Source: Actinomycetes bacterium
Lineage (GTDB): Bacteria; Actinomycetota; Acidimicrobiia; Acidimicrobiales; Palsa-688
NCBI GenBank assembly: GCA_021811865.1
Contig: JAKAQB010000001.1
Location: 62,001-126,000 of the forward strand
Direction: 5' to 3'
DNA length: 64,000 nucleotides
Each line of letters opens with the position of its first letter. The first letter of the stretch is position 1. Of this stretch, positions 1 to 64,000 are shown one piece after another. A program made the position numbers and the translations under genes. The notes under the pieces are model-generated. The model was not told the origin of the DNA. It ran no database searches and saw only the letters and a list, made by a program, of their open reading frames with translations.

Positions 1-82
1 CACGCCCTGCATCACTTGCAGGCCGGCCCACGCCTCGCGCTCTTGGGTCGTGAGCCAGCGGGGTTCTGTACCCGTATCCATG
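1..82 (-). CDS. MarR-family regulator, N-terminal fragment (cut by window start)
   Basis: An ATG at 82 reads leftward and is preceded by GGAAGGTGG, a good ribosome binding site. The 27 visible residues (MDTGTEPRWLTTQEREAWAG and onward) resemble the first helix of MarR-family repressors, where an aromatic-rich 'eEqraWra' segment precedes the winged helix. The rest lies outside the window. It follows yceI on the same strand with 65 bases between, so the two are probably one operon. The paired dyads in front of yceI are a plausible binding site for this regulator. Family assignment rests on a short stretch. Confidence 0.55.
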
Positions 83-147
83 TCCACCTTCCCCGGGGTC
101 GGTGGGCCCTTGCGCCGGGCGAACCCCGGGGGCCGGACCCCGCCTCC

Positions 148-702
148 TCATGCCGCCTTGATGGCCGAGATGTCGAGCTCGAGCGTCACCTTCTCGCTGA
201 CGAGCACCCCACCTGCCTCCAGTGCCGCGTTCCAGTTGACGCCCCAGTCCTTGCGGTTGATGGTAGTGGAGCCCTCGAACCCGATGCGCTGGTTGCCGAA
301 CGGGTCGACAGCGCTCCCGGTGTACTCGAGCTCGATCGTCACCGGCTTGGTGATGCCGCGGATGGTCAGGTCGCCGTGCACCTGGTACCCGGCCCCGCCG
401 GAGCTGCCGACCGAGGTGCTCACGAAGCGGATCTCGGGGAACTCGTCCATGGCGAGGAAGTCGTTGCTGCGGAGGTGGTTGTCGCGATCGACGTTTCCGG
501 TGTTGATGCTCTTGGCCTGGATCACCACCTCGATGCGGGACTGCGACGGGTCGTCGATGTCGAAGTGACCGCTCGCGGTCACTTCGTCGAACTTGCCGCG
601 CACCTTGGTTACCATGGCGTGGCGGGCGACGAAGCCGATCGTGGAGTGCGCGGGGTCGAGGGTGTAGTCCCCGGTGACGGTGGGGTTGGTGGTGGTGCTC
701 AC
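148..702 (-). CDS. YceI-family protein
   Basis: About 184 residues with the YceI beta-barrel pattern: DYTLDPAHSTIGFVARHAM near the N-terminus, then FPEIRFVSTSV, GDLTIRGITKPV and the closing strand VTLELDISAIKA. The family forms a lipocalin-like barrel that binds long polyprenyl or other lipophilic ligands. I see no signal peptide, so a cytoplasmic role is likely. The GTG at 702 is chosen over the upstream ATG at 735 because GGAGGAGG sits just before it and 735 lies inside the promoter. It is probably co-transcribed with the MarR-like gene. Its physiological role is not evident. Confidence 0.9.
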   Translation of the reverse strand: MSTTTNPTVTGDYTLDPAHSTIGFVARHAMVTKVRGKFDEVTASGHFDIDDPSQSRIEVVIQAKSINTGNVDRDNHLRSNDFLAMDEFPEIRFVSTSVGSSGGAGYQVHGDLTIRGITKPVTIELEYTGSAVDPFGNQRIGFEGSTTINRKDWGVNWNAALEAGGVLVSEKVTLELDISAIKAA

Positions 703-722
703 GGTGTTGCCTCCTCCAGGTA

Positions 723-763
723 GTTGATGTCTCAACTATACCGCCTGTGGTTGAGATGTCAAC
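723..763 (-). promoter_or_regulatory. yceI-marR promoter with two overlapping operator dyads
   Basis: Two 14-bp dyads of the form GTTGA-N4-TCAAC lie at 723-736 and 750-763, 27 bp centre to centre. On the minus strand they bracket a near-consensus promoter: TTGACA at 762-757, a 16-bp spacer and TATAGT at 740-735. The -35 hexamer lies inside the distal dyad and the last bases of the -10 inside the proximal one, so a dimeric repressor bound here would block RNA polymerase. The MarR-like gene downstream is the obvious candidate repressor; that link is inference. Confidence 0.75.
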
Positions 764-821
764 CACCATTCACGGCACCACGGACGTCACCGGCTCGGCC
801 TGCGATCGAGCGGGTTAGCGT

Positions 822-827
822 TAGCGT
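822..827 (+). promoter_or_regulatory. -10 element of leaderless promoter
   Basis: TAGCGT ends six bases before the GTG at 834 and no ribosome binding site is present, so transcription probably starts at the GTG. Confidence 0.5.
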
Positions 828-833
828 GGCGCG

Positions 834-1811
834 GTGGCGGCGCGCAACGTCCTCGAGCGGGCGCCGGCGCCGGCGCTGGTCGCGGTCGGTGCTGTGTCGG
901 TCCAGCTGGGGGCGGCGGTGGCGACCCGGCTCTTCGACCGTGTCGGCCCGGTCGGGGCCGTCACCCTCCGGCTGGGCTTCGCCGCCGCCGTGCTGGCCGT
1001 GGTGGTCCGCCCCCACCCGGCGGTGCTGCGCGGAGCGGGTCGCCGGCGGGCGGACCTGGCCGTGGTGGCCGCCTTCGGCCTGTTGCTCGCCGGCATGAAC
1101 CTGCTCTTCTACTCGTCGATCGCCCGTATCCCGCTGGGGGTGGCGGTGACCGTCGAGTTCGTCGGACCGCTGGCCGTTACCCTCGGTGGCTCCCGCCGGA
1201 GGTTGGACCTGGTGTGGGCGCTCCTCGCCGCAACGGGCGTCTTCCTTCTCGCCGGCAGCGGGCTGGTGTCCGGGCGGCATCTCGATCCGGTGGGTGTCGG
1301 GATGGCGCTGGGCGCCGGCACGTGCTGGGCGGGGTACATCGTGCTGTCCGCCGAGACGGGCAGGCGGTTCCCGGGCAGCAGCGGCCTCGCCCTGGCCATG
1401 GTCGTCGGTGCCGCTGCCACCGTGCCCGCCGGCCTGGCCACAGCGGGTGCCCGCCTGGTCGAGCCGGCGGTCCTCGCCATGGGCTTCGGCGTCGCCGTCC
1501 TGTCCTCGGCGCTGCCCTACTCCCTGGACCTGGCCGCCCTCCGCCGGCTGACCCCCCGGGCGTTCGGGATCCTCATGAGCATGGACCCGGCGCTCGCTGC
1601 CCTGGTCGGCTTCGCCGTGCTCGGCCAACGCCTGTCGCCGACGGAGCTCGCGGCGCTCGTGCTCGTCGCCGCCGCCAACGCCGGCAGCTCCGCCGCTGAT
1701 GCGCGGGCGGGCCCGTCCAGCGCCGGTCCCCGGGCGCCGCGCGGGGAGGGCGTCAGGCTCTGTGCGGGTGGGGACGCTGGCGGTCGGAGCGGAACACGAC
1801 GAAGTGCATGA
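834..1811 (+). CDS. EamA/RhtA-like DMT-superfamily permease
   Basis: A 325-residue protein with about ten hydrophobic segments arranged as two EamA repeats, including LLFYSSIARIPLGVAVTVEF in the first half and a second repeat with ALPYSLDLAALRRLTPRAFG. This resembles RhtA-type amino-acid exporters of the inner membrane, but the substrate cannot be read from sequence. The last 40 residues are polar, Gly/Arg-rich and antisense to the end of the convergent glycosyltransferase gene (59 bp overlap). The GTG start is supported by the adjacent -10 hexamer. A start further upstream is not available in frame. Confidence 0.85.
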   Translation: MAARNVLERAPAPALVAVGAVSVQLGAAVATRLFDRVGPVGAVTLRLGFAAAVLAVVVRPHPAVLRGAGRRRADLAVVAAFGLLLAGMNLLFYSSIARIPLGVAVTVEFVGPLAVTLGGSRRRLDLVWALLAATGVFLLAGSGLVSGRHLDPVGVGMALGAGTCWAGYIVLSAETGRRFPGSSGLALAMVVGAAATVPAGLATAGARLVEPAVLAMGFGVAVLSSALPYSLDLAALRRLTPRAFGILMSMDPALAALVGFAVLGQRLSPTELAALVLVAAANAGSSAADARAGPSSAGPRAPRGEGVRLCAGGDAGGRSGTRRSA

Positions 1812-3351
1812 GCACGTAGCTGACGGCCGAGGCGGTGAGCATGGCGACCACCTTGGACAGGTTGGACATGAGCGTCGTAGGCAGCCCGTGGAGGGCGCGC
1901 AGCAGGAGGGCGAGGCCGAGGATGGTGACGTCGCTGACGCCCAGGTTGATCCCGCCCTGCCCGAGGAACAACGCCCGTTGGCGCCACCGCTTCTCGTCCC
2001 GCTCGACCCGGTCGGCGAAGGTCCAACGGGAGTTCCAGAAGTAGCTGTTGGTGATGGCCGCCAGCACGGCCATCGTGTTGTACGCCACGTTGAGACCGGC
2101 CGACCGGGTCGGGTGCACGAAGACGAAGAAGTTGAACACGCCGAGGTCAACCACGGCGTTGGACAGGCCGACGGCGAGGAACCGCCCGAGGCGGCTCTGG
2201 GGCCGCGGCCGGCGGCGGGAGATGGCCAGTCGGTAGTCGTGGACCAAGCCGGCGGTGGCTTCCGCCCAGCCGCAGCCGGAGGGTGGGGTGGCGTCTGCCG
2301 GCAGGTCCGCCACGTCGGCCATTGCCTCCAAGGGCTGGCGGGGATGTGCCAGCACCTCCCCGACCGCAGCGACCAGCGCTTCGCCCGGGGCGCCGGCGGG
2401 CACGAGGACCCGATCGGGACAGGCGGCCAGCACCGTCCGGGCAGCCGGGCTGTCCATGGCCACGATGGGAAGCCCGGTGGCCATCGCCTCGAGCAGCACC
2501 AAGCCGAGCGTGTCGGTATCCGACGGGAACACGAACACGTCCGCAGCGGCGTAGGCCTCCGCCAGCTCCTCGCCCCTGAGGACACCCGCGAAGGTGACGC
2601 GGCTCCCGGCGAACACCTCCTCCAGGCGCCCCCGATCGGGACCTTCGCCCACCAGCACCACGTGGTAGGGCCCGGGCCCGGCGGCGAGCGGGAGCAGGCG
2701 GTCGCAGCCCTTCTCCCGGGCGAGGCGGCCGACGTACAGCGCGAGTCGCCGCTGCGGCTCGGGGCAGAGCCGGGCGCGCGCCGCCGAAGCGTCGCGTCCG
2801 GGGTGGAACAGCTCCCGGTCCACCCCCCGTCCCCACAGGCGCACGTCGGCGATGCCGAGCGACTCCAGCTGCGCCCTTCCTACCTCTGAGGTGGCGAGGC
2901 GCACGTCGGCGTGGCGGTAGACCCTGCGCATGAGGGCGTGCAGTGTCGGCCGGGTCCACCCGAGGTGGTACAGGGACGCGTACACCGAGACGTCCGTGTG
3001 GTAGCTGACGACGGTCGGGTATCGGTTGGACGCATGGCGGAGGGCCACGCTCCCCATCAGCACCGGGTTGACCACATGGACGACGTCAGGCCGGAAGTGG
3101 CTCAGCGCTCGCGACACCGCCGGGCCTGGCAGCGCCCACGGCATGCCGCCGTAGAGGAACCGCAGCGACAGCGTCGGGGTCCGGTGCTGGGGGAGGCCCG
3201 GGAGGGACGGATCGGTGGAGGGGGCGATGACCGCCACGTCGTGGCCGGCGCGCCGCAGCTCCCTCACCGTGTTGTCGAGGCGGGTGACGACACCGTCGAC
3301 GTTGGGGCGCCAGCTCTCGGTGACGATCGCCACCCGGAGGTGGGCCGGCAT
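1753..3351 (-). CDS. GT4 glycosyltransferase fused to a C-terminal GtrA-like membrane domain
   Basis: Residues 1 to about 370 form a GT-B glycosyltransferase of family 4: RVAIVTESWRPNVDGV at the N-terminus, YVGRLAREKG at the nucleotide-sugar lobe and the late DTLGLVLLEAMATGLPIVA signature. It resembles the phosphatidylinositol mannoside and glycolipid mannosyltransferases of actinobacteria. From about residue 395 a GtrA-like domain follows with four membrane spans (RFLAVGLSNAVVDLGVFNFF onward). GtrA proteins are usually separate polyprenyl-sugar flippase-like subunits, so the fusion ties a cytoplasmic transferase to a membrane carrier step. ATG 3351 has GGGAGG seven bases upstream. A GTG at 3429 behind a TAGGTT hexamer would add 26 residues and cannot be excluded. 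Confidence 0.88.
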   Translation of the reverse strand: MPAHLRVAIVTESWRPNVDGVVTRLDNTVRELRRAGHDVAVIAPSTDPSLPGLPQHRTPTLSLRFLYGGMPWALPGPAVSRALSHFRPDVVHVVNPVLMGSVALRHASNRYPTVVSYHTDVSVYASLYHLGWTRPTLHALMRRVYRHADVRLATSEVGRAQLESLGIADVRLWGRGVDRELFHPGRDASAARARLCPEPQRRLALYVGRLAREKGCDRLLPLAAGPGPYHVVLVGEGPDRGRLEEVFAGSRVTFAGVLRGEELAEAYAAADVFVFPSDTDTLGLVLLEAMATGLPIVAMDSPAARTVLAACPDRVLVPAGAPGEALVAAVGEVLAHPRQPLEAMADVADLPADATPPSGCGWAEATAGLVHDYRLAISRRRPRPQSRLGRFLAVGLSNAVVDLGVFNFFVFVHPTRSAGLNVAYNTMAVLAAITNSYFWNSRWTFADRVERDEKRWRQRALFLGQGGINLGVSDVTILGLALLLRALHGLPTTLMSNLSKVVAMLTASAVSYVLMHFVVFRSDRQRPHPHRA

Positions 3352-3575
3352 GGCGCCTCCCGCTCCGATCGAGGCGAGGGGACGGGTCCAAGGAGCGACG
3401 GGGCTCGTGGGGATGCGCTCCGTGGCCACAGGCGCATAAACCTATCCCGTGCGCCCGCAATGCACGTGACCAGGCCCGATGCTGGTCTGCCGAAAGGTGA
3501 CCCGTGCGTGGCTCCCGCCAGCTTCGGGTAGTGCCTGCGCGTGCCGACGAGCGCCGGGCCGTGGGAGCCGCCGGC

Positions 3576-5171
3576 ATGACCACGATCGTCGACGCCGTCG
3601 TCGTCGGGGCGGGCCACAACGGGCTCGTGGCCGCCATCACCCTCGCCGACCGCGGCTGGGACGTGGCGGTGCTCGAGGCGGAGGACCAGCCCGGCGGTGC
3701 CGTGCGCAGCGGGCTGCTCACCGTGCCCGGCTACGAGCACGACCTCTTCAGCGGCTTCTACCCGCTCGGGTTCGCCTCTCCCAACATCGCACGGCTCCAC
3801 CTGGAGGACCACGGGCTGCGCTGGCGGCGGGCGCCGCTCGTGCTCGCCAACCCGACACCGGACGGACCGACGGCGGTGCTCTCGCAGGACCTCGACGAGA
3901 CGGCCGCCTCGCTGGACGCGTTTGCCGCCGGCGATGGGGACGGATGGCGCCGCCTGTACCGGCGCTGGTCGCGGCTCGATCCCCACCTGGTACGGGCTGT
4001 GATGTCCCCGTTCCCCCCGCTGCGGCCGGCGGCACGGCTCGTGCTCCGCCTCGTCGCCGACGGTGGTCCGGTGGAGGTGGCGCGCTTCGGGCGCTTCGCG
4101 GTGCTCCCGGTGCGGCGGATGGGGGAGGAGCACTTCCGGGGGGAGGGCGGCACGCTGCTGCTCGCCGGCAACGCCATGCACGCCGACCTGGTGCCGGAGG
4201 CCGCCCCCAGCGGCGTGTACGGGTGGCTGCTCGGGATGCTCGGCCAGCAAGTGGGGTTCCCGGTGCCGGAAGGAGGCGCAGGCCGTCTCACCGAGGCCCT
4301 GGTGCGCCGGCTCCGCGTCGCGGGCGGCGAGCTGCGCTGCGGCGTACGCGTGGAGGCCGTCGAGCTGCGCGGAGGGCGGGCGTCGGGGGTTCGCACCGCC
4401 GGCGGGGAGAGGGTCGAGGCCCGCCGCGCCGTCATTGCCGGCGTGGACGCTCCTACCCTCTACCGGGGGCTGGTGGGTGAGGACCGGCTACCCCCCGCCT
4501 TCGTCGAAGACCTGCGCCGCTTCCAGTGGGACACCTCCACGGTCAAGGTCGACTGGGCGCTGCGGGCCCCAATCCCCTGGCAGGACGAGCCCTGCCGGCG
4601 CGCCGGGACCATCCACCTCACGGACGGCATCGACCACCTCTCCGACGTCGCCCACGCCCTGGCGGTGCGGGAGGTCCCCGCCCGCCCGTTCTGCATCGTC
4701 GGCCAGTACTCGATGGCCGATCCCACCCGCATGCCACCCGGGGCCGAGACGGCCTGGGCCTACGCCCACGTCCCCCAGGCGCCACGGCGCGACGCCGGCG
4801 ACGGCGGGATCACCGGCGACTGGGACGGTGGCGACGGTGAACGCTTCGCCGAGCGCATCGAGGCGGAGATGGAGCGGGCTGCGCCCGGGTTCGGGCGGCT
4901 CGTCGTCGGGCGCCACATCTTCACACCGCCAGGCATGCACGCCGCCGACGCCAACCTCGTGGGCGGGGCGATCTCGGGAGGGACGTCCCAGCTGCACCAG
5001 GAGCTGGTGTTCCGGCCGGTGCCGGGCATGGCGCGGGCCGAGACGCCCGTACCCGGGCTGTACCTCGGGTCGTCGTCGGCCCACCCCGGCGGGGGCGTCC
5101 ACGGGGCGCCGGGGCACAGCGCGGCGCGTGCTGCCCTGATCCACGCCGCCGTGCCCCCGGCGGCGAGGTGA
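3576..5171 (+). CDS. FAD-dependent oxidoreductase of the PYROXD2/phytoene-desaturase-like group
   Basis: 531 residues with an N-terminal dinucleotide fold (VVVGAGHNGLVAAITLADRG, then a glutamate and PGGAVRS) and the C-terminal FAD signature GLYLGSSSAHPGGGVHGAPG. The domain order matches CrtI-like amine oxidase-fold enzymes. The closest family by pattern is the broad actinobacterial 'NAD(P)/FAD-dependent oxidoreductase' set related to PYROXD2 rather than true carotenoid desaturases; no phytoene synthase lies nearby. ATG 3576 has GGGAG upstream. The gene is divergent from the glycosyltransferase (224 bp between) and 113 bp ahead of an aminotransferase on the same strand. Substrate unknown. Confidence 0.82.
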   Translation: MTTIVDAVVVGAGHNGLVAAITLADRGWDVAVLEAEDQPGGAVRSGLLTVPGYEHDLFSGFYPLGFASPNIARLHLEDHGLRWRRAPLVLANPTPDGPTAVLSQDLDETAASLDAFAAGDGDGWRRLYRRWSRLDPHLVRAVMSPFPPLRPAARLVLRLVADGGPVEVARFGRFAVLPVRRMGEEHFRGEGGTLLLAGNAMHADLVPEAAPSGVYGWLLGMLGQQVGFPVPEGGAGRLTEALVRRLRVAGGELRCGVRVEAVELRGGRASGVRTAGGERVEARRAVIAGVDAPTLYRGLVGEDRLPPAFVEDLRRFQWDTSTVKVDWALRAPIPWQDEPCRRAGTIHLTDGIDHLSDVAHALAVREVPARPFCIVGQYSMADPTRMPPGAETAWAYAHVPQAPRRDAGDGGITGDWDGGDGERFAERIEAEMERAAPGFGRLVVGRHIFTPPGMHAADANLVGGAISGGTSQLHQELVFRPVPGMARAETPVPGLYLGSSSAHPGGGVHGAPGHSAARAALIHAAVPPAAR

Positions 5172-5284
5172 TCGGCGACGCCGGCGGGCCCTGGCGTGCC
5201 GCGGAGCAGCAGGTCGCAGGCCGTCGCTACTGTTTTCGGGACGGCGGGAGTGCCCCGCCGCCGGACCCGCCCGAGGGGGTGGCC

Positions 5285-6670
5285 GTGACGTTCGATCTGA
5301 ACCGGTTGCTCGAGGAGCGGTCCGGTGAGCGGGTGCGACTCCACGAGGAGCACATGAACGCCCGGCTGGCGCAAGTGCTGCGCACCATCGGCTTCGACCG
5401 CGAATGGGTTGCCGGCCGGGGCTGCTACCTCTACGACGCCCAAGGGCGCGAGTACCTCGACTTCCTGTCCGGCTTTGGCGTGTACGCCCTCGGGCGGAGC
5501 CATCCCGTGCTGAAGAAGGCGCTGCAGGACGCGCTCGCAGCCGACCTGGCCAACCTCGTCCAGATGGACTGCGGCCTCCTGCCGGGGCTGCTCGCCGAGG
5601 CGATCGTCGCCCGCTGCCATCCGGGCATCCGGCGGGCCTTCTTCTGCAACTCCGGTACCGAAGCGGTCGAGGGTGCCATCAAGTTCTCGCGCCGGGCGAC
5701 GGGTCGGGACCGCATCCTCTACTGCGACCACGCGTTCCACGGGCTGTCCACCGGCGCGCTGGCCCTCAACGGGGGCAAGGAGTTCCGCTCCGGCTTCGGC
5801 CCGCTGCTCCCCGGCTGCGAGGCGGTGCCCCTCGGGGACCTCGCTGCGCTGGAGCGCCAGCTCGCCGCCGGCGACGTGGCCGCCTTCGTCTTCGAGCCCA
5901 TCCAGGGCAAGGGCGTGTACGAGGCCGGAGCGGAGTACTGGACCGCCGCTGAGGCGGCCTGCCGGCGCCACGGCACCCTCGTCGTCGCCGACGAGGTCCA
6001 GACGGGGCTGGGCCGCACCGGCCGGCTGTTCTGCCACGAGCACTGGGGGCTCCGCCCGGACGTCGTGACCGTCTCCAAGGCGCTCTCCGGAGGCTACGTC
6101 CCCGTCGGCGCGGTGCTGACCACCGATGCGGTGTGGAAGCGCGTCTTCCGGTCCATGGACGCGGCGCTCGTGCACTCCTCGACGTTCGGGAGCAACGCCC
6201 TCGCCATGGTCGCCGGCCTCGCGACCCTGCAGGTCATCGACGACGAGGATCTCGTCGACCGGGCCCGGCGCACGGGGGACCTCTTCGCGAAGGCGCTGCG
6301 GCCCCTCGTCGACCGCTACGAGATGCTCGTCGACGTCCGCGGCAAGGGGCTGATGATCGGCTTGGAGCTCGGCCGGCCCGAGTCCCGGTCGCTCCGGCTG
6401 CGCTGGGACGCCCTCGAGCGCGTCCGCACCGCCATGTTCTCCCAACTCGTCGTCGTGCCCCTCTTCGACCGCCACCGCATCCTCACCCAGGTTGCCGCCG
6501 ACGGGGTCAACATCGTGAAGCTGCTGCCGCCGCTCGTCGCCGGCGAGGACGAGGTCGACATGTTCGTCGCCGCCTTCGAGGACGTGATGGAGGAGGTCCA
6601 CAAGGGCATGGGTCTGTACATGGACGTGGGTTGGACCATGGCCCGCGGCCTGCTCAAGCGGTCGCGGTAG
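5285..6670 (+). CDS. Class III PLP-dependent aminotransferase
   Basis: 461 residues with the full class III pattern: FFCNSGTEAVEGAIKFSRRA for phosphate binding, ADEVQTGLGRTG carrying the Asp that contacts the pyridine nitrogen, and TVSKALSGGYVPVGA with the Schiff-base lysine at about residue 265. The family includes ornithine, acetylornithine and putrescine aminotransferases and the hopanoid enzyme HpnO; sequence alone does not decide between them. GTG 5285 is preceded by GAGGGGG. The C-terminus is antisense to the end of the next gene (17 bp convergent overlap). It may share a transcript with the upstream FAD oxidoreductase. Confidence 0.87.
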   Translation: MTFDLNRLLEERSGERVRLHEEHMNARLAQVLRTIGFDREWVAGRGCYLYDAQGREYLDFLSGFGVYALGRSHPVLKKALQDALAADLANLVQMDCGLLPGLLAEAIVARCHPGIRRAFFCNSGTEAVEGAIKFSRRATGRDRILYCDHAFHGLSTGALALNGGKEFRSGFGPLLPGCEAVPLGDLAALERQLAAGDVAAFVFEPIQGKGVYEAGAEYWTAAEAACRRHGTLVVADEVQTGLGRTGRLFCHEHWGLRPDVVTVSKALSGGYVPVGAVLTTDAVWKRVFRSMDAALVHSSTFGSNALAMVAGLATLQVIDDEDLVDRARRTGDLFAKALRPLVDRYEMLVDVRGKGLMIGLELGRPESRSLRLRWDALERVRTAMFSQLVVVPLFDRHRILTQVAADGVNIVKLLPPLVAGEDEVDMFVAAFEDVMEEVHKGMGLYMDVGWTMARGLLKRSR

Positions 6671-7550
6671 AGGAGTCGCTGGTCGCAGGCGTGCCGGCGA
6701 CGAGAGCGCTGCGGCTCAACCCCCACGCCCCGACGCCGAGCACCACGAGGGCGGTGGCCTCGACGAGCACGTCGCCGGCGGAGGCTTGGAGGTGCTCGCC
6801 GAAGAGGAGTACGCCCACGACGGCGGCGACGAGCGGATCGACGATGGTGAAGCCGGGCTGGGACGCCGCCAGCGGGCCCGCCCGCAGCGCGTTGGTGGCG
6901 AGCGTCATCGACGCCAGGCCGGCGAGCACGAGCGCGTAGACGGGCCAGGACGTGAAGATGTCGACGACTCCGCCGGTGACGACCGCTCCGAGCTGCTTGA
7001 TCACGCCGGCGAGGAGACCCCAGCACACGCCGGCGGCGGCGCCGAGGAGTGCGGCGCGACGGGCGGCGCTCACGGCGTGGTCGGTCGCGCCGCGAGCAGC
7101 GAGGACGAGGGCGCCGACGACGAGGAAGCCGGCGAAGCCGGCGAGGGCCCAGCGTCCGGCGGGTGCCTGCGCCCGCCCACCGGAGGGGTCGGCGGTGAAC
7201 AGGACGGCTCCGAGGCCGACCGCCATGGCCAGCGCCGACAGCCCGTCACGGCGGCGGACCAGGTGGGGGTTGGCGATGGCGAGGTAGGCGAAGACGAAGA
7301 GGAGCTCGGCAGCGAGGATCGGCTGCACCATCGCAAGGCTGCCGAAGTGCAGGGCGAAGGCCTGGAGCACGAAGCCGAGGATCATGCTCACCAGGCCGAG
7401 GAGCCAGATCGGTTGGTGGATCAGGCGGAGCAGGAGCCCCGGGTCGATCTGACCGTCGTCGGGCGCGCGGAGCGCACCGGCCCGTTGACAGGTCGTCGAG
7501 GCCGCCGTGAAGAGCCCGGCAGCGACCGCCAGCGGTATCGCTGGGGACAT
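6654..7550 (-). CDS. DMT-family membrane transporter
   Basis: A 298-residue protein of about nine or ten hydrophobic helices. It has a repeated DMT architecture with AMVQPILAAELLFVFAYLAI in the first half and ASQPGFTIVDPLVAAVVGVL in the second, the paired 'QP...L...L' motif seen in DMT/NIPA-like proteins. ATG 7550 is chosen; a TTG two codons earlier is possible. No strong ribosome binding site is visible. The substrate is unknown. It is transcribed toward the aminotransferase gene and away from nothing obvious; the upstream neighbour on the same strand is the MFS gene, 43 bp away. Confidence 0.82.
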   Translation of the reverse strand: MSPAIPLAVAAGLFTAASTTCQRAGALRAPDDGQIDPGLLLRLIHQPIWLLGLVSMILGFVLQAFALHFGSLAMVQPILAAELLFVFAYLAIANPHLVRRRDGLSALAMAVGLGAVLFTADPSGGRAQAPAGRWALAGFAGFLVVGALVLAARGATDHAVSAARRAALLGAAAGVCWGLLAGVIKQLGAVVTGGVVDIFTSWPVYALVLAGLASMTLATNALRAGPLAASQPGFTIVDPLVAAVVGVLLFGEHLQASAGDVLVEATALVVLGVGAWGLSRSALVAGTPATSDSSTATA

Positions 7551-7593
7551 GCCCAAGACTCTACCGGCGCGTCGGGATCGGGCCGGAGGGTTC

Positions 7594-9171
7594 TCACGCC
7601 GCCGCCCGGCCGTCGCCCTCCGGGTCCGGGTTGCCGGGGCGGAGGGTGATGAGCACCAGCGCGCCGGCCACGAGCACGAGCACCGCCGAGACCGTGAGGG
7701 CGACGGTCAACCCGGAGCGGAACGCAGCCCACGCGGCCTGGATCACCTGCTGGACCAGGCCGGCATGGCCCGCCCCGACCGAGCCCCCGGCGCCGGCGGT
7801 GTGGCCGCTTGACGGAACGCCGCCGCTCTCGATGGCTCGGAGGACGATGGCCTGGAAGTTGGGCGGGATCCCCAAGGTCTTGAGGCGTGCCCCGAGGTGG
7901 CCGCGGAGCTGGGCGTTGACGACGGCGCCGAGGACCGAGACCCCGGTGACGGCGCCGATCTCGCGGCTGGTGTTGGCCGTCGAAGCCGCCATGCTCGAGC
8001 GCGACGCCGGCACGGCGGCCAGGGCGGAGATGGTGATGGGCACGACGGTGATGCCGATGCCCACCCCGGCCACGGCGAGGGCGACCACCAGCTGCACCGT
8101 CGACGGGTTGGGGCGCAGGACCTCTGAGGTCCAGAGCAATCCGATGGCGAAGAGCACGCATCCGGAGGTGACGGGCCACCTGGCACCGACGCGGTAGGTG
8201 ACCCGGCCGGCCAGCAGCGCTCCAGCGACCAGCAGCAGCATCATCGGCAGGAATGTCAGCGCCACCTCGAAGGGCGTGTCGCCGACGACCTCGTCAAGGT
8301 AGAGGGCTGTGAAGAAGAAGATCGAAAAGGTCGCGAAGTAGGTGCAGAAAGCCGCCACGTTGGCGGTCGAGAAGGCGGGGATGCGCAGGTAGCGCAGGTC
8401 GAGCAGGGGATGGGCCGCCGTCCGCTCCCGGGCGACGAAGGCCGCCGCACCGACGAAGCCGAGCACGAAGAGCACGATCACCGCCGTGGACCCGTAGCCG
8501 GACTGCTCGCCGTTGATGATGGCGAACACGCAAGCTGTCAGAGCCCCCGCTCCGAGCAGCGCCCCCGCCGTGTCGACGCGTCGGGCGTCTGGGTCGGCGT
8601 TCTCCGGCAGGACGGCCGTGGCGGCGGCGAGGGCGAGCAGCCCGAAGCCGAGGTTGAACCAGAACACCGCCCGCCAGCTCGAGCTGCCGACGAGGACGCC
8701 GCCGATGACCGGCCCGACGGCGAGGGCCACGCCCGACACCGCTGCCCACACGCCTATGGCGCGGTCGCGCCGCTCGGCGTTGGGGTAGAGGTGTCGCAGC
8801 ATCGACAGGGTCCCGGGTTCGCTCGCCGCCGCGCCGAGGCCCATCACTGCCCGACCGGCGATCAGCACGTCCACGCCGGGCGCGAGGGCGCAGAGGACCG
8901 AGCCGGCGCAGAACACCGCTGTTCCCGACAGCATGACCTTCTTGCGCCCGAACTCGTCGGCGATCATGCCGCAGGCCAGCATTGCCCCGGCGAAGACGAG
9001 GGCGTAGCCGTTGACGACCCACTGCAGCGAGGTGACGCCGGCGCTCAGCTGGGTCTGGATGTTGCCGAGGGCGACGCTGACGATGGTGTTGTCGAGGAAG
9101 GTGAGGAACAGGAGCGAGCAGAGGACCGCAAGGCCCAGCGGATGGCGGTCACTGGAGGCCCCTGCCTCCAC
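7594..9171 (-). CDS. DHA2-type MFS drug:H+ antiporter (14 TM)
   Basis: 525 residues with 14 predicted membrane spans. Diagnostic motifs are FLDNTIVSVALGNIQ in helix 1, LQWVVNGYALVFAG in helix 2, ADEFGRKKVML for motif A and the antiporter motif C region GPVIGGVLVG. These place it in the EmrB/QacA (DHA2) group, which exports hydrophobic drugs or metabolites with proton exchange. The upstream frame continues far but has no matching sequence; GTG 9171 gives the usual short N-terminus before helix 1. It begins eight bases after the lipoprotein stop codon, so the two are very likely co-transcribed. Confidence 0.9.
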   Translation of the reverse strand: MEAGASSDRHPLGLAVLCSLLFLTFLDNTIVSVALGNIQTQLSAGVTSLQWVVNGYALVFAGAMLACGMIADEFGRKKVMLSGTAVFCAGSVLCALAPGVDVLIAGRAVMGLGAAASEPGTLSMLRHLYPNAERRDRAIGVWAAVSGVALAVGPVIGGVLVGSSSWRAVFWFNLGFGLLALAAATAVLPENADPDARRVDTAGALLGAGALTACVFAIINGEQSGYGSTAVIVLFVLGFVGAAAFVARERTAAHPLLDLRYLRIPAFSTANVAAFCTYFATFSIFFFTALYLDEVVGDTPFEVALTFLPMMLLLVAGALLAGRVTYRVGARWPVTSGCVLFAIGLLWTSEVLRPNPSTVQLVVALAVAGVGIGITVVPITISALAAVPASRSSMAASTANTSREIGAVTGVSVLGAVVNAQLRGHLGARLKTLGIPPNFQAIVLRAIESGGVPSSGHTAGAGGSVGAGHAGLVQQVIQAAWAAFRSGLTVALTVSAVLVLVAGALVLITLRPGNPDPEGDGRAAA

Positions 9172-9179
9172 ACCCCCGC

Positions 9180-9644
9180 TTACCCGGCGGCCGAGGCGCA
9201 CGCTGGGGGTGCACCGCCTTCGAGCCGGAGCAGCGCACAGAAGCTGGCGGTGCCGACCTGCCAGGTCCCGTGCGCCAGGACGGCGGTGCCCTTCTGGTCC
9301 TTCAGGACCGGGGACCCCGACAGGAGGATGTCGTAGGTCACGGTGGCCGTCGTGGTCGACGTCGTGTGGACATCGAGCACCTTGGCGCTCGCCTGCTTGG
9401 CCAGCGCCGAGCCGGCCTGCGCCCGGATGACGGCGGAGAAGGCGGTACCGTCCTGGAGCAAGGTGATGCGGTGGGCCGTCGGCGTCTTGGCGCTGAAGAA
9501 GGCGGCCCAGTTGGCGCTGATCTGCTTCGTCGCCGGCACCTTCCCGCTGCCCGAGCTGCCGCCGCAACCGGCGCAGGCGACGGCTGCCACCAGGACCGTC
9601 CCTGCGACGGCCATCAGGGTCCTCGTTGGCCGCAGCTCGCCCAC
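9180..9644 (-). CDS. Secreted lipoprotein resembling low-molecular-weight antigen MTB12
   Basis: 154 residues. GTG 9644 follows a strong GAGGAGG site. The N-terminus has two arginines, a hydrophobic run and a cysteine pair (AVACAGCGG) suited to lipoprotein signal cleavage. The mature part contains ANWAAFFSAKTP, ITLLQDGTAF, ATVTYDILLSGSPVL and a closing GTWQVGTASFCALLRLEG, the pattern of the MTB12 family of mycobacterial secreted antigens, which have a cystatin-like fold and no known enzymatic activity. It is followed by the DHA2 exporter gene after eight bases, suggesting a shared envelope role that remains unknown. Confidence 0.72.
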   Translation of the reverse strand: MGELRPTRTLMAVAGTVLVAAVACAGCGGSSGSGKVPATKQISANWAAFFSAKTPTAHRITLLQDGTAFSAVIRAQAGSALAKQASAKVLDVHTTSTTTATVTYDILLSGSPVLKDQKGTAVLAHGTWQVGTASFCALLRLEGGAPPACASAAG

Positions 9645-9685
9645 CGGTCCTCCTCGTGCCGGGTCATGACAAGCGTACAGGCGTG

Positions 9686-10441
9686 TCAGTAGCTCGCGAC
9701 GAACAACTCCGCGTATACCCAGCCCTGGGCCCCGTTGAGAGCGGCCCCGCCGGCCGTTCCGGGCCACGGCGCCAGGATGTTCCGGCGGTGCCCCCAGCAT
9801 CCCGGGTCGCCGGTGGCGTGGCAGGCGACGTTGGGGCTGCCGACGCCGTCGTCGTACATCCACCCGTAGTCAGCCGCCAGCGCCGTCGGGTAGCCCCATG
9901 CGATGTTGGAGCCCCACGCGGGCCCGTCGGGCCCTGTCGGGTCGGCCCCGGCGACGGCGCCTGCGCTGGCGAGCCTGTCGAGGACGGCACTGCCCTCGAA
10001 GGCAGGCAGGCCGCGGGTGGTGCGTTCGGCGTTGGCCACGACGAGGAGCTGCTCGGCCGGCCCGAGCGACGAGAAGTCGGCTGGCAGCGGCAGCGGTCCA
10101 TACCCCTCAGCTCGCCGGGCGGCGTCGATCGCGGCGGCGGCGGCGGCGTTGCACGCCGCCGCCGTCCCCGATCCCAGGCACGCACGGTCGAAAGCGGAGG
10201 GCGGCGGGAGCGAGCGGGCGGGATCGGCGGAGGGCGGGAGCCGGCGGGGGATGACGGCGCGGAGGGGGACGGCGCGGAGGGGGACGGCGACCCGGAGGGG
10301 GCCAACGACAGGGGGGCCGGAGGCGAGCCCGGCCAGAGCAGGGGTCGGGGTCGGGCTGCCGGCGACCAGCAAGCCGAGGACGCCCGCGCCGCAGAGCGCA
10401 CGCCTGACCGGCCGCAGAGGGGCGCGGGGGAGGATCGGCAT
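9686..10441 (-). CDS. Secreted CAP-superfamily protein
   Basis: 251 residues. An N-terminal signal peptide is visible (arginine-rich start, ALCGAGVLGLLVAG, then an ALA-type cleavage region), followed by a proline/arginine-rich linker. The CAP domain has LLVVANAERTTRGLPAF, an aromatic-rich middle with YGWMYDDG and the conserved GHRRNILAPW near the end. Two cysteine pairs (one before the domain, one at CHATGDPGCWGH) may form disulfides. CAP proteins act outside the cell; bacterial roles are poorly defined. ATG 10441 has only a weak AGGA just upstream. It is divergent from htrA, with 132 bp between starts. Confidence 0.8.
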   Translation of the reverse strand: MPILPRAPLRPVRRALCGAGVLGLLVAGSPTPTPALAGLASGPPVVGPLRVAVPLRAVPLRAVIPRRLPPSADPARSLPPPSAFDRACLGSGTAAACNAAAAAAIDAARRAEGYGPLPLPADFSSLGPAEQLLVVANAERTTRGLPAFEGSAVLDRLASAGAVAGADPTGPDGPAWGSNIAWGYPTALAADYGWMYDDGVGSPNVACHATGDPGCWGHRRNILAPWPGTAGGAALNGAQGWVYAELFVASY

Positions 10442-10561
10442 GTCCTGGGTTTCGTCCGGGCGCCCGGCCGCCTTTACCCGGGAACGGACCTGCGCCGCCC
10501 AACGCCGCGAAAGGCGAAGCGGGCGAGAGCATCCCCTGACGCCTCCCCGCCGGGGGGCGTC

Positions 10562-10567
10562 TACGCT
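10562..10567 (+). promoter_or_regulatory. -10 element of leaderless htrA promoter
   Basis: TACGCT ends six bases before GTG 10574. The only purine-rich stretch nearby is too far away to act as a ribosome binding site. Confidence 0.5.
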
Positions 10568-10573
10568 CGTCGT

Positions 10574-12043
10574 GTGTCTGAGGCGCAGGACCGCGGGCCC
10601 GGCGGGGAGCACCCGGCCGAGTTGTTCCCGGGGACGGAGTGGTCCCCGGAGACGGATGTCCCCCCGCCCACGTCCTGGGCGGTGCCGCAGCAGGTGTGGT
10701 CGGCCGAGGGCGGTCCCGAGGCCAACCGGGGGCCCGACAACGGCTGGGCGGGTTGGGATCCGGAAGCGCACGAGGCGCCGGCCGGCTTCTGGCAACCCCG
10801 CCCGCCGCGCCGCCCGGGGGTGGGCCTGGCCGCGCTTGCCGCCCTGCTTGCGGTGGCGGTGCTGGCAGGGATGGGCATCGGCCTTTCCCTGCCCGCGTCC
10901 GGCACGAACGCCCAGGCCGCCGGAGGAGCCTCCGGCGGCCTGGGATCGATCGGTAGCCGGGCGCCGGGTGCCTCCGCTGGGGCGAGTGGAGCGGCGCCGG
11001 GGACGCCCGGAGCGGCCGGCAACGATGCCTCCGGCGCTGCGGGGGCAGCGGCCGGCATCTCCCCGAGCCCCGCCCAGGTGGCTGCCGTGGCCGCCCGGAT
11101 CACGCCGGCGCTCGTGGACATCGACACGGCGCTCGGCTACGCCGGCCTCGAGGCGGCAGGCACCGGGATCATCCTCAGCGCGAGCGGGCTGGTCCTCACC
11201 AACAACCACGTCGTGAGCGGCGAGACGTCGTTGAGCGTTGTCGACGTGGGGACCGGGCGCCGCTACAGCGCCACGGTGCTGGGCTACGACGTGTCCGCCG
11301 ACGTGGCGTTGATCCGGCTGCGTGGCGCCACCGGGTTGCACGTCGCTCCCATCGCCAGGGGCAACGCCAGGCTCGGCGAGCAGGTCGTTGCGGTCGGCAA
11401 TGCAGGCGGCCGGGGTGGGACGCCCACGGCGGCGGGGGGGACGGTGACAGCGCTCGATCGCTCCGTCACGGCCAGCGACCAGGGTGTCGGCACCACCGAG
11501 CGGCTGTCTGGGCTCATCCAGACGTCGGCGAACGTGCAGCTGGGCGATTCGGGCGGTTCGTTGGTCGACACCCGGGGCGGCGTGGTCGGCGTGGACACGG
11601 CCACCTCCTTGGGATTCTCGTTCCCGTCCCAGGGCAATCAGGGCTTCGCCATCCCGATCCGGACGGCGCTGGCCATCGCGCGGCGCATCGAAGCCGGGCG
11701 CGCGTCGAGGACCATCCACATCGGAGCGACCGCCTTCATCGGTGTCCGCGCCGCCGCTCAGGCCTGCGCCGTCTCGCCGGGCGCGGCGTCGGTGCCGCCC
11801 GGCTCCGGTGCCGTGGTCTGCTCCGTGCTGGCCGGGACGCCGGCCTCCCGCTCCGGGCTCCACCCGGGGGACCTCATCACCGCCGTCGGCGGCCAGCGGG
11901 TCGGCAGCCCGACCGACCTTACCCACCTGCTGATAGCCCGGTACCACCCCGGCGACCGGACGGTGATCGCCTTCGTGGCCCGCTACGGCAAGGGCCAGGC
12001 CGGGCGGGCGACGGTGACGTTGGGGAGCGGCCCACCGGGGTGA
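10574..12043 (+). CDS. HtrA/DegP-like serine protease with PDZ domain
   Basis: 489 residues. An 80-residue acidic, proline-rich cytoplasmic part precedes one membrane helix at about 83-107 and a Gly/Ala/Ser-rich linker. The trypsin-like domain holds the triad His212 (TNNHVV), Asp243 (SADVALIRL) and Ser326 (GDSGGSL). A PDZ domain follows at about 390-485 (SGLHPGDLITAVGGQRV). The layout is that of actinobacterial membrane-anchored HtrA proteases, which handle misfolded envelope proteins. Its stop overlaps the hrpA start (GTGA), so translation of the two is coupled although their functions differ. Confidence 0.93.
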   Translation: MSEAQDRGPGGEHPAELFPGTEWSPETDVPPPTSWAVPQQVWSAEGGPEANRGPDNGWAGWDPEAHEAPAGFWQPRPPRRPGVGLAALAALLAVAVLAGMGIGLSLPASGTNAQAAGGASGGLGSIGSRAPGASAGASGAAPGTPGAAGNDASGAAGAAAGISPSPAQVAAVAARITPALVDIDTALGYAGLEAAGTGIILSASGLVLTNNHVVSGETSLSVVDVGTGRRYSATVLGYDVSADVALIRLRGATGLHVAPIARGNARLGEQVVAVGNAGGRGGTPTAAGGTVTALDRSVTASDQGVGTTERLSGLIQTSANVQLGDSGGSLVDTRGGVVGVDTATSLGFSFPSQGNQGFAIPIRTALAIARRIEAGRASRTIHIGATAFIGVRAAAQACAVSPGAASVPPGSGAVVCSVLAGTPASRSGLHPGDLITAVGGQRVGSPTDLTHLLIARYHPGDRTVIAFVARYGKGQAGRATVTLGSGPPG

Positions 12044-15000
12044 CGCCACAGCCGCGCCGCGCCCGCCCCGAGCTGTCCGACCTGCGGCGCCGCCTCGACA
12101 CGGCCGACCTCACCGTGCGGGACCGCCGCCGCCTCGGCGCCCGCCTCGCCCGGCTGGGCCGGGGACGCGGGGACGGCGGGGCCGGGAAAGGCGAGGTGGA
12201 CGTCACCACCGATGCCCACCTCTTCCAGGGCGAGCTGGACCGGGCGGAGGCGCTCGTCGCGGCCCGTCGCGAGGCGGTCCCCCAGCACATCGAGTACCCC
12301 CCCGAGCTGCCCGTCAGCCAGTGCCGCGAGGACCTGATGGCGGCGATCCGGGACAACCAGGTGGTGGTCGTCGCCGGTGAGACGGGTTCTGGGAAGACCA
12401 CCCAGCTGCCCAAGATCTGCCTGGAGCTGGGGCGGGGCGTTGGCGGGACCATCGGCCACACCCAGCCGAGGAGGATCGCCGCCCGCACCGTCGCCGAACG
12501 CATCGCCGACGAGCTCCACGTCCCCCTCGGCGGTCCTGTCGGCTTCGCTGTGCGCTTCAACGACCGGGTGGGCGACGACACGCTCGTGAAGCTGATGACC
12601 GACGGCATCCTGCTCGCCGAGCTGGCGCGGGACCGGCAGCTCACGGCCTACGACACCGTCATCGTCGACGAGGCCCACGAGCGGAGCCTCAACATCGACT
12701 TCCTCCTCGGCTACCTGAAGCGGCTGCTGCCCGAGCGGCCGGACCTGAAGGTCGTCGTCACCAGCGCGACGATCGACACCGCCCGCTTCGCCGAGCACTT
12801 CGGCGGCGCGCCGGTCGTGGAGGTCTCCGGGCGGACCTACCCCGTCGAGATCCGGTACCGGCCGCTGGCCGACGCCACCCCCCGCCCCGCACCCGCCCCA
12901 CCGACCGAGGCGGTGGACCAGACCGACGCCATCGTCGGCGCCGTGAGCGAGCTGGCCGGCGAGGCGCCCGGCGACGTGCTGGTGTTCCTCGCCGGGGAGC
13001 GGGAGATCCGCGACACCGCCGACGCCCTGCGGGCTGCGGGGCTGCGGGACATGGAGGTCCTGCCGCTGTACGCCCGTCTGTCGGCGGCCGAACAGCACCG
13101 CGTCTTCCGTCCCCACGCCGGCCGCCGCGTGGTGCTGGCCACCAACGTCGCTGAGACATCCATCACGGTGCCGGGCATCCGCGCCGTCGTCGATCCGGGG
13201 TTCGCCCGGGTCTCCCGGTACAACGCCCGCACCAAGGTCCAGCGCCTGCCGATCGAGCCGGTGTCCCGGGCGAGCGCCGACCAGCGCGCCGGTCGCTGCG
13301 GGCGGCTCGGGCCGGGGGTGTGCACCCGCCTGTACTCCGAGGACGACTACCTCCACCGCCCCGAGTTCACGGACCCGGAGATAACCCGCACCAACCTGGC
13401 GTCGGTGATCCTGCAGATGGCATCCCTCGGCCTCGGCGACGTCGCAGACTTCCCCTTCATCGACCCGCCCGACCGCCGGCAGGTCACCGCCGCCACCGAC
13501 GTGCTCCTCGAGCTGGGAGCGCTCGAGGCCGGAGGCCGGCTCACCGCTGTCGGCCGGCGCCTCGCCCGGTTGCCGGTCGATCCTCGCCTGGGCCGGATGA
13601 TCCTGGAGGCGGGCCGCAACGCCTGCGTGAGGGAGGCGATCGTCGTGGCTGCCGCCCTGTCGATCCAGGACCCGCGCGAACGCCCCGCCGACGGACGCCA
13701 GGCCGCCGAGGAGCTGCACCGGCGGTTCGCCGTGGCGGACTCGGACCTGCTTGCCTACCTGCGCCTGTGGGAGCACGTGCAGGGCCACGAGCGGGGGCTG
13801 TCGTCGTCGGCGTTCCGCCGGATGTGCCGCCGGGAGCACCTCAACTTCCAGCGGATCCGGGAGTGGGAGGACCTCTGCAGCCAGCTGCGCCAGGTGTGCA
13901 GGGACATCGGGATCCGGCTCAACCACGAGCCGGCCCAACCGGAGGCCGTCCACCGGTCGGTCCTCGCCGGGCTGCTGTCCCACATCGGCGTGCTCGATGA
14001 CGGAGGAGAAAGTCGCAGCCCTCGCGATCGTCGCCGGCCGCGCCAGCGTGAGTACCTGGGGGCGCGCAACACGCGCTTCGCCCTGTCCCGGACCTCGTCG
14101 CTCCACGGCCATCCGCCCCGGTGGGTCATGGCGGCCGAGCTCGTCGAGACGTCACGGCTCTGGGCTCGCGACGTCGCCCGCATCGACCCTGCCTGGGCCG
14201 AACGCCTCGGCGCCCACCTCCTCCGCCTCTCCTATTCCGAACCCCGCTGGGAGCGGGGCCGGGCGAGCACGGTCGCCACCCTCACTGCCACGCTCTACGG
14301 CGTGCCGGTCGTGGAGGGGCGCACGGTGGAGTACTCGCGGGTCGATCCGGGGCTCGCCCGGCTGCTGTTCATCCGCCACGCCCTCGTCCAGGGGGAGTGG
14401 GGCGCCCACCACCGGTTCATCGCCGGCAACCTGGCGGCCCGGGACGCCGTCGTGGCGGTCGAGGAGCGGGTCCGCCGGCGTGACCTCCTGATCGACGACG
14501 ACACCGTCCTGCTGCTCTACGACGAGCGGGTCCCGCCCGGCGTCGCCACGGGCCGGGCCTTCGACCGGTGGTGGCGGGAGGCGAGCCGGGAGGAGCCCGA
14601 CCGCATGTCACTGCGGCCGTCCGACTGGGTGCGGCCCGGCGCTGGCAAGGTGCGGTTCGAGGACTACCCCGACATCTGGGCGGTCGGTGGCCTGCAGCTG
14701 CCGCTGGTGTACCGCTACGCTCCGCTCGCCGAGGACGACGGCATCACGGCCTGCGTGCCGTTGCCCGCCCTCCCGTTGCTGGCGGACGCCGAGGCGTCCT
14801 GGCACATCCCCGGCTACCGGGCGGAGCTGGTGAGCGCACTGCTGCGCCAGCTGCCTCGCGAGGTCCGCCGGCTCCTCGCGCCGATCCCGGAGCAGGCCGC
14901 CGGCTTCCTGACCGAGCACGGACCGGGCGAAGGCCACCTGCACGACGCGCTGGCCCGCTGGGTCGTCGCCCGGACGGGCGCGGCGCTGCCGACCCGCCGC

Positions 15001-16035
15001 TGGGAGCGCCCCGAGCAGCTGCCCGACCACCTCCGCCCGCGCTACTCGGTCGTCGACGCCCGGGGCCGGGAGCTCGCCCACTCGCGGGACCTGCCGGCGC
15101 TGCGCGCTGCTCTCCGCGAGCCGTTGCGGACGGCGGTGGCCGCCGCCGGCTCCGGGTACGAGCACGCCCCGGCGACCAGCTGGGCGTGGGGAGCGATACC
15201 CGACACCGTCGAGGTCCGTGTCGCTGGCCAGCACCTGACCACCTACCCCGGCCTGGTCGACGAGGAGGGTGGTGTGGCGGTGCGCCTGTTCGTCGAGGCG
15301 GGGGAGCGGGATGCCGCCGCCGGCCCGGCGACGCGCACGTTGCTGCTGGTCGCCACCAACCCGCCGACGGCGCGCGCCGCACGGTCGCTGCCGCCCGACG
15401 TGAAGCTCGCGCTGGCGCACGCGCCCCATGCAAGCCTGGCCGCCTTCCTCGAGGACTGCGCAGGCGCTGCCGTGGACCAGCTGCTGTCGGCCGCCGGCGG
15501 GCCGGTCCGTGACGAGGGCGCCTGGGAGGTGCTGGTCGGAACCGTGCGTGGAGGGTTGGCCGAAGCGACCACCCGGGCGGTGACGCGCGCTGCCCTCGCC
15601 GTCTCGTTCGCCCACGCGCTCACCGGGCGCCTCGATCGCATGGCCCGCTCCCCCGCGTTGGCGCCGTCGGTGGAGGACATGCGGGCCGAGGTGGCCCGCC
15701 TGGTGCGGCCCGGTTTCGCAACCGGGGCGGGGACGGCCCGCCTCCTCGACGTGGTGCGCTACCTGCGGGCCGTCGGCGTGCGGCTCGACAAGCTGCCCGA
15801 GGACCCCCGGCGCGACCGGGAGCGCATGCGCCCGGTGCAGGCCCTCGAGGCCGAGCTGGCCGGCCGGTCCTCGGATCCGCGCGCCGGCGAGGTCTGGTGG
15901 CTGCTCGAGGAGCTGCGCGTGAGCGTCTGGGCGCAGTCCCTCGGCACCGCCACGCCCGTGAGCGTGAGCCGGGTCCGCCGTGCCATCGGGCGGCTCGCAG
16001 ACCCCCACCGTGTGACAGCTCCCGCCGTCGGGTAG
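12040..16035 (+). CDS. hrpA: ATP-dependent RNA helicase HrpA (DEAH box)
   Basis: 1331 residues, the normal size for HrpA. Walker A is GETGSGKTT at 113-121, the Walker B motif is DEAH at 210-213, motif III is TSAT, and the helicase C motifs include LATNVAETSIT and QRAGRCGR. A ratchet/OB region and the long C-terminal DUF3418 domain follow. HrpA unwinds RNA and in E. coli resolves stalled or collided ribosomes. GTG 12040 overlaps the htrA stop by four bases. The gene ends 12 bp before the WhiB gene. Confidence 0.95.
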   Translation: MTPQPRRARPELSDLRRRLDTADLTVRDRRRLGARLARLGRGRGDGGAGKGEVDVTTDAHLFQGELDRAEALVAARREAVPQHIEYPPELPVSQCREDLMAAIRDNQVVVVAGETGSGKTTQLPKICLELGRGVGGTIGHTQPRRIAARTVAERIADELHVPLGGPVGFAVRFNDRVGDDTLVKLMTDGILLAELARDRQLTAYDTVIVDEAHERSLNIDFLLGYLKRLLPERPDLKVVVTSATIDTARFAEHFGGAPVVEVSGRTYPVEIRYRPLADATPRPAPAPPTEAVDQTDAIVGAVSELAGEAPGDVLVFLAGEREIRDTADALRAAGLRDMEVLPLYARLSAAEQHRVFRPHAGRRVVLATNVAETSITVPGIRAVVDPGFARVSRYNARTKVQRLPIEPVSRASADQRAGRCGRLGPGVCTRLYSEDDYLHRPEFTDPEITRTNLASVILQMASLGLGDVADFPFIDPPDRRQVTAATDVLLELGALEAGGRLTAVGRRLARLPVDPRLGRMILEAGRNACVREAIVVAAALSIQDPRERPADGRQAAEELHRRFAVADSDLLAYLRLWEHVQGHERGLSSSAFRRMCRREHLNFQRIREWEDLCSQLRQVCRDIGIRLNHEPAQPEAVHRSVLAGLLSHIGVLDDGGESRSPRDRRRPRQREYLGARNTRFALSRTSSLHGHPPRWVMAAELVETSRLWARDVARIDPAWAERLGAHLLRLSYSEPRWERGRASTVATLTATLYGVPVVEGRTVEYSRVDPGLARLLFIRHALVQGEWGAHHRFIAGNLAARDAVVAVEERVRRRDLLIDDDTVLLLYDERVPPGVATGRAFDRWWREASREEPDRMSLRPSDWVRPGAGKVRFEDYPDIWAVGGLQLPLVYRYAPLAEDDGITACVPLPALPLLADAEASWHIPGYRAELVSALLRQLPREVRRLLAPIPEQAAGFLTEHGPGEGHLHDALARWVVARTGAALPTRRWERPEQLPDHLRPRYSVVDARGRELAHSRDLPALRAALREPLRTAVAAAGSGYEHAPATSWAWGAIPDTVEVRVAGQHLTTYPGLVDEEGGVAVRLFVEAGERDAAAGPATRTLLLVATNPPTARAARSLPPDVKLALAHAPHASLAAFLEDCAGAAVDQLLSAAGGPVRDEGAWEVLVGTVRGGLAEATTRAVTRAALAVSFAHALTGRLDRMARSPALAPSVEDMRAEVARLVRPGFATGAGTARLLDVVRYLRAVGVRLDKLPEDPRRDRERMRPVQALEAELAGRSSDPRAGEVWWLLEELRVSVWAQSLGTATPVSVSRVRRAIGRLADPHRVTAPAVG

Positions 16036-16047
16036 GGCTCATCGCTG

Positions 16048-16380
16048 GTGTCGACCGACCTCACTTCCCTCCCCGGGCTGCCCCAGCCCGCGCCCCATGA
16101 GGACCCCAGCTGGTACGCCGAAGCGGCATGCCGCACCCTCCCGCCGGACCTGTTCTTCCCGGCGGGGCGGACCGGCAGCGCCGCCACGCTGGCCGAAGGC
16201 GCCAAGAAGGTGTGCGAGCGGTGCCCCGTCGCCGGGCCGTGCCTGGAGTTCGCCCTCCAGACCAACCAGGAGTACGGCGTCTGGGGAGGCACCACCGAGG
16301 ACGAGCGGCGCTCCATACGACGCGAGACCCGCTCCTTGGGGATGCTGACGAGTGGGCCCGCTCGAGGGGCCGCCAGCTAG
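16048..16380 (+). CDS. WhiB-family iron-sulfur transcriptional regulator
   Basis: 110 residues with the four [4Fe-4S] cysteines at positions 28, 56, 59 and 65 in the order C-x27-C-x2-C-x5-C, and the beta-turn motif GVWGG at 77-81 that contacts the primary sigma factor. A basic tail (RRSIRRETRS) follows and probably contacts DNA. WhiB proteins sense oxygen or nitric oxide through the cluster and act with SigA in actinobacteria. The GTG start is 12 bp after hrpA; the next gene starts two bases after its stop codon. Which WhiB subfamily it belongs to is not certain. Confidence 0.93.
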   Translation: MSTDLTSLPGLPQPAPHEDPSWYAEAACRTLPPDLFFPAGRTGSAATLAEGAKKVCERCPVAGPCLEFALQTNQEYGVWGGTTEDERRSIRRETRSLGMLTSGPARGAAS

Positions 16381-16381
16381 C

Positions 16382-17194
16382 ATGGCCGACCGGCGGTTCA
16401 TCGACGACCTGGCAGACACGTGGTCGGCACTGGCCGCTCTGGGCCGGCAGCTGGAGCCTGGCGAGTGGGAGCTGCCGACCGAGTGCCCCGGCTGGCAGGT
16501 GCGGGACCACTACGCCCACGTGGTCGGCACGGAGTCCACCCTGCTGGGCCGGCCATCACCGCCGGCCGGCCCGGCGGCTTCGCACGTCCGCAACCAACTC
16601 GGCGAGCTCAACGAGGCATGGGTCGAGCACTGGCGCTCCCGACCCCTCGAGGACCTCCAGGGCGAGCTGGCTGCCGTCACGGCGCACCGCCTCTCCAGCT
16701 TGGCTGCGATGACCGACGAGCAGCTCGACAAGCCCGGGTGGTCGCCGGTCGGCGAGGTCCCCTACGCCACGTTCATGGGCATCCGGGTGATGGACTGCTG
16801 GATCCACGAACAGGATGTCCGCCAGGCGACCGGCCGTCGGTGGCGCCTCGAGGGGCCAGTGGCCGCTACGTCGCTCGACCGCCTGCTGTCGAGCCTGGGC
16901 TACGTCGTCGGCAAGCGCGTCGCCCCAGCGGAGGGCACCGTCGTGCGCGTCCGCGTCACGGGCCCACCCGGCCGCGACGTCACGCTCGTCGTCCGCGCCG
17001 GGCGGGCCGTGCCGCTCCACACCACGGCGGTGACCGCAGGCGGTCCCGCGCCTGCGGTCACGCTCTTCATGCCCGCCGACATCTATGTGCGCCTCGCCGC
17101 CGGGCGCCTCCGCCCGGCGGGCGCACCGGTCCAGATGGAGGGGGACCGCGAGCTGGGGGATGCCATCGTCGCCAACCTGGCCCACGTACCGTGA
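16382..17194 (+). CDS. Maleylpyruvate isomerase/mycothiol-dependent DinB-like family protein
   Basis: 270 residues. The N-terminal four-helix DinB-like domain has WELPTECPGWQVRDHYAHVVG and MDCWIHEQDVRQATGR, which supply the metal-binding histidines and glutamate of the mycothiol-dependent maleylpyruvate isomerase family. The C-terminal part (about 170-270) resembles the SCP2-like domain that follows in these proteins. Most members have no assigned substrate. ATG 16382 lies immediately after the WhiB stop and its own stop overlaps the rhodanese start, so whiB, this gene and the rhodanese form a tight operon. Confidence 0.85.
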   Translation: MADRRFIDDLADTWSALAALGRQLEPGEWELPTECPGWQVRDHYAHVVGTESTLLGRPSPPAGPAASHVRNQLGELNEAWVEHWRSRPLEDLQGELAAVTAHRLSSLAAMTDEQLDKPGWSPVGEVPYATFMGIRVMDCWIHEQDVRQATGRRWRLEGPVAATSLDRLLSSLGYVVGKRVAPAEGTVVRVRVTGPPGRDVTLVVRAGRAVPLHTTAVTAGGPAPAVTLFMPADIYVRLAAGRLRPAGAPVQMEGDRELGDAIVANLAHVP

Positions 17195-18003
17195 GCCCGC
17201 CGATCGTCGGCGCCGATCGCCTGACGGCCGATCCGTGCCCTGTGGTGGTCGACACGCGTTGGTACCCAGACGGGCGGGATGCCCGGGTGGCCTATGAGGC
17301 CGGGCACGTGCCCGGTGCCGTGCACGTCCACCTGGACCGCTGGCTCGCCGGCCCTCCGGCCGAGGCCGGGGGCCGCCACCCCATGCCTGAGCCGGCGGTG
17401 TTCGCCCAGGGCATGAGCGCTGCCGGCGTCGGCGACGGTGCGCCGGTCGTCGCCTGCGACGACTCCGGCGGTGTTATCGCGGCCCGGCTCGTGTGGATGC
17501 TGCGGGCCCTGGGCGAGGACGCCGCCCTGCTCGACGGTTGGGACGGCATGCTCGAGCGGGGGTGGGTCGAGCCGCTCCCGGCGACGTTCACGCCCCGGTC
17601 CTGGCCCGCTGGGATGCTGGCCTCCGCCGACGACGTTGCCGCCCTCGGCATGGGGACGGTGCTGCTCGACGCCCGCAGCCGCGAACGCTACGAGGGGGCA
17701 CCCGACGAGCTGGATCCCCGACCCGGGCACATCCCCGGTGCCCGATCACTGCCTTGCCGGGAGAATCTCGACCGGACGGGTCGGCTGCTGCCCGAAGACG
17801 TCCTGCGCGCCCGGCTGGCCGCCGTTGGGGTGGTGCCGGGTGGTCCGGACGTGGTCTCGTCGTGCGGGTCAGGGGTGACCGCCTGTCACACGCTCCTCGT
17901 CCTCGAGCACCTGGGGTTCCCGCCCGGGCGGCTCTACCCCGGGTCCTGGTCGGAGTGGAGCCGCAGCGGCCGCCCGGCCGTGTTGGGCCCGTCGCCGCGC
18001 TGA
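17191..18003 (+). CDS. Two-domain rhodanese-type sulfurtransferase
   Basis: 270 residues in two rhodanese domains. The first has VVVDTRWYPDGRDARVAYEAGHVPGAVHV and an aspartate where the catalytic cysteine would be (ACDDSGGVIAARL), so it is structural. The second has LLDARSRERYEG, GHIPGARSLP and the active loop SCGSGVTAC; the first cysteine of CGSGVT is the persulfide carrier. The loop type fits thiosulfate or 3-mercaptopyruvate sulfurtransferase. GTG 17191 overlaps the preceding stop by four bases. Its position after a WhiB gene and a thiol-dependent enzyme suggests sulfur or redox metabolism. Confidence 0.92.
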   Translation: MSPPIVGADRLTADPCPVVVDTRWYPDGRDARVAYEAGHVPGAVHVHLDRWLAGPPAEAGGRHPMPEPAVFAQGMSAAGVGDGAPVVACDDSGGVIAARLVWMLRALGEDAALLDGWDGMLERGWVEPLPATFTPRSWPAGMLASADDVAALGMGTVLLDARSRERYEGAPDELDPRPGHIPGARSLPCRENLDRTGRLLPEDVLRARLAAVGVVPGGPDVVSSCGSGVTACHTLLVLEHLGFPPGRLYPGSWSEWSRSGRPAVLGPSPR

Positions 18004-18006
18004 GCG

Positions 18007-18143
18007 TGGTCCGCCAGGCAGGCGGCGCAGCGTCCCGGGATGGCGAAGTGGATGGGATTGACCTCGAAGCCATGCTCGGCGAGCGCCGACGCCGACAGCT
18101 CCCGGAAGACGGAGCGGGGCGCCCTTGCCGCATCCCCGGGTTG
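18007..18143 (-). pseudogene. Remnant of a Fur-family regulator C-terminus
   Basis: Reading leftward in the same frame as the S53 peptidase, just past its stop codon, the translation contains ALAEHGFEVNPIHFAIPGRC followed by AACLADH. This matches the end of Fur/PerR-type regulators, where a histidine-bearing strand precedes a CxxC zinc site. No start codon or DNA-binding domain remains, and the frame then runs into sequence antisense to the rhodanese gene. It is best read as the decayed tail of a deleted gene. The match is by eye over about 35 residues. Confidence 0.5.
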
Positions 18144-20960
18144 TCAGCCGACCGCGATCCCCTCGATGGTGACGGGGGCGCCCGAACTGGTCACGGTGAT
18201 CGTGACGTCTGCCCTGCGGAGGTTGAAGGGAGCAAGGTTGATCACGAGGCGGCCGATGGTCGCCTTGCGGGCGGTGCTGGCCGTGCCGAGGCGGAGACCA
18301 CCCATCCAGATCGAGACCGTGCCGCACCGGGCGCAACCCTGTACCACCAGCGCTATCCGGCTGGCGATGGCCTCCGGCAGCTGCAGTTGCGCTCCGGTGC
18401 GCGTGGTGGTCAACGCCCGCCCCAGGTAGTAGGCGGTAGTGGCGCGGGTGGTCCAGCCAGGTCCGATGGGCCGGAGCGCGGAGGCGCCGAGCGGGACGAT
18501 CGTGCAGCGGTCCGGCGCCCACGCCGAGGTGACGCCCGCCGCCGAGCGGGCCCTGACGCCGAAGCAGTACTCCGTCCCCGGCGCAGCAGCCAGGGTCTCG
18601 GCCGTCGCTGCCGTCGCCTGCCAGGCCGCCGGGTACTGGTAGGGGGAGAAGTACCGGCTGTTCCACGCGGCGCTGCGGTAGCGCACGTCGTAGCTGGCCA
18701 CCAGGCCGCCCGCGACCGTGGCGCCGTAGCGGACGGTGGTGGTCGGAGAGACGTCCTCGGCGAGGGTCGGGCTGGTGATCGTGACCCGGGGTGGGGCACC
18801 GAAGGTGAAACGATCGGCGGCGGTTGCCGGGCTCTCCGCCAGGTTCTCGACCACCACCCGCAGGTCGACGGTCCCCGCCGTGCCGGCGGGGAGGGCGGCG
18901 GTGCAGGTGGTCGTCGTGGGACACGACGCCGGGACGGTCGTGCTTCCAGCGAGGACCTCGTCAGCGCCAGCGACGGGCAGGAACCCGGTCCCGGTCAACG
19001 TCACCGTGGTCGTCCCGACGCTCGCGCCCTGCGCCGGCGTCACAGCGGTGACCGACACATCCGGGCGGGCCGTCGCCGCCGACCAGCACATGAGAGCCGC
19101 CAAGCCGGGATAGAAGCTGCTCGGCTGGCGCGACGGTGTCAGCCCGCCGAGCACCGGGGTGCCGAGCCCGGAGGCCTCGTCGAAGCCGGGTCCGGCTCGG
19201 TACAGCCCGCCGCTGTAGGCGGACGGTGTGTAGTCGTTGGTGCCGCTCGTGACGTCGTAGAGCGCCTGGTAGGACGGCGGCGAGCCGTAGATGAGGCCGG
19301 CGTTGGCGGCCACCGTCGCGTACAGGCTCGTCGCCATGACACCGGGCGTCCCCGACGACCAGGCGCGGCAGAACGGCGACGCGTCGATCAGAGCGGCCGC
19401 CGCCGCCCACAGCGGGGCGGCGGCGCTGGTGCCGCCAACCCCGCCACTCCACGATCCCTGGAAGTACACGACGTAACCCGTGAGCGGGTCGGCGTTCGCT
19501 GCGACGTCGGGCACCTCGCGAGCCGGGCCGCTGCCGGACCCGCAGGTCGTCGAACCGGTGTTCTGGATGCCGGGGATGGCTGTCTGGTCCTGGTAGGTGG
19601 GCATGCACCAGCGGACCGACACGCCGCCTCCGCCGGCCCCGTTGGCCGACGATGAGTCGTTCCAGACGGTCTCGGCACCCGAGCCGATGGAGGTGCCTCC
19701 GACCGAGACGACGTAGGGCTGGCTGCCGGGATCGTCGACAGCGAGGGCAGACGCCTGGGACCCTCCCAACTCGCCGTAGCAGTCGGTGGAACCGTCGTCG
19801 CCAGCGGCGGCGAGGACGGTCTGGCCCTGGGCGGCGGCCTCCTGGAAGAGGGCCTGCTCCGACTGGGCGAAGGCGGCGTCCTCGCCCTGCTCGCACTGGC
19901 CCCACGACGTGGAGATCACCTGATCGGCGTCACCGTTGATCATCGCCTTGAACACGTCGTAGGTGGCGGTGTTGCTCGCCGACGCCGGCCCCTGGTAGAC
20001 GTCGATGGTGGCGTCGGGTGCCAGGCCCATCACGTCCTCGATGTCGAGGGCCGCCTCGCCCTGGCCGGCGCCGCTGCCCGACCCGCCGTCGACCGGCAGG
20101 TAGTTCACGGTGGTGGACAGCCCGTAGCACGAGGCGTAGGCGGTGATGTCGCTGTGCAGGTTGGGCTCGAACTCGGCGAGGCCCACCCGCACGCCCTGCC
20201 CGAGGTCGCCGAGACCGTAGAGGGTGGTCATGCCGTAGTGCGACGCGAGTTGGTTCGCCGTGTAGCTGCCCGAGTCCGTCGCCGCGGTGGAGGCGGCCGA
20301 GCACGGCTTGGGGCCGGCGGCCGATGCGCTGGCCGGAGCGGCGTGGCGCTCCGTGGACGGCGCCACCGCCCGCTGCAGCAAGCTGTGGGAGCGGGAGATG
20401 TCGTCGAGGCCGATCACGGCCTGCACGGCGGGAGCGAGTGACGCCGGGAGCGCCGGCGCCGCCGTGTTGGCGAACACCCGACCGGTCGGCAGCCGGTAGC
20501 TCTCGAGGGTGACCCGGAAGGCCCGGGCGATGTCACCGGCAGGCCCGTGTGCCTGGATGTCGAGGCGGTCGGGGGAGAGGCGCACGCTGGTCAACCCGGC
20601 CCGGCGGAGGAAGTCTTCGACGGCGACGACCGCCGAAGGGCTGGCGCCAAACCGGGCCCCGAAGGCGGCCGGCCGCAGGTAGTGGTGGAAGTCAGGTGAG
20701 GAGCGGTTCGCAAGGCCCGCCAGGAACGCCGAGAGGGTGCCCGGCGCCCGGACCTTCAAGGTGACGTCGACCGTCAGGGGCGTGCTGGCGGGCAGGGGCC
20801 CGGCGGAGGTCGCGGCGGAGGGGAGCGCGGGTGCGCCTTCGCCTGCCAGGCGGACCATCCCGCCCGTGGAGTTGGTGGCCGCGGCTGGAGCCGCCAGTCC
20901 CATGACGGCGAGCACCGTCGCCACGGCCGTCGCCTTCCAAGTTGTCCGTCTTCGCCGCAT
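18144..20960 (-). CDS. Secreted S53 (sedolisin/kumamolisin-like) peptidase with IPT domain
   Basis: 938 residues. ATG 20960 follows GGGAGGGG. An arginine-rich signal peptide ends near residue 28 (AAPAAA). The pro-kumamolisin activation domain spans about 60-195 (FHHYLRPAAFGARFGAS). The catalytic domain has Glu302 and Asp306 (GEAALDIED), an oxyanion Asp near 388 and Ser512 (GGTSAAAP), the Ser-Glu-Asp set of sedolisins. An IPT/TIG-like domain begins near 630 (VTPAQGASVGTTTVTLTGTG), followed by a fibronectin-like region and a beta-rich tail. Sedolisins work in acid, so an acidic habitat is possible. It lies 34 bp after the GGDEF gene. Confidence 0.92.
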   Translation of the reverse strand: MRRRRTTWKATAVATVLAVMGLAAPAAATNSTGGMVRLAGEGAPALPSAATSAGPLPASTPLTVDVTLKVRAPGTLSAFLAGLANRSSPDFHHYLRPAAFGARFGASPSAVVAVEDFLRRAGLTSVRLSPDRLDIQAHGPAGDIARAFRVTLESYRLPTGRVFANTAAPALPASLAPAVQAVIGLDDISRSHSLLQRAVAPSTERHAAPASASAAGPKPCSAASTAATDSGSYTANQLASHYGMTTLYGLGDLGQGVRVGLAEFEPNLHSDITAYASCYGLSTTVNYLPVDGGSGSGAGQGEAALDIEDVMGLAPDATIDVYQGPASASNTATYDVFKAMINGDADQVISTSWGQCEQGEDAAFAQSEQALFQEAAAQGQTVLAAAGDDGSTDCYGELGGSQASALAVDDPGSQPYVVSVGGTSIGSGAETVWNDSSSANGAGGGGVSVRWCMPTYQDQTAIPGIQNTGSTTCGSGSGPAREVPDVAANADPLTGYVVYFQGSWSGGVGGTSAAAPLWAAAAALIDASPFCRAWSSGTPGVMATSLYATVAANAGLIYGSPPSYQALYDVTSGTNDYTPSAYSGGLYRAGPGFDEASGLGTPVLGGLTPSRQPSSFYPGLAALMCWSAATARPDVSVTAVTPAQGASVGTTTVTLTGTGFLPVAGADEVLAGSTTVPASCPTTTTCTAALPAGTAGTVDLRVVVENLAESPATAADRFTFGAPPRVTITSPTLAEDVSPTTTVRYGATVAGGLVASYDVRYRSAAWNSRYFSPYQYPAAWQATAATAETLAAAPGTEYCFGVRARSAAGVTSAWAPDRCTIVPLGASALRPIGPGWTTRATTAYYLGRALTTTRTGAQLQLPEAIASRIALVVQGCARCGTVSIWMGGLRLGTASTARKATIGRLVINLAPFNLRRADVTITVTSSGAPVTIEGIAVG

Positions 20961-20994
20961 GCAGCCCCTCCCGGGGAAAGGCTAGTGGGGCCGC

Positions 20995-21942
20995 TCAGGC
21001 CGTTCGTGCCAACCGCATCGCTGCCTCGGCCTGCCGGAGCAGCCCGTCGAGGTCCTCGGGCGCGTCGTGATGCCACCGGGCGACGCCGGCCGTCATGGAC
21101 AGCCGCCGGCCGGGCTGCTCGGCGTTGGCCGCGTCGACCGCCTCTTGTAGCCGCGCCACCGCACTGCGGTCCTCGCCGCCGAAGTCGGCCAGGAGAGCGG
21201 CGAACTCGCCACCGCCCAGGCGGGCCACCACGTCTGCCTCCCAGTAGGCCGCCGACATGACCCGGGCGGCGCGGGCCAGCATCCGATTCCCGGCCTCGCG
21301 GCCGTCGAGGTCGTTCACCGCCTTTCGCCCGACGACGTCGGCGAACACGACGACGGCGTCGGCGCCCCTCCGCTCGCAAAAGGCCAGCGCCTTGTCGGCG
21401 AGCAGTCGGAAGCCCCGGCGATCGAGCAGACCCGTGTGGTCGTCGTCGACGGCTGGCCGGGTCGACTCCATCTCCCGCTCCACCATGCACGCCAGATCGT
21501 GGAGGGCCACCTCGTCCCCGGGCTGCAGGTACCTGGCCGTGGAGTCGAGGATGCAGAGCGAGCCCACCGCCGACCCGTCGGGCGCCTTGACGGGGTAGCC
21601 GGCGTAGAAGCGCACTCCGGGTTCGCCGGTCACGAGCGGGTTGGTGGTGAAGCGTGGGTCCTGCTGGGCGTCGTGCACCTCCAAGACCCCTGTCCCGAGG
21701 ATGGTGTGGGCGCAGAAGGCGTCCTCCCGGCGGATCTCCCGCGGCTCGATGCCGGCAACCGACTTGAAGCACTGCCGGTCGGCGTCCACCAGGGTGATCG
21801 CTGCGGCGGTCGCCCCAAAGAGCCGCCTGGCCAACCTGGTCACCCGGTCGAAGCGCTCCTCGGGTTCGGTGTCGAGCAAGCCGAGCCGCCGGAGGGACCG
21901 GAGCCGGACTGCCTCGTCGTCGGGGATCGGAGGGACGAGCAT
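20995..21942 (-). CDS. GAF-GGDEF protein with a degenerate GGDEF signature
   Basis: 315 residues. A GAF domain (about 10-160) shows RLARRLFGATAAAITLVDAD, IEPREIRREDAFCAHTI and VGSLCILDS, as in cytoplasmic sensor cyclases. A GGDEF-fold domain follows (about 175-310) with the half-motif FADVVGRKAVNDLDG and the signature RLGGGEFAALLADF. The canonical GG[DE]EF is GGGEF here, losing the acidic residue that coordinates metal, so diguanylate cyclase activity is doubtful; a c-di-GMP or GTP-binding regulatory role is possible. ATG 21942 has GGGAG upstream. A longer frame exists but has no homology signal. Confidence 0.85.
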   Translation of the reverse strand: MLVPPIPDDEAVRLRSLRRLGLLDTEPEERFDRVTRLARRLFGATAAAITLVDADRQCFKSVAGIEPREIRREDAFCAHTILGTGVLEVHDAQQDPRFTTNPLVTGEPGVRFYAGYPVKAPDGSAVGSLCILDSTARYLQPGDEVALHDLACMVEREMESTRPAVDDDHTGLLDRRGFRLLADKALAFCERRGADAVVVFADVVGRKAVNDLDGREAGNRMLARAARVMSAAYWEADVVARLGGGEFAALLADFGGEDRSAVARLQEAVDAANAEQPGRRLSMTAGVARWHHDAPEDLDGLLRQAEAAMRLARTA

Positions 21943-22024
21943 GGGCACTCCCGGCGGTCGGCGGACAGGGATCCCTTCCCTATCGGCCGGTCCCCGGGGG
22001 AAGTGGAGTGCTGCTTGCCGGGCG

Positions 22025-22030
22025 TAGCGT
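22025..22030 (+). promoter_or_regulatory. -10 element of leaderless promoter for the DUF445 gene
   Basis: TAGCGT ends six bases before GTG 22037. The surrounding sequence is nearly identical to the promoter at 822-834. Confidence 0.5.
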
Positions 22031-22036
22031 GGCGTG

Positions 22037-23284
22037 GTGCCACCCGACCCGTCCGTGTCCGGCCTGCGGCGGATGAAGGCCACGGCGACCGCCTTCCTCG
22101 CCGTCGCGGCGGCGGTCTACACCGCTACCACGGTCTGGCTTCCCAGCTCGGAGTTGCGCGGCTTCCTCCAGGCGGGGTCCGAGGCGGCCATGGTCGGTGG
22201 CCTGGCGGACTGGTTCGCCGTGACTGCGCTGTTCCGTCGGCCCCTCGGCTTACCCATCCCCCACACCGCTCTCGTGCCCAGGAAGAAAGACGAGCTCGCC
22301 ACCAAGCTGGGCGAGTTCGTCACCGGGTACTTCCTCACGCCCGAGGCGCTCGAACAGCAGGTCGTGGAGACCGGCCTCGTGGCTCGTGTCGGGGCGTGGC
22401 TGGCGGACCCGGAGCGGGCGGAGCACCTGGCCGGCGACGTCTCCTCCGCCATCGCCGCTGCCATCGGCGCGGCGGACACCGCAGCGGTGGAGGACTACGT
22501 GCTCGAGTTGCTCCGGCGGGACCACGCCCGCCGGTCCTACGCCCCGGTGCTCGGCCGGCTGCTGGCCCGGGCCGTGGACGGCGGGGCCCAGCGCCCACTC
22601 GTCGACCTCCTGGCGCAGCGGGTGCGGGAGTACCTCGCCGCCCACCAGGAGGCGCTCCACCCGACGGTCAGGCGGTTCATCGAGGAGCGGCACTGGGTCG
22701 CCGCCCTGGTGACGACCGACCGGCTCGTCAGCCGCGTGTTCCGCGACACCATCGTCGAGTTGGAGCGGATCGAGCACCAGCCCGACCATCCGGTCCGTGT
22801 CGCCCTCGAGGATCTGCTGCGCCGGCTGGCCTTCGACCTGCGCCACGACCCCGACGCTGCCGCCCGCGTGGATGGCCTCGTCGGTCGGCTCCTCGACGAC
22901 CCGCAGGCGGAGGCCGGCCTGCGGGAGGCGATCGGCGACGCCGTGGAGTCGGTGCGAGTCTCGCTCGGGGATCCCGGCAGCTCGCTCACGGCCCGCATCG
23001 GCGGGATGATCGCCCATGTGGGCGAGCGGGCGGCGACCGAGCCGAAGTTCCACGACGAGGTGGAGGGGTGGCTGCGAGGCGTGCTGGGCTGGACCGTCGG
23101 GCGCTACGGCAACGAGCTGACAGCCCTCATCCGGCGCCAGGTGGAGGGCTGGCCGGCGGTGGCCGCCTCCCGGCGGATCGAGCTCGCCGTCGGCCGTGAC
23201 CTGCAGTACATCCGCCTCAACGGGACCGTGGTGGGCGCGCTCGCCGGGCTCGCCATCCACGCCGTGGGGCTGGCCCTCCCATAG
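22037..23284 (+). CDS. DUF445-family membrane-associated protein
   Basis: 415 residues. An N-terminal hydrophobic helix (ATAFLAVAAAVYTATTVWL) is followed by the DUF445 hallmark AMVGGLADWFAVTALFRRPLGLPIPHT and IPxKKDELATKLGEFV-like sequence. A long amphipathic helical region and a C-terminal hydrophobic segment (VVGALAGLAIHAVGLAL) complete the family layout. DUF445 proteins are widespread membrane proteins of unknown function. It is divergent from the GGDEF gene and its end abuts the convergent M20 peptidase gene with one base between stops. Confidence 0.9.
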   Translation: MPPDPSVSGLRRMKATATAFLAVAAAVYTATTVWLPSSELRGFLQAGSEAAMVGGLADWFAVTALFRRPLGLPIPHTALVPRKKDELATKLGEFVTGYFLTPEALEQQVVETGLVARVGAWLADPERAEHLAGDVSSAIAAAIGAADTAAVEDYVLELLRRDHARRSYAPVLGRLLARAVDGGAQRPLVDLLAQRVREYLAAHQEALHPTVRRFIEERHWVAALVTTDRLVSRVFRDTIVELERIEHQPDHPVRVALEDLLRRLAFDLRHDPDAAARVDGLVGRLLDDPQAEAGLREAIGDAVESVRVSLGDPGSSLTARIGGMIAHVGERAATEPKFHDEVEGWLRGVLGWTVGRYGNELTALIRRQVEGWPAVAASRRIELAVGRDLQYIRLNGTVVGALAGLAIHAVGLALP

Positions 23285-23285
23285 C

Positions 23286-24467
23286 TCAGGGGGCGAGAGC
23301 CATGGCGGCGTGGAGGGCGACGCCGGTGACCATGGCCTGCTCGTCCACCATCATGCGGTTGGAGTGGTTGGGCGCCGGATGCGGGTCGTCGGCGCGCGCC
23401 ACACCCAGGAAGGCCATCGACCCCGGAACCTCGCGCAGCACGTAGGACCAGTCCTCGGCACCCATCACCGGTGTCGGCATCGACACCACCCGGTCCGGGC
23501 CGAGAAGGGACGCTGCGGTGGCGATCGTGCGGGCGGCTGCCTTCTCGTCGTTGACAGTGACCGGGTAGCCGTTGTCAGCCAACTCGACCTCGGCCGCGCA
23601 GCGGTGGGCTGTCGCGATGTGGGTGGCCACCTCCCGCAGCCCGGCGACGACGAGGTCGCGGCTGGCGTCCGACACCGCCCGGATGGTTCCGTCGCAGAGG
23701 GCGACCTCGGGGATCACGTTGAACGCCGTCCCCGTCTGGATGCGCGTCACCGTGAGGACCGCCGGGTCGAAGGCGGGCACCCGTCGGGTCACCATCGCCT
23801 GGAGGGCCGTCACGATCTCGCAGGCGACCGGGACCGGGTCGACGGCGTCATGCGGCATGGAAGCGTGCCCGCCCTGGCCTGTCACGGTGATGCGGAACTC
23901 GTCGGCAGAGGCCATGAGCGTGCCACCCCGGGTCGCCACGAGCCCGGACGGCAGGTTGGCGATGCTGTGGATCGCGAAGGCGCGGTCGACGGTGCCGTGG
24001 CGGTCGAGCAGCCCCTCGTCGAGCATCACCCGGGCGCCTCCGTGGCCCTCCTCGCCCGGCTGGAACATGAACACGACGCGCCCCTGCAGCCGTCCCCGCC
24101 GGGCGCAGAGGATGCGGGCGGCGCCGACGAGCATGGCGACGTGGGTGTCGTGGCCGCAGGCGTGCATCCTCCCGTCGATGCTCGACGCGAACGGCAGGCC
24201 GGTGTCCTCCGGCATCTCGAGAGCGTCCATGTCGCCTCGGAGCAGCGTGGTCGGCCCCGGCTCGTCGCCGTCGAGCACGGCGACGACCGAGCTCAGGCTC
24301 CGGCCGGTCTCGATGCTGAGACCGAGGCCGTCGAGCGCCTCGAGGATCGTCGCCTGCGTCGCAGGCAGCTCGTTGCCGGTCTCGGGGTGAGCATGGATCC
24401 GCCTGCGGAGGGTTACCGTGTCATCGAACAGGCGGCTGGCTTCTTCGAGGAGGGTGGAGTCGGTCAC
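23286..24467 (-). CDS. M20-family amidohydrolase (N-acyl-amino-acid/hippurate hydrolase type)
   Basis: 393 residues. Metal-binding and catalytic motifs are LLRGDMDALEMPEDTGLPF, HACGHDTHVAMLVGAA, FMFQPGEEGHGGA with the catalytic glutamate, and a distal histidine near the C-terminus (PAPNHSNRMMVDE). The lid domain lies at about 180-290. This is the M20D group that removes acyl groups from amino acids. GTG 24467 is preceded by TATTCT and no ribosome binding site. It is divergent from the MurF-Alr gene, with 28 bp between start codons. A role in recycling N-acyl amino acids is possible; the substrate is not shown. Confidence 0.9.
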   Translation of the reverse strand: MTDSTLLEEASRLFDDTVTLRRRIHAHPETGNELPATQATILEALDGLGLSIETGRSLSSVVAVLDGDEPGPTTLLRGDMDALEMPEDTGLPFASSIDGRMHACGHDTHVAMLVGAARILCARRGRLQGRVVFMFQPGEEGHGGARVMLDEGLLDRHGTVDRAFAIHSIANLPSGLVATRGGTLMASADEFRITVTGQGGHASMPHDAVDPVPVACEIVTALQAMVTRRVPAFDPAVLTVTRIQTGTAFNVIPEVALCDGTIRAVSDASRDLVVAGLREVATHIATAHRCAAEVELADNGYPVTVNDEKAAARTIATAASLLGPDRVVSMPTPVMGAEDWSYVLREVPGSMAFLGVARADDPHPAPNHSNRMMVDEQAMVTGVALHAAMALAP

Positions 24468-24473
24468 GGGAGG

Positions 24474-24487
24474 AGAATAGTTACGAT
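24474..24487. promoter_or_regulatory. Back-to-back leaderless promoters (M20 and murF-alr)
   Basis: On the minus strand TATTCT (24479-24474) ends six bases before GTG 24467. On the plus strand TACGAT (24482-24487) ends eight bases before GTG 24496. With only 28 bp between the two start codons, the polymerases must compete for overlapping sites. Confidence 0.55.
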
Positions 24488-24495
24488 CCCGGGTT

Positions 24496-26910
24496 GTGGA
24501 CGCCCTCCGGCTCGCCCAGCTCGCCGAGGTGGTCGGAAGCGTCCCGCTCCCAGCGGCGGAGTGCGGCCGGGTCGCCGAGGCGGTGACCATCCACTCCGAG
24601 CGGATCCCGCGCGCCGGGGTGTTCTTCGCCCTTCCCGGCTCCCGCACCGACGGGCACCGCTTCGTCGGGGAGGCATTCGCCAACGGCGCCGTCGCCGCCG
24701 TCGTCGCAGCGGGGCGGGGAGGCGGGGGCGCCGGCACGGTCATCGAGGTCGATGACCCGCTGCGCGCCCTGCAGGCCCTGGCGGCGTGGTGGCGGTCCCA
24801 GCTGCCCGCCGAGGTGGTCGCTGTCGTCGGGAGCAACGGCAAGACGGTCACAAAGGACGCCATCGTGCACTTCGCCGGCTACGGCCGGCGGGTGTACGGC
24901 AGCCCCGGCAGCTACAACAGCCAGATAGGCGTGCCTCTGGCCGTGCTCGGCATCCCCCGCGACTGCGACGTGGCGGTGATCGAGGCGGCGGTGTCCGACC
25001 CTGGCGAGATGGCCCGCCTCGAAGCCGTCGTCCGCCCCGACCGCGTGGTCGTGACCAACCTGGGCACCCGCTGGTCGTCCCGGTTCGCCGACCGCTGCGA
25101 GCAGGCCGCCGAGCTGCTCGTCATGGCCCGGGGGGCGTCGTGTGTGCTGGTCGGCGAGGACGCCCCCGAGCTCGCCGTGCCCCACCTGGTGACCGGCGCC
25201 AGCCCCGACCTGCCCCGCTTCGGTCCGCCCGTCCGGCTGCCGGAGGGGCTCGGCTCCGCCGTCGCCTTCCCGGACGGCGCGACCGGCAGCATCCTCGTGC
25301 GCACACCCTCGGACGCCGTCTTGCAGGACGTGCGCACCGCCATCACCGCCGCCTGGCTCCTCGGCGCCGGCGGGGCCATGCTGCTCGAAGCGGCCGGCGC
25401 GTACCGACCGACGGCCACCCGGCTCGAGATCTGGCGCAGCCCCGCGGGCGTCACCGTGGTGCGCGACGTCGCCACCCCCGATCCGATCGCCGCCGGCGCC
25501 GCCGTCCGGGCCGCCTCCAGCCTGGCGGGGCCGGGCCAGCGGTGCCTGGTCGTACTGGCCGAACCGCTCCGCGATCCGAGCCCTGCCTTCGCCTCCGCCC
25601 TCGTCGCCGAGGGGGCCGCCGCCGTGCTCGGGCTCGACGAACCGTCCCACCGCCAGGTCGCGGTGGCCCTCGCCGGCCGCGCCGAGGTCCGCCTCGTCGC
25701 CGACACCGACCACCTCCGGCACCTTCTGCTCGACGAGCTGCGCCCCGGCGACGTCGTGGCGGTGCAGTCGGCGCCCGAACGCGCCCTCGGCGACCTCACC
25801 GTGGCGCTGATGGAGTCGATGGCGCCCACCCGGATGTACCTGGACCTCGCGGCCGTCGAGGACAACGTGACCGCCTTCCGTCGCCTCGTCGGTCCGTCGG
25901 TGCGGATCATGGGGATGGTCAAGGCTCTGGCCTACGGAACCGACGCCGGCAGCGTCGCCTCCTGCCTCCAGGGCGCCGGCATCGACGCCCTCGGCGTCTC
26001 CGGCGCCGACGAGGGAGTGGCACTGCGGCGGGCGGGGATCAACGTCCCCATCCTCGTCCTCCTCGGCACCGCAGCGGAGCTGCCGAAGATGCTGCGCTAC
26101 AGGCTCACCCCTCTCGTGTACGGACCCGAGATGCTGGAGGCGGTCCTGTCGGCCGGCGACTTCCCCGTGCACGTCGAGGTGGACAGCGGGATGCACCGCA
26201 CCGGACTCCCGCCCGACGCGGCCCTCGGCGCCGTGCGCCGCCTCGGGCAGCGGGTAGCCGGGTTGATGACCCACCTTGCCTCGCCCGACGACCCCGCCGA
26301 GGACGCCGCCACGGCGGAGCAGCTGCGCCGCTTCCGGGAGGTGGACGCCGCCGCCGCCCACCTCGGCGTCCACGGCTTCGTCCGTCACGCCGCAGCCACG
26401 GCGGCGACCATCCGCCTGCCCGAAGCGCGCTTCGACATGGTGCGCATCGGCCTCGGGCTCTACGGTGTCCACCCCTCGCCGGCGACGGCGGCGCTGCTCG
26501 AGCTGCAATGTGCCGTCGGGCTCGTGTCGCGCATCATCGAGGTGGTGGACGTCCCCCCCGGCGAGCGGGTCGGCTACGGGGGCACCTTCACGGCGCCGGT
26601 GCCCGGCCGGCGGGTGGGGGTCGTGCCGGCCGGCTACCACGACGGCGTGCCACGCGCCGCGTCCAACGCCGGCGTCGTCGTCGTCGCCGGCGCCCGCTGC
26701 CCGATCGTCGGGCGTGTGTCGATGGACTCGATGGCCGTCGACCTGACGGCGAGCCCCGAGGCGGGGGTGGGCACGGACGTGCTCCTCTACGGGCGCCAGC
26801 ACGACTGGTCGCTGCCGGTGGAGGAGCTCGCCCAGTCGAGCGGCACGATCGCCCACGAGCTGATGGCCCGCCTCGGGCCGAGGGTGCAGCGCATCTTCAC
26901 CCGTCACTGA
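24496..26910 (+). CDS. Bifunctional MurF (UDP-MurNAc-tripeptide:D-Ala-D-Ala ligase)-alanine racemase fusion
   Basis: 804 residues. Residues 1 to about 430 are a Mur ligase: N-terminal UDP-binding region (IHSERIPRAGVFFALPGSRT), ATP loop GSNGKTVTKD at 112-121 and the SYNSQIGVPL motif typical of MurF. From about 445 an alanine racemase follows: MYLDLAAVEDNV, the PLP lysine at about 476 in MVKALAYGTD, VDSGMHRTG, the catalytic tyrosine near 694 (VGYGGTF) and VSMDSMAVDL. The KAxAYG loop departs from the usual KADAYGHG. MurF-Alr fusions are known from Bacteroidetes. D-Ala made by Alr would feed the next gene's ligases. GTG 24496 is supported by the -10 hexamer. Confidence 0.9.
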   Translation: MDALRLAQLAEVVGSVPLPAAECGRVAEAVTIHSERIPRAGVFFALPGSRTDGHRFVGEAFANGAVAAVVAAGRGGGGAGTVIEVDDPLRALQALAAWWRSQLPAEVVAVVGSNGKTVTKDAIVHFAGYGRRVYGSPGSYNSQIGVPLAVLGIPRDCDVAVIEAAVSDPGEMARLEAVVRPDRVVVTNLGTRWSSRFADRCEQAAELLVMARGASCVLVGEDAPELAVPHLVTGASPDLPRFGPPVRLPEGLGSAVAFPDGATGSILVRTPSDAVLQDVRTAITAAWLLGAGGAMLLEAAGAYRPTATRLEIWRSPAGVTVVRDVATPDPIAAGAAVRAASSLAGPGQRCLVVLAEPLRDPSPAFASALVAEGAAAVLGLDEPSHRQVAVALAGRAEVRLVADTDHLRHLLLDELRPGDVVAVQSAPERALGDLTVALMESMAPTRMYLDLAAVEDNVTAFRRLVGPSVRIMGMVKALAYGTDAGSVASCLQGAGIDALGVSGADEGVALRRAGINVPILVLLGTAAELPKMLRYRLTPLVYGPEMLEAVLSAGDFPVHVEVDSGMHRTGLPPDAALGAVRRLGQRVAGLMTHLASPDDPAEDAATAEQLRRFREVDAAAAHLGVHGFVRHAAATAATIRLPEARFDMVRIGLGLYGVHPSPATAALLELQCAVGLVSRIIEVVDVPPGERVGYGGTFTAPVPGRRVGVVPAGYHDGVPRAASNAGVVVVAGARCPIVGRVSMDSMAVDLTASPEAGVGTDVLLYGRQHDWSLPVEELAQSSGTIAHELMARLGPRVQRIFTRH

Positions 26911-26916
26911 CACCGG

Positions 26917-26922
26917 TACGCT
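26917..26922 (+). promoter_or_regulatory. -10 element of leaderless promoter within the cell-wall cluster
   Basis: TACGCT ends eight bases before GTG 26931, seven bases after the murF-alr stop, so the Ddl-Ddl gene may be transcribed separately as well as by read-through. Confidence 0.45.
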
Positions 26923-26930
26923 TGGCGGCT

Positions 26931-29300
26931 GTGCCCCGGTTGCGCATCGCCCTCCTCTTCGGCGGGCCCTCCCCGGAACGGGGCATCTCCCTCAACTCGG
27001 CCCGCTCCGTCGCCGACCACCTCGAGGGCGCCGGGGTGGTCCTCGCCGAGCTGCTGTACATCGACTGCGCCCTCCGGGTCTTCGCCGTGTCCCGGGCGTT
27101 GTTGTACTCCAACACCCCCGACGACTTCGACTTCAAGCTGTCGGTGTCCTCGTCGCCGCTCACACCCGGCGAGCTGGTGGCCCGGCTGCGCGGCTGCGAC
27201 CTGGCGTTCCCCGTGATGCACGGCGAGTTCGGCGAGGACGGCGGCGTGCAGAGACTGCTCGAGGACGCCGGCGTCGCCTACGTGGGTTCCACCCCCGAGG
27301 CGTGCGCCGTTGCCTACGACAAGCACCGGGCCCAGGAGCGGCTGGCGGCCGCCGGGATCGCCACCGTCCCCCACGACCTGCTGCGCGCCGGCGCCGGCCT
27401 GCCCGAGCTCCCCGACGGGGTCCTCGTCTCCAAGCCGACGGCGGGCGGGTCGAGCCTCGGGGTCACCGTCCACTGGCCGGGAGCCGACCGTGACGCCGGC
27501 CTCCTGCGCCAGGCGGCGCGCTACGGCGCCGTGATCGTCCAGCCTTGGGTGGCCGGGGTGGAGGTGACCACCGTGGTGGTGGAGGGCAGGGCCGGGCCCG
27601 TCGCCCTCATCCCCGTCGAGGTGGAGCTGCGCGATCGCTCCCCGCACCAGATCCTCTCCTACCGCCACAAGTACCTGCCGAGCGACGATGCCCGCTACCA
27701 CTGCCCGCCCCGGTTCGCGCCGGCGCAGGTGGACGCGGTGCGCGCCACGGCGGAGCGCGTCTTCGCCATCCTCGGGCTGCGGGACTTCGCCCGGATCGAC
27801 GCCTGGCTCACCGACGACGGGAGGATCGTCGTCTCAGACGTCAACCCCGTCAGCGGGATGGAGCAGAACAGCTTCCTCTTCATCCAGGCCGCTCAGGCGG
27901 GCATGACCCACCGCGACGTCCTCCGCCTCGTCGTCTCCCGGAGCTGCGCCCGCTCCGGTCTCGCCCCGCCGCTCGCGGACGAGCGTCCCGCAGCCGACCG
28001 GGAGCCCATACCCGTGCTTTTTGGGGGGACGAGCGCCGAGCGGCAGGTGTCCGTGCTGTCGGGCACCAACGTGTGGCTGAAGCTGGTGCGCTCGGCCCGC
28101 TACGAGCCGGAGCCGGCCCTGCTCGACGCCGACGGCAGCGTGTGGATGCTGTCGTACCCGGCGGCGCTGCGCCACACCGTCGAGGAGATCCGGGCGGCGT
28201 GCCAAGAGGCAGCCGGCGGCAGGCAGGAGACCGAACGGTTGGCGGCCGACATCCACCGGCGGCTCGGCCTGAAGCTTCCCTCCCTCGACCTGCCGCGGCG
28301 GGTGAGCCTGGAGGAGCTCGTTGCCGGCCGGCGCTTCGTCTTCAACGCCCTGCACGGTGGCGCCGGCGAGGACGGGACGATGCAACGCCGCTTGGACCAG
28401 CTGGGGGTGGCCTACAACGGGTCGGGGCCGGAGGCATCAGCGCTGGCGATGGACAAGGAGCTCACAGGGATGGCCGTGCTCGCCGCCGCCGTGGACGGCG
28501 TTGGCACCGCACCCCGGCTGCGGGTCGGCCTGCCCGCCAGCGCCGAGGTGTGGGACCGGGCCGTCGCCACGTGCGGCACCGCCACCCTCGTCGTCAAGCC
28601 GCTGGCCGACGGGTGCTCGGCCGGCGTGGTCCCGTTGCGGGGTCGGGGCGAGCTGGTGGCCTACCTGGACCACCTCCAGCAGGGGTCGACCCGCATACCA
28701 GCGGGGACTTTCCCCCTGCTCGGCGACGACCAGGTTGTCGAGCTTCCCCCCCAGGGCACCGGCGCGCTGCTGCTCGAGGCCTTCATCGAGACCGACCGCG
28801 TCGCCGTCGTCGAGGGCGGCAACGGGACCCGACGCCTCGACTGGCGCGGCACCGGCGGTGGCTGGGTGGAGGTCACGGTGGGCCTGGTCGGCGCCGCCGG
28901 CTCCCTGCATGCCCTGCCACCGAGCATGACCATCACCACCGCCGGCGTGCTCAGCCTCGAGGAGAAGTTCATGGGTGGCACCGGCGTCAACATCACCCCG
29001 CCCCCGGCCCCGCCGCTCGGCCCTGTCCGCCCCGAGGCCGTCGCCGCCGCCCGCCGTCGGATCGAGGCCGTCGCCGAGGCGCTCGGCGTCGAGGGCTATG
29101 CCCGCGTCGACGCCTTCCTCCACGTCGCCACCGGCGAGGTGATTGTGATCGAGGCCAACACCCTACCGGCGCTCACCCCCTCCACCGTGCTCTACCACCA
29201 GGCCTTGGCCGATGACCCGCCCCGCTACCCCCGGGAGTTGCTGGAGGAGATCATCGAGCTCGGGCTCGCTCGCCGCAGGGCGCTGGCGGCGACGACATGA
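26931..29300 (+). CDS. Tandem D-alanine--D-alanine ligase fusion (two ATP-grasp units)
   Basis: 789 residues holding two complete Ddl-like units. Unit 1 (about 1-350): LLFGGPSPERGISLNSARS, HGEFGEDGGVQ, KPTAGGSSLGV, FARIDAW and the metal motif as DVNPVSGMEQNS. Unit 2 (about 355-789): VLFGGTSAERQVSVLSG, HGGAGEDGTMQ, VVKPLADGCSAGV, YARVDAF and EANTLPALTPST. Ordinary Ddl is 300-370 residues. Unit 1 has Asp for the usual metal-binding Glu and an altered PGMT loop, so one unit may be structural or use another second substrate. It sits between MurF-Alr and MurL, and its stop overlaps the murL start (ATGA). Confidence 0.88.
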   Translation: MPRLRIALLFGGPSPERGISLNSARSVADHLEGAGVVLAELLYIDCALRVFAVSRALLYSNTPDDFDFKLSVSSSPLTPGELVARLRGCDLAFPVMHGEFGEDGGVQRLLEDAGVAYVGSTPEACAVAYDKHRAQERLAAAGIATVPHDLLRAGAGLPELPDGVLVSKPTAGGSSLGVTVHWPGADRDAGLLRQAARYGAVIVQPWVAGVEVTTVVVEGRAGPVALIPVEVELRDRSPHQILSYRHKYLPSDDARYHCPPRFAPAQVDAVRATAERVFAILGLRDFARIDAWLTDDGRIVVSDVNPVSGMEQNSFLFIQAAQAGMTHRDVLRLVVSRSCARSGLAPPLADERPAADREPIPVLFGGTSAERQVSVLSGTNVWLKLVRSARYEPEPALLDADGSVWMLSYPAALRHTVEEIRAACQEAAGGRQETERLAADIHRRLGLKLPSLDLPRRVSLEELVAGRRFVFNALHGGAGEDGTMQRRLDQLGVAYNGSGPEASALAMDKELTGMAVLAAAVDGVGTAPRLRVGLPASAEVWDRAVATCGTATLVVKPLADGCSAGVVPLRGRGELVAYLDHLQQGSTRIPAGTFPLLGDDQVVELPPQGTGALLLEAFIETDRVAVVEGGNGTRRLDWRGTGGGWVEVTVGLVGAAGSLHALPPSMTITTAGVLSLEEKFMGGTGVNITPPPAPPLGPVRPEAVAAARRRIEAVAEALGVEGYARVDAFLHVATGEVIVIEANTLPALTPSTVLYHQALADDPPRYPRELLEEIIELGLARRRALAATT

Positions 29301-30622
29301 CCCAAGGGGGCTTCGGCCCGGCGGCGTCGTTCCGCTACGCCGGCTCGGACCTGGACCCCGCCGCCGGGGTGCTCCGGTGCCGCTACGAGCTCGACGGCCA
29401 CACCTTCGAGGAGCGGGTCGCCTCCCCGGGCGGGGAGTGGGGCACGCCGGCGGCCGCCGAAGCCGCCCGGCTCGTCTACCTGCTGGCGGGCGTCTCCTAT
29501 TACAAGGCGGGCGCCCCGCCAGTCGTCGACCTCGCTGATACCCCCGTCCGGGGCGGGGACCTCGACATGCTGCGCCTGTTCTACGTCGAGGGGCTCGGGG
29601 AGCTCGCCCACCGCAACGGCCTCGACCTCACCGGGCTGCGCTTCGAGGGCGGGGCTCCGGCGGGCGCTGCCGCCGCCCTTGCTGCGCCGGCCCGGGGGCG
29701 CCCCCTGGTCCCCTTCGGTGGCGGCATCGACTCGATCGTCACCGTGGAAGCCGTGCGGGCGCGCGCTGCGAGCACAACGCTGTTCGTGCTGAGCGGCGAG
29801 GGCGACCGCTTCGCCGCCATCGAGGACGCCGCTGCCGTCACCGGCCTGCCGGTCGCCCGGGCGAGCCGACGCATCGATGAGACCATCCTGTCGTCCGCGT
29901 CCCGGGGTTGGCTCAACGGGCACGTGCCGGTGACCGGCATCCTGTCAGCGATCGCGGTCCTCGTCGCCGTCGTGCACGGCCACGACGCCGTGGTCATGTC
30001 CAACGAGTGGTCGGCGTCGGTCGGCAATGCTGACGGCGTCAACCACCAGTGGTCCAAGGGCTGGGCGTTCGAGCAGGCGCTCTGCGCGCAGCTCGCCCGA
30101 TCCTTCGCTCCCTCGGCACCCGGGTACTTCTCCTTCCTCCGGCCGTGGAGCGAGCTGTGGGTCGCCCGGCGCTTCGCCGGGCTCGACCGCTACCACCCGG
30201 TGTTCCGCAGCTGCAACCGGGCGTTTGCCGTTGACCCAGGCCGGAGGTTGGATCACTGGTGCGGCGAGTGCGACAAGTGCTGCTTCATCGACCTGATCCT
30301 GGCGCCGTGGCTGCCCGCTGACCGGCTGGGAGCGGTGTTCGGCGGGAGCGAGCCGCTCCGTGACCCAGCCCGCACGGCGCAGTTCCGCACCCTCGTCGGG
30401 CTGTCGAGCGACCCGAAGCCGTGGGAGTGCGTCGGCGACGTCGAGGAGTGCGCCGCCGCCGCCGTCCTGGCAGCTGGCCGCCCGGACCGCTCCGACACGG
30501 CCTTGCTGCAGGCCCTGGCCGCCGACCTCGGCCCGTCCACCCCCAACGCCGACCGCCTGCTCGCCCCCATGGGGCCGAGCGCCGTGCCCGATCGGTATGC
30601 GCTCCACGATCTCCTGGTCTGA
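29297..30622 (+). CDS. murL: MurL-type UDP-MurNAc-L-Ala-L-Glu epimerase
   Basis: 441 residues. A PP-loop-like motif PFGGGIDSIV at 139-148 suggests ATP use, and a zinc-type cluster C322-x2-C325-x2-CC (CGECDKCC) lies near the C-terminal third. The size, the GGGxDS loop, the MSNEWSAS segment and above all the pairing with a MurD-like gene match MurL, first described in Xanthomonas, which inverts the terminal L-Glu of UDP-MurNAc-L-Ala-L-Glu using ATP. ATG 29297 overlaps the Ddl-Ddl stop, and its own 3' end overlaps the next start by 26 bp, so translation of three genes is coupled. Assignment is from recalled family features. Confidence 0.8.
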   Translation: MTQGGFGPAASFRYAGSDLDPAAGVLRCRYELDGHTFEERVASPGGEWGTPAAAEAARLVYLLAGVSYYKAGAPPVVDLADTPVRGGDLDMLRLFYVEGLGELAHRNGLDLTGLRFEGGAPAGAAAALAAPARGRPLVPFGGGIDSIVTVEAVRARAASTTLFVLSGEGDRFAAIEDAAAVTGLPVARASRRIDETILSSASRGWLNGHVPVTGILSAIAVLVAVVHGHDAVVMSNEWSASVGNADGVNHQWSKGWAFEQALCAQLARSFAPSAPGYFSFLRPWSELWVARRFAGLDRYHPVFRSCNRAFAVDPGRRLDHWCGECDKCCFIDLILAPWLPADRLGAVFGGSEPLRDPARTAQFRTLVGLSSDPKPWECVGDVEECAAAAVLAAGRPDRSDTALLQALAADLGPSTPNADRLLAPMGPSAVPDRYALHDLLV

Positions 30623-32024
30623 CCTGCGTGGGCGCCGCGTCGGCGTGTGGGGCGCCCGCGTCGAGGGAGCCGCCAACCTCCGCAAGCTCGCGGAGCTCGG
30701 CGTCGCCCCGGAGGTCGTCGTCGACGACCACGTGGCGGGGCCGGTGGAAGGTCACGAGGTGGTCGGCGGCGAGGCCGGGCTCGGCCGGCTCCAGGCGTGC
30801 GACGTGGTGGTGAAGTCGCCGGGCATCAGCCGTCACCTCCCCGAGGTCGCCGCCCTGGAGGAGGCCGGCGTGACCGTCACCGGCGGTCTCGCACTGTGGC
30901 TGGAGGAGGCGGACCTCGACCGGGTCGTGTGCATCACCGGGTCGAAGGGCAAGAGCACGACGACGGCGGTCGCCGGGCACCTCGCCACCGGGCTCGGGCG
31001 GATGGTGTTCGTCGGCGGCAACCTGGGCCTGCCGCCGTGGGACCCGGCGGCCACCGACCCGGGCGAGGTGGCCGACCTGTGGGTGCTCGAGACCTCGAGC
31101 TTCCAGGCCGCTGACGTCGCCACCTCCCCGCCCGTCGTGGTCGTCACGGCGCTCTCCCCCGACCACCTCGACTGGCACGGCGATGTCGCCACCTACTACA
31201 GGGACAAGCTGTCGCTTTGCAGCCGGCCTGGCGCCGAGGTCACCGTCGCCAACGGCGACGACCCGACCGTGCACGAGCACGAGGTCCTGCTCGGGCCGCG
31301 GGTCCGCTGGGTCAGGCTCGAAGCGGGTCCGCCACCGTCCTGGGTCGAGAGGCTCGGGCTGCTCGGCGACCACAACCGCCGCAACGCCCTCTTGGCGGCC
31401 GCCGCCCTCGACGCCGCCGGCGTCGCGGGGGCCGGCGACACGCAGCGCCTCGAGCGTGCCGCCGCCGGCTTCGAGCCCCTCCCCAGCCGGCTGCGGCCCG
31501 TCGCCACCGTGGCCGGGGTGACCTTCGTGGACGACAGCCTCTCCACCAACGTGCTACCAACCCTGGCTGCCCTCGATGTGTTCGACGGCCGCCGGGTTGC
31601 CCTGCTGGCCGGCGGCCACGACCGGGGCATCGATTACACACCCCTGGCGGAGCGCCTGGTGCGCCGGCCGTCCCCGACGCTGCTCGTAGCCCTCCCCGAC
31701 AACGGCGAGCGCATCACGTCGGCGGTGCGGGAGGTCGCCGCGGGTCGCCGGTCGCCGGCGGTGCGGGAGGTCGACGACCTGGCGGACGGCGTCCGCCAGG
31801 CCTGGCAGTGGGCCCGGCCCGACGGCGTGGTGCTCCTGTCACCGGCCGCGGCCAGCTTCGGGCGCTACCGGGACTACAGGGACCGCTCAGCCGCCTTCGC
31901 GGCGGCGGTCGCCGCCCTCGGCAGCTCGGGTCGCTCGGGTGGCTCGGGTCGCTCGGCACAGGAGCCCCGGATCAGCCACGATGCCCCCGGAGGGCGGCGA
32001 CCACCCCGTCGTAGCGGCCCGTGA
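30597..32024 (+). CDS. murD2: MurD2-type UDP-MurNAc-L-Ala:L-Glu ligase
   Basis: 475 residues with a Mur ligase fold: N-terminal Rossmann part (GVWGARVEGAANLRKLAELG), ATP loop TGSKGKSTTT near 114-123, GNLG, ETSSFQ, DHLDWHGD, and GDHNRRNALLAAA. At positions where E. coli MurD has lysines in NDSKATN and GGDGKSADF, this protein has DDSLSTN (Leu315) and GGHDRGIDY (Arg343); the serine in SPAAAS is kept. Loss of these substrate-proximal lysines suggests altered amino-acid specificity, in line with MurD2 adding L-Glu. ATG 30597 lies within murL. The Ser/Gly/Arg-rich tail overlaps convergent putA by 53 bp. Confidence 0.8.
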   Translation: MRSTISWSDLRGRRVGVWGARVEGAANLRKLAELGVAPEVVVDDHVAGPVEGHEVVGGEAGLGRLQACDVVVKSPGISRHLPEVAALEEAGVTVTGGLALWLEEADLDRVVCITGSKGKSTTTAVAGHLATGLGRMVFVGGNLGLPPWDPAATDPGEVADLWVLETSSFQAADVATSPPVVVVTALSPDHLDWHGDVATYYRDKLSLCSRPGAEVTVANGDDPTVHEHEVLLGPRVRWVRLEAGPPPSWVERLGLLGDHNRRNALLAAAALDAAGVAGAGDTQRLERAAAGFEPLPSRLRPVATVAGVTFVDDSLSTNVLPTLAALDVFDGRRVALLAGGHDRGIDYTPLAERLVRRPSPTLLVALPDNGERITSAVREVAAGRRSPAVREVDDLADGVRQAWQWARPDGVVLLSPAAASFGRYRDYRDRSAAFAAAVAALGSSGRSGGSGRSAQEPRISHDAPGGRRPPRRSGP

Positions 32025-35000
32025 GATTGCCGTGGCGATGCAGGCTGACGCTCACCGCCTGCTCGCGCACCCAGCGCTCGGCCTCGACGGCCGGGTCGGC
32101 CACCACCGGCGAGCGGTCCACCCACACGCCCCGGTCGTAGGCGGCGAGAAGGGTGTCGCCGGCGACGGCGCCGAGGATCCGTACCTTGTCCCAGCCGCCG
32201 GCGCCCGCCCGGACGACGAAGTCCGGGTCATCCTCCACCATCGACACGGCCTCCCCGCCTCGTGGCTCGGCGCTGCTGACCGTCACGGCGGCACCTGCGG
32301 CATGGCCGGCGGCGGTGGCGAGGGCGAGGTCGCGGTCGGTCACTCCCGAGCCCGCCCGGATGAGGACGCAGTGCAGCGGGAGGTGGCGCAGCACGTTCGC
32401 CTCGGCGGCCAGGGCGCTCGGGTCGACCGGGGCGAGCGCGCCTGTCAGCTCGGCGCGCACGGCGTCGCCGAACGCCTGAGGCGTGCCCTCCCAGCTCCCA
32501 CGCCACCTCCCGAGGCTGGCAACGTAGTGGGGCCCCCCGGCCTTGGCGCCGGGCCCCACCACCGACCGCTTCCAACCGCCGAAGGGTTGGCGCCGGACGA
32601 CGGCACCAGTGATGTGGCGGTTGACGTAGAGGTTCCCGGCCTCCACCCGGTCGACCCAGCGGGAGATCTCGGCCGGGTCGAGGCTGTGCAAGCCGGCGGT
32701 GAGACCGTAGGCCGGCCGGTTCTGCCACGTGATGGCCTCGTCGAGGTCGGCGGCCCGCATGAGGCCGAGCACCGGTCCGAAGCACTCGGTGAGGTGGAAG
32801 GGCGAGCCGGGGGCCACGCCGAGCTTGATGCCAGGCGACCACAGCTGCGGGTTGGCAGGGTCCTGGCGGGGCTCGAGCAGCCACCTCTCACCGGGCTCGA
32901 GGCGGGTGAGCGCCGAGGCCAACGGCTCCTCCGCCGGTCGGATCAGAGGACCGAGGGTGGTCGCCGGGTCGTAGGCCGGGCCGGGCCGGAGGCTGGCGGC
33001 GGCATCTGCGAGTTGGCGGCGGAACCGCTCGTCGTCGTAAACCGACGCCTCGACGATGGCGAGGCTCGCTGCCGAGCACTTCTGTCCGGCGTGGCCGAAC
33101 GCCGAGTGCACCAGGTCAGCGACCGCCCGGTCGAGGTCGGCCGCGGCGGTGACGACGATCGCGTTCTTGCCGCTCGTCTCGGCGTGCAGGTGCAGGTCCG
33201 GCCGCCATCCGAGGAACAGCCGAGCAGTGTCCCACGACCCGGTCAGCACCACCGCCCCGACGTCAGGGTGGGTTACCAGGCGCCGGCCGGCATCGTCGTC
33301 CGCTGTGGGAACGAAGTGCAGGGCGCTGCGGGGCGCGCCGGCGTCCCAGCAGGCCTGGGCGATCGCCCAGGCCACGGCGACCGTCTCGGGAGCTGGCTTG
33401 AACACGACCGTGTTGCCCGCCGCAAGCGCCGCCAGCACCCCGCCGGCGGGGATGGCGAGGGGGAAGTTCCACGGTGGTACCACGGCGACGGTCCCGATCG
33501 GCTGGAAGCGGTCGCCGGCCGCTTCCAGCTCGGCCGCCCGGTCGGCGTAGTAGCGGGCGAAGTCCACCGCTTCGGACACCTCCGGGTCGGACTCGGAGAA
33601 GGTCTTGCCGCCGTCGTGGGCCATCAGTCCGATCAGCTGGCCGCGCCGTTCTGAGAGGGCGTCGGCCACGGCGTGCAGCACCTTGCCTCGTGACGTTCCC
33701 GGAACCGCCGCCCATCCCTCGCGACCCGCCACCGCTCTGGCCACGGCACGGTCGACGAGCTCCACTGGTGACTGCACCCAGCGGTAGGCCGGGCGGCCGG
33801 CGGCGGAGGGGTCCCGGCCCACGCCGTCCGCCGGCGACTCCACGGCGTCCCCATCCACGACGGCGGGGATGACGTGGCCGTCCGGCCACGGCTCCGCCGT
33901 GAGGTGGTCCACCAGCCACCGGCGGTTGGCCGCTCTGGTGAGGTCGGTGTCGGGCTCGTTGGCGAACCAGTCAGAGGTGGCGCCCGTCGCCGGGGAGGCA
34001 GGTCCGGTGCGGTCCTGTGACCGGAGGGTCGTCACGGTGGGCTCGTGCGACGCGGCGACCGACGCCTCGAACCGGCGGCGCTCCTGCCCCCACGCCGGCG
34101 AGCCGACGCCGAGGGCGAACTGGTTGCGGAGGAAGTTGTCGGGCCCGGTGTTCTCGTCGAAGCGCCGTACCAGATAGGCGATGGCCGACTCGTGATCGGC
34201 GCGGGCGACGATCGGGGCGTACAGCAACAGGCTGCCGGCGGCGTCGCGCACCGGGTGGGCGGCGGAACCGGCCATGCCCTCGAGCATCTCCACCTCCACC
34301 ATCCCCGGCACCTGGCGGTCGGCTGCCAGCGTGAGCGCCCAGGCAAGCTCGAAGAGGTTGTGGCTGGCTACCCCGAGCCGGACGGCGCCGGCGTTGGACG
34401 GATCGAGGGCGACGTCGAGCATCCGCTTGTAGTTGGCGTCGACCTCTGCCTTGGTCGGGTACGGCGCCGGCGCCCACCCCGCCAGCTCCGCCTCCACCTT
34501 CTCCATGGCGAGGTTGGCGCCCTTCACGATCCGGACCTTGACCACGCCTCCCCCGTCCGCGCGGCGCTGGCGCGCCCACGACATCAGGTCCTGCAGGACG
34601 GGGAGGGAGTCGGGGATGTAGGCCTGCAGGACGATGCCGGCGTCGAGGGGCCGGTAGGCGGGTTCGGAGAGCACCCGCTGGAACACCTCGACGGTCAGCT
34701 CCAAGTCGCGGTACTCCTCCATGTCCAGGTTGACGAACTTCGCCGGATGGGCTTCACGAGCGGCGTCGTAGAGGCGGCGAAGCCGCCCGGAGACCCGGTC
34801 CACCTCACTGTCGAAGGCGGCGTGGTTGATCTGGGCGCAGACGGACGTGACCTTCACCGACACGTAGTCCACGTCGGGCCGGCGCAGCAGCCCGACGACG
34901 CCGGCGAGGCGCCGGTCTGCCTCGTCGTCGCCGAGGATCGCCTCCCCGAGCAGGTTCAGGTTGAGGCGGATGCCCTCGGCCCGCCGGCGGGCGATGTGGC

Positions 35001-35397
35001 GACGCAGCGGCCGGTCCTCGGCGGCGATCACGTAGCCGGCGAGCTCGGCGCGCAAACGAGCGGCGACGAGGGGCATCACCAGGCGGGGGTATCGCCTGGC
35101 GGCCGCTGTCCCGGCGCTGAGCAGCAGGCGGTCGCCGGGGCCGAGGAAGCGGGGGGATCCGAGCTCGTCGACCAGCGCCCGCAGCTGCCCCGCCGCCCGG
35201 GCCGGTTCCCGGGTCCTCAGCACCTCGTCGGTGAGAGCGATGATGAACGCAAGGCCGGAGCGGTCGTCGAGGAGGCGCGCCACGCGCGCCTGCGCCGCCC
35301 GCTCCCGCCGTCCCCGCTCCGCATCGGTGCCTGCTTGGAGCCGCTCGGCGAGGCGGACGGCCCGCCCGGTCAGGATGTCGTCGCGTGCAACCGCCAC
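31972..35397 (-). CDS. putA: Bifunctional proline dehydrogenase/P5C dehydrogenase
   Basis: 1141 residues. The N-terminal FAD barrel (about 80-430) has VSVKVTSVCAQIN, KFVNLDMEEYRDLELT, VKVRIVKGANLAMEKVEAE and GVASHNLFELAW. The aldehyde dehydrogenase domain (about 520-980) has VVPPWNFPLAIPAGG, ETSGKNA and the nucleophile in GHAGQKCSAA. A C-terminal tail resembling the PutA conserved domain completes it. No N-terminal ribbon-helix-helix is present, so it is not the trifunctional repressor type. It converts proline to glutamate via P5C with substrate channelling. GTG 35397 is chosen for the TACGCT hexamer before it. It is divergent from the helicase gene. Confidence 0.93.
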   Translation of the reverse strand: MAVARDDILTGRAVRLAERLQAGTDAERGRRERAAQARVARLLDDRSGLAFIIALTDEVLRTREPARAAGQLRALVDELGSPRFLGPGDRLLLSAGTAAARRYPRLVMPLVAARLRAELAGYVIAAEDRPLRRHIARRRAEGIRLNLNLLGEAILGDDEADRRLAGVVGLLRRPDVDYVSVKVTSVCAQINHAAFDSEVDRVSGRLRRLYDAAREAHPAKFVNLDMEEYRDLELTVEVFQRVLSEPAYRPLDAGIVLQAYIPDSLPVLQDLMSWARQRRADGGGVVKVRIVKGANLAMEKVEAELAGWAPAPYPTKAEVDANYKRMLDVALDPSNAGAVRLGVASHNLFELAWALTLAADRQVPGMVEVEMLEGMAGSAAHPVRDAAGSLLLYAPIVARADHESAIAYLVRRFDENTGPDNFLRNQFALGVGSPAWGQERRRFEASVAASHEPTVTTLRSQDRTGPASPATGATSDWFANEPDTDLTRAANRRWLVDHLTAEPWPDGHVIPAVVDGDAVESPADGVGRDPSAAGRPAYRWVQSPVELVDRAVARAVAGREGWAAVPGTSRGKVLHAVADALSERRGQLIGLMAHDGGKTFSESDPEVSEAVDFARYYADRAAELEAAGDRFQPIGTVAVVPPWNFPLAIPAGGVLAALAAGNTVVFKPAPETVAVAWAIAQACWDAGAPRSALHFVPTADDDAGRRLVTHPDVGAVVLTGSWDTARLFLGWRPDLHLHAETSGKNAIVVTAAADLDRAVADLVHSAFGHAGQKCSAASLAIVEASVYDDERFRRQLADAAASLRPGPAYDPATTLGPLIRPAEEPLASALTRLEPGERWLLEPRQDPANPQLWSPGIKLGVAPGSPFHLTECFGPVLGLMRAADLDEAITWQNRPAYGLTAGLHSLDPAEISRWVDRVEAGNLYVNRHITGAVVRRQPFGGWKRSVVGPGAKAGGPHYVASLGRWRGSWEGTPQAFGDAVRAELTGALAPVDPSALAAEANVLRHLPLHCVLIRAGSGVTDRDLALATAAGHAAGAAVTVSSAEPRGGEAVSMVEDDPDFVVRAGAGGWDKVRILGAVAGDTLLAAYDRGVWVDRSPVVADPAVEAERWVREQAVSVSLHRHGNLTGRYDGVVAALRGHRG

Positions 35398-35403
35398 GGC
35401 CCG

Positions 35404-35409
35404 AGCGTA
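35404..35409 (-). promoter_or_regulatory. -10 element of leaderless putA promoter
   Basis: On the minus strand TACGCT ends six bases before GTG 35397; no ribosome binding site is visible. Confidence 0.5.
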
Positions 35410-35468
35410 CCGGTGGCTCCCGGCGCTGGTTCGTTGGTGTAGGCCATCGGCGGGCAGCATGGGGCCGT

Positions 35469-38030
35469 ATGGTGGCCCTCTCGACCCTCGCGGAGATCGC
35501 CGCCACGGCACGCCACGCCGATGAGGCGTTCGAGGGTTTCGTGGGTTGGGTCGGCCAGCAGGGCATCACCCTCTACGCCGCCCAGGAGGAGGCGCTCCTA
35601 GAGGTCTTCGCCGGCAGCCATGTGATCCTCAACACCCCGACGGGGTCCGGCAAGAGCCTGGTCGCCCTGGGCGCTCACGTGGCCGCAATGGCCGAGGGCC
35701 GGCGCTCGTTCTACACGGCGCCGATCAAGGCGCTGGTCTCGGAGAAGTTCTTCGCCCTCTGCGAGCAGCTCGGCGCCGAGCGGGTCGGGATGCTGACCGG
35801 CGACACCACCATCAACCCGGTGGCGCCGGTCGTGTGCGCCACCGCCGAGATCGTGGCCAACATGGCGCTGCGTTCCGGCGCCGGCGCTGCTGTCGACCAG
35901 GTCGTGATGGACGAGTTCCACTTCTACGGTGACCCCGACCGCGGTTGGGCGTGGCAGGTGCCGCTCCTCGAGCTGACCGGCGCGCAGTTCCTCCTGATGT
36001 CGGCGACGCTCGGGGACACCGGCCGGATCGAGGAGGGCCTGTGCCGGCGTACGCGGCGGCCGGTTGCAGTGGTCCGTTCGGCCATCCGCCCGGTTCCCCT
36101 CCACTTCGAGTACCGGCGCACCCCGCTGCACGAGACCGTCGACCAGCTCCTCTCCTCCGACCAGGCGCCGCTCTACGTCGTGCACTTCACCCAGGCCGCC
36201 GCCGTCGCCTTTGCGCAGGCGATGACGTCAGCGTCGGTGACCACCCGCGCCCAGCGGGAGGACATCGCCGACGCGGTCGCCGGCTTCCGGTTCGCGCCCG
36301 GGTTCGGCCCGACGCTCGCACGGCTGGTCCGCCACGGCATCGGCGTCCACCACGGCGGCATGCTCCCCAAGTACCGCCGGCTGGTGGAGCGGCTCACCCA
36401 GGCGGGCCTGCTCCGCGTCGTGGCCGGCACCGACACCCTCGGTGTGGGCGTCAACCTTCCGCTGCGCACGGTTGTCTTCACCGGACTGGCCAAGTACGAC
36501 GGCACCACGTCGCGCCTGCTCACCGCCCGGGAGCTCCACCAGATCGCGGGAAGGGCTGGGCGGGCCGGTTTCGACACCTCAGGTCTCGTCGTCGTGCAGG
36601 CCCCCGAGCACGTCATCGAGAACGAACGGGCCGTCGAGAAGGCTGCGGGCGACCCCAAGAAGCTACGCCGCCTCGTCCGCTCCCAGCCACCGAAGGGGTT
36701 CGTGCCATGGGATGAGGCCGTCTTCGCACGGATCGTCTCGTCGCCCCCCGAGCCGCTCAGCCCTCACCTGCGGGTGACGCACGGCCTCGTGCTCGACGTG
36801 CTCGACCGGCCGGGCGACGGGTGTGCCGCGCTGCGCCACCTCCTCGTCGACAACGACGAGGAGCGCCCGGCCCAGCGCCGCCTCGCCCGCCGTGCCATCG
36901 CCTTGTACCGCTCGCTTCTGGGCGCCGGTGCCCTCGAGCGCCTCGACGCGCCCGACCACAAGGGACGCTGGGTGCGGGTCACGACCGACCTGCAAGCTGA
37001 TTTCGCACTCGACAGCCCCCTCAGCCCCTGGGTCCTCGACGTCCTGCCCCACCTCGACCCCACATCCCCGACGGCCGCCCTCGACGTGGTGAGCGTGGTG
37101 GAGGCGACGCTCGAGGACCCGGGCGTGGTGCTCGCCGCCCAGCTGGACCGGCTGCGGCGGGAGGTCCTCGCCGAGCTCAAGGCCCAGGGTGTCGAGTACG
37201 AGCAACGCTTGGAGGCGCTCGACCAGCTCGAGCACCCCAAGCCGCTGCGGGACTGGACCTACGACCGGTTCAACGCCTACCGCGCCCGCCACCCGTGGGC
37301 AGGCGACTTCGACATCCACCCCAAGTCCGTCGCCCGGGATCTCTACGAGCGGGCCATGACCTTCGGCGAGTACGTCGCTCACTACGGCCTGGCCCGCTCC
37401 GAGGGCCTGCTGCTGCGCTACCTGAGCGAGGTGTACAAGGGTCTGGTACGGACCGTCCCCGAGGATGGGAAGACCGACGACTTGGTGGACCTCACCGAAT
37501 GGCTGGGGGAGGTCGTCCGGCAGGTCGACTCCTCCCTCATCGACGAGTGGCGTCGGATGGCGGAGGTCGCCGCCGGGGCGGTGGGGGCTGGTGGCGCGGT
37601 GGGGGCTGGTGGCGCGGTGGGGGCGGGGCTGGCTGCCGACGCTGCCGCAGGGGCACCACCGGTGACGGCCAACCGCCGGGCTTTCCGGGTCATGGTCCGC
37701 AACGCCGCGTTCCGACGCGTCGAGCTCGCCGCCCGGCGCGAGCCGGCGGCTCTGGCGGCGAGCGAGGCACCTGGAGGCTGGAGCAGGTCGGAGTGGGCCA
37801 CCGCCCTGGACCGGTACTTCGCCGTGCATCCCTCGATCGGCACCGGCGCGGAGGCCCGGTCTGCCGCCTGGCTGCGGATCGAGGAGGAGCCCGACCGGTG
37901 GCGGGTCCGCCAGGTGCTCGACGACCCCGAGGGCTGGCACGACGCGGCGCTCGTCGGATCCGTCGGGCTCGCCGACTCGGATGCCGCCGGCGAACCGGCG
38001 TGGCGGACCGAGAGGGTGGAGGTCCCGTAG
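35469..38030 (+). CDS. Ski2-like DExH helicase (DUF3516 family)
   Basis: 853 residues. Walker A is LNTPTGSGKS, the Walker B box is DEFH (VVMDEFHFYGDPDRG), motif III is MSATLGD, and the C-terminal lobe has VVAGTDTLGVGVNLPLRTVVF and QIAGRAGRAG. The long C-terminal part is the DUF3516 region typical of actinobacterial Ski2/Mtr4-like helicases, thought to act on RNA. A Gly/Ala/Val-rich insert at about 703-720 is encoded by an 18-bp tandem repeat. ATG 35469 has no clear ribosome binding site; a GTG follows in the next codon. The family lacks a precise function. Confidence 0.9.
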   Translation: MVALSTLAEIAATARHADEAFEGFVGWVGQQGITLYAAQEEALLEVFAGSHVILNTPTGSGKSLVALGAHVAAMAEGRRSFYTAPIKALVSEKFFALCEQLGAERVGMLTGDTTINPVAPVVCATAEIVANMALRSGAGAAVDQVVMDEFHFYGDPDRGWAWQVPLLELTGAQFLLMSATLGDTGRIEEGLCRRTRRPVAVVRSAIRPVPLHFEYRRTPLHETVDQLLSSDQAPLYVVHFTQAAAVAFAQAMTSASVTTRAQREDIADAVAGFRFAPGFGPTLARLVRHGIGVHHGGMLPKYRRLVERLTQAGLLRVVAGTDTLGVGVNLPLRTVVFTGLAKYDGTTSRLLTARELHQIAGRAGRAGFDTSGLVVVQAPEHVIENERAVEKAAGDPKKLRRLVRSQPPKGFVPWDEAVFARIVSSPPEPLSPHLRVTHGLVLDVLDRPGDGCAALRHLLVDNDEERPAQRRLARRAIALYRSLLGAGALERLDAPDHKGRWVRVTTDLQADFALDSPLSPWVLDVLPHLDPTSPTAALDVVSVVEATLEDPGVVLAAQLDRLRREVLAELKAQGVEYEQRLEALDQLEHPKPLRDWTYDRFNAYRARHPWAGDFDIHPKSVARDLYERAMTFGEYVAHYGLARSEGLLLRYLSEVYKGLVRTVPEDGKTDDLVDLTEWLGEVVRQVDSSLIDEWRRMAEVAAGAVGAGGAVGAGGAVGAGLAADAAAGAPPVTANRRAFRVMVRNAAFRRVELAARREPAALAASEAPGGWSRSEWATALDRYFAVHPSIGTGAEARSAAWLRIEEEPDRWRVRQVLDDPEGWHDAALVGSVGLADSDAAGEPAWRTERVEVP
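37578..37624 (+). repeat. 18-bp in-frame tandem repeat (2.6 copies)
   Basis: Two perfect 18-bp units starting GCGGTGGGGGCTGGTGGC at 37578 and 37596, plus an 11-bp partial unit, encode AVGAGG repeats in a linker of the helicase. Copy number may vary between strains. Confidence 0.8.
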
Positions 38031-38033
38031 CAT
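38028..38033 (+). promoter_or_regulatory. -10 element of leaderless promoter for the ABC ATPase gene
   Basis: TAGCAT overlaps the helicase stop codon and ends seven bases before GTG 38041. Confidence 0.45.
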
Positions 38034-38040
38034 CTGGCCT

Positions 38041-39027
38041 GTGATCCTGTCCGGGCCGGCGATCGACGTCGACGGCCTCCGCAAGACCTACGGCGAGATC
38101 GAGGCCGTCAAGGGTGTCGCCTTCCAAGTCCAGGCCGGGGAGACGTTCGGCTTCCTCGGACCGAACGGCGCCGGAAAGTCGACGACCATATCGATGCTCT
38201 GCACCCTGGTGCGCCCCACCGCCGGCCATGCTCTCGTCGCCGGCCACGACGTCGTGGCCGAGCGTGCGGCCGTCCGGCGCAACATCGGTCTCGTCTTCCA
38301 GGACGTGACTCTCGACACCTACCTCACGGCCGAGGAGAACCTCCGGTTCCACGCCGAGCTTTACGGGATCGCCCGGGCCGAGGTGGCGCCCCGCCTGCAG
38401 CAGGTCCTCGAGATGGTCGGGCTCTGGGAGCGGCGGGCATCGCTCGTCCGGACGTTCTCGGGTGGCATGAAGCGCCGGCTGGAGATCGCCCGGGGCCTGC
38501 TGCACTCCCCGCGGGTGCTGTTCCTCGACGAGCCGACCGTCGGCCTCGACCCACAGACCCGAGCCTCCATCTGGGGGTACATCGAGGAGCTCAAACGCCG
38601 CGAGGCCATCACCATCTTCTTGACCACCCACTACATGGACGAAGCCGAGTACTGCGACCGGATCGCCATCATGAACGCCGGGGAGATCGTCGTCCTCGAC
38701 ACGCCGGAGGCGCTCAAGGCTGCCGTTGGCCAGGACCGGGTCGTGCTCTCGACAGCCGACGACCCAGCCGCCATCGCCGCGCTCCGTGACCGCTTCGGGA
38801 TCGAGGCTGCCGTTCGCGAAGGATGCGTGATGTTCTCCGTCCCCGCCGGCGAATCGTTCGTGCCCCGCCTGTTCGCGGGACTCGGGGTCGCGATCCGCAG
38901 CATCAGCGTCGCCCGCCCCACCCTAGACGACGTGTTCATGGCCCACACCGGCTCCACCATCAGGGACGCCGAGGCGTCGTCCTCCGAGCGGCTCCGCAGC
39001 TTTCCGATGGTGCGCATGGGACGCTGA
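38041..39027 (+). CDS. DrrA-type ABC transporter ATP-binding protein
   Basis: 328 residues. Walker A is GPNGAGKST, the Q-loop region is LVFQD, the signature is FSGGMKRRLEIARG, Walker B is VLFLDEP and the switch histidine is in LTTHYMDEAEYCDR. The C-terminal 100 residues match the accessory domain of daunorubicin-resistance DrrA exporters. It should power the permease at 40573-41445, whose gene lies 1.5 kb downstream beyond three unrelated features; DrrA/DrrB genes are normally adjacent. Its export substrate is unknown. Confidence 0.93.
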   Translation: MILSGPAIDVDGLRKTYGEIEAVKGVAFQVQAGETFGFLGPNGAGKSTTISMLCTLVRPTAGHALVAGHDVVAERAAVRRNIGLVFQDVTLDTYLTAEENLRFHAELYGIARAEVAPRLQQVLEMVGLWERRASLVRTFSGGMKRRLEIARGLLHSPRVLFLDEPTVGLDPQTRASIWGYIEELKRREAITIFLTTHYMDEAEYCDRIAIMNAGEIVVLDTPEALKAAVGQDRVVLSTADDPAAIAALRDRFGIEAAVREGCVMFSVPAGESFVPRLFAGLGVAIRSISVARPTLDDVFMAHTGSTIRDAEASSSERLRSFPMVRMGR

Positions 39028-39031
39028 GCCT

Positions 39032-39095
39032 GCCGGGGTGCCGCCCTGCCGGGGTGCTCGTCGCGGGCACGTCGCCGGGGTGCTCGTCGCGGGCA
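39032..39095 (+). repeat. 26-bp tandem repeat after the ABC ATPase gene
   Basis: A 22-bp core beginning GCCGGGGTGCTCGTCGCGGG occurs at 39048-39069 and 39074-39095 (period 26), preceded by a partial, diverged unit from 39032. It fills most of the gap before the next promoter. Function unknown. Confidence 0.75.
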
Positions 39096-39137
39096 GGTGG
39101 CCGGGTGGGCTGGGGTTTGTCCGGCTCCTCCTGCCGG

Positions 39138-39165
39138 TACGATGGTGGTCTAGCTCCCTGGAGGT
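39138..39165 (+). promoter_or_regulatory. Promoter -10 and ribosome binding site of the DUF2510 gene
   Basis: TACGAT at 39138-39143 lies about 35 bases before the start codon, with a weak TTTGTC-like -35 sixteen bases upstream. GGAGGT at 39160-39165 is a strong ribosome binding site 12 bases before ATG 39178. Unlike most genes here, this one is built for a leadered transcript. Confidence 0.4.
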
Positions 39166-39177
39166 CCCTTCCCCCCA

Positions 39178-39618
39178 ATGACCACCACGATCGTCATCGC
39201 CTGGCTGCTCTGTGGCCTCGGCGGCTGGGCAATCGGTCGTACCAAGGGTCGGGCCGGGCTCGGGGCGGTGCTCGGCGTCCTGCTCGGCCTGATCGGTATC
39301 GCCATCGTCGCCTTCCTGCCCTCCCGCCGCTCGTACGCGCCGGGCTCGTCGCCGTGGGGTCACGCCGGCTACGGGGCCACGGCCGTGCCCGCCGCCCCCC
39401 CGCCGGTGCCTCCTCCGTCCGTGCCCGCGCAGTGGGCGCCGGACCCGTCGGGCCGCCACGAGCACCGCTGGTGGGACGGCAAGGGGTGGAGCGACTTCGT
39501 CTCGAACGGCGGCGTCGAGTCAATCGACGCCACGGCCGGCACTCCGGGTCCGGCCGGCACTCCGGGTCCGGTTGGCCCGAGTCCGGTTGGCCCGAGTCCG
39601 GTTGGCCCGACCGCCTGA
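39178..39618 (+). CDS. Small membrane protein with DUF2510 domain
   Basis: 146 residues. Two hydrophobic segments at about 3-20 and 26-47 (IVIAWLLCGLGGWAIG; GAVLGVLLGLIGIAIVAFL) are followed by a Pro-rich linker and a DUF2510 domain at about 82-110 with WAPDPSGRHEHRWWDGKGW. DUF2510 is a short Trp-rich actinobacterial domain of unknown function. The C-terminal 30 residues are Gly/Pro/Thr repeats coded by tandem DNA repeats and overlap the convergent gene by 99 bp. It lies inside the split ABC transporter locus and has its own promoter. Confidence 0.85.
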   Translation: MTTTIVIAWLLCGLGGWAIGRTKGRAGLGAVLGVLLGLIGIAIVAFLPSRRSYAPGSSPWGHAGYGATAVPAAPPPVPPPSVPAQWAPDPSGRHEHRWWDGKGWSDFVSNGGVESIDATAGTPGPAGTPGPVGPSPVGPSPVGPTA

Positions 39619-39966
39619 GTCGCGCTCGCCGTTCCCGGTGGGGAGCCTTGCGGTGGCGGCCGCCGTTTCCACCCCCGCCCTCGTAGGTGGGCCAGCGATG
39701 ACCTGCCCGTTGCGCACGTCCACACCTTCCGCCCGCAGCCGGCGCGCCTGCTCCACCTGGTGGCCCGGGGCAAGCCGGCCGTCGCCGTAGACGACCCGCC
39801 ACCAGGGCAGGCCGTCCTCGGCCCCGCTACCGGCGAGCACGGCACCGACTCCCCGGGCGGCTCTGGCGTAGCCAGCCTGGGCGGCGACGTCGCCGTAGCT
39901 CAGCACTTCTCCCGGCTTGGTGGAGCGGATGATCTCCACCACCCGAGCGCGAAAGGAGTCAGGCAC
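39520..39966 (-). CDS. Alkyltransferase-like (ATL) DNA-damage protein
   Basis: 148 residues. The first 100 match the MGMT/ATL fold: FRARVVEIIRSTKPGEVLSYGDVAAQAGY, ARGVGAVLAGSG with the DNA-binding helix, and PWWRVVYGDGRL in place of the PCHRV active site. The catalytic cysteine is Trp, as in ATL proteins, which bind O6-alkylguanine and hand it to nucleotide excision repair. The remaining 45 residues (repeats of TRANR) are an unusual basic extension read from the antisense of the DUF2510 gene repeats. GTG 39966 follows TACCGT by seven bases. Confidence 0.85.
   Translation of the reverse strand: MPDSFRARVVEIIRSTKPGEVLSYGDVAAQAGYARAARGVGAVLAGSGAEDGLPWWRVVYGDGRLAPGHQVEQARRLRAEGVDVRNGQVIAGPPTRAGVETAAATARLPTGNGERDSGGRANRTRANRTRANRTRSAGRTRSAGRGVD
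39534..39610 (+). repeat. Tandem 18-bp and 15-bp repeats coding on both strands
   Basis: Two 18-bp units (GGCCGGCACTCCGGGTCC) at 39534-39569 are followed by 2.7 copies of a 15-bp unit (GGTTGGCCCGAGTCC) at 39570-39610. On the plus strand they code Gly/Pro/Ser repeats of the DUF2510 protein; on the minus strand they code Arg/Asn/Thr repeats of the alkyltransferase-like protein. Confidence 0.85.
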
Positions 39967-39973
39967 GGCACCG

Positions 39974-39979
39974 ACGGTA
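39974..39979 (-). promoter_or_regulatory. -10 element of leaderless ATL promoter
   Basis: On the minus strand TACCGT ends seven bases before GTG 39966. Confidence 0.45.
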
Positions 39980-40029
39980 GCCACGGCCGGTCGTGGGTAC
40001 GCCGGAGGCATGGTGCTCCCCCGGGTTGT

Positions 40030-40550
40030 TCCCGAACCGTGCTCGTGACCGGCGCCGACTCCGGCTTCGGGCTGGCAACCGTGCTGCGGCTGGTGCGGCT
40101 GGCCGAGCTCGGGACGTCGCGATCGACGGCGGCCGCCGCCGGCTCGAGGTCATGGCGCTCGCCGTCATGGACCTGATACAGCGCGTCGTGCCCGCCATGG
40201 TGGGCAGCGGGGGCGGGCGCATCGTCAACGCCACCAGCGCAGCCCTTCACACCTCCACCCCGCTCGCGGGGTGGTACGTGGCGAGGAAGGCGCCGCCGCC
40301 GAGGAGCTGGCCGGGCGCCGCCCGGCCGGGCCCCCACACCGGGGTGATGAAGCGCCTGTGTGGCGCTACTACGCACTTGGTGAGCCCACCGGAGCGCTTT
40401 GCTGCCGCTGTCGTGGGGGTCCTCAGCTCGGACCGGCCGCCGGCACGCCGCCGGGTGGGTCCCGACGCCGCCGGCATGCGCATCGTCGGTGACCTCGTCC
40501 CCGACCGCGTGTGGGACCCGCTCGTCCAGCGCCTGGCCCGAAGCCTCTGA
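40030..40550 (+). pseudogene. Short-chain dehydrogenase/reductase (SDR) pseudogene
   Basis: Pieces of one SDR lie in order but in different frames. VLVTGADSGFGLATVLRLVR (from about 40039) is the NAD(P)-binding start with TGxxxGxG. After a deletion, MDLIQRVVPAMVGSGGGRIV and ATSAALHTSTPLAGWYVARK (about 40170-40290) include the YxxxK catalytic pair. After another frame change, PERFAAAVVGVLSSDRPPAR and the tail to the stop at 40550 match an SDR C-terminus. The middle of the Rossmann fold is missing. It separates the DrrA-like and DrrB-like genes. Confidence 0.75.
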
Positions 40551-40572
40551 CCTCCGGCGCGACACTGGCGGC

Positions 40573-41445
40573 GTGGCCACCGACCTCGAGCAGGCGCCGC
40601 TGCCAACCGTGTCCGTGCGGGTTGCCGGCGGCACCCACGCGGATGACCTTCGCGCTGTCCGAATCGTCTGGAAGCGCGAGCTGATCAGGTTCTTCCGCAA
40701 CAAGGTGCGGATCGCGACCTCGCTCGTCCAGCCGGTCCTGTTCCTCTTCGTGCTGGGAACCGGGTTGTCGCCGGTCATCTCGACCGGGCACCATGTGGAC
40801 TTCCGCACCTTCATGTTCCCGGGAGTGATGGCCATGGCGGTGCTGTTCACCGCCATCTTCAGCGCCATCTCCATCGTCTGGGACCGGGAGTTCGGGTTTC
40901 TCCGCGAGATGCTCGTCGCCCCGGTGAGCCGCGCCTCCCTGGTGGTCGGCAAGTGCCTCGGGGGGGCGACGGTCGCCACCTTCCAGGGCGTCGTCATCGT
41001 CGTGCTGGCCGGGGCGGTGGGCGTCCCCTACGACCCGGTGATGATCCTCACCTTGATCGGCGAGCTGCTGCTCCTGGCGTTCACCCTGACCGCGTTCGGC
41101 GTCATGGCGGCGGCCAGGATGCAGCAGATCGAGTCGTTCCAGATGGTTATGCAGTTCCTGGTGCTTCCGATGTTCTTCCTGTCGGGCGCGGTGTTCCCGC
41201 TGTCGCACCTGCCTGTCTGGCTGCGCGTGCTCACCCTGGTCGATCCCGTGAGCTATGCCGTCGATCCCATGCGCCGGACGGTGTTCGCCCATCTCCGGCT
41301 GCCAGCAGGCGTCACCCACACCCTCGAGCCTGGGATCACTTGGTTCGGATGGCACCTGCCGGTGCTCCTCGAGCTCGGCATCGTGCTGGCGCTCGGGGTG
41401 GTCATGCTCGTGGTGGCCGTCGGGCAGTTCAGCCGCCCGGAATGA
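40573..41445 (+). CDS. DrrB-type ABC-2 transporter permease
   Basis: 290 residues with six hydrophobic spans. RIVWKRELIRFFRNKVRIATSL precedes span 1, and the ABC2 signature PLSHLPVWLRVLTLVDPVSYAVDPMR lies near the end. This is the membrane half of a daunorubicin-resistance-type exporter; the ATPase partner is at 38041-39027. GTG 40573 is preceded by GACACT and no ribosome binding site, giving a plausible short leader or leaderless transcript. It starts 22 bp after the SDR remnant, which suggests the pair was split by insertion followed by decay. Confidence 0.9.
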   Translation: MATDLEQAPLPTVSVRVAGGTHADDLRAVRIVWKRELIRFFRNKVRIATSLVQPVLFLFVLGTGLSPVISTGHHVDFRTFMFPGVMAMAVLFTAIFSAISIVWDREFGFLREMLVAPVSRASLVVGKCLGGATVATFQGVVIVVLAGAVGVPYDPVMILTLIGELLLLAFTLTAFGVMAAARMQQIESFQMVMQFLVLPMFFLSGAVFPLSHLPVWLRVLTLVDPVSYAVDPMRRTVFAHLRLPAGVTHTLEPGITWFGWHLPVLLELGIVLALGVVMLVVAVGQFSRPE

Positions 41446-41904
41446 CCGGCGGGACAGGGTTCATGGACGCAGGGACGAACGCGTCGAGGCCCGCTCCGGC
41501 GAAGTGCTCTCCGTGGCCCAGCGATGCACGCCCGCGCCCGCCGGCGTGGGGCCGGGACGGTTCCTCGGCCGGTTTGCCGTTGAACCGCGCGCGACCGGGC
41601 GAACTGCGCGCATGCACGGCGTCATCCCGTCGCCGGTGCGCGCGGTCCGTCGTCGTGCGCGCGGTTCCGACCTGAAGGGCGCCTCTCATCCCAGCAGTCG
41701 GCCCACGAACCAGATGAATCGGAAGGGTGGAAGGGGCTCGGCCGCCCGGTGGTGACAGAGCCGGCTGGCGCGGCCGGCCGGAGGGGGCGAGCCGAGCCTG
41801 CCAGGTGGCCCGGAACTGCGAAGGCATGTCGAAGAGAACGCCGCGGCGACGGCGCCACACGCCAGGCATCGGGCGGAGGGGTGTTCGCTGCAATACTCCG
41901 GCCC
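41446..41904 (+). other. 459-bp intergenic region with an inverted repeat
   Basis: No convincing gene on either strand. It contains an 11-bp inverted repeat (GAACCGCGCGC at 41582-41592 and its complement at 41657-41667) around a 64-base loop rich in CGCG, which could form a structured RNA end for the ABC permease transcript. The leaderless promoter of the next gene lies at its right edge. I saw no tRNA-like sequence. Confidence 0.5.
41892..41897 (+). promoter_or_regulatory. -10 element of leaderless promoter for the flavoprotein gene
   Basis: AATACT ends seven bases before GTG 41905; no ribosome binding site is present. Confidence 0.45.
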
Positions 41905-44049
41905 GTGCCGAGGGATCCACGCTATGACATCCTGTTCGAACCCGTCCGCATCGGCCCCGTCCTGGCCAGGAACCGCTTCTTGCAGGTGCCGCACTGCAAC
42001 GGCATGGGTTACCGCGACCCGACGGCGCAGGCTGCCATGCGCAGGGTCAAGGCTGAGGGTGGTTGGGCGGTGGTCTGCACCGAGCAGGTCGAGATCCACC
42101 CCACCTCCGACGTAACGCCATTCATCGAGCTGCGCCTCTGGGATGACGGCGACATCCCGGCCCTCGCCCGGATCGCCGACGCCATCCACGACGGTGGTGC
42201 CCTGGCCGGCATCGAGCTCGCCCACAACGGCCCCAACGCTCCCAACCTGACCAGCCGTGAGCCGCCGTTGGGGCCGAGCGCCTTGCCGGTGCGAACCTGG
42301 GCCAACGACCCGGTCCAGGCACGGGCCATGACCAAGGACGACATCGCCGCCCTCCGCCGGTGGCATCGCGCCGCCGCCCGCCGTGCCCTCGCTGCCGGCT
42401 ACGACCTCGTCTACGTCTACGCCGGTCACGGCCTGTCCGTCGCCCAGCACTTCCTGTCGCCGGCGACCAACACCCGCACCGACGCCTACGGCGGCTCGCT
42501 CGAGAACCGGATGCGGCTGCTGCGCGAGCTGCTCACCGACACCAGAGAGGAGTGCGATGGCCGGGCGGCGGTCGCATGCCGGCTCACCGTCGACGAGTTG
42601 GTCGGCGCCGGCGGGCTACGGCGCGAGGAGGTCGAGCAGGTCCTCGTCGCCCTCGATCCTCTGCCGGACCTCTGGGACCTGGTGCTCGGGACCTGGGAGC
42701 TGGACTCCTGCACATCCCGCTTCGGGCCGGAGGCGGGCGAGGAGCCCTTTGTTGCCGGCTTGCGGCGGCTGGTCACCAAGCCGGTCGTCGGCGTCGGGCG
42801 TTTCACGTCGCCCGACACGATGGTGCGCCAGATCCGCGAGGGCGTGCTCGATCTCATCGGTGCGGCGCGGCCGTCGATCGCCGACCCGTGGCTGCCGAGG
42901 AAGATCGAGGAGGGCCGGGTCGACGACATCCGGGAGTGCATCGGCTGCAACATCTGCGTCTCGGGTGACATGACGATGTCGACGGTGCGCTGCACGCAGA
43001 ACCCGTCGATGGGGGAGGAGTGGCGGCGCGGGTGGCACCCCGAACGCATCCGCCCCCGCGCCTGCCCCGACCCCATCCTCGTGGTCGGCGCCGGTCCAGC
43101 CGGCCTGGAAGCGGCCCGGGCGCTCGGCCAGCGGGGCTACCCGGTCGTGGTCGTCGAGGCGAGCCGGACCCTCGGAGGTCGGGTCGCCAAGGAGTCCGGC
43201 CTCCCGGGCCTGGCGGCGTGGCGGCGTGTCGTGGACTGGCGGACCGGCCAGCTCGACAAGCTCGAGGCGGTGGAGGTCTACCGGGAGAGCCCGACGACCG
43301 CCGAGGAGGCGCTCGGCTACGGGTTCGCGCGGATCGTGGTCGCGACCGGCGCCCGCTGGCGGGCGGACGGCGTCGGCCGCTGGCACACGGCACCGATCCC
43401 CATCGACCCCGACGCCGCCGTGCTCACCCCCGACGACCTGTGGTCGGCTGCCCCGGCGTTGCCGCCCGGTGCCCGGGTGCTCCTCTACGACGACGACCAC
43501 TACTACCTCGGGGGTGTCCTCGCCGAGTCGCTGGTCGCCGGAGGCTACGACGTCCGCCTGGTCACGCCGGCGTCGGTGGTGTCCTCCTGGACCGCCAACA
43601 CCCTCGAGCTCGAGCGCGTCAACCGCCGCGTGCGGGAACTGGGTGTGACCGTCGACACCGACCGGGCGCTCGCCGCGGTGGGACCGGGCGAGGCGACCAC
43701 CATCTGCACCTGGACGGGGCGGTCGGCCACCGTCGCCGCCGACATCGTGGTGCTGGTGACCGCCCGCCTGCCGGTGGACGACCTGCACACCGAGCTCCTC
43801 CGCCGGCGCGCGGATTGGGACCGCGCCGACCTGCGCTCGGTGACCTGTGTCGGCGACGCCCTGGCGCCGGGGACGATCGCTGCGGCCGTGTGGTCGGGGC
43901 GGCGCTACGCCGAGGATCTCGACGGGCCAGCCGGCGGGCTCGGTGACGGACCGGACGGCGGGCAGGCAGCCGACCCGGCCGCCTACCGGCGGGAGTACAC
44001 GGCGCTGGCGCCCTGGCCGCCCGAACCCAGTGGGGTGACCGACGAGTGA
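41905..44049 (+). CDS. Trimethylamine-dehydrogenase-like iron-sulfur flavoprotein
   Basis: 714 residues with the TMADH layout: Old Yellow Enzyme barrel (DPRYDILFEPVRIG start), then a ferredoxin-like cluster and two dinucleotide-binding domains (VVGAGPAGLEAARAL). Cys31 in VPHCNGMG aligns with the cysteine that binds FMN covalently in TMADH. Cys345, 348, 351 and 363 (CIGCNIC...CTQN) fit the [4Fe-4S] ligands. The amine-binding aromatic bowl is not kept: Tyr60 of TMADH is Gln61 here, Ser74 is Glu75 and Trp105 is Ala106. A different amine or N-methyl compound is therefore likely. A formaldehyde-handling gene pair lies 2 kb downstream. Confidence 0.88.
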   Translation: MPRDPRYDILFEPVRIGPVLARNRFLQVPHCNGMGYRDPTAQAAMRRVKAEGGWAVVCTEQVEIHPTSDVTPFIELRLWDDGDIPALARIADAIHDGGALAGIELAHNGPNAPNLTSREPPLGPSALPVRTWANDPVQARAMTKDDIAALRRWHRAAARRALAAGYDLVYVYAGHGLSVAQHFLSPATNTRTDAYGGSLENRMRLLRELLTDTREECDGRAAVACRLTVDELVGAGGLRREEVEQVLVALDPLPDLWDLVLGTWELDSCTSRFGPEAGEEPFVAGLRRLVTKPVVGVGRFTSPDTMVRQIREGVLDLIGAARPSIADPWLPRKIEEGRVDDIRECIGCNICVSGDMTMSTVRCTQNPSMGEEWRRGWHPERIRPRACPDPILVVGAGPAGLEAARALGQRGYPVVVVEASRTLGGRVAKESGLPGLAAWRRVVDWRTGQLDKLEAVEVYRESPTTAEEALGYGFARIVVATGARWRADGVGRWHTAPIPIDPDAAVLTPDDLWSAAPALPPGARVLLYDDDHYYLGGVLAESLVAGGYDVRLVTPASVVSSWTANTLELERVNRRVRELGVTVDTDRALAAVGPGEATTICTWTGRSATVAADIVVLVTARLPVDDLHTELLRRRADWDRADLRSVTCVGDALAPGTIAAAVWSGRRYAEDLDGPAGGLGDGPDGGQAADPAAYRREYTALAPWPPEPSGVTDE

Positions 44050-44085
44050 CGCACGCCGTACCTGCCGCCGAACCCCCGTCCACCC

Positions 44086-44169
44086 TGGCCGGCGCTGCAC
44101 GTCTCGCAGTCGGCCGTCTCGACGGCCACTGCCAGCCGGGAGCGTCAACTGGTCGTGCAACTGCTGGTG
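44086..44169 (+). pseudogene. Remnant of a LysR-family helix-turn-helix
   Basis: The frame through 44095 reads LHVSQSAVSTATASRERQLV and then VQLLV, matching the LysR recognition helix region ('alHvSQsavS..i..LErqLGvqLl'). It has no start codon or effector domain and runs into the tandem repeat that follows. It is short, about 27 residues, so the call is tentative. Confidence 0.5.
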
Positions 44170-44207
44170 CGGATAACTGTTGGTGCGGATAACTGTTGGT
44201 GCGGATA
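44166..44207 (+). repeat. 16-bp tandem repeat (2.6 copies)
   Basis: GGTGCGGATAACTGTT occurs at 44166-44181 and 44182-44197, with a 10-bp partial copy to 44207. It is less GC-rich than its surroundings and joins the LysR remnant to the next reading frame. Confidence 0.85.
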
Positions 44208-44213
44208 CACGAC

Positions 44214-44525
44214 ATGGCCCACGAGGCCCGCTTCGCCCCGCTCCTCACCTACGAGGACAACGGCGAGCCCAACGCCGTCACCCAGAAGCCCCCGCTCTCG
44301 GCCGAGGACTGGAACGCCAAGCGGGTGGCCGTCGACACCGTCCTCGACGAGGTGAAGGGCGTCGCCACCCGCGTGGGTGACGAGACCGTCGGCGAGATGT
44401 GGTCGTCTTCGACGGCGTGGAGATTTCTCTGGGCCGGCGGTACGGGGCGGTTCTGCTGGAGTCAGCATGAACTGGTACAAACCGGTCTGGATCAGAGGGT
44501 ATCTACCGGGCGGCGGGAACTGTGA
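44214..44525 (+). CDS. Unrecognised short reading frame, possibly a gene fragment
   Basis: ATG 44214 opens MAHEARFAPLLTYEDNGEPN followed by an acidic helical stretch (AEDWNAKRVAVDTVLDEVKG). This part has natural composition and may be genuine coding sequence. From about residue 73 it enters the hairpin repeat element, where composition changes, and it stops inside the hairpin. I do not recognise a family. It could be the front of a gene whose end was replaced by the repeat. Confidence 0.3.
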   Translation: MAHEARFAPLLTYEDNGEPNAVTQKPPLSAEDWNAKRVAVDTVLDEVKGVATRVGDETVGEMWSSSTAWRFLWAGGTGRFCWSQHELVQTGLDQRVSTGRREL

Positions 44526-44570
44526 GTGAAAAGTACACAGGGTGTGTCGTTTTCACTCACAGTTCGCCGC
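44431..44570 (+). repeat. Hairpin repeat element, copy 1
   Basis: About 140 bp shared with 47671-47820 in the same orientation. It begins GGGCCGGCGGT, contains GGAGTCAGCAT and GGGTATCTACCG, and ends in a 15-bp perfect inverted repeat (44518-44532 against 44550-44564) around a 17-base loop that itself can pair (ACAC with GTGT). T-runs on both strands mean it could also end transcription in either direction. It abuts the start of the DUF1028 pseudogene. No transposase is nearby. Confidence 0.8.
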
Positions 44571-44575
44571 CGCCG

Positions 44576-45199
44576 GTTACCTTCTCGCTGACGGGGCGGT
44601 GTGTCCGGACGGGTCGCTTGGGTGTCGCCATCTCCACCTCGAACGTCGCCGTGGCGTCGCGCTGCGCGTACGTGCACGCCGGCTGCGGGCGGCTTGCTCC
44701 CAGAAGGTCACCGACCCCCGCCTCGGCCCGGCGCTGCCCAATGCCCTGGCCACTGGTGCCGACGGCCCTGCAGCAGTGGCTTCGGTCGGCGCCAGCTCGC
44801 CGCCATCGGCCAGGCCGGACCGCGGGCGCGTACAGCGGAGCACGGACGTTCGGGGCCCACACGGCGTCGCTTTCGGCGAAGATGTCGTCGTGGCCGGGAA
44901 CCTGCTGGCGTTGCCCGAGGTAGTCGACGCGGGGCGGGACGCCTTCGGCGACGACCCTTCGGCGCCGCCTTGGAAGCCGGCGGCGAAGAGGGTCGGTGCG
45001 CTCCGCCGGCCTGGCCGTCGCTGACCGTGTCCCCTGGCCGGTCGTCGACTTCCGCGTGGACTGGTCCGGCGGCGATCCAATCGCCGAGCTGTCCGCCCTC
45101 TACGAGCGCTGGTCCCCACGGGAGGATGCCTACGTGCTGAGCGCCCTCGACGCCGGCCGGGCAGCCGGGCTACGGCGTGCCGGCGACGACCGCCTGTAG
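44576..45199 (+). pseudogene. DUF1028 (Ntn-hydrolase-like) pseudogene
   Basis: Segments of one DUF1028 protein lie in order in three frames. VTFSLTGRCVRTGRLGVAIS then STSNVAVASRCAYVHAGCG (from 44576) is the N-terminal Ntn-like region. TDPRLGPALPNALATGADGP and HGVAFGEDVVVAGNLLALPE (about 44710-44920) are the middle. SAGLAVADRVPWPVVDFRVD and the C-terminal helix end at TAG 45199. At least two frameshifts and a deletion in the central part are needed to join them. The repeat element sits at its 5' end, where the start codon should be. Confidence 0.8.
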
Positions 45200-45411
45200 T
45201 GGAGCGCCCGTGTCCGCCCCGCCGAGCTGGATGAGGGTCGCCGGCCAGCGTCTCGACCTGCTCGCCCAGTCCGCCCGGCTCGGCTTCGTCCCGACCGGCG
45301 AGACCACCGCCCTGGCCGTACGGAGACGACCGCTTCGGGCGGCCCCGCCCCGACGACCTGGCGTTCGTCGTACTCGCCCGACCGCTCTGCCCGCCGGGGC
45401 ATGATGAGGGC
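45200..45411 (+). other. 212-bp region with no recognised gene
   Basis: Short frames only. A plus-strand stretch reading YGDDRFGRPRPDDLAFVVLA near 45320-45380 has protein-like composition and may be another fragment, but I cannot name it. The region continues the decayed zone that begins at 44050. Confidence 0.3.
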
Positions 45412-45981
45412 GTGAACGACACGCCGGTGCCCACGGTCCACGACCTCAGGGTCACGCTGCTCGACGTCAGCCCCCCGGTCTGGCGCCGCCTGAGGGTGCC
45501 GAGCACCGTGACCCTATCGGCGTTGCACGGAATCCTGCAGGTGGCCTTCGGATGGCAGGACTGCCATTTGCACGAGTGGCGCGCCGGCGAGCGGACGTTC
45601 GGGCCGCCGGAGGAGGAGAGCTGGGGGGACCAGCTCGAGGACGAGTCCGCCGCCGTCCTCGGCGAGGTGGCCGGCGCTGACTGCGTGCTCCACTACGACT
45701 ACGACTTTGGCGACGGGTGGGAGCACATCGTCGAGGTCCTCGCCGTCGCCCCCTACGACGCTTCGCAGCCGCCCCTCGCCATGCTCGACGGGGCCCGGGC
45801 GGCGCCGCCCGAGGACAGCGGCGGGCCGATCGGTTACGAGCACCTACTCGATGTCCTCGCCGACGAGGACGACCCGGAGCACGACGACATGCTCGAGTGG
45901 GTGGGCGACGCCTTCGACCCTGAGGAGCTCGACCGGGCCGGAGTAAACCGGCGGCTCGAAAGCCTCTGGCGCCCGCACTAG
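45412..45981 (+). CDS. Plasmid pRiA4b ORF-3-like protein
   Basis: 189 residues with the family pattern: VTLLDVSPPVWRRLRVPSTV, LHGILQVAFGWQDCHLHEW and the acidic YDFGDGWEHIVEVL core, ending in the DMLEWVGDAFDPEELD segment. The family is found on plasmids, as a passenger in IS1096-type elements and on chromosomes; its biochemical function is not established. GTG 45412 follows CATGAT by six bases, and GAGGG in between could also act as a weak ribosome binding site. It lies next to a region of decayed genes, consistent with an old mobile segment, though no transposase remains. Confidence 0.88.
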   Translation: MNDTPVPTVHDLRVTLLDVSPPVWRRLRVPSTVTLSALHGILQVAFGWQDCHLHEWRAGERTFGPPEEESWGDQLEDESAAVLGEVAGADCVLHYDYDFGDGWEHIVEVLAVAPYDASQPPLAMLDGARAAPPEDSGGPIGYEHLLDVLADEDDPEHDDMLEWVGDAFDPEELDRAGVNRRLESLWRPH

Positions 45982-46007
45982 CCTGACGCCGGCCGAGGGG
46001 GGACGGG

Positions 46008-47111
46008 TTGCGCGCTGCGGTGTTGTTCGGGGAGGAGCAGGAGCTCGAGGTCGTCGACGTCGAGCTCGCCGGCCCCGGCCCGGGGGAGGTCCGCGTCCGC
46101 CTCGGGGCGACCGGCCTGTGTGCCAGCGACTGGCACACCATGACCGGCGCCATCCCGTCGCCCACCCCCGCCGTGCTCGGCCACGAGGGGGCCGGCGTGG
46201 TGGAGGCGGTGGGGGAGGGTGTGAGCCGTGTGGCCGCCGGCGACCACGTCGTGCTGTCGTGGGTTCCCAACTGCGGCTACTGCCGCTACTGCGAGGGGGG
46301 CCGGCCCAACCTGTGCTCCAAGGCGATGCCGGCGCTGCTCGCCGGCACGCTCGTCTCCGGTGCCCGCCGGCTCTCCTACAACGGGGAGCCCCTCTACCAC
46401 TACTCGTTCCTGTCGACCTTCGCCGAGGAAACCGTCGTCGACGAGGCGGCGTGCGTGAAGATCCGCGACGACGTCCCGCTTCCTGTCGCCGCCCTCGTCG
46501 GCTGCGCGGCGACGACCGGCTACGGTGCTGCCGTCCTGCGCGGCAGGGTCGGTCCCGGCGACACGGTGGTCGTCATCGGTGCCGGCGGTGTCGGCCTCAG
46601 CGCGGTGATGGGGGCTGCCCTCGCCGGCGCCCGTCACGTGGTCGCCGTCGACCCTCAGGCCACCAAGCGCGAATGGGCGCTCGACGTCGGAGCGACCCAC
46701 GCGGTCGACCCCAGCACCGGGGACGTCGACGCCCTGGTCCGCTCGCTCACCGACGGGGACGGTGCCGACGTCGCCATCGAGTCCGCCGGCCGCCCCGAGC
46801 TGGTGACCGAGGCCTTCGAGCTCACCTGTCGCGGCGGCACGATCGTCTGCGTGGGGATACCCAAGGCGGGCTCGCCGGTGAGCTTCCCCGGTCCCGACCT
46901 CGTGCGCCACGAGAAGGTTGTGACCGGCAGCCTCTACGGGTCATGCCAGATGCACGTGGACATGCCCCGCATCCTCGACCTCTACGCCGAGGGCCGGATG
47001 CCCCTCGACAAGCTCGTCACCAAGAGCTACACCCTCGACGACATCAACGTCGGCTTCGAGGACATGCTCGCCGGGCGCCTCGCCCGCGGGGTCGTCCTCC
47101 TCGCCGGCTGA
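46008..47111 (+). CDS. Zinc-dependent medium-chain alcohol dehydrogenase
   Basis: 367 residues. Catalytic zinc ligands are Cys38 (GLCASDWH), His59-Glu60 (GHEG) and a cysteine near 169 (VGCAATTG). The structural zinc site is complete: Cys89, 92, 95 and 103 (CGYCRYCEGGRPNLC). The NAD-binding loop is VIGAGGVGLSAV. It resembles actinobacterial NAD-dependent alcohol and mycothiol-dependent formaldehyde dehydrogenases. TTG 46008 has a GGGGGG stretch upstream, an unusual start choice but the one that fits the family. Twenty bases separate it from the Fae homologue, so the pair probably works on the same C1 or alcohol substrate. Confidence 0.88.
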   Translation: MRAAVLFGEEQELEVVDVELAGPGPGEVRVRLGATGLCASDWHTMTGAIPSPTPAVLGHEGAGVVEAVGEGVSRVAAGDHVVLSWVPNCGYCRYCEGGRPNLCSKAMPALLAGTLVSGARRLSYNGEPLYHYSFLSTFAEETVVDEAACVKIRDDVPLPVAALVGCAATTGYGAAVLRGRVGPGDTVVVIGAGGVGLSAVMGAALAGARHVVAVDPQATKREWALDVGATHAVDPSTGDVDALVRSLTDGDGADVAIESAGRPELVTEAFELTCRGGTIVCVGIPKAGSPVSFPGPDLVRHEKVVTGSLYGSCQMHVDMPRILDLYAEGRMPLDKLVTKSYTLDDINVGFEDMLAGRLARGVVLLAG

Positions 47112-47131
47112 CCCGGCCCGGAGGCGGACCC

Positions 47132-47665
47132 ATGGACCTGCACGTCCACACCGACATAGATGGCCGCATCGCTCAGGGCTGGGGCGGCGCCGAGCCCAAC
47201 GGGGTGCACGTCAACGTCATCCTCGCCCGGCGGGGCAGCCCCACGGCGGCGGCGATGATCACCGCCTTCGCCTCCCCCTCGCCGGGGTTCTGCCCGATTG
47301 GCGTGCCGGTCGGCCCTGACCAGCCTTCCTACGAAACCGTCCAGCCCCCCGTCATCCTGCTCAACAAGGTGCCGGTCGACGGCTTCGCCGAGACGCTCGT
47401 GTTCGGGGCGGCGACCGTCGGGACCGCCCAGGGCGTCCTCGACGCCGTGGCCGAGAGCCTGCTCGAGCCGGACCAGGAAACGGTCGTGTTCGTGTCCCTG
47501 TGGGTCGACCCCGCCGCCGGCGACGAGACCGCCGTCAGGCGGGCGGCCCGGGCCGCCGTGCGGGCCGGTGTCCGCGAAGCGGTGTGCGGCCGGGACCGGA
47601 CGGAGATCCAGCATATGATCGACAACCGCGACAGCCTGACGCATCCGTCTTACGGCGGGCGGTAG
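47132..47665 (+). CDS. Formaldehyde-activating enzyme (Fae) family protein
   Basis: 177 residues. GGAGG lies seven bases before ATG 47132. The core reads GVHVNVILARRGSPTAAAMI, PPVILLNKVPVDGFAETLVF, GTAQGVLDAVAESLL and VFVSLWVDPAAGDETAV, the order found in Fae, which condenses formaldehyde with tetrahydromethanopterin. His26 aligns with the catalytic histidine of Methylorubrum Fae. An 18-residue N-terminal extension and a C-terminal tail are extra. Stand-alone Fae relatives outside methylotrophs may use another C1 carrier, so the acceptor is open. It is co-transcribed with the upstream alcohol dehydrogenase. Confidence 0.82.
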   Translation: MDLHVHTDIDGRIAQGWGGAEPNGVHVNVILARRGSPTAAAMITAFASPSPGFCPIGVPVGPDQPSYETVQPPVILLNKVPVDGFAETLVFGAATVGTAQGVLDAVAESLLEPDQETVVFVSLWVDPAAGDETAVRRAARAAVRAGVREAVCGRDRTEIQHMIDNRDSLTHPSYGGR

Positions 47666-47670
47666 GGGGC

Positions 47671-47820
47671 GGGCCGGCGGTGCGGGGGCGGTGCTGCCGG
47701 AGTCAGCATAAACCGGCATATGAACCGGTCTTCGGTCTGAACCGGGGGGTATCTACCGGACGGCGGCGAACTGTGAGTGAAAAGTACACAGGGTGTGTCG
47801 TTTTCACTCACACTTCGCCG
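47671..47820 (+). repeat. Hairpin repeat element, copy 2
   Basis: About 150 bp matching copy 1 at 44431-44570, with the same 15-bp arms at 47769-47783 and 47801-47815 (one mismatch) and an identical 17-base loop. It lies just after the fae homologue, in the same direction, and could act as its terminator. Confidence 0.8.
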
Positions 47821-47925
47821 CAGCCCGCCCCCAGCCGCCCCCAGCAGCCCCCAGCAGCCCGCAGCAGCCCGCAGCCCCGCCGGCCGCCCCCAGCAGCAGC
47901 CCGCAGCCCCCCGCCCCAGCAGCTC
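47821..47925 (+). repeat. CCCAGCAG-type low-complexity tract
   Basis: About 105 bp of repeated CCCCCAGCAG and CCCGCAG units between the hairpin element and the stop of the MFS gene. The minus strand has many runs of three or more G and could form quadruplexes. No gene. Confidence 0.7.
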
Positions 47926-50076
47926 CTACGACCGCCCCGACAGCTTGGCCAGCTCGGCCTGCACCATGGCTTCGTGCGCCTCCTCATCGGCGCGCGCCCG
48001 AGCGGGGCTCCAGCGCCCCTTCAGGAGCGGCACCGCCAGCAGGAATACGACGATCCCTCCGAAGCAGATCCAGTACCAGGTCCGCCACTGCGACGGGCTC
48101 TGGGCGGCGGCCTTCTGCACGGCCGAGCCGTGCGCCTCGAGATAGGCGATCGCCGCCGCCGGCACCTTCGCCAGGGCGGCGAGCTGGGCGCCGTGGGCCG
48201 CGACCTGCGCCATGAGCGCCGGCTGGGTCACTGCCAGGGCGCCCAGCGCACGGAGGGCGCCCGCCTCCTTCTGGGCGAAGGCGACGAGGGCGGCGTGGCT
48301 GGCGGCGAAGTCGAGGGTGGTGGCGTTGGCCCGGGCGAAGGCGACGACCCCAGGGTTGGCGGCTGCATAGCGCAGGGCCGGCGTGAGGGTCGCCTGGTTG
48401 CCGGCGATCGTTGCCAGGATCGCCACGCCTTTGGAGCCGCCGCCGGCGGCGGCCACGGCCTGAGCCTCTAGGGCTGGCGAGGTCGGGTCGGCGGCGAGGC
48501 GCTCGAAGAGGGCCTGGTGGGTGGAGATGACCGCCACCTCGGGGGTGAACTTCTGCAGGGTCGTGAAGGCCGCGGCATGCAGTTGGACGGCCTGCAGTTC
48601 TGTCGGGTCCTTGGCTGCGAGCGCAGACAGGGCGGCGAGTTGGGCCTTGTCCGCTGTCACCTGCTGCACCAGCGTCGGATGGGATGCGGCCACGCCGAGC
48701 AGGCCGGCGTTGTCCTTGGCGAACCCGACGAGCGCCGGATGGGTCTTGGCGAAGGTGAGGGTCGGTACGTACTTGGCGTCGGCGGCGACGGAGGCGCCGT
48801 AGTTGACGAGGGGGGTGACGCTGCTTATCACCACGGGGATCACGAGGAACGACACGAACACGATGACCCGGAGGATCCAGCCCCATATGGCGAGGCCCGT
48901 GGCGGTGAGGGCCGGGTTGCGTGCCTCCACGCTCTCGGTGAAGCTCGCCATCCACGGCGTGTAGGCCAGGCCGAGGCCGACCGCCATCAGTGACACGTAC
49001 AGCGCCACCGTGGCGTACGAGGGGTGGCTGCCGGCGAGACCGAGGTAGAGGATCAGGAAGGTGCCGGCGAAGATCCCGCCCAGCACCATGAACGGCTTGC
49101 GCACCCGGAACGCGTCCGACACGACGCCGATGAACACGAGGGCCAGGACGTTGATCCCCCAGTTCCAGTCGGCCAGGTCGTTTGCCTGGTGGAGGGAGAA
49201 CCCGAAGATCGTCGAGTAGTAGATGGTCCCGAAGGCCACCGCCGTGTAGTAGACGAGCAGCAGCACGGACACTCCGATGGCGGAGATCACGATGTCCGGC
49301 TTCAGCAGCTGGCCCCACGGGTTTCGCAGCGCGCTCTCGATGTCGATGCCCTTGGCCCGGGCCTCGATGAGCGCCCGGTCACGGCTGGTGACCATGAGCT
49401 GGTCCCGTAGACCGGGCGACAGCTCTCGGAGGAAGAGGAATGCCGCAGCGAACACCACCAGGCCGACGATCCCGCAGATGACGTACTCGTGGCCCCAGAA
49501 CGACGGCGCCGGCGTACCGGAGATGGTGAGGCTCCCGACCTCGGCGACTACGAGGGAGCCGAGGACCGGTCCCATGGTCCAAAAGCCCATGGCCGTGCCC
49601 CGACCGACCTGCGGCGAGAAGTCCCGGATGAGGGCCGGCGTGGCCACGAGGCAGATGCCCTCCACCAGCCCCACGCACCAGCCCTCGATCCCGAAAACCC
49701 ACTTGCTGTGGGCGTTGGGCAGGGCGACCGCTGTGAGCAGCCCGGTGAGGAGCAGGCCGGCGACGACGATGTTGCAGCGGCCGACGCGGTCGGCCAGGCC
49801 GGCGAAGAGAGAGCCGAACGCACCGACCAGGTTCGCGAACGCCAGCAGCGTCACGTAGAAGGTGAAGCTCATGTGCAGGTCGGTCAGCTGGAGGGTGGAC
49901 ACCGAACCACTCACGTACAGCTCGTAGTAGAGGGCGATGGTGATCAGCGCGGTCAGCCCGAGGTAGCTGTAGCGTGGCGCGGTGTTGGGATAGTGCTCGA
50001 GCTGCCGGCTCTTCAGTGCCGCGAGGAAGCCCGGCACCGGCGCTTCAGCGATCGGGTGTGCGTCGGAGATGCTCAT
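47926..50076 (-). CDS. MFS transporter with a large inserted helical-repeat domain
   Basis: 716 residues. Residues 30-420 hold about eleven membrane spans of a sugar/metabolite-type MFS carrier; motif A is GLADRVGRCN at about 93-102. Residues about 425-665 are a soluble Ala-rich insert made of degenerate helical units such as HPALVGFAKDNAGLLGVAAS and NPGVVAFARANATTLDFAAS. A last span (667-685) and a charged tail follow. Such an insert before the final helix would be expected to face outward. ATG 50076 has GGGAG eleven bases before it; the longer frame to 50154 is rejected. Substrate unknown. Confidence 0.85.
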   Translation of the reverse strand: MSISDAHPIAEAPVPGFLAALKSRQLEHYPNTAPRYSYLGLTALITIALYYELYVSGSVSTLQLTDLHMSFTFYVTLLAFANLVGAFGSLFAGLADRVGRCNIVVAGLLLTGLLTAVALPNAHSKWVFGIEGWCVGLVEGICLVATPALIRDFSPQVGRGTAMGFWTMGPVLGSLVVAEVGSLTISGTPAPSFWGHEYVICGIVGLVVFAAAFLFLRELSPGLRDQLMVTSRDRALIEARAKGIDIESALRNPWGQLLKPDIVISAIGVSVLLLVYYTAVAFGTIYYSTIFGFSLHQANDLADWNWGINVLALVFIGVVSDAFRVRKPFMVLGGIFAGTFLILYLGLAGSHPSYATVALYVSLMAVGLGLAYTPWMASFTESVEARNPALTATGLAIWGWILRVIVFVSFLVIPVVISSVTPLVNYGASVAADAKYVPTLTFAKTHPALVGFAKDNAGLLGVAASHPTLVQQVTADKAQLAALSALAAKDPTELQAVQLHAAAFTTLQKFTPEVAVISTHQALFERLAADPTSPALEAQAVAAAGGGSKGVAILATIAGNQATLTPALRYAAANPGVVAFARANATTLDFAASHAALVAFAQKEAGALRALGALAVTQPALMAQVAAHGAQLAALAKVPAAAIAYLEAHGSAVQKAAAQSPSQWRTWYWICFGGIVVFLLAVPLLKGRWSPARARADEEAHEAMVQAELAKLSGRS

Positions 50077-50167
50077 GGACGGCGGTACTCCCTGCGGTTG
50101 GCGCTCCCGGCCGCCGGTCCCCCCCGGTGACCACCGAGGAAACCCTAGGCGCACACCACGTGCAGGT

Positions 50168-50794
50168 TCAATGCATGCCGAGCGCGCCGTGGCGTGCGGA
50201 TCGCTCGGCGACGCCGCCGACCAGGGCGCGCACGACGCGCTGCGCGTCGGGTGCCGGCATCCGCAGGTCGTTGCGGAGGTGGTACCACGCCTCCCAGCTG
50301 GCGGCGGTCCCGACGGCGGCGAGCAGGCCGCTGGCAGCGCCGCCGTCGAGGTCGGCCAGCTCCGGCGCGAGGGTCGACCGGCACTGTTCGAGCAGCAGCG
50401 TCACCATCTGGGCGCGGTTGGCTCGGAGCTGATCGGAGAACGGCTCACGCAGCCGCGCCGCCCGGGCGACCGGGTAGATCTGGTCGAGCAGGTCGGCCCG
50501 CCGGCGCACGAGCTCGTCGAGGCGTTGGGGCAGCGGCAGCGAGGGGTCGACGGGCTCGAGGAGGTGCCGCAGCTTGCGCAGCTGGCGGTCGCCGGCGACC
50601 CCGTAGAGCTGTTCGAGCTCGTCGAAGTGCTGGAAGACGCTGCGCAGCGACACGCCTGCCCGCTGGGCGATGGCCCGAGCGGTGGGGCGTTCATGGCCTT
50701 CCTCTATGAGCGAGAGGAAGGCCTCCACCAAGGAGTCGCGGTTACGACGCCCCCGCAGCACCCGGCCGTCCAAGCTGCCCCCTGCGCCTGGCAT
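50168..50794 (-). CDS. TetR/AcrR-family regulator
   Basis: 208 residues. The N-terminal helix-turn-helix reads RDSLVEAFLSLIEEGHERPT, AIAQRAGVSLRSVFQHFDEL, the classical TetR pattern, followed by an all-helical ligand domain. It is divergent from the acyl-CoA synthetase gene (32 bp between starts), a common arrangement for a repressor responding to an acyl-CoA or fatty acid. ATG 50794 follows TAGGGT by six bases. It may also control the MFS gene 91 bp downstream on the same strand. The effector is not known. Confidence 0.9.
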   Translation of the reverse strand: MPGAGGSLDGRVLRGRRNRDSLVEAFLSLIEEGHERPTARAIAQRAGVSLRSVFQHFDELEQLYGVAGDRQLRKLRHLLEPVDPSLPLPQRLDELVRRRADLLDQIYPVARAARLREPFSDQLRANRAQMVTLLLEQCRSTLAPELADLDGGAASGLLAAVGTAASWEAWYHLRNDLRMPAPDAQRVVRALVGGVAERSARHGALGMH

Positions 50795-50800
50795 GGGAAA

Positions 50801-50821
50801 ACCCTATCCCGGTATACAGGG
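50801..50821. promoter_or_regulatory. Divergent leaderless promoters and candidate TetR operator
   Basis: TAGGGT (minus strand, 50806-50801) serves the tetR gene, and TATACA (50813-50818) ends eight bases before GTG 50827. The 20 bp from 50802 to 50821 form an imperfect dyad with CCCT and AGGG ends covering both -10 boxes, a likely repressor site. Confidence 0.5.
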
Positions 50822-50826
50822 GGCCC

Positions 50827-52524
50827 GTGACGCTCACCTACGAGGAAGTGGCTGCCCAGGTCACTGCTCCCGGTCAGCTCTTCGAGGTCGTGGAGGAGGA
50901 CGTCGTCGGGGTGCGCCAGCGGGTGTTCGCTCACGCCCCGGCCACGCTGCGGCAACTCTTCGACAGCGCACGGGGCCATGGCGAGCGGACATTTCTCGTC
51001 TTCGAGGACGAGCGCTGGAGCTTCGCCCGGGTCATGGCGAGCGTTGATGCCCTGGCGGCCGCTCTGGTCGGCCGCTACGGCGTCCGGCCCGGGGACCGCG
51101 TCGCCATCGGCATGCGCAACTACCCCGAATGGGTGGTGAGCTTCGCCGCCATCACATCCATCGGAGCGATCTCGGTGTCGCTCAATGCCTGGTGGGGAGA
51201 GGAGGAGCTGGCGTTCGCCTTGGAGGACAGCTCACCCCGCGTGCTGGTGGCCGACAGGGAGCGGGCCACCAGGGCGGCTGGCACGGCTGGCACGGCTGGC
51301 ACGGCAGCGAGGCTCGGGATCGTCGTCGTGCGCAGCGCAGGGGGGGAGGGCCTGCCTCCGGGCGCAGCGCGCTGGGAGGACGTGGTCGTGGCGGGCGCAC
51401 CCATGCCGGCGGTCGAGGTGGGGACCGATGACGACGCCACCATCTTGTACACCTCCGGGACGACGGGCCGCCCCAAGGGGGCCGTGTCGACCAACCGGGC
51501 CGTGCTGCAGGCGTTGTTCGGTTTCGCCTGCCGGGCAGTCATCGAGCGCATCCGCAAAGGGGCCGACGCTCCCGAGGACGAGGGGGAGCTGACCGACATG
51601 AGCTTCATCCTCGTCGTGCCGTTGTTCCACGTGACCGGCTGCGTGCCGGTGATGCTGTCCTGTTTCGCCCTCGGTATGAAGATGGTGATGATGCACCGCT
51701 GGGAGCCGGATCGGGCGCTCGCGTTGATCGAGCGGGAGCAGGTGACGACCTTCGTCGGCGTCCCGACCCAGAGCTGGGACCTGCTGGAGTCGCCACGCTT
51801 CCACGAGCTCGACACGTCGAGCCTGCGGTCGGTCGGTGGGGGCGGCGCACCCGCCCCGGCGACCCTCGTGCAGCGGGTGGCGGACAGCTTCGGGCGGGGG
51901 ACGCCGGCGATCGGCTACGGGATGACGGAGACCAACGCCCTCGGGCCGGGCAACAGCGGAGCGGACTACCTGGCCCACCCGACGAGCACCGGCTGCACCG
52001 TGCCGATCCTGCAGGTGTCGATCCGGGATGGCCTGGAGGGGGAGCTGCCGGTCGGGCGCAGCGGGGAGATCTGGCTGAAGGGCCCCAACCTCATCCGGGG
52101 CTACTGGAACCGGCCCGATGCGACCGCCGGCGCCTTCGTGGACGGGTGGATGCGGACAGGCGACCTCGGGCGCCTGGACGGGGAGGGCTTCCTCTACATC
52201 GAGGACCGCATCAAGGACGTGATCCTGCGGGCCGGCGAGAACGTGTACCCCGCCGAGGTCGAGTCGGTCCTCTACGAGCACCCGGCGGTGCGCGAGGCGG
52301 CGGTTGTGGGTGTGACCCACGAGCGGCTGGGGGAGGAGGTGGCGGCGGTCGTGGTGACCCGACAGGGGACGACGGTCGGGGCCGCCGAGATCCAGGCGTT
52401 CGTGGGTGAGCGGCTGGCGACGTTCAAGGTGCCGAGCCGGGTGCAGGTGGTCCCCGGGCCGCTGCCGCGCAACGCGGCCGGCAAGGTGTTGAAGCGGGAG
52501 CTGCGGGAGCGCTTCTCGGATTGA
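50827..52524 (+). CDS. Class I adenylate-forming acyl-CoA synthetase (FadD-like)
   Basis: 565 residues. AMP-binding motifs are ILYTSGTTGRPKGAV, VPLFHVTG, GYGMTE and GYWNRPDATAGAFVDGWMRTGDLG; the C-terminal lid carries DRIKDVILRAGENVYPAEVE and the catalytic lysine in NAAGKVLKREL. It should activate a fatty or other carboxylic acid to its CoA thioester with ATP. A 9-bp GGCACGGCT repeat at about 51278-51305 codes a Gly-Thr-Ala linker. It is divergent from a TetR gene that probably controls it. The chain length or ring specificity is not evident. Confidence 0.92.
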   Translation: MTLTYEEVAAQVTAPGQLFEVVEEDVVGVRQRVFAHAPATLRQLFDSARGHGERTFLVFEDERWSFARVMASVDALAAALVGRYGVRPGDRVAIGMRNYPEWVVSFAAITSIGAISVSLNAWWGEEELAFALEDSSPRVLVADRERATRAAGTAGTAGTAARLGIVVVRSAGGEGLPPGAARWEDVVVAGAPMPAVEVGTDDDATILYTSGTTGRPKGAVSTNRAVLQALFGFACRAVIERIRKGADAPEDEGELTDMSFILVVPLFHVTGCVPVMLSCFALGMKMVMMHRWEPDRALALIEREQVTTFVGVPTQSWDLLESPRFHELDTSSLRSVGGGGAPAPATLVQRVADSFGRGTPAIGYGMTETNALGPGNSGADYLAHPTSTGCTVPILQVSIRDGLEGELPVGRSGEIWLKGPNLIRGYWNRPDATAGAFVDGWMRTGDLGRLDGEGFLYIEDRIKDVILRAGENVYPAEVESVLYEHPAVREAAVVGVTHERLGEEVAAVVVTRQGTTVGAAEIQAFVGERLATFKVPSRVQVVPGPLPRNAAGKVLKRELRERFSD

Positions 52525-52552
52525 GCCGAGCCGGCGCCGAAAGTCCCCGCCC

Positions 52553-53812
52553 TCACCCGTCGGGCATCAGCTCCAGGGATCCGGGCGTTTCGAACTGGCG
52601 CCACTCCCTCACGGCGAGCGCACCGACCATGGCCACGGCGAGCGGCGCGGCGGCGAGCGGGAAGAATGCCGCCGCCCCCAACGTCCTCGTCACCACGCCG
52701 GCGAGCAGCACCGACAGCGGGAAGACGCCGAAGCTGGCCAGCATCAGCACTCCCATCAGCCGCCCGAGCGCCTCCGGCGGCGCCCAGTGCTGGAAGGCCG
52801 TGATCATGATCACGTTGCCGAAACCGTTGCAGGCACCCAGCATGGCGAGGGCCGCGCCCAAGCCCACGGCCCCGCCCAGGTACGGCCCCGCCGCCATGAC
52901 CGCCGCCTGGCCGACGAACACCGCCGACCCGATGATCGCCGGCCGGCGTGTGGGCCGGACGACGCCGACGAGCAGCGTCCCCGCGAGCGCGCCCCCGCCG
53001 AAGGCGGCCACCAGCCCTCCGTAGCCGGCCGCCCCGGCGTGGAGCGGTCCGTGGGCCAGGGCTGGCAGGGCCACCTCGGACAGGCCGCCCGACCCGAGGT
53101 TGGCCACGAGCGACGCCGTGAGCACCACCCACAGGATCGGCTCGCTGCGCAGCAGGCGGCGCACGGTCGCCGGCGCTGCTCCCCGCTCGGGCTGCACGGC
53201 GGCTGCCGCCAACACCTGTTCTCCCCGGCGGATGCCTGCCAGGGTCAGGGCCGAAGCGGCGAAGGAGGCGGCGTCGGCGGCGAAGGCCGGCGCCGGCCCG
53301 GCCAGCGCGACGAGCAGCCCGCCGACGGCGGGCCCGGCGAGCGTGGCGAGCTGCGTGCCGCCGGAGCTCAGTGCGTTGCCGGCCTGGAGCTCGTCGGCGG
53401 GCAGCAGGCGGGGGACGATGGAGAACGATGCCGGGAGGAACAGGCCTTCACACGCTCCGAGGACGACGGCGATCGGGACGAGGAGCAGGGCTCGGGCGGG
53501 TCCGGTCCACGCCGCGGCGGCGAACCCGCCGACGGCTGCGGCCCGGGCCGCGTCGGCGCCCATCATCACCGTCCACGGCCCCCAGCGGTCACTGGCGTGG
53601 CCGCCCACCGCCACCACCACGGTGCGGGGCACCCCGTAGGCGGCGAGCACGGTGGCGAGGAGGAGGGGCCCGCCGTGGTGGGCGAGGACGTACCACGGGA
53701 GCGCGACCGCGTAGCACATGTCGCCTAGGTTGGAGGTGAGCTGCCCGGCGACGAGCCGCCGGAAGCCTGTGTGCCGCAGCGGCCGGAGGTTGCGGGGGGC
53801 GGCCACGGTCAC
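52553..53812 (-). CDS. MFS exporter (enterobactin/macrolide exporter-like)
   Basis: 419 residues with about twelve membrane spans. It has FRRLVAGQLTSNLGDMCYAV in helix 1, GHASDRWGPWTVMMGAD for motif A and LPASFSIVPRLLPADELQAGNAL, the pattern of the MFS_3 exporters related to EntS and macrolide pumps. GTG 53812 overlaps the stop of the upstream ArsR-like gene by four bases, so expression is coupled to the regulator. Its 3' end is convergent with the acyl-CoA synthetase gene, 28 bp apart. Confidence 0.88.
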   Translation of the reverse strand: MTVAAPRNLRPLRHTGFRRLVAGQLTSNLGDMCYAVALPWYVLAHHGGPLLLATVLAAYGVPRTVVVAVGGHASDRWGPWTVMMGADAARAAAVGGFAAAAWTGPARALLLVPIAVVLGACEGLFLPASFSIVPRLLPADELQAGNALSSGGTQLATLAGPAVGGLLVALAGPAPAFAADAASFAASALTLAGIRRGEQVLAAAAVQPERGAAPATVRRLLRSEPILWVVLTASLVANLGSGGLSEVALPALAHGPLHAGAAGYGGLVAAFGGGALAGTLLVGVVRPTRRPAIIGSAVFVGQAAVMAAGPYLGGAVGLGAALAMLGACNGFGNVIMITAFQHWAPPEALGRLMGVLMLASFGVFPLSVLLAGVVTRTLGAAAFFPLAAAPLAVAMVGALAVREWRQFETPGSLELMPDG

Positions 53813-54390
53813 TCGTCGCCTTCCGGCCGCTCGACCGGGTAGCCGTAGACCAGCAGCTCCACCGGGGTGGCCCCCGGCGGCCGTTTCGAGGGATCGGTGA
53901 GCCGGTCCCGGAAGCGGTCGAGGAGCAGGGCATTGAGGTCCTCGCTGAGCTGCTCCAGCTCCTCGACGGTGAGCCAGAACAGGTGGTCGCTGCTGGGGGC
54001 GGCCCGCCGCCACCGGGGCGGGTGGTCGCCCTGTGTCTCGAGCCACACCCGCAGGCGGCCCAGCTGGCGGTCGAGCAGCAACTGCATGAGGGCGTGGGTG
54101 GCGACCTCGGCCTCGGGGTCGTCGGGGGGGTTGGCGAAGCGCATCCCGATGGTGGTCATCCGCCAGGGTCTCGACCGGCCCTGTCCACCGCCGGCCTCCT
54201 CGACGAAGCCGTACTTGGCGAGCTGCCGGAGATGGAACGAGCACGTCGTCGCCGACTCGCCGATGCGCTGCCCCGCCTCGGTGGCCGTCTGGGGGCCGTG
54301 GACGGTCAGCACCTCGATCAGGGCCAGCCGGACGGGGTGGGTGAGGGCGCGCAGGGCGCGGGGGTCGTCGACATCGCGAAGCTCCACCAC
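53809..54390 (-). CDS. ArsR-type winged-helix regulator with long C-terminal domain
   Basis: 193 residues. The winged helix reads RALRALTHPVRLALIEVLTV, GPQTATEAGQRIGESATTCS, FHLRQLAKYGFVEEAG, as in ArsR-like HTH proteins. The C-terminal 100 residues are helical and charged, a form common in regulators that sit next to MFS genes. No metal-binding cysteines typical of ArsR/SmtB are seen. Tandem GTG codons at 54390 and 54387 are both possible starts; TACTCT ends eight bases before the first. It is translationally coupled to the exporter it probably controls. Confidence 0.85.
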   Translation of the reverse strand: MVELRDVDDPRALRALTHPVRLALIEVLTVHGPQTATEAGQRIGESATTCSFHLRQLAKYGFVEEAGGGQGRSRPWRMTTIGMRFANPPDDPEAEVATHALMQLLLDRQLGRLRVWLETQGDHPPRWRRAAPSSDHLFWLTVEELEQLSEDLNALLLDRFRDRLTDPSKRPPGATPVELLVYGYPVERPEGDE

Positions 54391-54398
54391 AGCCTGGA

Positions 54399-54430
54399 AG
54401 AGTAACCTGTCGATAGCTAACTGTCGAGAG
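54399..54430 (-). promoter_or_regulatory. Promoter of arsR-like/MFS operon with direct-repeat operator
   Basis: On the minus strand TCGACA (54427-54422), a 17-bp spacer and TACTCT (54404-54399) form a good promoter. Two 10-bp near-palindromes, CTGTCGATAG at 54407-54416 and CTGTCGAGAG at 54421-54430, lie 14 bp apart over the spacer and the -35, and probably bind the ArsR-like product. The second lies within the end of the GDPD gene. Confidence 0.55.
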
Positions 54431-55253
54431 GTATCTCTTGAGTACCGCCGTCCGGAGGCTTGCCGTCCCACTCCCGGCGGCGTCGGAGCACGTCGCGCAG
54501 CAGCGTGGGGCGGTCCGTCATGATCCCGTCCACGCCGAGGTCGAGGAGCCGGTCCATCACCGCCTCGTCGTCGATGGTCCACACGTGCACGGCGAGACCG
54601 GCGCGGTGCGCGGCGGCGACGAGGCGGCGGTCGACGACGGGAACGCTGCCCCACCGGAGCGGCACCTGCACGGCGCCGGCGGGTCCCCACGCGGCGCCGG
54701 GTGGACCGCCGCCCAGGGGTGCCACGCCGGGGGCAAGGGAGGCCAGCCGCAATGCGGTCGTGGCCGTCGGGCCGGTGCTGGTGCACAGGCGGGGACCGGC
54801 GAGGCGTCGGGCGAGGGCGATGCGCCGGTCGGAGAAGGCGGTGACGCACACACGGTCCAAGGCGGCGGCGCGGCGGAGGAGCTCGACGAGGGGGCCGACG
54901 ACGGAGTGGTGCTTGGCGTCGATGTTCCAGCGGACCGTAGGCCAGGAGGAGAGCACCTCGTCGAGCCGGGGGATGGGTTCGCTCCCGCCGACGCGGGCGT
55001 CCCGCAGTTGGGACCACTGCAGCTCCTGCACCCTGCCCGGGCGGTCCGCCACCCGGTCGAGGACGGGGTCGTGGATGACCACCACCACCCCGTCGGCGGA
55101 GAGGTGGACGTCGGTCTCCAGGTAGCTGTAGCCGAGCCGGCGCGCGTGCTCGAAGGCGGCGACGGTGTTCTCGGGCGCCTCCCTCGCCCCACCCCGGTGC
55201 GCGATCGGCAGGGGACCTGGATGGTCGAGGACCGGGAAGCGGTGGGTGGGCAC
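54417..55253 (-). CDS. Glycerophosphodiester phosphodiesterase
   Basis: 278 residues with the GDPD barrel motifs: AHRGGAREAPENTVAAF (catalytic His19 and Arg20), YLETDVHLSADGVVVVIHD with the metal-binding Glu and Asp and the second catalytic His, NIDAKH, and VHVWTIDDEA near the end. It hydrolyses glycerophosphodiesters to glycerol 3-phosphate and an alcohol. No signal peptide is visible, so it is cytoplasmic. GTG 55253 follows TACGGT by six bases. It lies 39 bp after gpsA on the same strand, so glycerol 3-phosphate metabolism links the two. Confidence 0.92.
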   Translation of the reverse strand: MPTHRFPVLDHPGPLPIAHRGGAREAPENTVAAFEHARRLGYSYLETDVHLSADGVVVVIHDPVLDRVADRPGRVQELQWSQLRDARVGGSEPIPRLDEVLSSWPTVRWNIDAKHHSVVGPLVELLRRAAALDRVCVTAFSDRRIALARRLAGPRLCTSTGPTATTALRLASLAPGVAPLGGGPPGAAWGPAGAVQVPLRWGSVPVVDRRLVAAAHRAGLAVHVWTIDDEAVMDRLLDLGVDGIMTDRPTLLRDVLRRRREWDGKPPDGGTQEIPLDS

Positions 55254-55259
55254 GGCCGC

Positions 55260-55265
55260 ACCGTA
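55260..55265 (-). promoter_or_regulatory. -10 element of leaderless GDPD promoter
   Basis: On the minus strand TACGGT ends six bases before GTG 55253, in the short gap after gpsA. Confidence 0.5.
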
Positions 55266-55292
55266 GGCGTGGGCGGGCGGCGGTCGGGCGGC

Positions 55293-56282
55293 TCAGCCCG
55301 GATCGGCCTCGTGGCCGGGGGCCATCAGCCCCCGGTAGGCGTCGGTCGGGACGGCCTCGCCGCGCACGATCCGGTTGATCTCCCGGCAGATGGGAAGCTC
55401 CACCCCCCAGCGCTCGGCCAGCTCGAGCACCAAGGCGGCCGTCCCAACGCCCTCGGCGACCATGTGCAGCTCGGCGAGGATGTCGCCGAGCCTGCGACCC
55501 CGCCCCAGTTGCTCGCCCACGCTGCGGTTGCGCGACAGCGGGCTCATGCACGTCGCGATCAGGTCACCCATGCCGGCGAGGCCGGCGAGGGTCTGCGCCT
55601 CGGCACCCATAGCCACGCCGAGGCGCGTCAGCTCGGCCAGGCCGCGGGTGATCACGGCGGCCCGCGTGTTGTCCCCGACACCGAGCCCCTGGGCGATGCC
55701 GGCGGCGATGGCGATCACGTTCTTCAGGGCGCCGCCGGCCTCGCAGCCGACCACGTCGTGGTTCATGTAGACCCGGAAGAGCTTGTGGCGGAGCACCTGC
55801 TGGAGGGCGGCGGCCACCCCGAGGTCCCTGGTGGCGATCACGCTGGCGGCGGCTTGGCCACCCATGATCTCCCGGGCGAGGTTGGGCCCTGACAGGGCGG
55901 CCGCCGGATGTCCCGGCAGGACCTCCTCGATCACTTCGGTCATCCGCAGCAGCGTGCCGCCCTCGAAGCCCTTGGTCAGGCTGACCACGGGAACCCACGG
56001 GCGCACCCACGCCGCCGCCTCGGAGAGGACGTCGCGGAAGCCCGCCGAGGGGACGCCGAGGATCACCACGTCGGCGCCGGCGCACGCCTCCTGCAGGTCG
56101 GCGGTTCCCCGCAGGCGCCGGGGGAGCGTGAAGCCCGGGAGGTACCGCTCGTTGCTGTGCCCGGCGCTGACCTCCTCGGCCACCTCCGGCCGCCGGGCCC
56201 ACAGCACCGTCGGGTTGCGGGCGGTGGTGAGCGCCGCCACCGTCGTCCCCCACGACCCGGAGCCGAGGACTGTCACGTTCAC
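55293..56282 (-). CDS. gpsA: NAD(P)-dependent glycerol-3-phosphate dehydrogenase
   Basis: 329 residues. The N-terminal cofactor fold is VTVLGSGSWGTTVAALTTA, and the active-site region contains SLTKGFE, LSGPNLAREI and the helix GGALKNVIAIAAGIAQGLGV with its catalytic lysine. It interconverts dihydroxyacetone phosphate and sn-glycerol 3-phosphate for membrane lipid synthesis. GTG 56282 has a GGGGGG stretch upstream; the 36-residue longer frame lacks homology. The region in front carries a strong palindrome that may regulate it. Confidence 0.94.
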   Translation of the reverse strand: MNVTVLGSGSWGTTVAALTTARNPTVLWARRPEVAEEVSAGHSNERYLPGFTLPRRLRGTADLQEACAGADVVILGVPSAGFRDVLSEAAAWVRPWVPVVSLTKGFEGGTLLRMTEVIEEVLPGHPAAALSGPNLAREIMGGQAAASVIATRDLGVAAALQQVLRHKLFRVYMNHDVVGCEAGGALKNVIAIAAGIAQGLGVGDNTRAAVITRGLAELTRLGVAMGAEAQTLAGLAGMGDLIATCMSPLSRNRSVGEQLGRGRRLGDILAELHMVAEGVGTAALVLELAERWGVELPICREINRIVRGEAVPTDAYRGLMAPGHEADPG

Positions 56283-56319
56283 GGGGACAGCCCCCCGGCG
56301 CCTCCGCCCGTCGCTCGTC

Positions 56320-56342
56320 GTGCCATCGCGCGATGGTACGGT
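56320..56342. promoter_or_regulatory. Palindromic operator candidate and divergent -10 element
   Basis: CCATCGCGCGATGG at 56323-56336 is a perfect 14-bp palindrome within an 18/20 symmetric block (56320-56339). It lies 38 bp upstream of gpsA and directly before TACGGT (56337-56342), the -10 of the small plus-strand gene at 56349. A dimeric regulator bound here would affect both directions. Confidence 0.55.
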
Positions 56343-56348
56343 CGCCGG

Positions 56349-56543
56349 GTGGTCGCACGCTCGCCCACCGATCGGGGCCACTGTCCGCAACGGCCGGGCC
56401 TACCAGGACAGGGGTCTGCTGGCATCGACCGCTACGTGCCCGGCGAGGCGCCCGGCGCGCCCGGCGACGACGATCTCGCCCGGCTCACCGGGCTCGTCAA
56501 CCGCCTCGAGGAGGTCCGGGGCACGCGGGAGGCCGCCGGCTGA
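56349..56543 (+). CDS. Small hypothetical protein (64 aa)
   Basis: GTG 56349 lies six bases after the -10 hexamer TACGGT. The predicted product ends in an acidic-basic helix DDDLARLTGLVNRLEEVRGT that looks like a real amphipathic segment; the first 30 residues are less convincing. I recognise no family. It lies between gpsA and the sigma factor gene, 74 bp before the latter. The leaderless promoter and the helix are the only support. Confidence 0.4.
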   Translation: MVARSPTDRGHCPQRPGLPGQGSAGIDRYVPGEAPGAPGDDDLARLTGLVNRLEEVRGTREAAG

Positions 56544-56604
56544 AACGTTGCTGAACCCGGCCGCCGGGGCCTGCAATCGAGACGTAGCGGTCACTGGGGC
56601 TGGG

Positions 56605-56610
56605 TAGGGT
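56605..56610 (+). promoter_or_regulatory. -10 element of leaderless sigma-factor promoter
   Basis: TAGGGT ends seven bases before ATG 56618. I found no GGAAT/GTT pair of the kind SigR itself recognises upstream. Confidence 0.5.
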
Positions 56611-56617
56611 TCCAGCC

Positions 56618-57199
56618 ATGGCCGATCAGGCGACCTTCGCCGACCAGGCGATGGAGTACATGGGCTCCCTGTACACGGCCGCGCTCCGCATGACGCGAAA
56701 CCCGAGCGACGCAGAGGACCTGGTCCAAGAGACGTACCTGAAGGCGTTCCGTGCCTTCGGCGGCTTCGAAGAGGGCACCAACCTCAAGGCCTGGCTCTAC
56801 AAGATCCTGACCAACACGTTCATCAACTCCTACCGGTCCCGCAAGCGCCGGCCCGAGCAGACCGAGCTCGACGAGGTGGAGGACCTCTACCTCTACCGCC
56901 GCCTCGGCGGCCTGGAAGCGGTGTCGGCAAGCCGCAGCGCCGAGGAGGAGGTCCTTGACCACTTCACCGACGGCGACGTGAAGGCCGCGGTCGAGTCCCT
57001 CCCCGAGCAGTTCCGCATGGCGGTGCTGCTCGCCGACGTGGAGGGGTTCTCCTACAAGGAGATCGCCGGCATCCTCGACGTCCCGATCGGCACGGTCATG
57101 AGCCGCCTGCACCGTGGAAGAAAGGCCCTGCAAAAGGCGTTGCACGATGTGGGTGTCCGCCGAGGGGTGCTCGAGCCAGCGGTCGATGCCCCTGCGTAA
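56618..57199 (+). CDS. ECF sigma factor of the SigR/SigH (oxidative stress) group
   Basis: 193 residues. Region 2 has [20 protein letters not shown] and [20 protein letters not shown], followed by [20 protein letters not shown], the exact style of SigR/SigH. Region 4 has [20 protein letters not shown] and [20 protein letters not shown]. These sigma factors are held by a zinc anti-sigma protein and released by disulfide stress. The anti-sigma gene follows after 59 bp. ATG 56618 is supported by the -10 hexamer. Confidence 0.94.
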
Positions 57200-57258
57200 C
57201 CTCCTCGCCCCCCGTGGCGAGGGCCGCGAGCTCGACAGCGTGTAGGAGCAGGTAGGCC

Positions 57259-57558
57259 ATGGACGACGACAGCAGCGGGAGGCTTGTGGGTGCTGACCCG
57301 GGTCCTTGCGTAACCGGGTGCCGGGAGGCTCTCGAGGTGCTGTACCGCTACCTCGACGGCGAGCTCGACGACGAGCGCCGGCGGGTGATCGGCTATCACC
57401 TGGAGCGGTGCTCGCCCTGCCTCGAGGCGTTCGACTTCGAGGCCGAGCTGAAGGTCGTGATCGCCCACCGCTGCCGGGAGTCGGTGCCCGAGTCGCTGCG
57501 GCTCCGGGTCGCCGAGGCTCTGGCGGAGGCGTCGGAGTGGTTTCGGCCGCCGGCGTGA
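57259..57558 (+). CDS. RsrA/RshA-like zinc anti-sigma factor
   Basis: 99 residues with the ZAS motif His47-x3-Cys51-x2-Cys54 (HLERCSPC) and further cysteines at 17, 21 and 72. Helix LEVLYRYLDGELDDERRRV is typical of mycothiol-system anti-sigma-R proteins. Under disulfide stress the cysteines oxidise, zinc leaves and the sigma factor is freed. AGGAG and GGTAGG sit upstream of ATG 57259, so it has a leader and is likely expressed from the sigma factor promoter. Confidence 0.92.
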   Translation: MDDDSSGRLVGADPGPCVTGCREALEVLYRYLDGELDDERRRVIGYHLERCSPCLEAFDFEAELKVVIAHRCRESVPESLRLRVAEALAEASEWFRPPA

Positions 57559-57604
57559 CGGGCAGAGGTATCCTCGATGTTTAGTGACACTTAGTGGGAG
57601 ATTG

Positions 57605-57796
57605 ATGAGCGAGCGACCATCCCTCGGAGGACACGACCTGAGCGGCAGCGAGCGGCCATCCAAGGCCTACGCCAAGGACAGGGTGTGCCGCGAGCCGGGT
57701 TGCCGCACCCGGCTGTCCATCTACAACAACGGCAAGTACTGCTTCCAGCACGAGCCGATGGCGGTGCCCCGCACCCGAGGCAAGAAGATCGCCTGA
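57605..57796 (+). CDS. Small zinc-finger-like protein of actinobacteria
   Basis: 63 residues. GGGAG precedes ATG 57605. The core is RVCREPGCRTRLSIYNNGKY followed by CFQHEP, giving a C28-x4-C33-x12-C46-x2-H49 site likely to bind zinc, then a basic tail. Similar short proteins are common next to the sigR-type locus or elsewhere in actinobacteria and have no known function. TATCCT at 57569-57574 and a TTAGTG direct repeat (57581, 57591) lie in front and may be its promoter region. Confidence 0.75.
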   Translation: MSERPSLGGHDLSGSERPSKAYAKDRVCREPGCRTRLSIYNNGKYCFQHEPMAVPRTRGKKIA

Positions 57797-57816
57797 GCGT
57801 CCCTCGGGCGGGCGGG

Positions 57817-57836
57817 CGGCGGGCCGACGCCCGCCG
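57817..57836 (+). terminator. GC-rich hairpin after the small zinc protein gene
   Basis: An 8-bp perfect stem (CGGCGGGC with GCCCGCCG) and a CGAC loop lie 21 bp after the stop codon. There is no T-run, as is common for terminators in GC-rich actinobacteria. Confidence 0.45.
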
Positions 57837-57944
57837 GCGGGACCCGCTCGCATGTCCGCCGGTAGGCGGGGAGGCCCGGTGTCGGAAGAAGCGGGCGCTA
57901 CTCTGAGCCCGAATGTCCGGGTGCGCACGGCCGGTGGGCGTCGG

Positions 57945-59033
57945 GTGAACACGCCGCCGATCTCCTGGGATCACGCGACCCGGGTCGCGACGACGCTCGC
58001 GGCCCGGCAGCCGCCGTTGCCCGACTTCGAGCGCGACGCCATGGTTGCGGACTTCGTCGAGCTCACAGCCGTCGCCGAGGGCCTCGTCGAGAGGGAGACA
58101 GGTCTGCGCTCCCTCGCCGGACCCGCACGGGCCCGGGTCACGGACCGCCCCGGTTGGGTGAGGGCAAACGTGGCCTCCTTCCAGCGACTGCTGCGCCCCC
58201 TGGCCGACCGCCTGGCGGCGAGCGGATCCGGTCGCGTCCGCCTGCCCGGCCTGCCGGCGGCGGCGAGTGGTGTCGCCGGCGGGATGCAGGTCGGGCTCCT
58301 GCTGGCGTGGATGTCCACCCGGGTCCTCGGCCAGTACGACCAGTTGCTGATCGAGGACGAACGCCCCGAGGACCAGGACGTCGTGTACTACGTCGGCCCA
58401 AACATCGCCGCCGTCGAGCGCCGCTACGGCTTCCCGCCGCGAGAGTTCCGGCTCTGGCTTGCTCTGCACGAGGTCACCCACCGGGCGCAGTTCACGGGCG
58501 TGCCGTGGATGCGGGAGCACTTCCTCGGACTCGTCGAGGAGACGCTCGCGGGCGTCGACGCGGACCCGCGCCGGCTGCTCGGCGCCCTCCGGCGGAGCGC
58601 CGAGGAGCTGCGTGCGGGCCGGAGCCCCCTCGACGACGGGGGGCTGCTGGCGGTGCTGGCCACGCCCGAGCAGCGAGTCGCGATTCGCAAGATCGGCGGT
58701 CTGATGAGCCTCCTCGAGGGCCACGGCGACGTCACCATGGACCGGGCTGCCCTCGACCGGGTGCCCAACGCCGCTCGTTTCGGGCGGGTCCTCACCGACC
58801 GGCGCCGCCAGCGGGGCGCGTCGCGCGCCGTCTCCTCCCTAGTCGGCCTCGACGCCAAGCTGCGGCAGTACGAGCAGGGTGAACGCTTCGTGCGCACCGT
58901 CGAGGATGCCGGAGGCCGGCCTCTCTTCGACCGGGTCTGGCAGGCGCCCGAATGGCTCCCGAGCCTGCCGGAGATCCGCCAGCCCGACCGTTGGATCGCC
59001 AGGGCCGGCACGCTGCGGCCGGCGATCGGCTAG
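57945..59033 (+). CDS. Zinc-dependent metalloprotease family protein (DUF2342, 'F420 biosynthesis-associated')
   Basis: About 362 residues. The helical core carries the metal motif HEVTH within LWLALHEVTHRAQF, preceded by DVVYYVGPNIAAVERRYGFP and followed by FLGLVEETLAG, as in the family annotated 'coenzyme F420 biosynthesis-associated' or zinc-dependent metalloprotease. Its biochemical role is not established. In actinobacteria it typically lies just upstream of tilS and hpt, as here. GTG 57945 puts SWDHATRVA near the N-terminus like relatives; longer in-frame starts at 57852, 57879 and 57921 exist, and TACTCT lies at 57899-57904. Confidence 0.88.
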   Translation: MNTPPISWDHATRVATTLAARQPPLPDFERDAMVADFVELTAVAEGLVERETGLRSLAGPARARVTDRPGWVRANVASFQRLLRPLADRLAASGSGRVRLPGLPAAASGVAGGMQVGLLLAWMSTRVLGQYDQLLIEDERPEDQDVVYYVGPNIAAVERRYGFPPREFRLWLALHEVTHRAQFTGVPWMREHFLGLVEETLAGVDADPRRLLGALRRSAEELRAGRSPLDDGGLLAVLATPEQRVAIRKIGGLMSLLEGHGDVTMDRAALDRVPNAARFGRVLTDRRRQRGASRAVSSLVGLDAKLRQYEQGERFVRTVEDAGGRPLFDRVWQAPEWLPSLPEIRQPDRWIARAGTLRPAIG

Positions 59034-59042
59034 ACACCGGAC

Positions 59043-59804
59043 GTGGCGACCGTCCTCGTCGTCGACGACGAACGGGACCTCTGCGAGCTGGTGCGCATCA
59101 ACCTGGAGCTCGACGGCCACGCCGTGGTCGTAGCCCATGACGGGGACGCGGCGCTCGCCTTGGTGCACGGGGTCCGCCCCGACCTCGTCGTCCTCGACGT
59201 GATGATGCCTGGGCGCGACGGCTTCTCCGTGCTGCAGGAGATCAAGGGCAACGCCGCGGTGGCGAAGACGCCGGTCATCATGCTGAGCGCCCGGACGGAC
59301 GTCGTCGATCGGTTGAAGGGAGGCATCGAGGGAGCCGTCTCCTACCTGACCAAGCCGTTCTCCGTCCTCGGCCTGCGTGCCGCGGTGGTGGACATCCTCG
59401 CCGGCGAGGACGAGCTGGTCGTGCGTCGCCGGGTGCAGCGCGAGTCCCTCGCCGAGCTCGCCCGCCTCGAGGCCGGACGGGTCGGGCCGGCCGGCGTCGC
59501 AGCCGGCGTGCCCGCCCGCCCGCGCCTCACCCGACTGGAGCCCGTCGGTGGTGGGGGCGCACCCGGCCCGGCGCCCCCGCAACCGGCGCTCGAGCGGTGG
59601 CGCTCCCTCCTCTCGGACCGCCAGAGGGAGATCCTGGAAGCCGTGATCGCCGCCCCGTCCCTGCCGGCGGCGGCGGATTCGCTGGAGGTGAGCCGCAGCT
59701 ACCTCTACGCGAGCCTCCGCCGCATGGCCCGCAAGCTCGGGAGCGCGAGCGGCCCCGAGCTGGTTCGCACGCTGCGCGCCGGCGGGCGCGACGAGAGCAA
59801 GTAG
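59043..59804 (+). CDS. Orphan response regulator with LuxR-like output domain
   Basis: 253 residues. The receiver domain has VLVVDDERDL, the phosphoacceptor in LVVLDVMMPGRDG (Asp near 54), a serine in MLSARTD and lysine in YLTKPF. After a Pro/Gly/Ala linker, residues about 188-250 form a helix-turn-helix (LSDRQREILEAVIAAPSLPA, SLEVSRSYLYASLRRMARKL) that resembles GerE/LuxR output domains. No histidine kinase is nearby. It is inserted between the metalloprotease and tilS genes, with nine and seven bases on either side, so it is part of the operon. Confidence 0.88.
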   Translation: MATVLVVDDERDLCELVRINLELDGHAVVVAHDGDAALALVHGVRPDLVVLDVMMPGRDGFSVLQEIKGNAAVAKTPVIMLSARTDVVDRLKGGIEGAVSYLTKPFSVLGLRAAVVDILAGEDELVVRRRVQRESLAELARLEAGRVGPAGVAAGVPARPRLTRLEPVGGGGAPGPAPPQPALERWRSLLSDRQREILEAVIAAPSLPAAADSLEVSRSYLYASLRRMARKLGSASGPELVRTLRAGGRDESK

Positions 59805-59811
59805 CACGCGG

Positions 59812-60735
59812 ATGAGAGCCCACCTCGGGCTCGCCGACGCGATCGACGAGATCGCGGCCCGCTGCCGGTGGCCGGCGGCTCCCGGGGCGGCCGCCACAGC
59901 CGCCGTGTCCGGCGGCCCTGACTCGCTGGCGCTGCTCGTCCTGGCCCGGCGCGCCGGTCTCGACGTCCTGGCGGTACATGTCGACCACTGCCTGCGGGAC
60001 GGCTCCGGGGAGGAGGCCGCCGTCGTCGCCGACGCGGCGCGCCGCCTCGGTGCGCGCTTCGAGCCCCGTGTCGTGCCGGTGTCCCCCGGCTCCAACGTGG
60101 AGGCCCGGGCGCGCGCGGCGCGCTACGGCGTGCTGCCGGCCGGGGTCATGACCGGGCACACCGCCGACGACCGGGCGGAGACGGTCATGCTCAACCTCCT
60201 CCGGGGGGCGGCCCTCGACGGCCTGGCACCGATGCGCGACAGCGGGCGGGTCAGCCGGCCGTTGCTCCGCCTGCGGCGCGACGAGACCGAGGCGGTGTGC
60301 GCCGCTGCCGGCCTCCACCCCGTGCGAGACCCTTCCAACGACGACCTGGGCCTGCGGCGCAACGCCGTCCGGCACCGGCTGCTGCCACTGATGGCCGAGA
60401 TCTCCGGGCGCGACCCGGTGCCGATCCTCTGCCGCCAGGCGGAGCTGCTCGGCGACGACGCCGGCTTCCTCGACGCCGCTGCCGGCGTCGTCGACCCCAC
60501 GGACGCGCGGGGCCTTGCCGGCGCGGCCGTCCCGCTGGCCCGCCGTGCGGTGCGGCGGTGGCTGCGGGACGGGGACGGCGAGCGCCACCCGCCCTCCGCC
60601 GCCGACGTCGAGCGCGTCCTGCGGGTGGCCGCCGGTGTCGTTCTCGCCTGCGAGGTCACCGGGGGCCGTCGCGTCCGCCGGCGGGGGGGGCGCCTTGGGA
60701 TCGAGGCGGCCGGGGGCCCGCCGGTGCCGGAGTAG
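59812..60735 (+). CDS. tilS: tRNA(Ile)-lysidine synthase
   Basis: 307 residues. The PP-loop ATP motif is AVSGGPDSLALL, with HVDHCLRDGSGEEA and MTGHTADDRAETVMLNLLRG as further family motifs and the helical N1 region after it. It adds lysine to C34 of tRNA-Ile(CAU) so that AUA is read. The C-terminal domain is short, as in other actinobacterial TilS. ATG 59812 is seven bases after the response regulator stop. Its stop codon overlaps the hpt -10 hexamer. Confidence 0.93.
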   Translation: MRAHLGLADAIDEIAARCRWPAAPGAAATAAVSGGPDSLALLVLARRAGLDVLAVHVDHCLRDGSGEEAAVVADAARRLGARFEPRVVPVSPGSNVEARARAARYGVLPAGVMTGHTADDRAETVMLNLLRGAALDGLAPMRDSGRVSRPLLRLRRDETEAVCAAAGLHPVRDPSNDDLGLRRNAVRHRLLPLMAEISGRDPVPILCRQAELLGDDAGFLDAAAGVVDPTDARGLAGAAVPLARRAVRRWLRDGDGERHPPSAADVERVLRVAAGVVLACEVTGGRRVRRRGGRLGIEAAGGPPVPE

Positions 60736-60738
60736 GGT
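60733..60738 (+). promoter_or_regulatory. -10 element of leaderless hpt promoter
   Basis: TAGGGT overlaps the tilS stop codon and ends nine bases before ATG 60748. Confidence 0.45.
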
Positions 60739-60747
60739 CCAGCGGGC

Positions 60748-61398
60748 ATGAACGCCGTTGCCGACCCCCGGCCAGATGACGAGTCGGCCCAGGTGGGGAT
60801 CCCCGCCGCCCGGCGCCCGGGGATGCGGCCGGAGGCCCCGTGGGACGATCCGGCGCTGGGCGAGATCATCGTCCCCGCCGGCGAGCTGCAGGACCGCATC
60901 GCCGTCCTCGGAGCGGCGATCACGGCCGACTACGCCCACCGCCCGCCCCTACTGGTCGGCGTCCTCAAGGGGGCATGCATCTTCCTGTCGGACCTGGCGC
61001 GCGCCATCAGCCTCCCTGTGGAGATGGACTTCATGGCCGTCTCCTCCTACGGCGCAGCGACGCGCACGAGCGGGGTCGTCCGGATCGTGAAGGACCTGGA
61101 CCTCGACCTGTCGGGGCGGCACGTGCTCATCGTCGAGGACATCGTGGACTCCGGCTTGACGCTGTCATTCCTGCGGCGCAACCTGGCGGCTCGTCACCCC
61201 GCATCGCTGTCGGTCTGCGCGCTCCTCGTCAAGGAAGGCCTGCAGTCGACACCGCTCGACCTCTCCTACGAAGGGTTCCGGATCCCGCCCGAGTTCGTCG
61301 TCGGCTACGGCCTGGACGTCGCCGAGCGTTACCGCAACCTGCCCTTCATCTGCGAGTACCGGGAGGGCGAGCCGCCCGATGTGGTGGCCTCGTCGTGA
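60748..61398 (+). CDS. hpt: Hypoxanthine phosphoribosyltransferase
   Basis: 216 residues. The PRPP-binding loop is [18 protein letters not shown], with [19 protein letters not shown] and [16 protein letters not shown] as the flanking conserved segments and [17 protein letters not shown] near the C-terminus. It salvages hypoxanthine (and guanine) to nucleotides. An N-terminal extension of about 35 Pro/Ala-rich residues precedes the domain. In most actinobacteria ftsH follows hpt; here folE follows directly with a GTGA overlap. Confidence 0.95.
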
Positions 61399-62045
61399 CC
61401 GCAGGGCTGCCCCTCGGCAGTGCTGGCGACGGCGGCGACGCTGAGGTGCTCCGCCCCCTCGACCCTGTGGCTGGGGAGGTCGACGTGGAGCGCATCGCCA
61501 GCGCCGTGCGCGAGATCCTCGTTGCCATCGGCGAGGACCCCGACCGTGACGGCCTCCGTGACACGCCGCTCCGGATGGCCCGCATGTACGCCGAGGTCTT
61601 TGCCGGTCTCCATGACGAGCCTGCCCGCCACATGTCGGTGACATTCCAGGCCGACCATGACGAGATGGTGATGGTGAAGGACATCCCTGTGTACAGCATG
61701 TGCGAGCACCACCTACTGCCGTGGTTCGGGCAGGCACACGTCGCCTACATCCCCAACGAGGACGGGCGCATCACCGGTCTCTCCAAGCTCGCCCGCCTCG
61801 TGGACGGGTTCGCCCGCCGGCCCCAGGTGCAGGAGCGGCTCACGACGCAGGTGGCCGACGCCATCGGGGTGGGGCTCGACCCCCGGGCGGTGCTCGTCGT
61901 GGTCGAGGCCGAGCACATGTGCATGTCGATGCGAGGCGTTCACAAGCCGGGGGTCCGGACGGTCACCTCGACCGTGCGGGGTCTGTTCCGGCGCAACGTG
62001 GCGTCCCGCAGCGAGGCGTTGAGCTTCATCAACCAGGGACGATGA
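61395..62045 (+). CDS. folE: GTP cyclohydrolase I
   Basis: 216 residues. Zinc and active-site motifs are [20 protein letters not shown] and [19 protein letters not shown], with [20 protein letters not shown] near the start. It makes dihydroneopterin triphosphate from GTP, the first step of folate synthesis. GTG 61395 overlaps the hpt stop by four bases. The gene begins a contiguous folate operon with folP, a phosphatase-like gene, folB and folK. Confidence 0.96.
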
Positions 62046-62081
62046 CGTCGGCCGCCCCTGCCGCACACCTCCCTTGACCGG

Positions 62082-62087
62082 TACCCT
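62082..62087 (+). promoter_or_regulatory. -10 element of leaderless folP promoter
   Basis: TACCCT ends seven bases before GTG 62095, within the 49-bp folE-folP gap. Confidence 0.45.
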
Positions 62088-62094
62088 CTTCCCG

Positions 62095-62907
62095 GTGACC
62101 CTGGTCATGGGCGTCCTCAACGTGACGCCGGACTCCTTCTCGGACGGGGGGCGTTGGCTCGATCACCAGCGCGCTGCCGAGCACGGGCGGCGGCTGGTCA
62201 CCGAGGGCGCCGACGTCGTCGACGTTGGAGGGGAGTCCACCCGGCCGGGCGCGCGCCCCGTGCCGGAGGACGAGGAGCGCCGGCGCATCCTCCCCGTCGT
62301 TGCCGCTCTCGCCCCCCACGTCCGGGTGTCGGTCGACACCCGCAAGGCGTCGGTGGCCGAGGCGGCCGTCGAAGCGGGCGCCACCATCGTGAACGACGTC
62401 TCCGCCCGGCTGGGGCCGGTGGCGGCGGCCGCCGGCGTCGGCTGGGTGGCGATGCACCTGCCGGCGGACCCCTCCGTGATGGTCGAGTACGCCCGCAGCT
62501 ACCACGGCGACGTCGTCGCCGACGTGACGGCGTACCTCACGGCCAGGGCCGAGGAGGCGTGCGCAGTGGGGGTGGGCGAGGTGTGGATCGACCCCGGCAT
62601 CGGGTTCGGCAAGACCGCCGCCCACAACCTGAGCCTCCTGCGCCATCTGGACCAGCTGGTGGCTACGGGGTGGCCGGTGGCGATCGGCACCAGCCGCAAG
62701 AGCTTCCTCGGCCCATTGTCGGTGCGCCCGGGTGAGCAGCCCGCCCCACCGGCGCAGCGCCTGGAGGCGTCGGTGGCGACGGCCGCCTGGGCGGCCCTCC
62801 AGGGTGTTTCGATGGTGCGTGTGCACGACGTGGCGGCCACGGTGCAGGCCATGCGGCTGGTGCGCCCCGCCGTCTCGGCCACCGGCGCATCGGGGAGCGC
62901 GGCATGA
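62095..62907 (+). CDS. folP: Dihydropteroate synthase
   Basis: 270 residues. Conserved motifs are LVMGVLNVTPDSFSDGG, DVVDVGGESTRPGA, VSVDTRKASVAEAAVEAGA, NDVSA, WIDPGIGFGKTAAHN and IGTSRKSFLG. It joins p-aminobenzoate to hydroxymethyl-dihydropterin diphosphate and is the sulfonamide target. GTG 62095 is chosen because it puts the first beta strand at the N-terminus and has a -10 hexamer upstream; a TTG at 62074 would add seven residues. Its stop overlaps the next gene's ATG. Confidence 0.95.
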   Translation: MTLVMGVLNVTPDSFSDGGRWLDHQRAAEHGRRLVTEGADVVDVGGESTRPGARPVPEDEERRRILPVVAALAPHVRVSVDTRKASVAEAAVEAGATIVNDVSARLGPVAAAAGVGWVAMHLPADPSVMVEYARSYHGDVVADVTAYLTARAEEACAVGVGEVWIDPGIGFGKTAAHNLSLLRHLDQLVATGWPVAIGTSRKSFLGPLSVRPGEQPAPPAQRLEASVATAAWAALQGVSMVRVHDVAATVQAMRLVRPAVSATGASGSAA

Positions 62908-63428
62908 GGGGCAAGTGGGCACAGGGCATCCCCCCCCGGTTCTTCGAATGGATCATCAAGGGGGGCCTGGCGGTGAGCGAGCGGCCGGGCGGCTACGCCC
63001 GCAACCACCGCAAGGTCCGCCGCCACGAGGAGCTGCTCTGGCTGCGCAACCAGGGCTTCACCCGGATCGTGTCGCTCCTGCCGTCCCCCCACAACCTGCA
63101 CGCCTACGGCGAGCACGAGATCCCCGCCACGCACCTGCCGTTCGGGCCGCACGACGAGCCCTCCGTCGTCCTGCCCGAGCTGTACGGTCGGCTGAGGGGC
63201 TGGCTCGCTCAGGGCGAACGGGTCCTGGTCCACCAGGAGGAGCTGAACGACCGGCTGATGGGAGTGGTGGCCGGGTACCTGCGGTGGTCGGGGATGATCC
63301 CCGACAGCGCCCAGGCCATCGCGGTGGTCGAGCGCATCCTGCGCCGGCAGATGGGCTCCGACGGCCGGCTGATCGTGGCCGGCGCCCCCACGCTCGAAGG
63401 ACACGCCCCTGAGCCCCTCACCAACTGA
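62904..63428 (+). CDS. Dual-specificity-phosphatase-like protein lacking the catalytic cysteine
   Basis: 174 residues. The fold follows small DSP/PTP proteins: HEELLWLRNQGFTRIVSLLP, ATHLPFGPHDEP, then a helix ending in GERVLVHQEELNDRLMGVVA. The P-loop should read HCxxxxxR; here it is His110-Gln111 to Arg117, so the nucleophilic cysteine is glutamine. The protein is probably inactive as a phosphatase and may bind a phosphorylated ligand. The dihydroneopterin triphosphate produced by FolE must lose phosphates before FolB acts, but this protein lacks the chemistry to do so by itself. ATG 62904 overlaps the folP stop. Confidence 0.75.
   Translation: MRGKWAQGIPPRFFEWIIKGGLAVSERPGGYARNHRKVRRHEELLWLRNQGFTRIVSLLPSPHNLHAYGEHEIPATHLPFGPHDEPSVVLPELYGRLRGWLAQGERVLVHQEELNDRLMGVVAGYLRWSGMIPDSAQAIAVVERILRRQMGSDGRLIVAGAPTLEGHAPEPLTN
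63396..63411 (+). promoter_or_regulatory. Ribosome binding site and probable CTG start of folB
   Basis: GAAGGA at 63396-63401 is followed after seven bases by CTG at 63409, in frame with folB. No ATG, GTG or TTG exists in this frame before 63484, which would cut off the first beta strand. Confidence 0.45.
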
Positions 63429-63828
63429 CCCGGCGGTCCGCGGCCGATGCGGGGACCGCATCGAGCTGCGCGGGCTGCGCGCCATGGGCACCCACGGTGT
63501 CCTGCCGGAGGAGCGGCTGCGCCCCCAGCCCTTCGAGGTCGACGTCGACGTCTATGCCGACCTCTCGCTGGCGGGTGCCTCCGATGCGCTCGTGGACACC
63601 ATCGACTACGGCGCCGTCGCAGGGGTGGTGGCCGGCGAGATCGGCGGAGCGCACGCCGACCTGCTCGAGCACCTGGCCGACCGTGTTGCCTCCGCCGCCC
63701 TCGCCGCCGCCGGGTCGCGGGCGGACGCTGTGACCGTCACGGTGCGCAAGTTGCGGCCCCCGGTACCCGTCGAGCTGGCCGTCGCTGCCGTGACCATCCA
63801 CCGGTCCCGGCCCGGGGGCGGGCGGTGA
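63409..63828 (+). CDS. folB: Dihydroneopterin aldolase
   Basis: About 139 residues. RIELRGLRAMGTHGVLPEER is the family N-terminus with the substrate-binding glutamate nearby; DVDVYADLSLAG, TIDYGAV and VTVRKLRPPVP with the catalytic lysine follow. It cleaves dihydroneopterin to hydroxymethyl-dihydropterin and glycolaldehyde. The only standard start, ATG 63484, lies inside the first strand, so initiation probably occurs at CTG 63409, which has a good ribosome binding site and lies within the end of the upstream gene. The stop overlaps the possible folK GTG. Confidence 0.88.
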   Translation: MSPSPTDPAVRGRCGDRIELRGLRAMGTHGVLPEERLRPQPFEVDVDVYADLSLAGASDALVDTIDYGAVAGVVAGEIGGAHADLLEHLADRVASAALAAAGSRADAVTVTVRKLRPPVPVELAVAAVTIHRSRPGGGR

Positions 63829-64000
63829 CAGCCATGCTCCGCCGGGCATTCCTCGGCCTGGGATCCAACCTCGGCGACCGCTGGGAGCACCTGCGGTCGG
63901 GGGTCACCTGCCTCCCAGACGTGGCAGCGGTCTCCGCCGTGTACGAGACCGACCCGGTGGGGGGGCCCGACGGTCAGGGCCCGTACCTCAACGCGGTGGT
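63825..64000 (+). CDS. folK: 2-amino-4-hydroxy-6-hydroxymethyl-dihydropteridine diphosphokinase (cut by window end)
   Basis: The visible 58 residues include AFLGLGSNLGDRWEHLRSGV and VSAVYETDPVGGPDGQGPYL followed by NAVV, the unmistakable start of FolK. It transfers diphosphate from ATP to hydroxymethyl-dihydropterin. GTG 63825 overlaps the folB stop (GTGA) and ATG 63834 is an alternative three codons later. The gene continues beyond the window. Confidence 0.92.
   Translation, partial: MTAMLRRAFLGLGSNLGDRWEHLRSGVTCLPDVAAVSAVYETDPVGGPDGQGPYLNAV

Follow-up and report, generated by a model that had tools for sequence, protein, structure and literature searches.

A probable operon joining MurL and a MurD2-type ligase to a MurF-like-Alr fusion and a double D-Ala-D-Ala ligase in an actinobacterial clade

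Fusions of MurF and Alr of the PRK11930 type are typical of Bacteroidota. In D-Ala-D-Ala ligases (Ddl), positions 150 and 216 govern the use of D-Ala versus D-lactate, and the combination of Ser150 and Tyr216 marks enzymes that make D-Ala-D-Ala. The MurD2/MurL pair of X. oryzae, in turn, complemented an E. coli D-Glu auxotroph (PMC8788868). MurL-type reactions have been shown for members of the family and a mechanism has been proposed in print; in X. oryzae MurD2, the substitution E197D altered stereospecificity.

The window analyzed here (the whole stretch of 64,000 nucleotides, from an uncultured actinobacterium) carries genes of all of these families in one place. An initial annotation had described four consecutive genes for wall precursors, and all four were recovered on the plus strand, with domain matches far above chance:

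23286-24473, minus strand: M20 amidohydrolase (Pfam, and TIGR01891 at 332.8 bits), divergent from the MurF-like/Alr gene
24496-26910, plus strand: MurF-like/Alr fusion (804 aa), MurF-like domain at about 24496-25815 and Alr at about 25816-26910
26931-29300, plus strand: double D-Ala-D-Ala ligase (789 aa), N half 26931-27965 and C half 27996-29300
29297-30622, plus strand: MurL (441 aa), match to NF041275
30597-32024, plus strand: MurD2-type ligase (475 aa), match to TIGR01087

With the start codons chosen, the Ddl and MurL genes overlap by 4 bp and the MurL and MurD2-type genes by 26 bp, in line with the partial overlap claimed earlier. MurC and MurE lie outside the module, as had also been said, and the three closest relatives used for comparison (G001, G002 and G003) carry both in the dcw cluster. 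The divergent pairing of the M20 gene with the MurF-like domain recurs in each of these relatives (loci L156, L093 and L159, respectively), and the amidohydrolase is a conserved neighbour for which we claim no role in the pathway.

The 441-aa protein matches the MurL model NF041275 with 325.2 bits (E 5.1e-97, residues 10-426), under the curated cut-off of 700 of this model, which is named for Xanthomonadales, and NF041275 is its sole NCBIfam match at E 0.001. The PP-loop motif is conserved, and a fold search of the structure model showed that the predicted fold resembles the PP-loop enzymes QatC and QueC. PADLOC returned no match for MurL, nothing in the genes scanned pointed to a queuosine or defence context, and a literature search for MurL together with QueC or QatC found only matches unrelated by title. 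A gene for a MurD-type partner follows MurL at a distance of at most 600 bp in the window and in all 71 loci, out of 80, that have more than 1.4 kb of downstream sequence.

This partner scores 262.7 bits against TIGR01087 (cut-off 211.95) and retains all nine catalytic residues tested (K115, N138, E157, H183, K198, N268, N271, R302 and D317; the published MurD numbering omits Met1). In E. coli numbering, it carries Arg at K348, Leu at K319 and Phe at L416. Alignment with MurL-linked ligases, namely the 71 of the 76 found that were long enough, showed that Arg at the K348 position (R358 of X. oryzae) is shared by 70 of the 71 and Leu at 319 by 58 of the 71. At the position of E. coli D182, which is E197 in X. 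oryzae, the window has Asp; Glu occupies it in 8/8 Lysobacteraceae and Asp in 58 of the 63 other MurL-linked ligases. The prevalence of Asp outside the Lysobacteraceae suggests a subgroup marker; the residue still counts against the use of L-Glu, and we therefore call the protein MurD2-type.

Relatives were surveyed in place of the window's own assembly, and included G001-G003 and a further genome, G530. No murI above the cut-off was found in any of 25 genomes with MurL (a single weak match of 27.8 bits was seen, in G021), nor in G530, and no D-amino-acid transaminase exceeded its cut-off in four genomes. The only MurD above the cut-off in G002 and G003 is the ligase of the module, which in G001 is the best, truncated match; no further MurD was found above the cut-off in these three genomes. 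Absences from them are soft, since all three are fragmented bins whose completeness is not stated. In all three, the dcw cluster reads murE-mraY-ftsW consecutively, with neither murF nor murD between. Thus, MurL and the MurD2-type ligase are probably the main D-Glu route in the clade, as the initial annotation had proposed as one option. The combination it had named as refuting, a murI and a complete canonical mur set alongside a MurL homologue better matched by QueC-like families, was not seen in the relatives; the likeness of MurL to QueC and QatC is one of fold.

The Alr half of the fusion is well supported (290.8 bits against TIGR00492, cut-off 168; Pfam matches at E 2.7e-54 and 1e-37). 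Its KALAYG and GYGGTF motifs, which we take to hold the catalytic Lys and Tyr, align with KANAYG and SYGATY of a solved enzyme, and a structure model of the whole fusion (pLDDT 83.0, pTM 0.56) retrieved fold matches filled by racemases. The MurF-like half scores 160.8 bits against TIGR01143, under the cut-off of 288.6. Compared with E. coli MurF, it has Leu for the carbamoylated Lys (kept in 0/97 close relatives) and Trp for the catalytic His (kept in 15/97), it lacks the HNxxN and YNAN motifs, and N285 is replaced by Asp in 97/97 close relatives. Retained in the window are K116 and T117 of the P-loop and E163, presumably the Mg-binding Glu; among the close relatives, the P-loop Lys is kept in 96/97, E158 in 97/97 and R316 in 95/97. 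In 23 more distant fusions, N285 is changed in 18 and N336 in all 23, and 20 keep the lysine, so these two changes alone are no proof of lost activity. MurC can function without the lysine (PMC3060825). Mur ligases near Ddl genes in loci L095-L102 were rejected as canonical MurF references because they seem atypical. A canonical MurF with catalytic residues (Gln at N282) is present in G001, with a truncated copy in G003, and none above the cut-off was found in the fragmented bin G002. The claim that the fused MurF attaches the dipeptide is thus not supported, given the low score, the lost catalytic residues and the separate MurF in two of three relatives.

The double Ddl, the most surprising component, contains two Dala_Dala_lig_N and two Dala_Dala_lig_C stretches (Pfam, E 1.7e-40 and 6.1e-32), and each half shares 32% identity with the other and with E. 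coli DdlB. Of 120 relatives, 116 could be split into halves and compared. The ATP-grasp residues E15, K97, K144, S151, E187, K215, R255, D257 and N272 are present in both halves in 116/116, as are Ser150 and Tyr216 in the N half and Cys150 and Phe216 in the C half. By its residues, the C half looks retooled. No other Ddl was found in the fragmented bins G001-G003, where the next best match outside the module reached 45.4 bits. The double form is rare, with 1/118, 1/396 and 1/397 genomes in three sets. A search of viral contigs gave 33 pattern matches, none of which was confirmed, and the three hits among 72,556 plasmid records each span 42-44% of the query with ~31% identity, and hence are not the double form.

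The MurF-like-Alr fusion and the double Ddl constitute a rare cassette found also apart from MurL. A Ddl of the double type lies directly upstream of MurL in 3 of 80 MurL loci, and among the loci examined the cassette is joined to MurL-MurD2 only in near relatives of the window. A distance of ~6.8 kb separates the MurF-Alr gene from the double Ddl gene in G003; in G530, the cassette and MurL-MurD2 are on different contigs, and canonical Alr, Ddl and MurF are present in addition. A further Alr (240.7 bits) occurs in G002 and, like the canonical set of G530, fits an accessory role for the cassette. The JGI name "Alr-MurF fusion protein" already exists in the database; literature searches for actinobacterial double Ddl proteins or Alr-MurF fusions found none, the matches concerning, by title, chlamydiae and obligate intracellular bacteria. 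The combination is thus unusual, as first suggested. When contigs were matched by size, 27 values were common to the Ddl and MurF-Alr rows, two of these also to MurL, and two more to MurL and Ddl, in hand-picked rows (13/120 MurL, 31/120 Ddl and 29/120 MurF-Alr) that give a lead to linkage rather than a count.

The reading that we prefer, with a probability of roughly 0.65 as a whole, is that the four genes form a housekeeping wall-precursor operon sited away from the dcw cluster, which combines the MurD2/MurL route, Alr, the double Ddl and a non-working MurF-like domain. MurL, as a PP-loop enzyme of the QueC/QatC type, would adenylate the alpha-carboxylate, allowing inversion of L-Glu to D-Glu and release of AMP. 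The fused Alr would supply D-Ala and the double Ddl the C-terminal dipeptide. To judge from its residues, the N half of this ligase would be a normal D-Ala-D-Ala ligase, whereas the specificity of the C half may be altered, or this half may play a helper role. The MurF-like domain would not work as MurF; Mg-ATP binding is probably retained, and the domain may be a nucleotide or precursor sensor or a scaffold. The dipeptide would then be attached by a separate canonical MurF, as is present in G001 and, truncated, in G003.

A different possibility, which we regard as unlikely, is that the cassette is an accessory set that serves a modified wall by making another, altered dipeptide or depsipeptide, such as D-Ala-D-Lac or D-Ala-D-Ser, and lies beside a housekeeping MurL-MurD2 pair by chance. 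The separate contigs and full canonical set of G530, the second Alr of G002, the rarity of the double Ddl and the alteration of its C half at both specificity residues would all fit such a role. However, no other Ddl was found in G001-G003, the N half retains the D-Ala-D-Ala residues, and a Pfam scan of 26 ORFs of the window found no VanH- or VanX-like domain.

That the module is self-contained, with the fused MurF attaching the dipeptide, is suggested by the fusion architecture itself, the retained P-loop Lys, E158 and R316, the empty murF place in the dcw clusters of G001-G003 and the lack of a canonical MurF above the cut-off in G002. Set against this are the loss of the carbamoylated lysine in all 97 close relatives, the missing HNxxN and YNAN motifs, the rarely kept His and the canonical MurF of G001 and G003, and we consider this reading improbable. 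We give hardly any credence to the proposal that the 441-aa protein is some other QueC-like PP-loop enzyme without epimerase activity, partnered by an ordinary D-Glu-adding MurD, although its fold matches, its score under the NF041275 cut-off and the partner's Asp at the X. oryzae 197 position point that way. The MurL model is its only NCBIfam match, the MurD-type partner is constant downstream, no alternative source of D-Glu was found in the relatives, and the partner shares Arg348 and Leu319 with most MurL-linked ligases.

If the preferred reading of a relocated housekeeping operon is true, a very conserved pathway has been naturally rewired: the dcw places of murD and murF are empty, the D-Glu step relies on the chemistry of MurD2 and MurL, and a double ligase and a retooled MurF-like-Alr fusion have become the building blocks of a remodelled D-Ala arm. 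The fold likeness to QueC and QatC would provide a structural lead for the unexplained mechanism of MurL, and the double Ddl would allow the divergence of Ddl specificity after duplication to be tested directly. Should the two halves differ in product, which we put forward only tentatively, cells of this clade would build two types of wall stem from one operon.

Among known systems, the X. oryzae pair (XOO_1320/XOO_1319) and those of Micromonospora and Salinispora have in common with the window the adjacency of both genes, the catalytic residues and the fact that no murI was found in relatives; unlike X. oryzae MurD2/MurL, the window has Asp at the Glu197 position and the D-Ala genes joined on. 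QatC and QueC resemble the predicted fold of MurL, yet identity in those matches is 10-16%. The PRK11930 fusion (NF008897) has the same domain order and Alr half, and the window scores 479.6 bits against it (cut-off 804), its MurF half differing in the absence of the carbamoylated Lys, HNxxN and YNAN. E. coli DdlB shares its ATP-grasp core with both halves of the double Ddl, and Ser150 and Tyr216 with the N half, whereas the window has two ligases per chain, with E180Q and E270D in the N half and S150C, Y216F and S281T in the C half. Finally, the D-Ala-D-lactate ligase LmDdl2 of Leuconostoc has in common with the C half Phe216 and the loss of Ser150, but carries Ala150 where the window has Cys150, and the sequence likeness is weak (1ehi, 33.7 bits).

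The initial annotation had described four genes in the window, whose GC content is 70-75%, as a compact cell-wall precursor module. All four genes are real, and Pfam and NCBIfam concur with the names given to Alr, both Ddl domains and MurD. The module and its neighbors are arranged as follows:

23286-24473, - strand: M20 amidohydrolase (Pfam), divergent, upstream of the module
24496-26910, + strand: MurF-like/Alr fusion, first of the four consecutive genes
26931-29300, + strand: double Ddl, second gene
29297-30622, + strand: MurL, third gene
30597-32024, + strand: MurD2-type ligase, fourth gene
31972-35511, convergent: PutA-like proline oxidase (Pfam), downstream of the module

The nearest named homologues come from Acidimicrobiales, so the organism probably is an uncultured representative of that order. 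The divergent M20 amidohydrolase/MurF-like-Alr pair recurs in all three closest genomes (loci L093, L156 and L159), and a tie of the amidohydrolase to dipeptide turnover is possible. The ligase ends in a Gly/Ser/Arg-rich tail of ~30 residues beyond its conserved part and overlaps the PutA-like gene by 53 bp. Farther upstream, a peptidase with pro-kumamolisin activation, S8 and TIG domains is encoded at 18147-20960 (- strand).

Whole-genome tests were made on relatives, in place of the window's own genome: the three closest, fragmented bins G001-G003, and G530, a more distant actinobacterium. At E 0.001, the only NCBIfam match of the window MurL is NF041275 (325.2 bits, E 5.1e-97; below the cut-off of 700). 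A MurL alignment scan of the genome collection kept 80 loci from at least 576 confirmed stretches; at the loci of the closest relatives (L001, L002 and L003, in genomes G001-G003), a Ddl C half lies immediately 5' of MurL and the ligase, and the L001 MurL is 92% identical to that of the window. The suggestion that the module is the main D-Glu route fits the survey for MurI (TIGR00067): none of 25 genomes picked from the 80 listed loci scored above cut-off (one weak match of 27.8 bits, G021) and G530 had no match; among 14 control genomes, 10 had matches, 8 of them above cut-off. D-amino-acid transaminase (TIGR01121) was above cut-off in none of four relatives (weak matches of at most 86.5 bits) and in just 1 of the 14 controls. 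No MurD besides the module ligase exceeded the cut-off in G001-G003: the single hits in G002 and G003 are the module's own ligase, and G001 yielded nothing beyond its truncated copy of that gene (143.8 bits). The dcw clusters read murE-mraY-ftsW-murG-murC in G001, the same followed by murB in G003, and murE-mraY-ftsW and murG-murC on different contigs in G002, so that the murF and murD slots are vacant in all three. In G530 (murE-murF-mraY-ftsW-murG-murC), the sole gap is murD, and adjacent MurL and MurD2-type genes lie on another contig.

The window ligase retains all nine tested catalytic residues of E. coli MurD. At the specificity positions that a review describes for the X. oryzae enzyme (PMC8788868), it agrees at three, with Arg at K348, Leu at K319 and Phe at L416. 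At the other two it differs: A414 is Ala where Pro was described, and D182 is Asp in place of Glu. Across 71 of the 76 MurL-linked ligases found among the listed loci (5 were too short), the D182 position is Asp in 58/63 outside Lysobacteraceae and Glu in 8/8 Lysobacteraceae. The same review reports that the X. oryzae enzyme changed its stereospecificity upon E197D substitution, and that in vitro work confirmed the orthologues of Micromonospora and Salinispora. The D-Glu part of the module is a known route.

E. coli MurF served as reference for an alignment of the MurF-like half with 97 close homologues and 23 more distant fusions (our own split, by rank). None of the 97 retains K202, the lysine that is carbamoylated in MurF; among them, N285 is retained in none (Asp in 97), N336 in one (Asp in 96) and H188 in 15, with P-loop K111 kept in 96 and E158 in 97. 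The distant fusions retain K202 in 20 and H188 in 21, and carry Asp at N285 in 18 and at N336 in 23; the N285 and N336 changes by themselves are therefore no mark of lost activity. According to PMC3060825, the carbamoylated lysine is essential in MurD, MurE and MurF, and MurC manages without it, using a glutamate instead; no such compensating acidic residue was visible by eye in the aligned stretch beyond E158. A separate MurF that does have these residues, with Gln in place of N282, occurs in G001 (357 bits) and G003 (302 bits, start missing), and canonical MurF also in G530 (390 bits); none was above cut-off in G002. Dipeptide attachment, which the initial annotation assigned to the fusion, very probably does not stand as a step of the module, and we consider it very unlikely that the fused domain serves as the pathway's MurF. 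The domain looks retooled rather than decaying, because the new residues are highly uniform.

The two halves of the double Ddl share 32% identity with one another, and 32% with E. coli DdlB. Of 120 homologues, 116 could be divided into halves (P0121, P0125, P0135 and P0226 were left out), and in all 116 the core residues are retained on both sides. Ser150, Tyr216 and E180Q occur in the N half of 116/116, with E270D in 83 and Glu in 33; in the C half, S150C, Y216F and S281T are each found in 116/116. Ser150 and Tyr216 are conserved in D-Ala-D-Ala-only Ddls, and Ser150 to Ala and Tyr216 to Phe give E. coli DdlB weak D-Ala-D-Lac activity, according to PMC7691350. In G002 and G003, N-half and C-half pieces on separate contigs probably represent one gene, since they sit at contig ends. 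Canonical Ddl was found in G530 (357.7 bits), together with canonical Alr (323.7 bits); in G001-G003, the best match outside the module reached 45.4 bits (listing floor ~26 bits).

With at most 8, 2 and 2 candidates scored per genome, respectively, double Ddl was found once among 118 genomes from the order of G001 (E 1e-30) and once among 396 from its phylum (E 1e-60), in both cases in G001 itself, and once among 397 from another actinobacterial order, namely in G530, where MurF-like-Alr adjoins it (68 bp) without MurL. Among the homologues that carry a taxon name are some from Dactylosporangium, Pseudonocardiaceae and Solirubrobacteraceae. A Ddl of this type stands beside MurL in 3 of the 80 listed loci; 45 of the 80, whose flanking sequence exceeds 8 kb on the upstream side and 5 kb on the downstream side, gave no Ddl hit at E 1e-8. 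A stretch of ~6.8 kb separates MurF-Alr from double Ddl in G003 (L094, about 960-7760) and holds LytR-CpsA-Psr, 4Fe-4S and NrfD genes. Eight further MurL-bearing actinobacterial genomes (L095-L102) encode a Mur ligase of unusual type, with DLPDHYP or DLPDQYP at its end, near a single Ddl (146-163 bits, under the family cut-off), which may form another divergent D-Ala pair. Our literature search found no paper on the MurF-like-Alr/double Ddl cassette. The double Ddl, with one half altered, is the more interesting part of the module, which in the window's near relatives joins a rare D-Ala cassette to the known D-Glu route.
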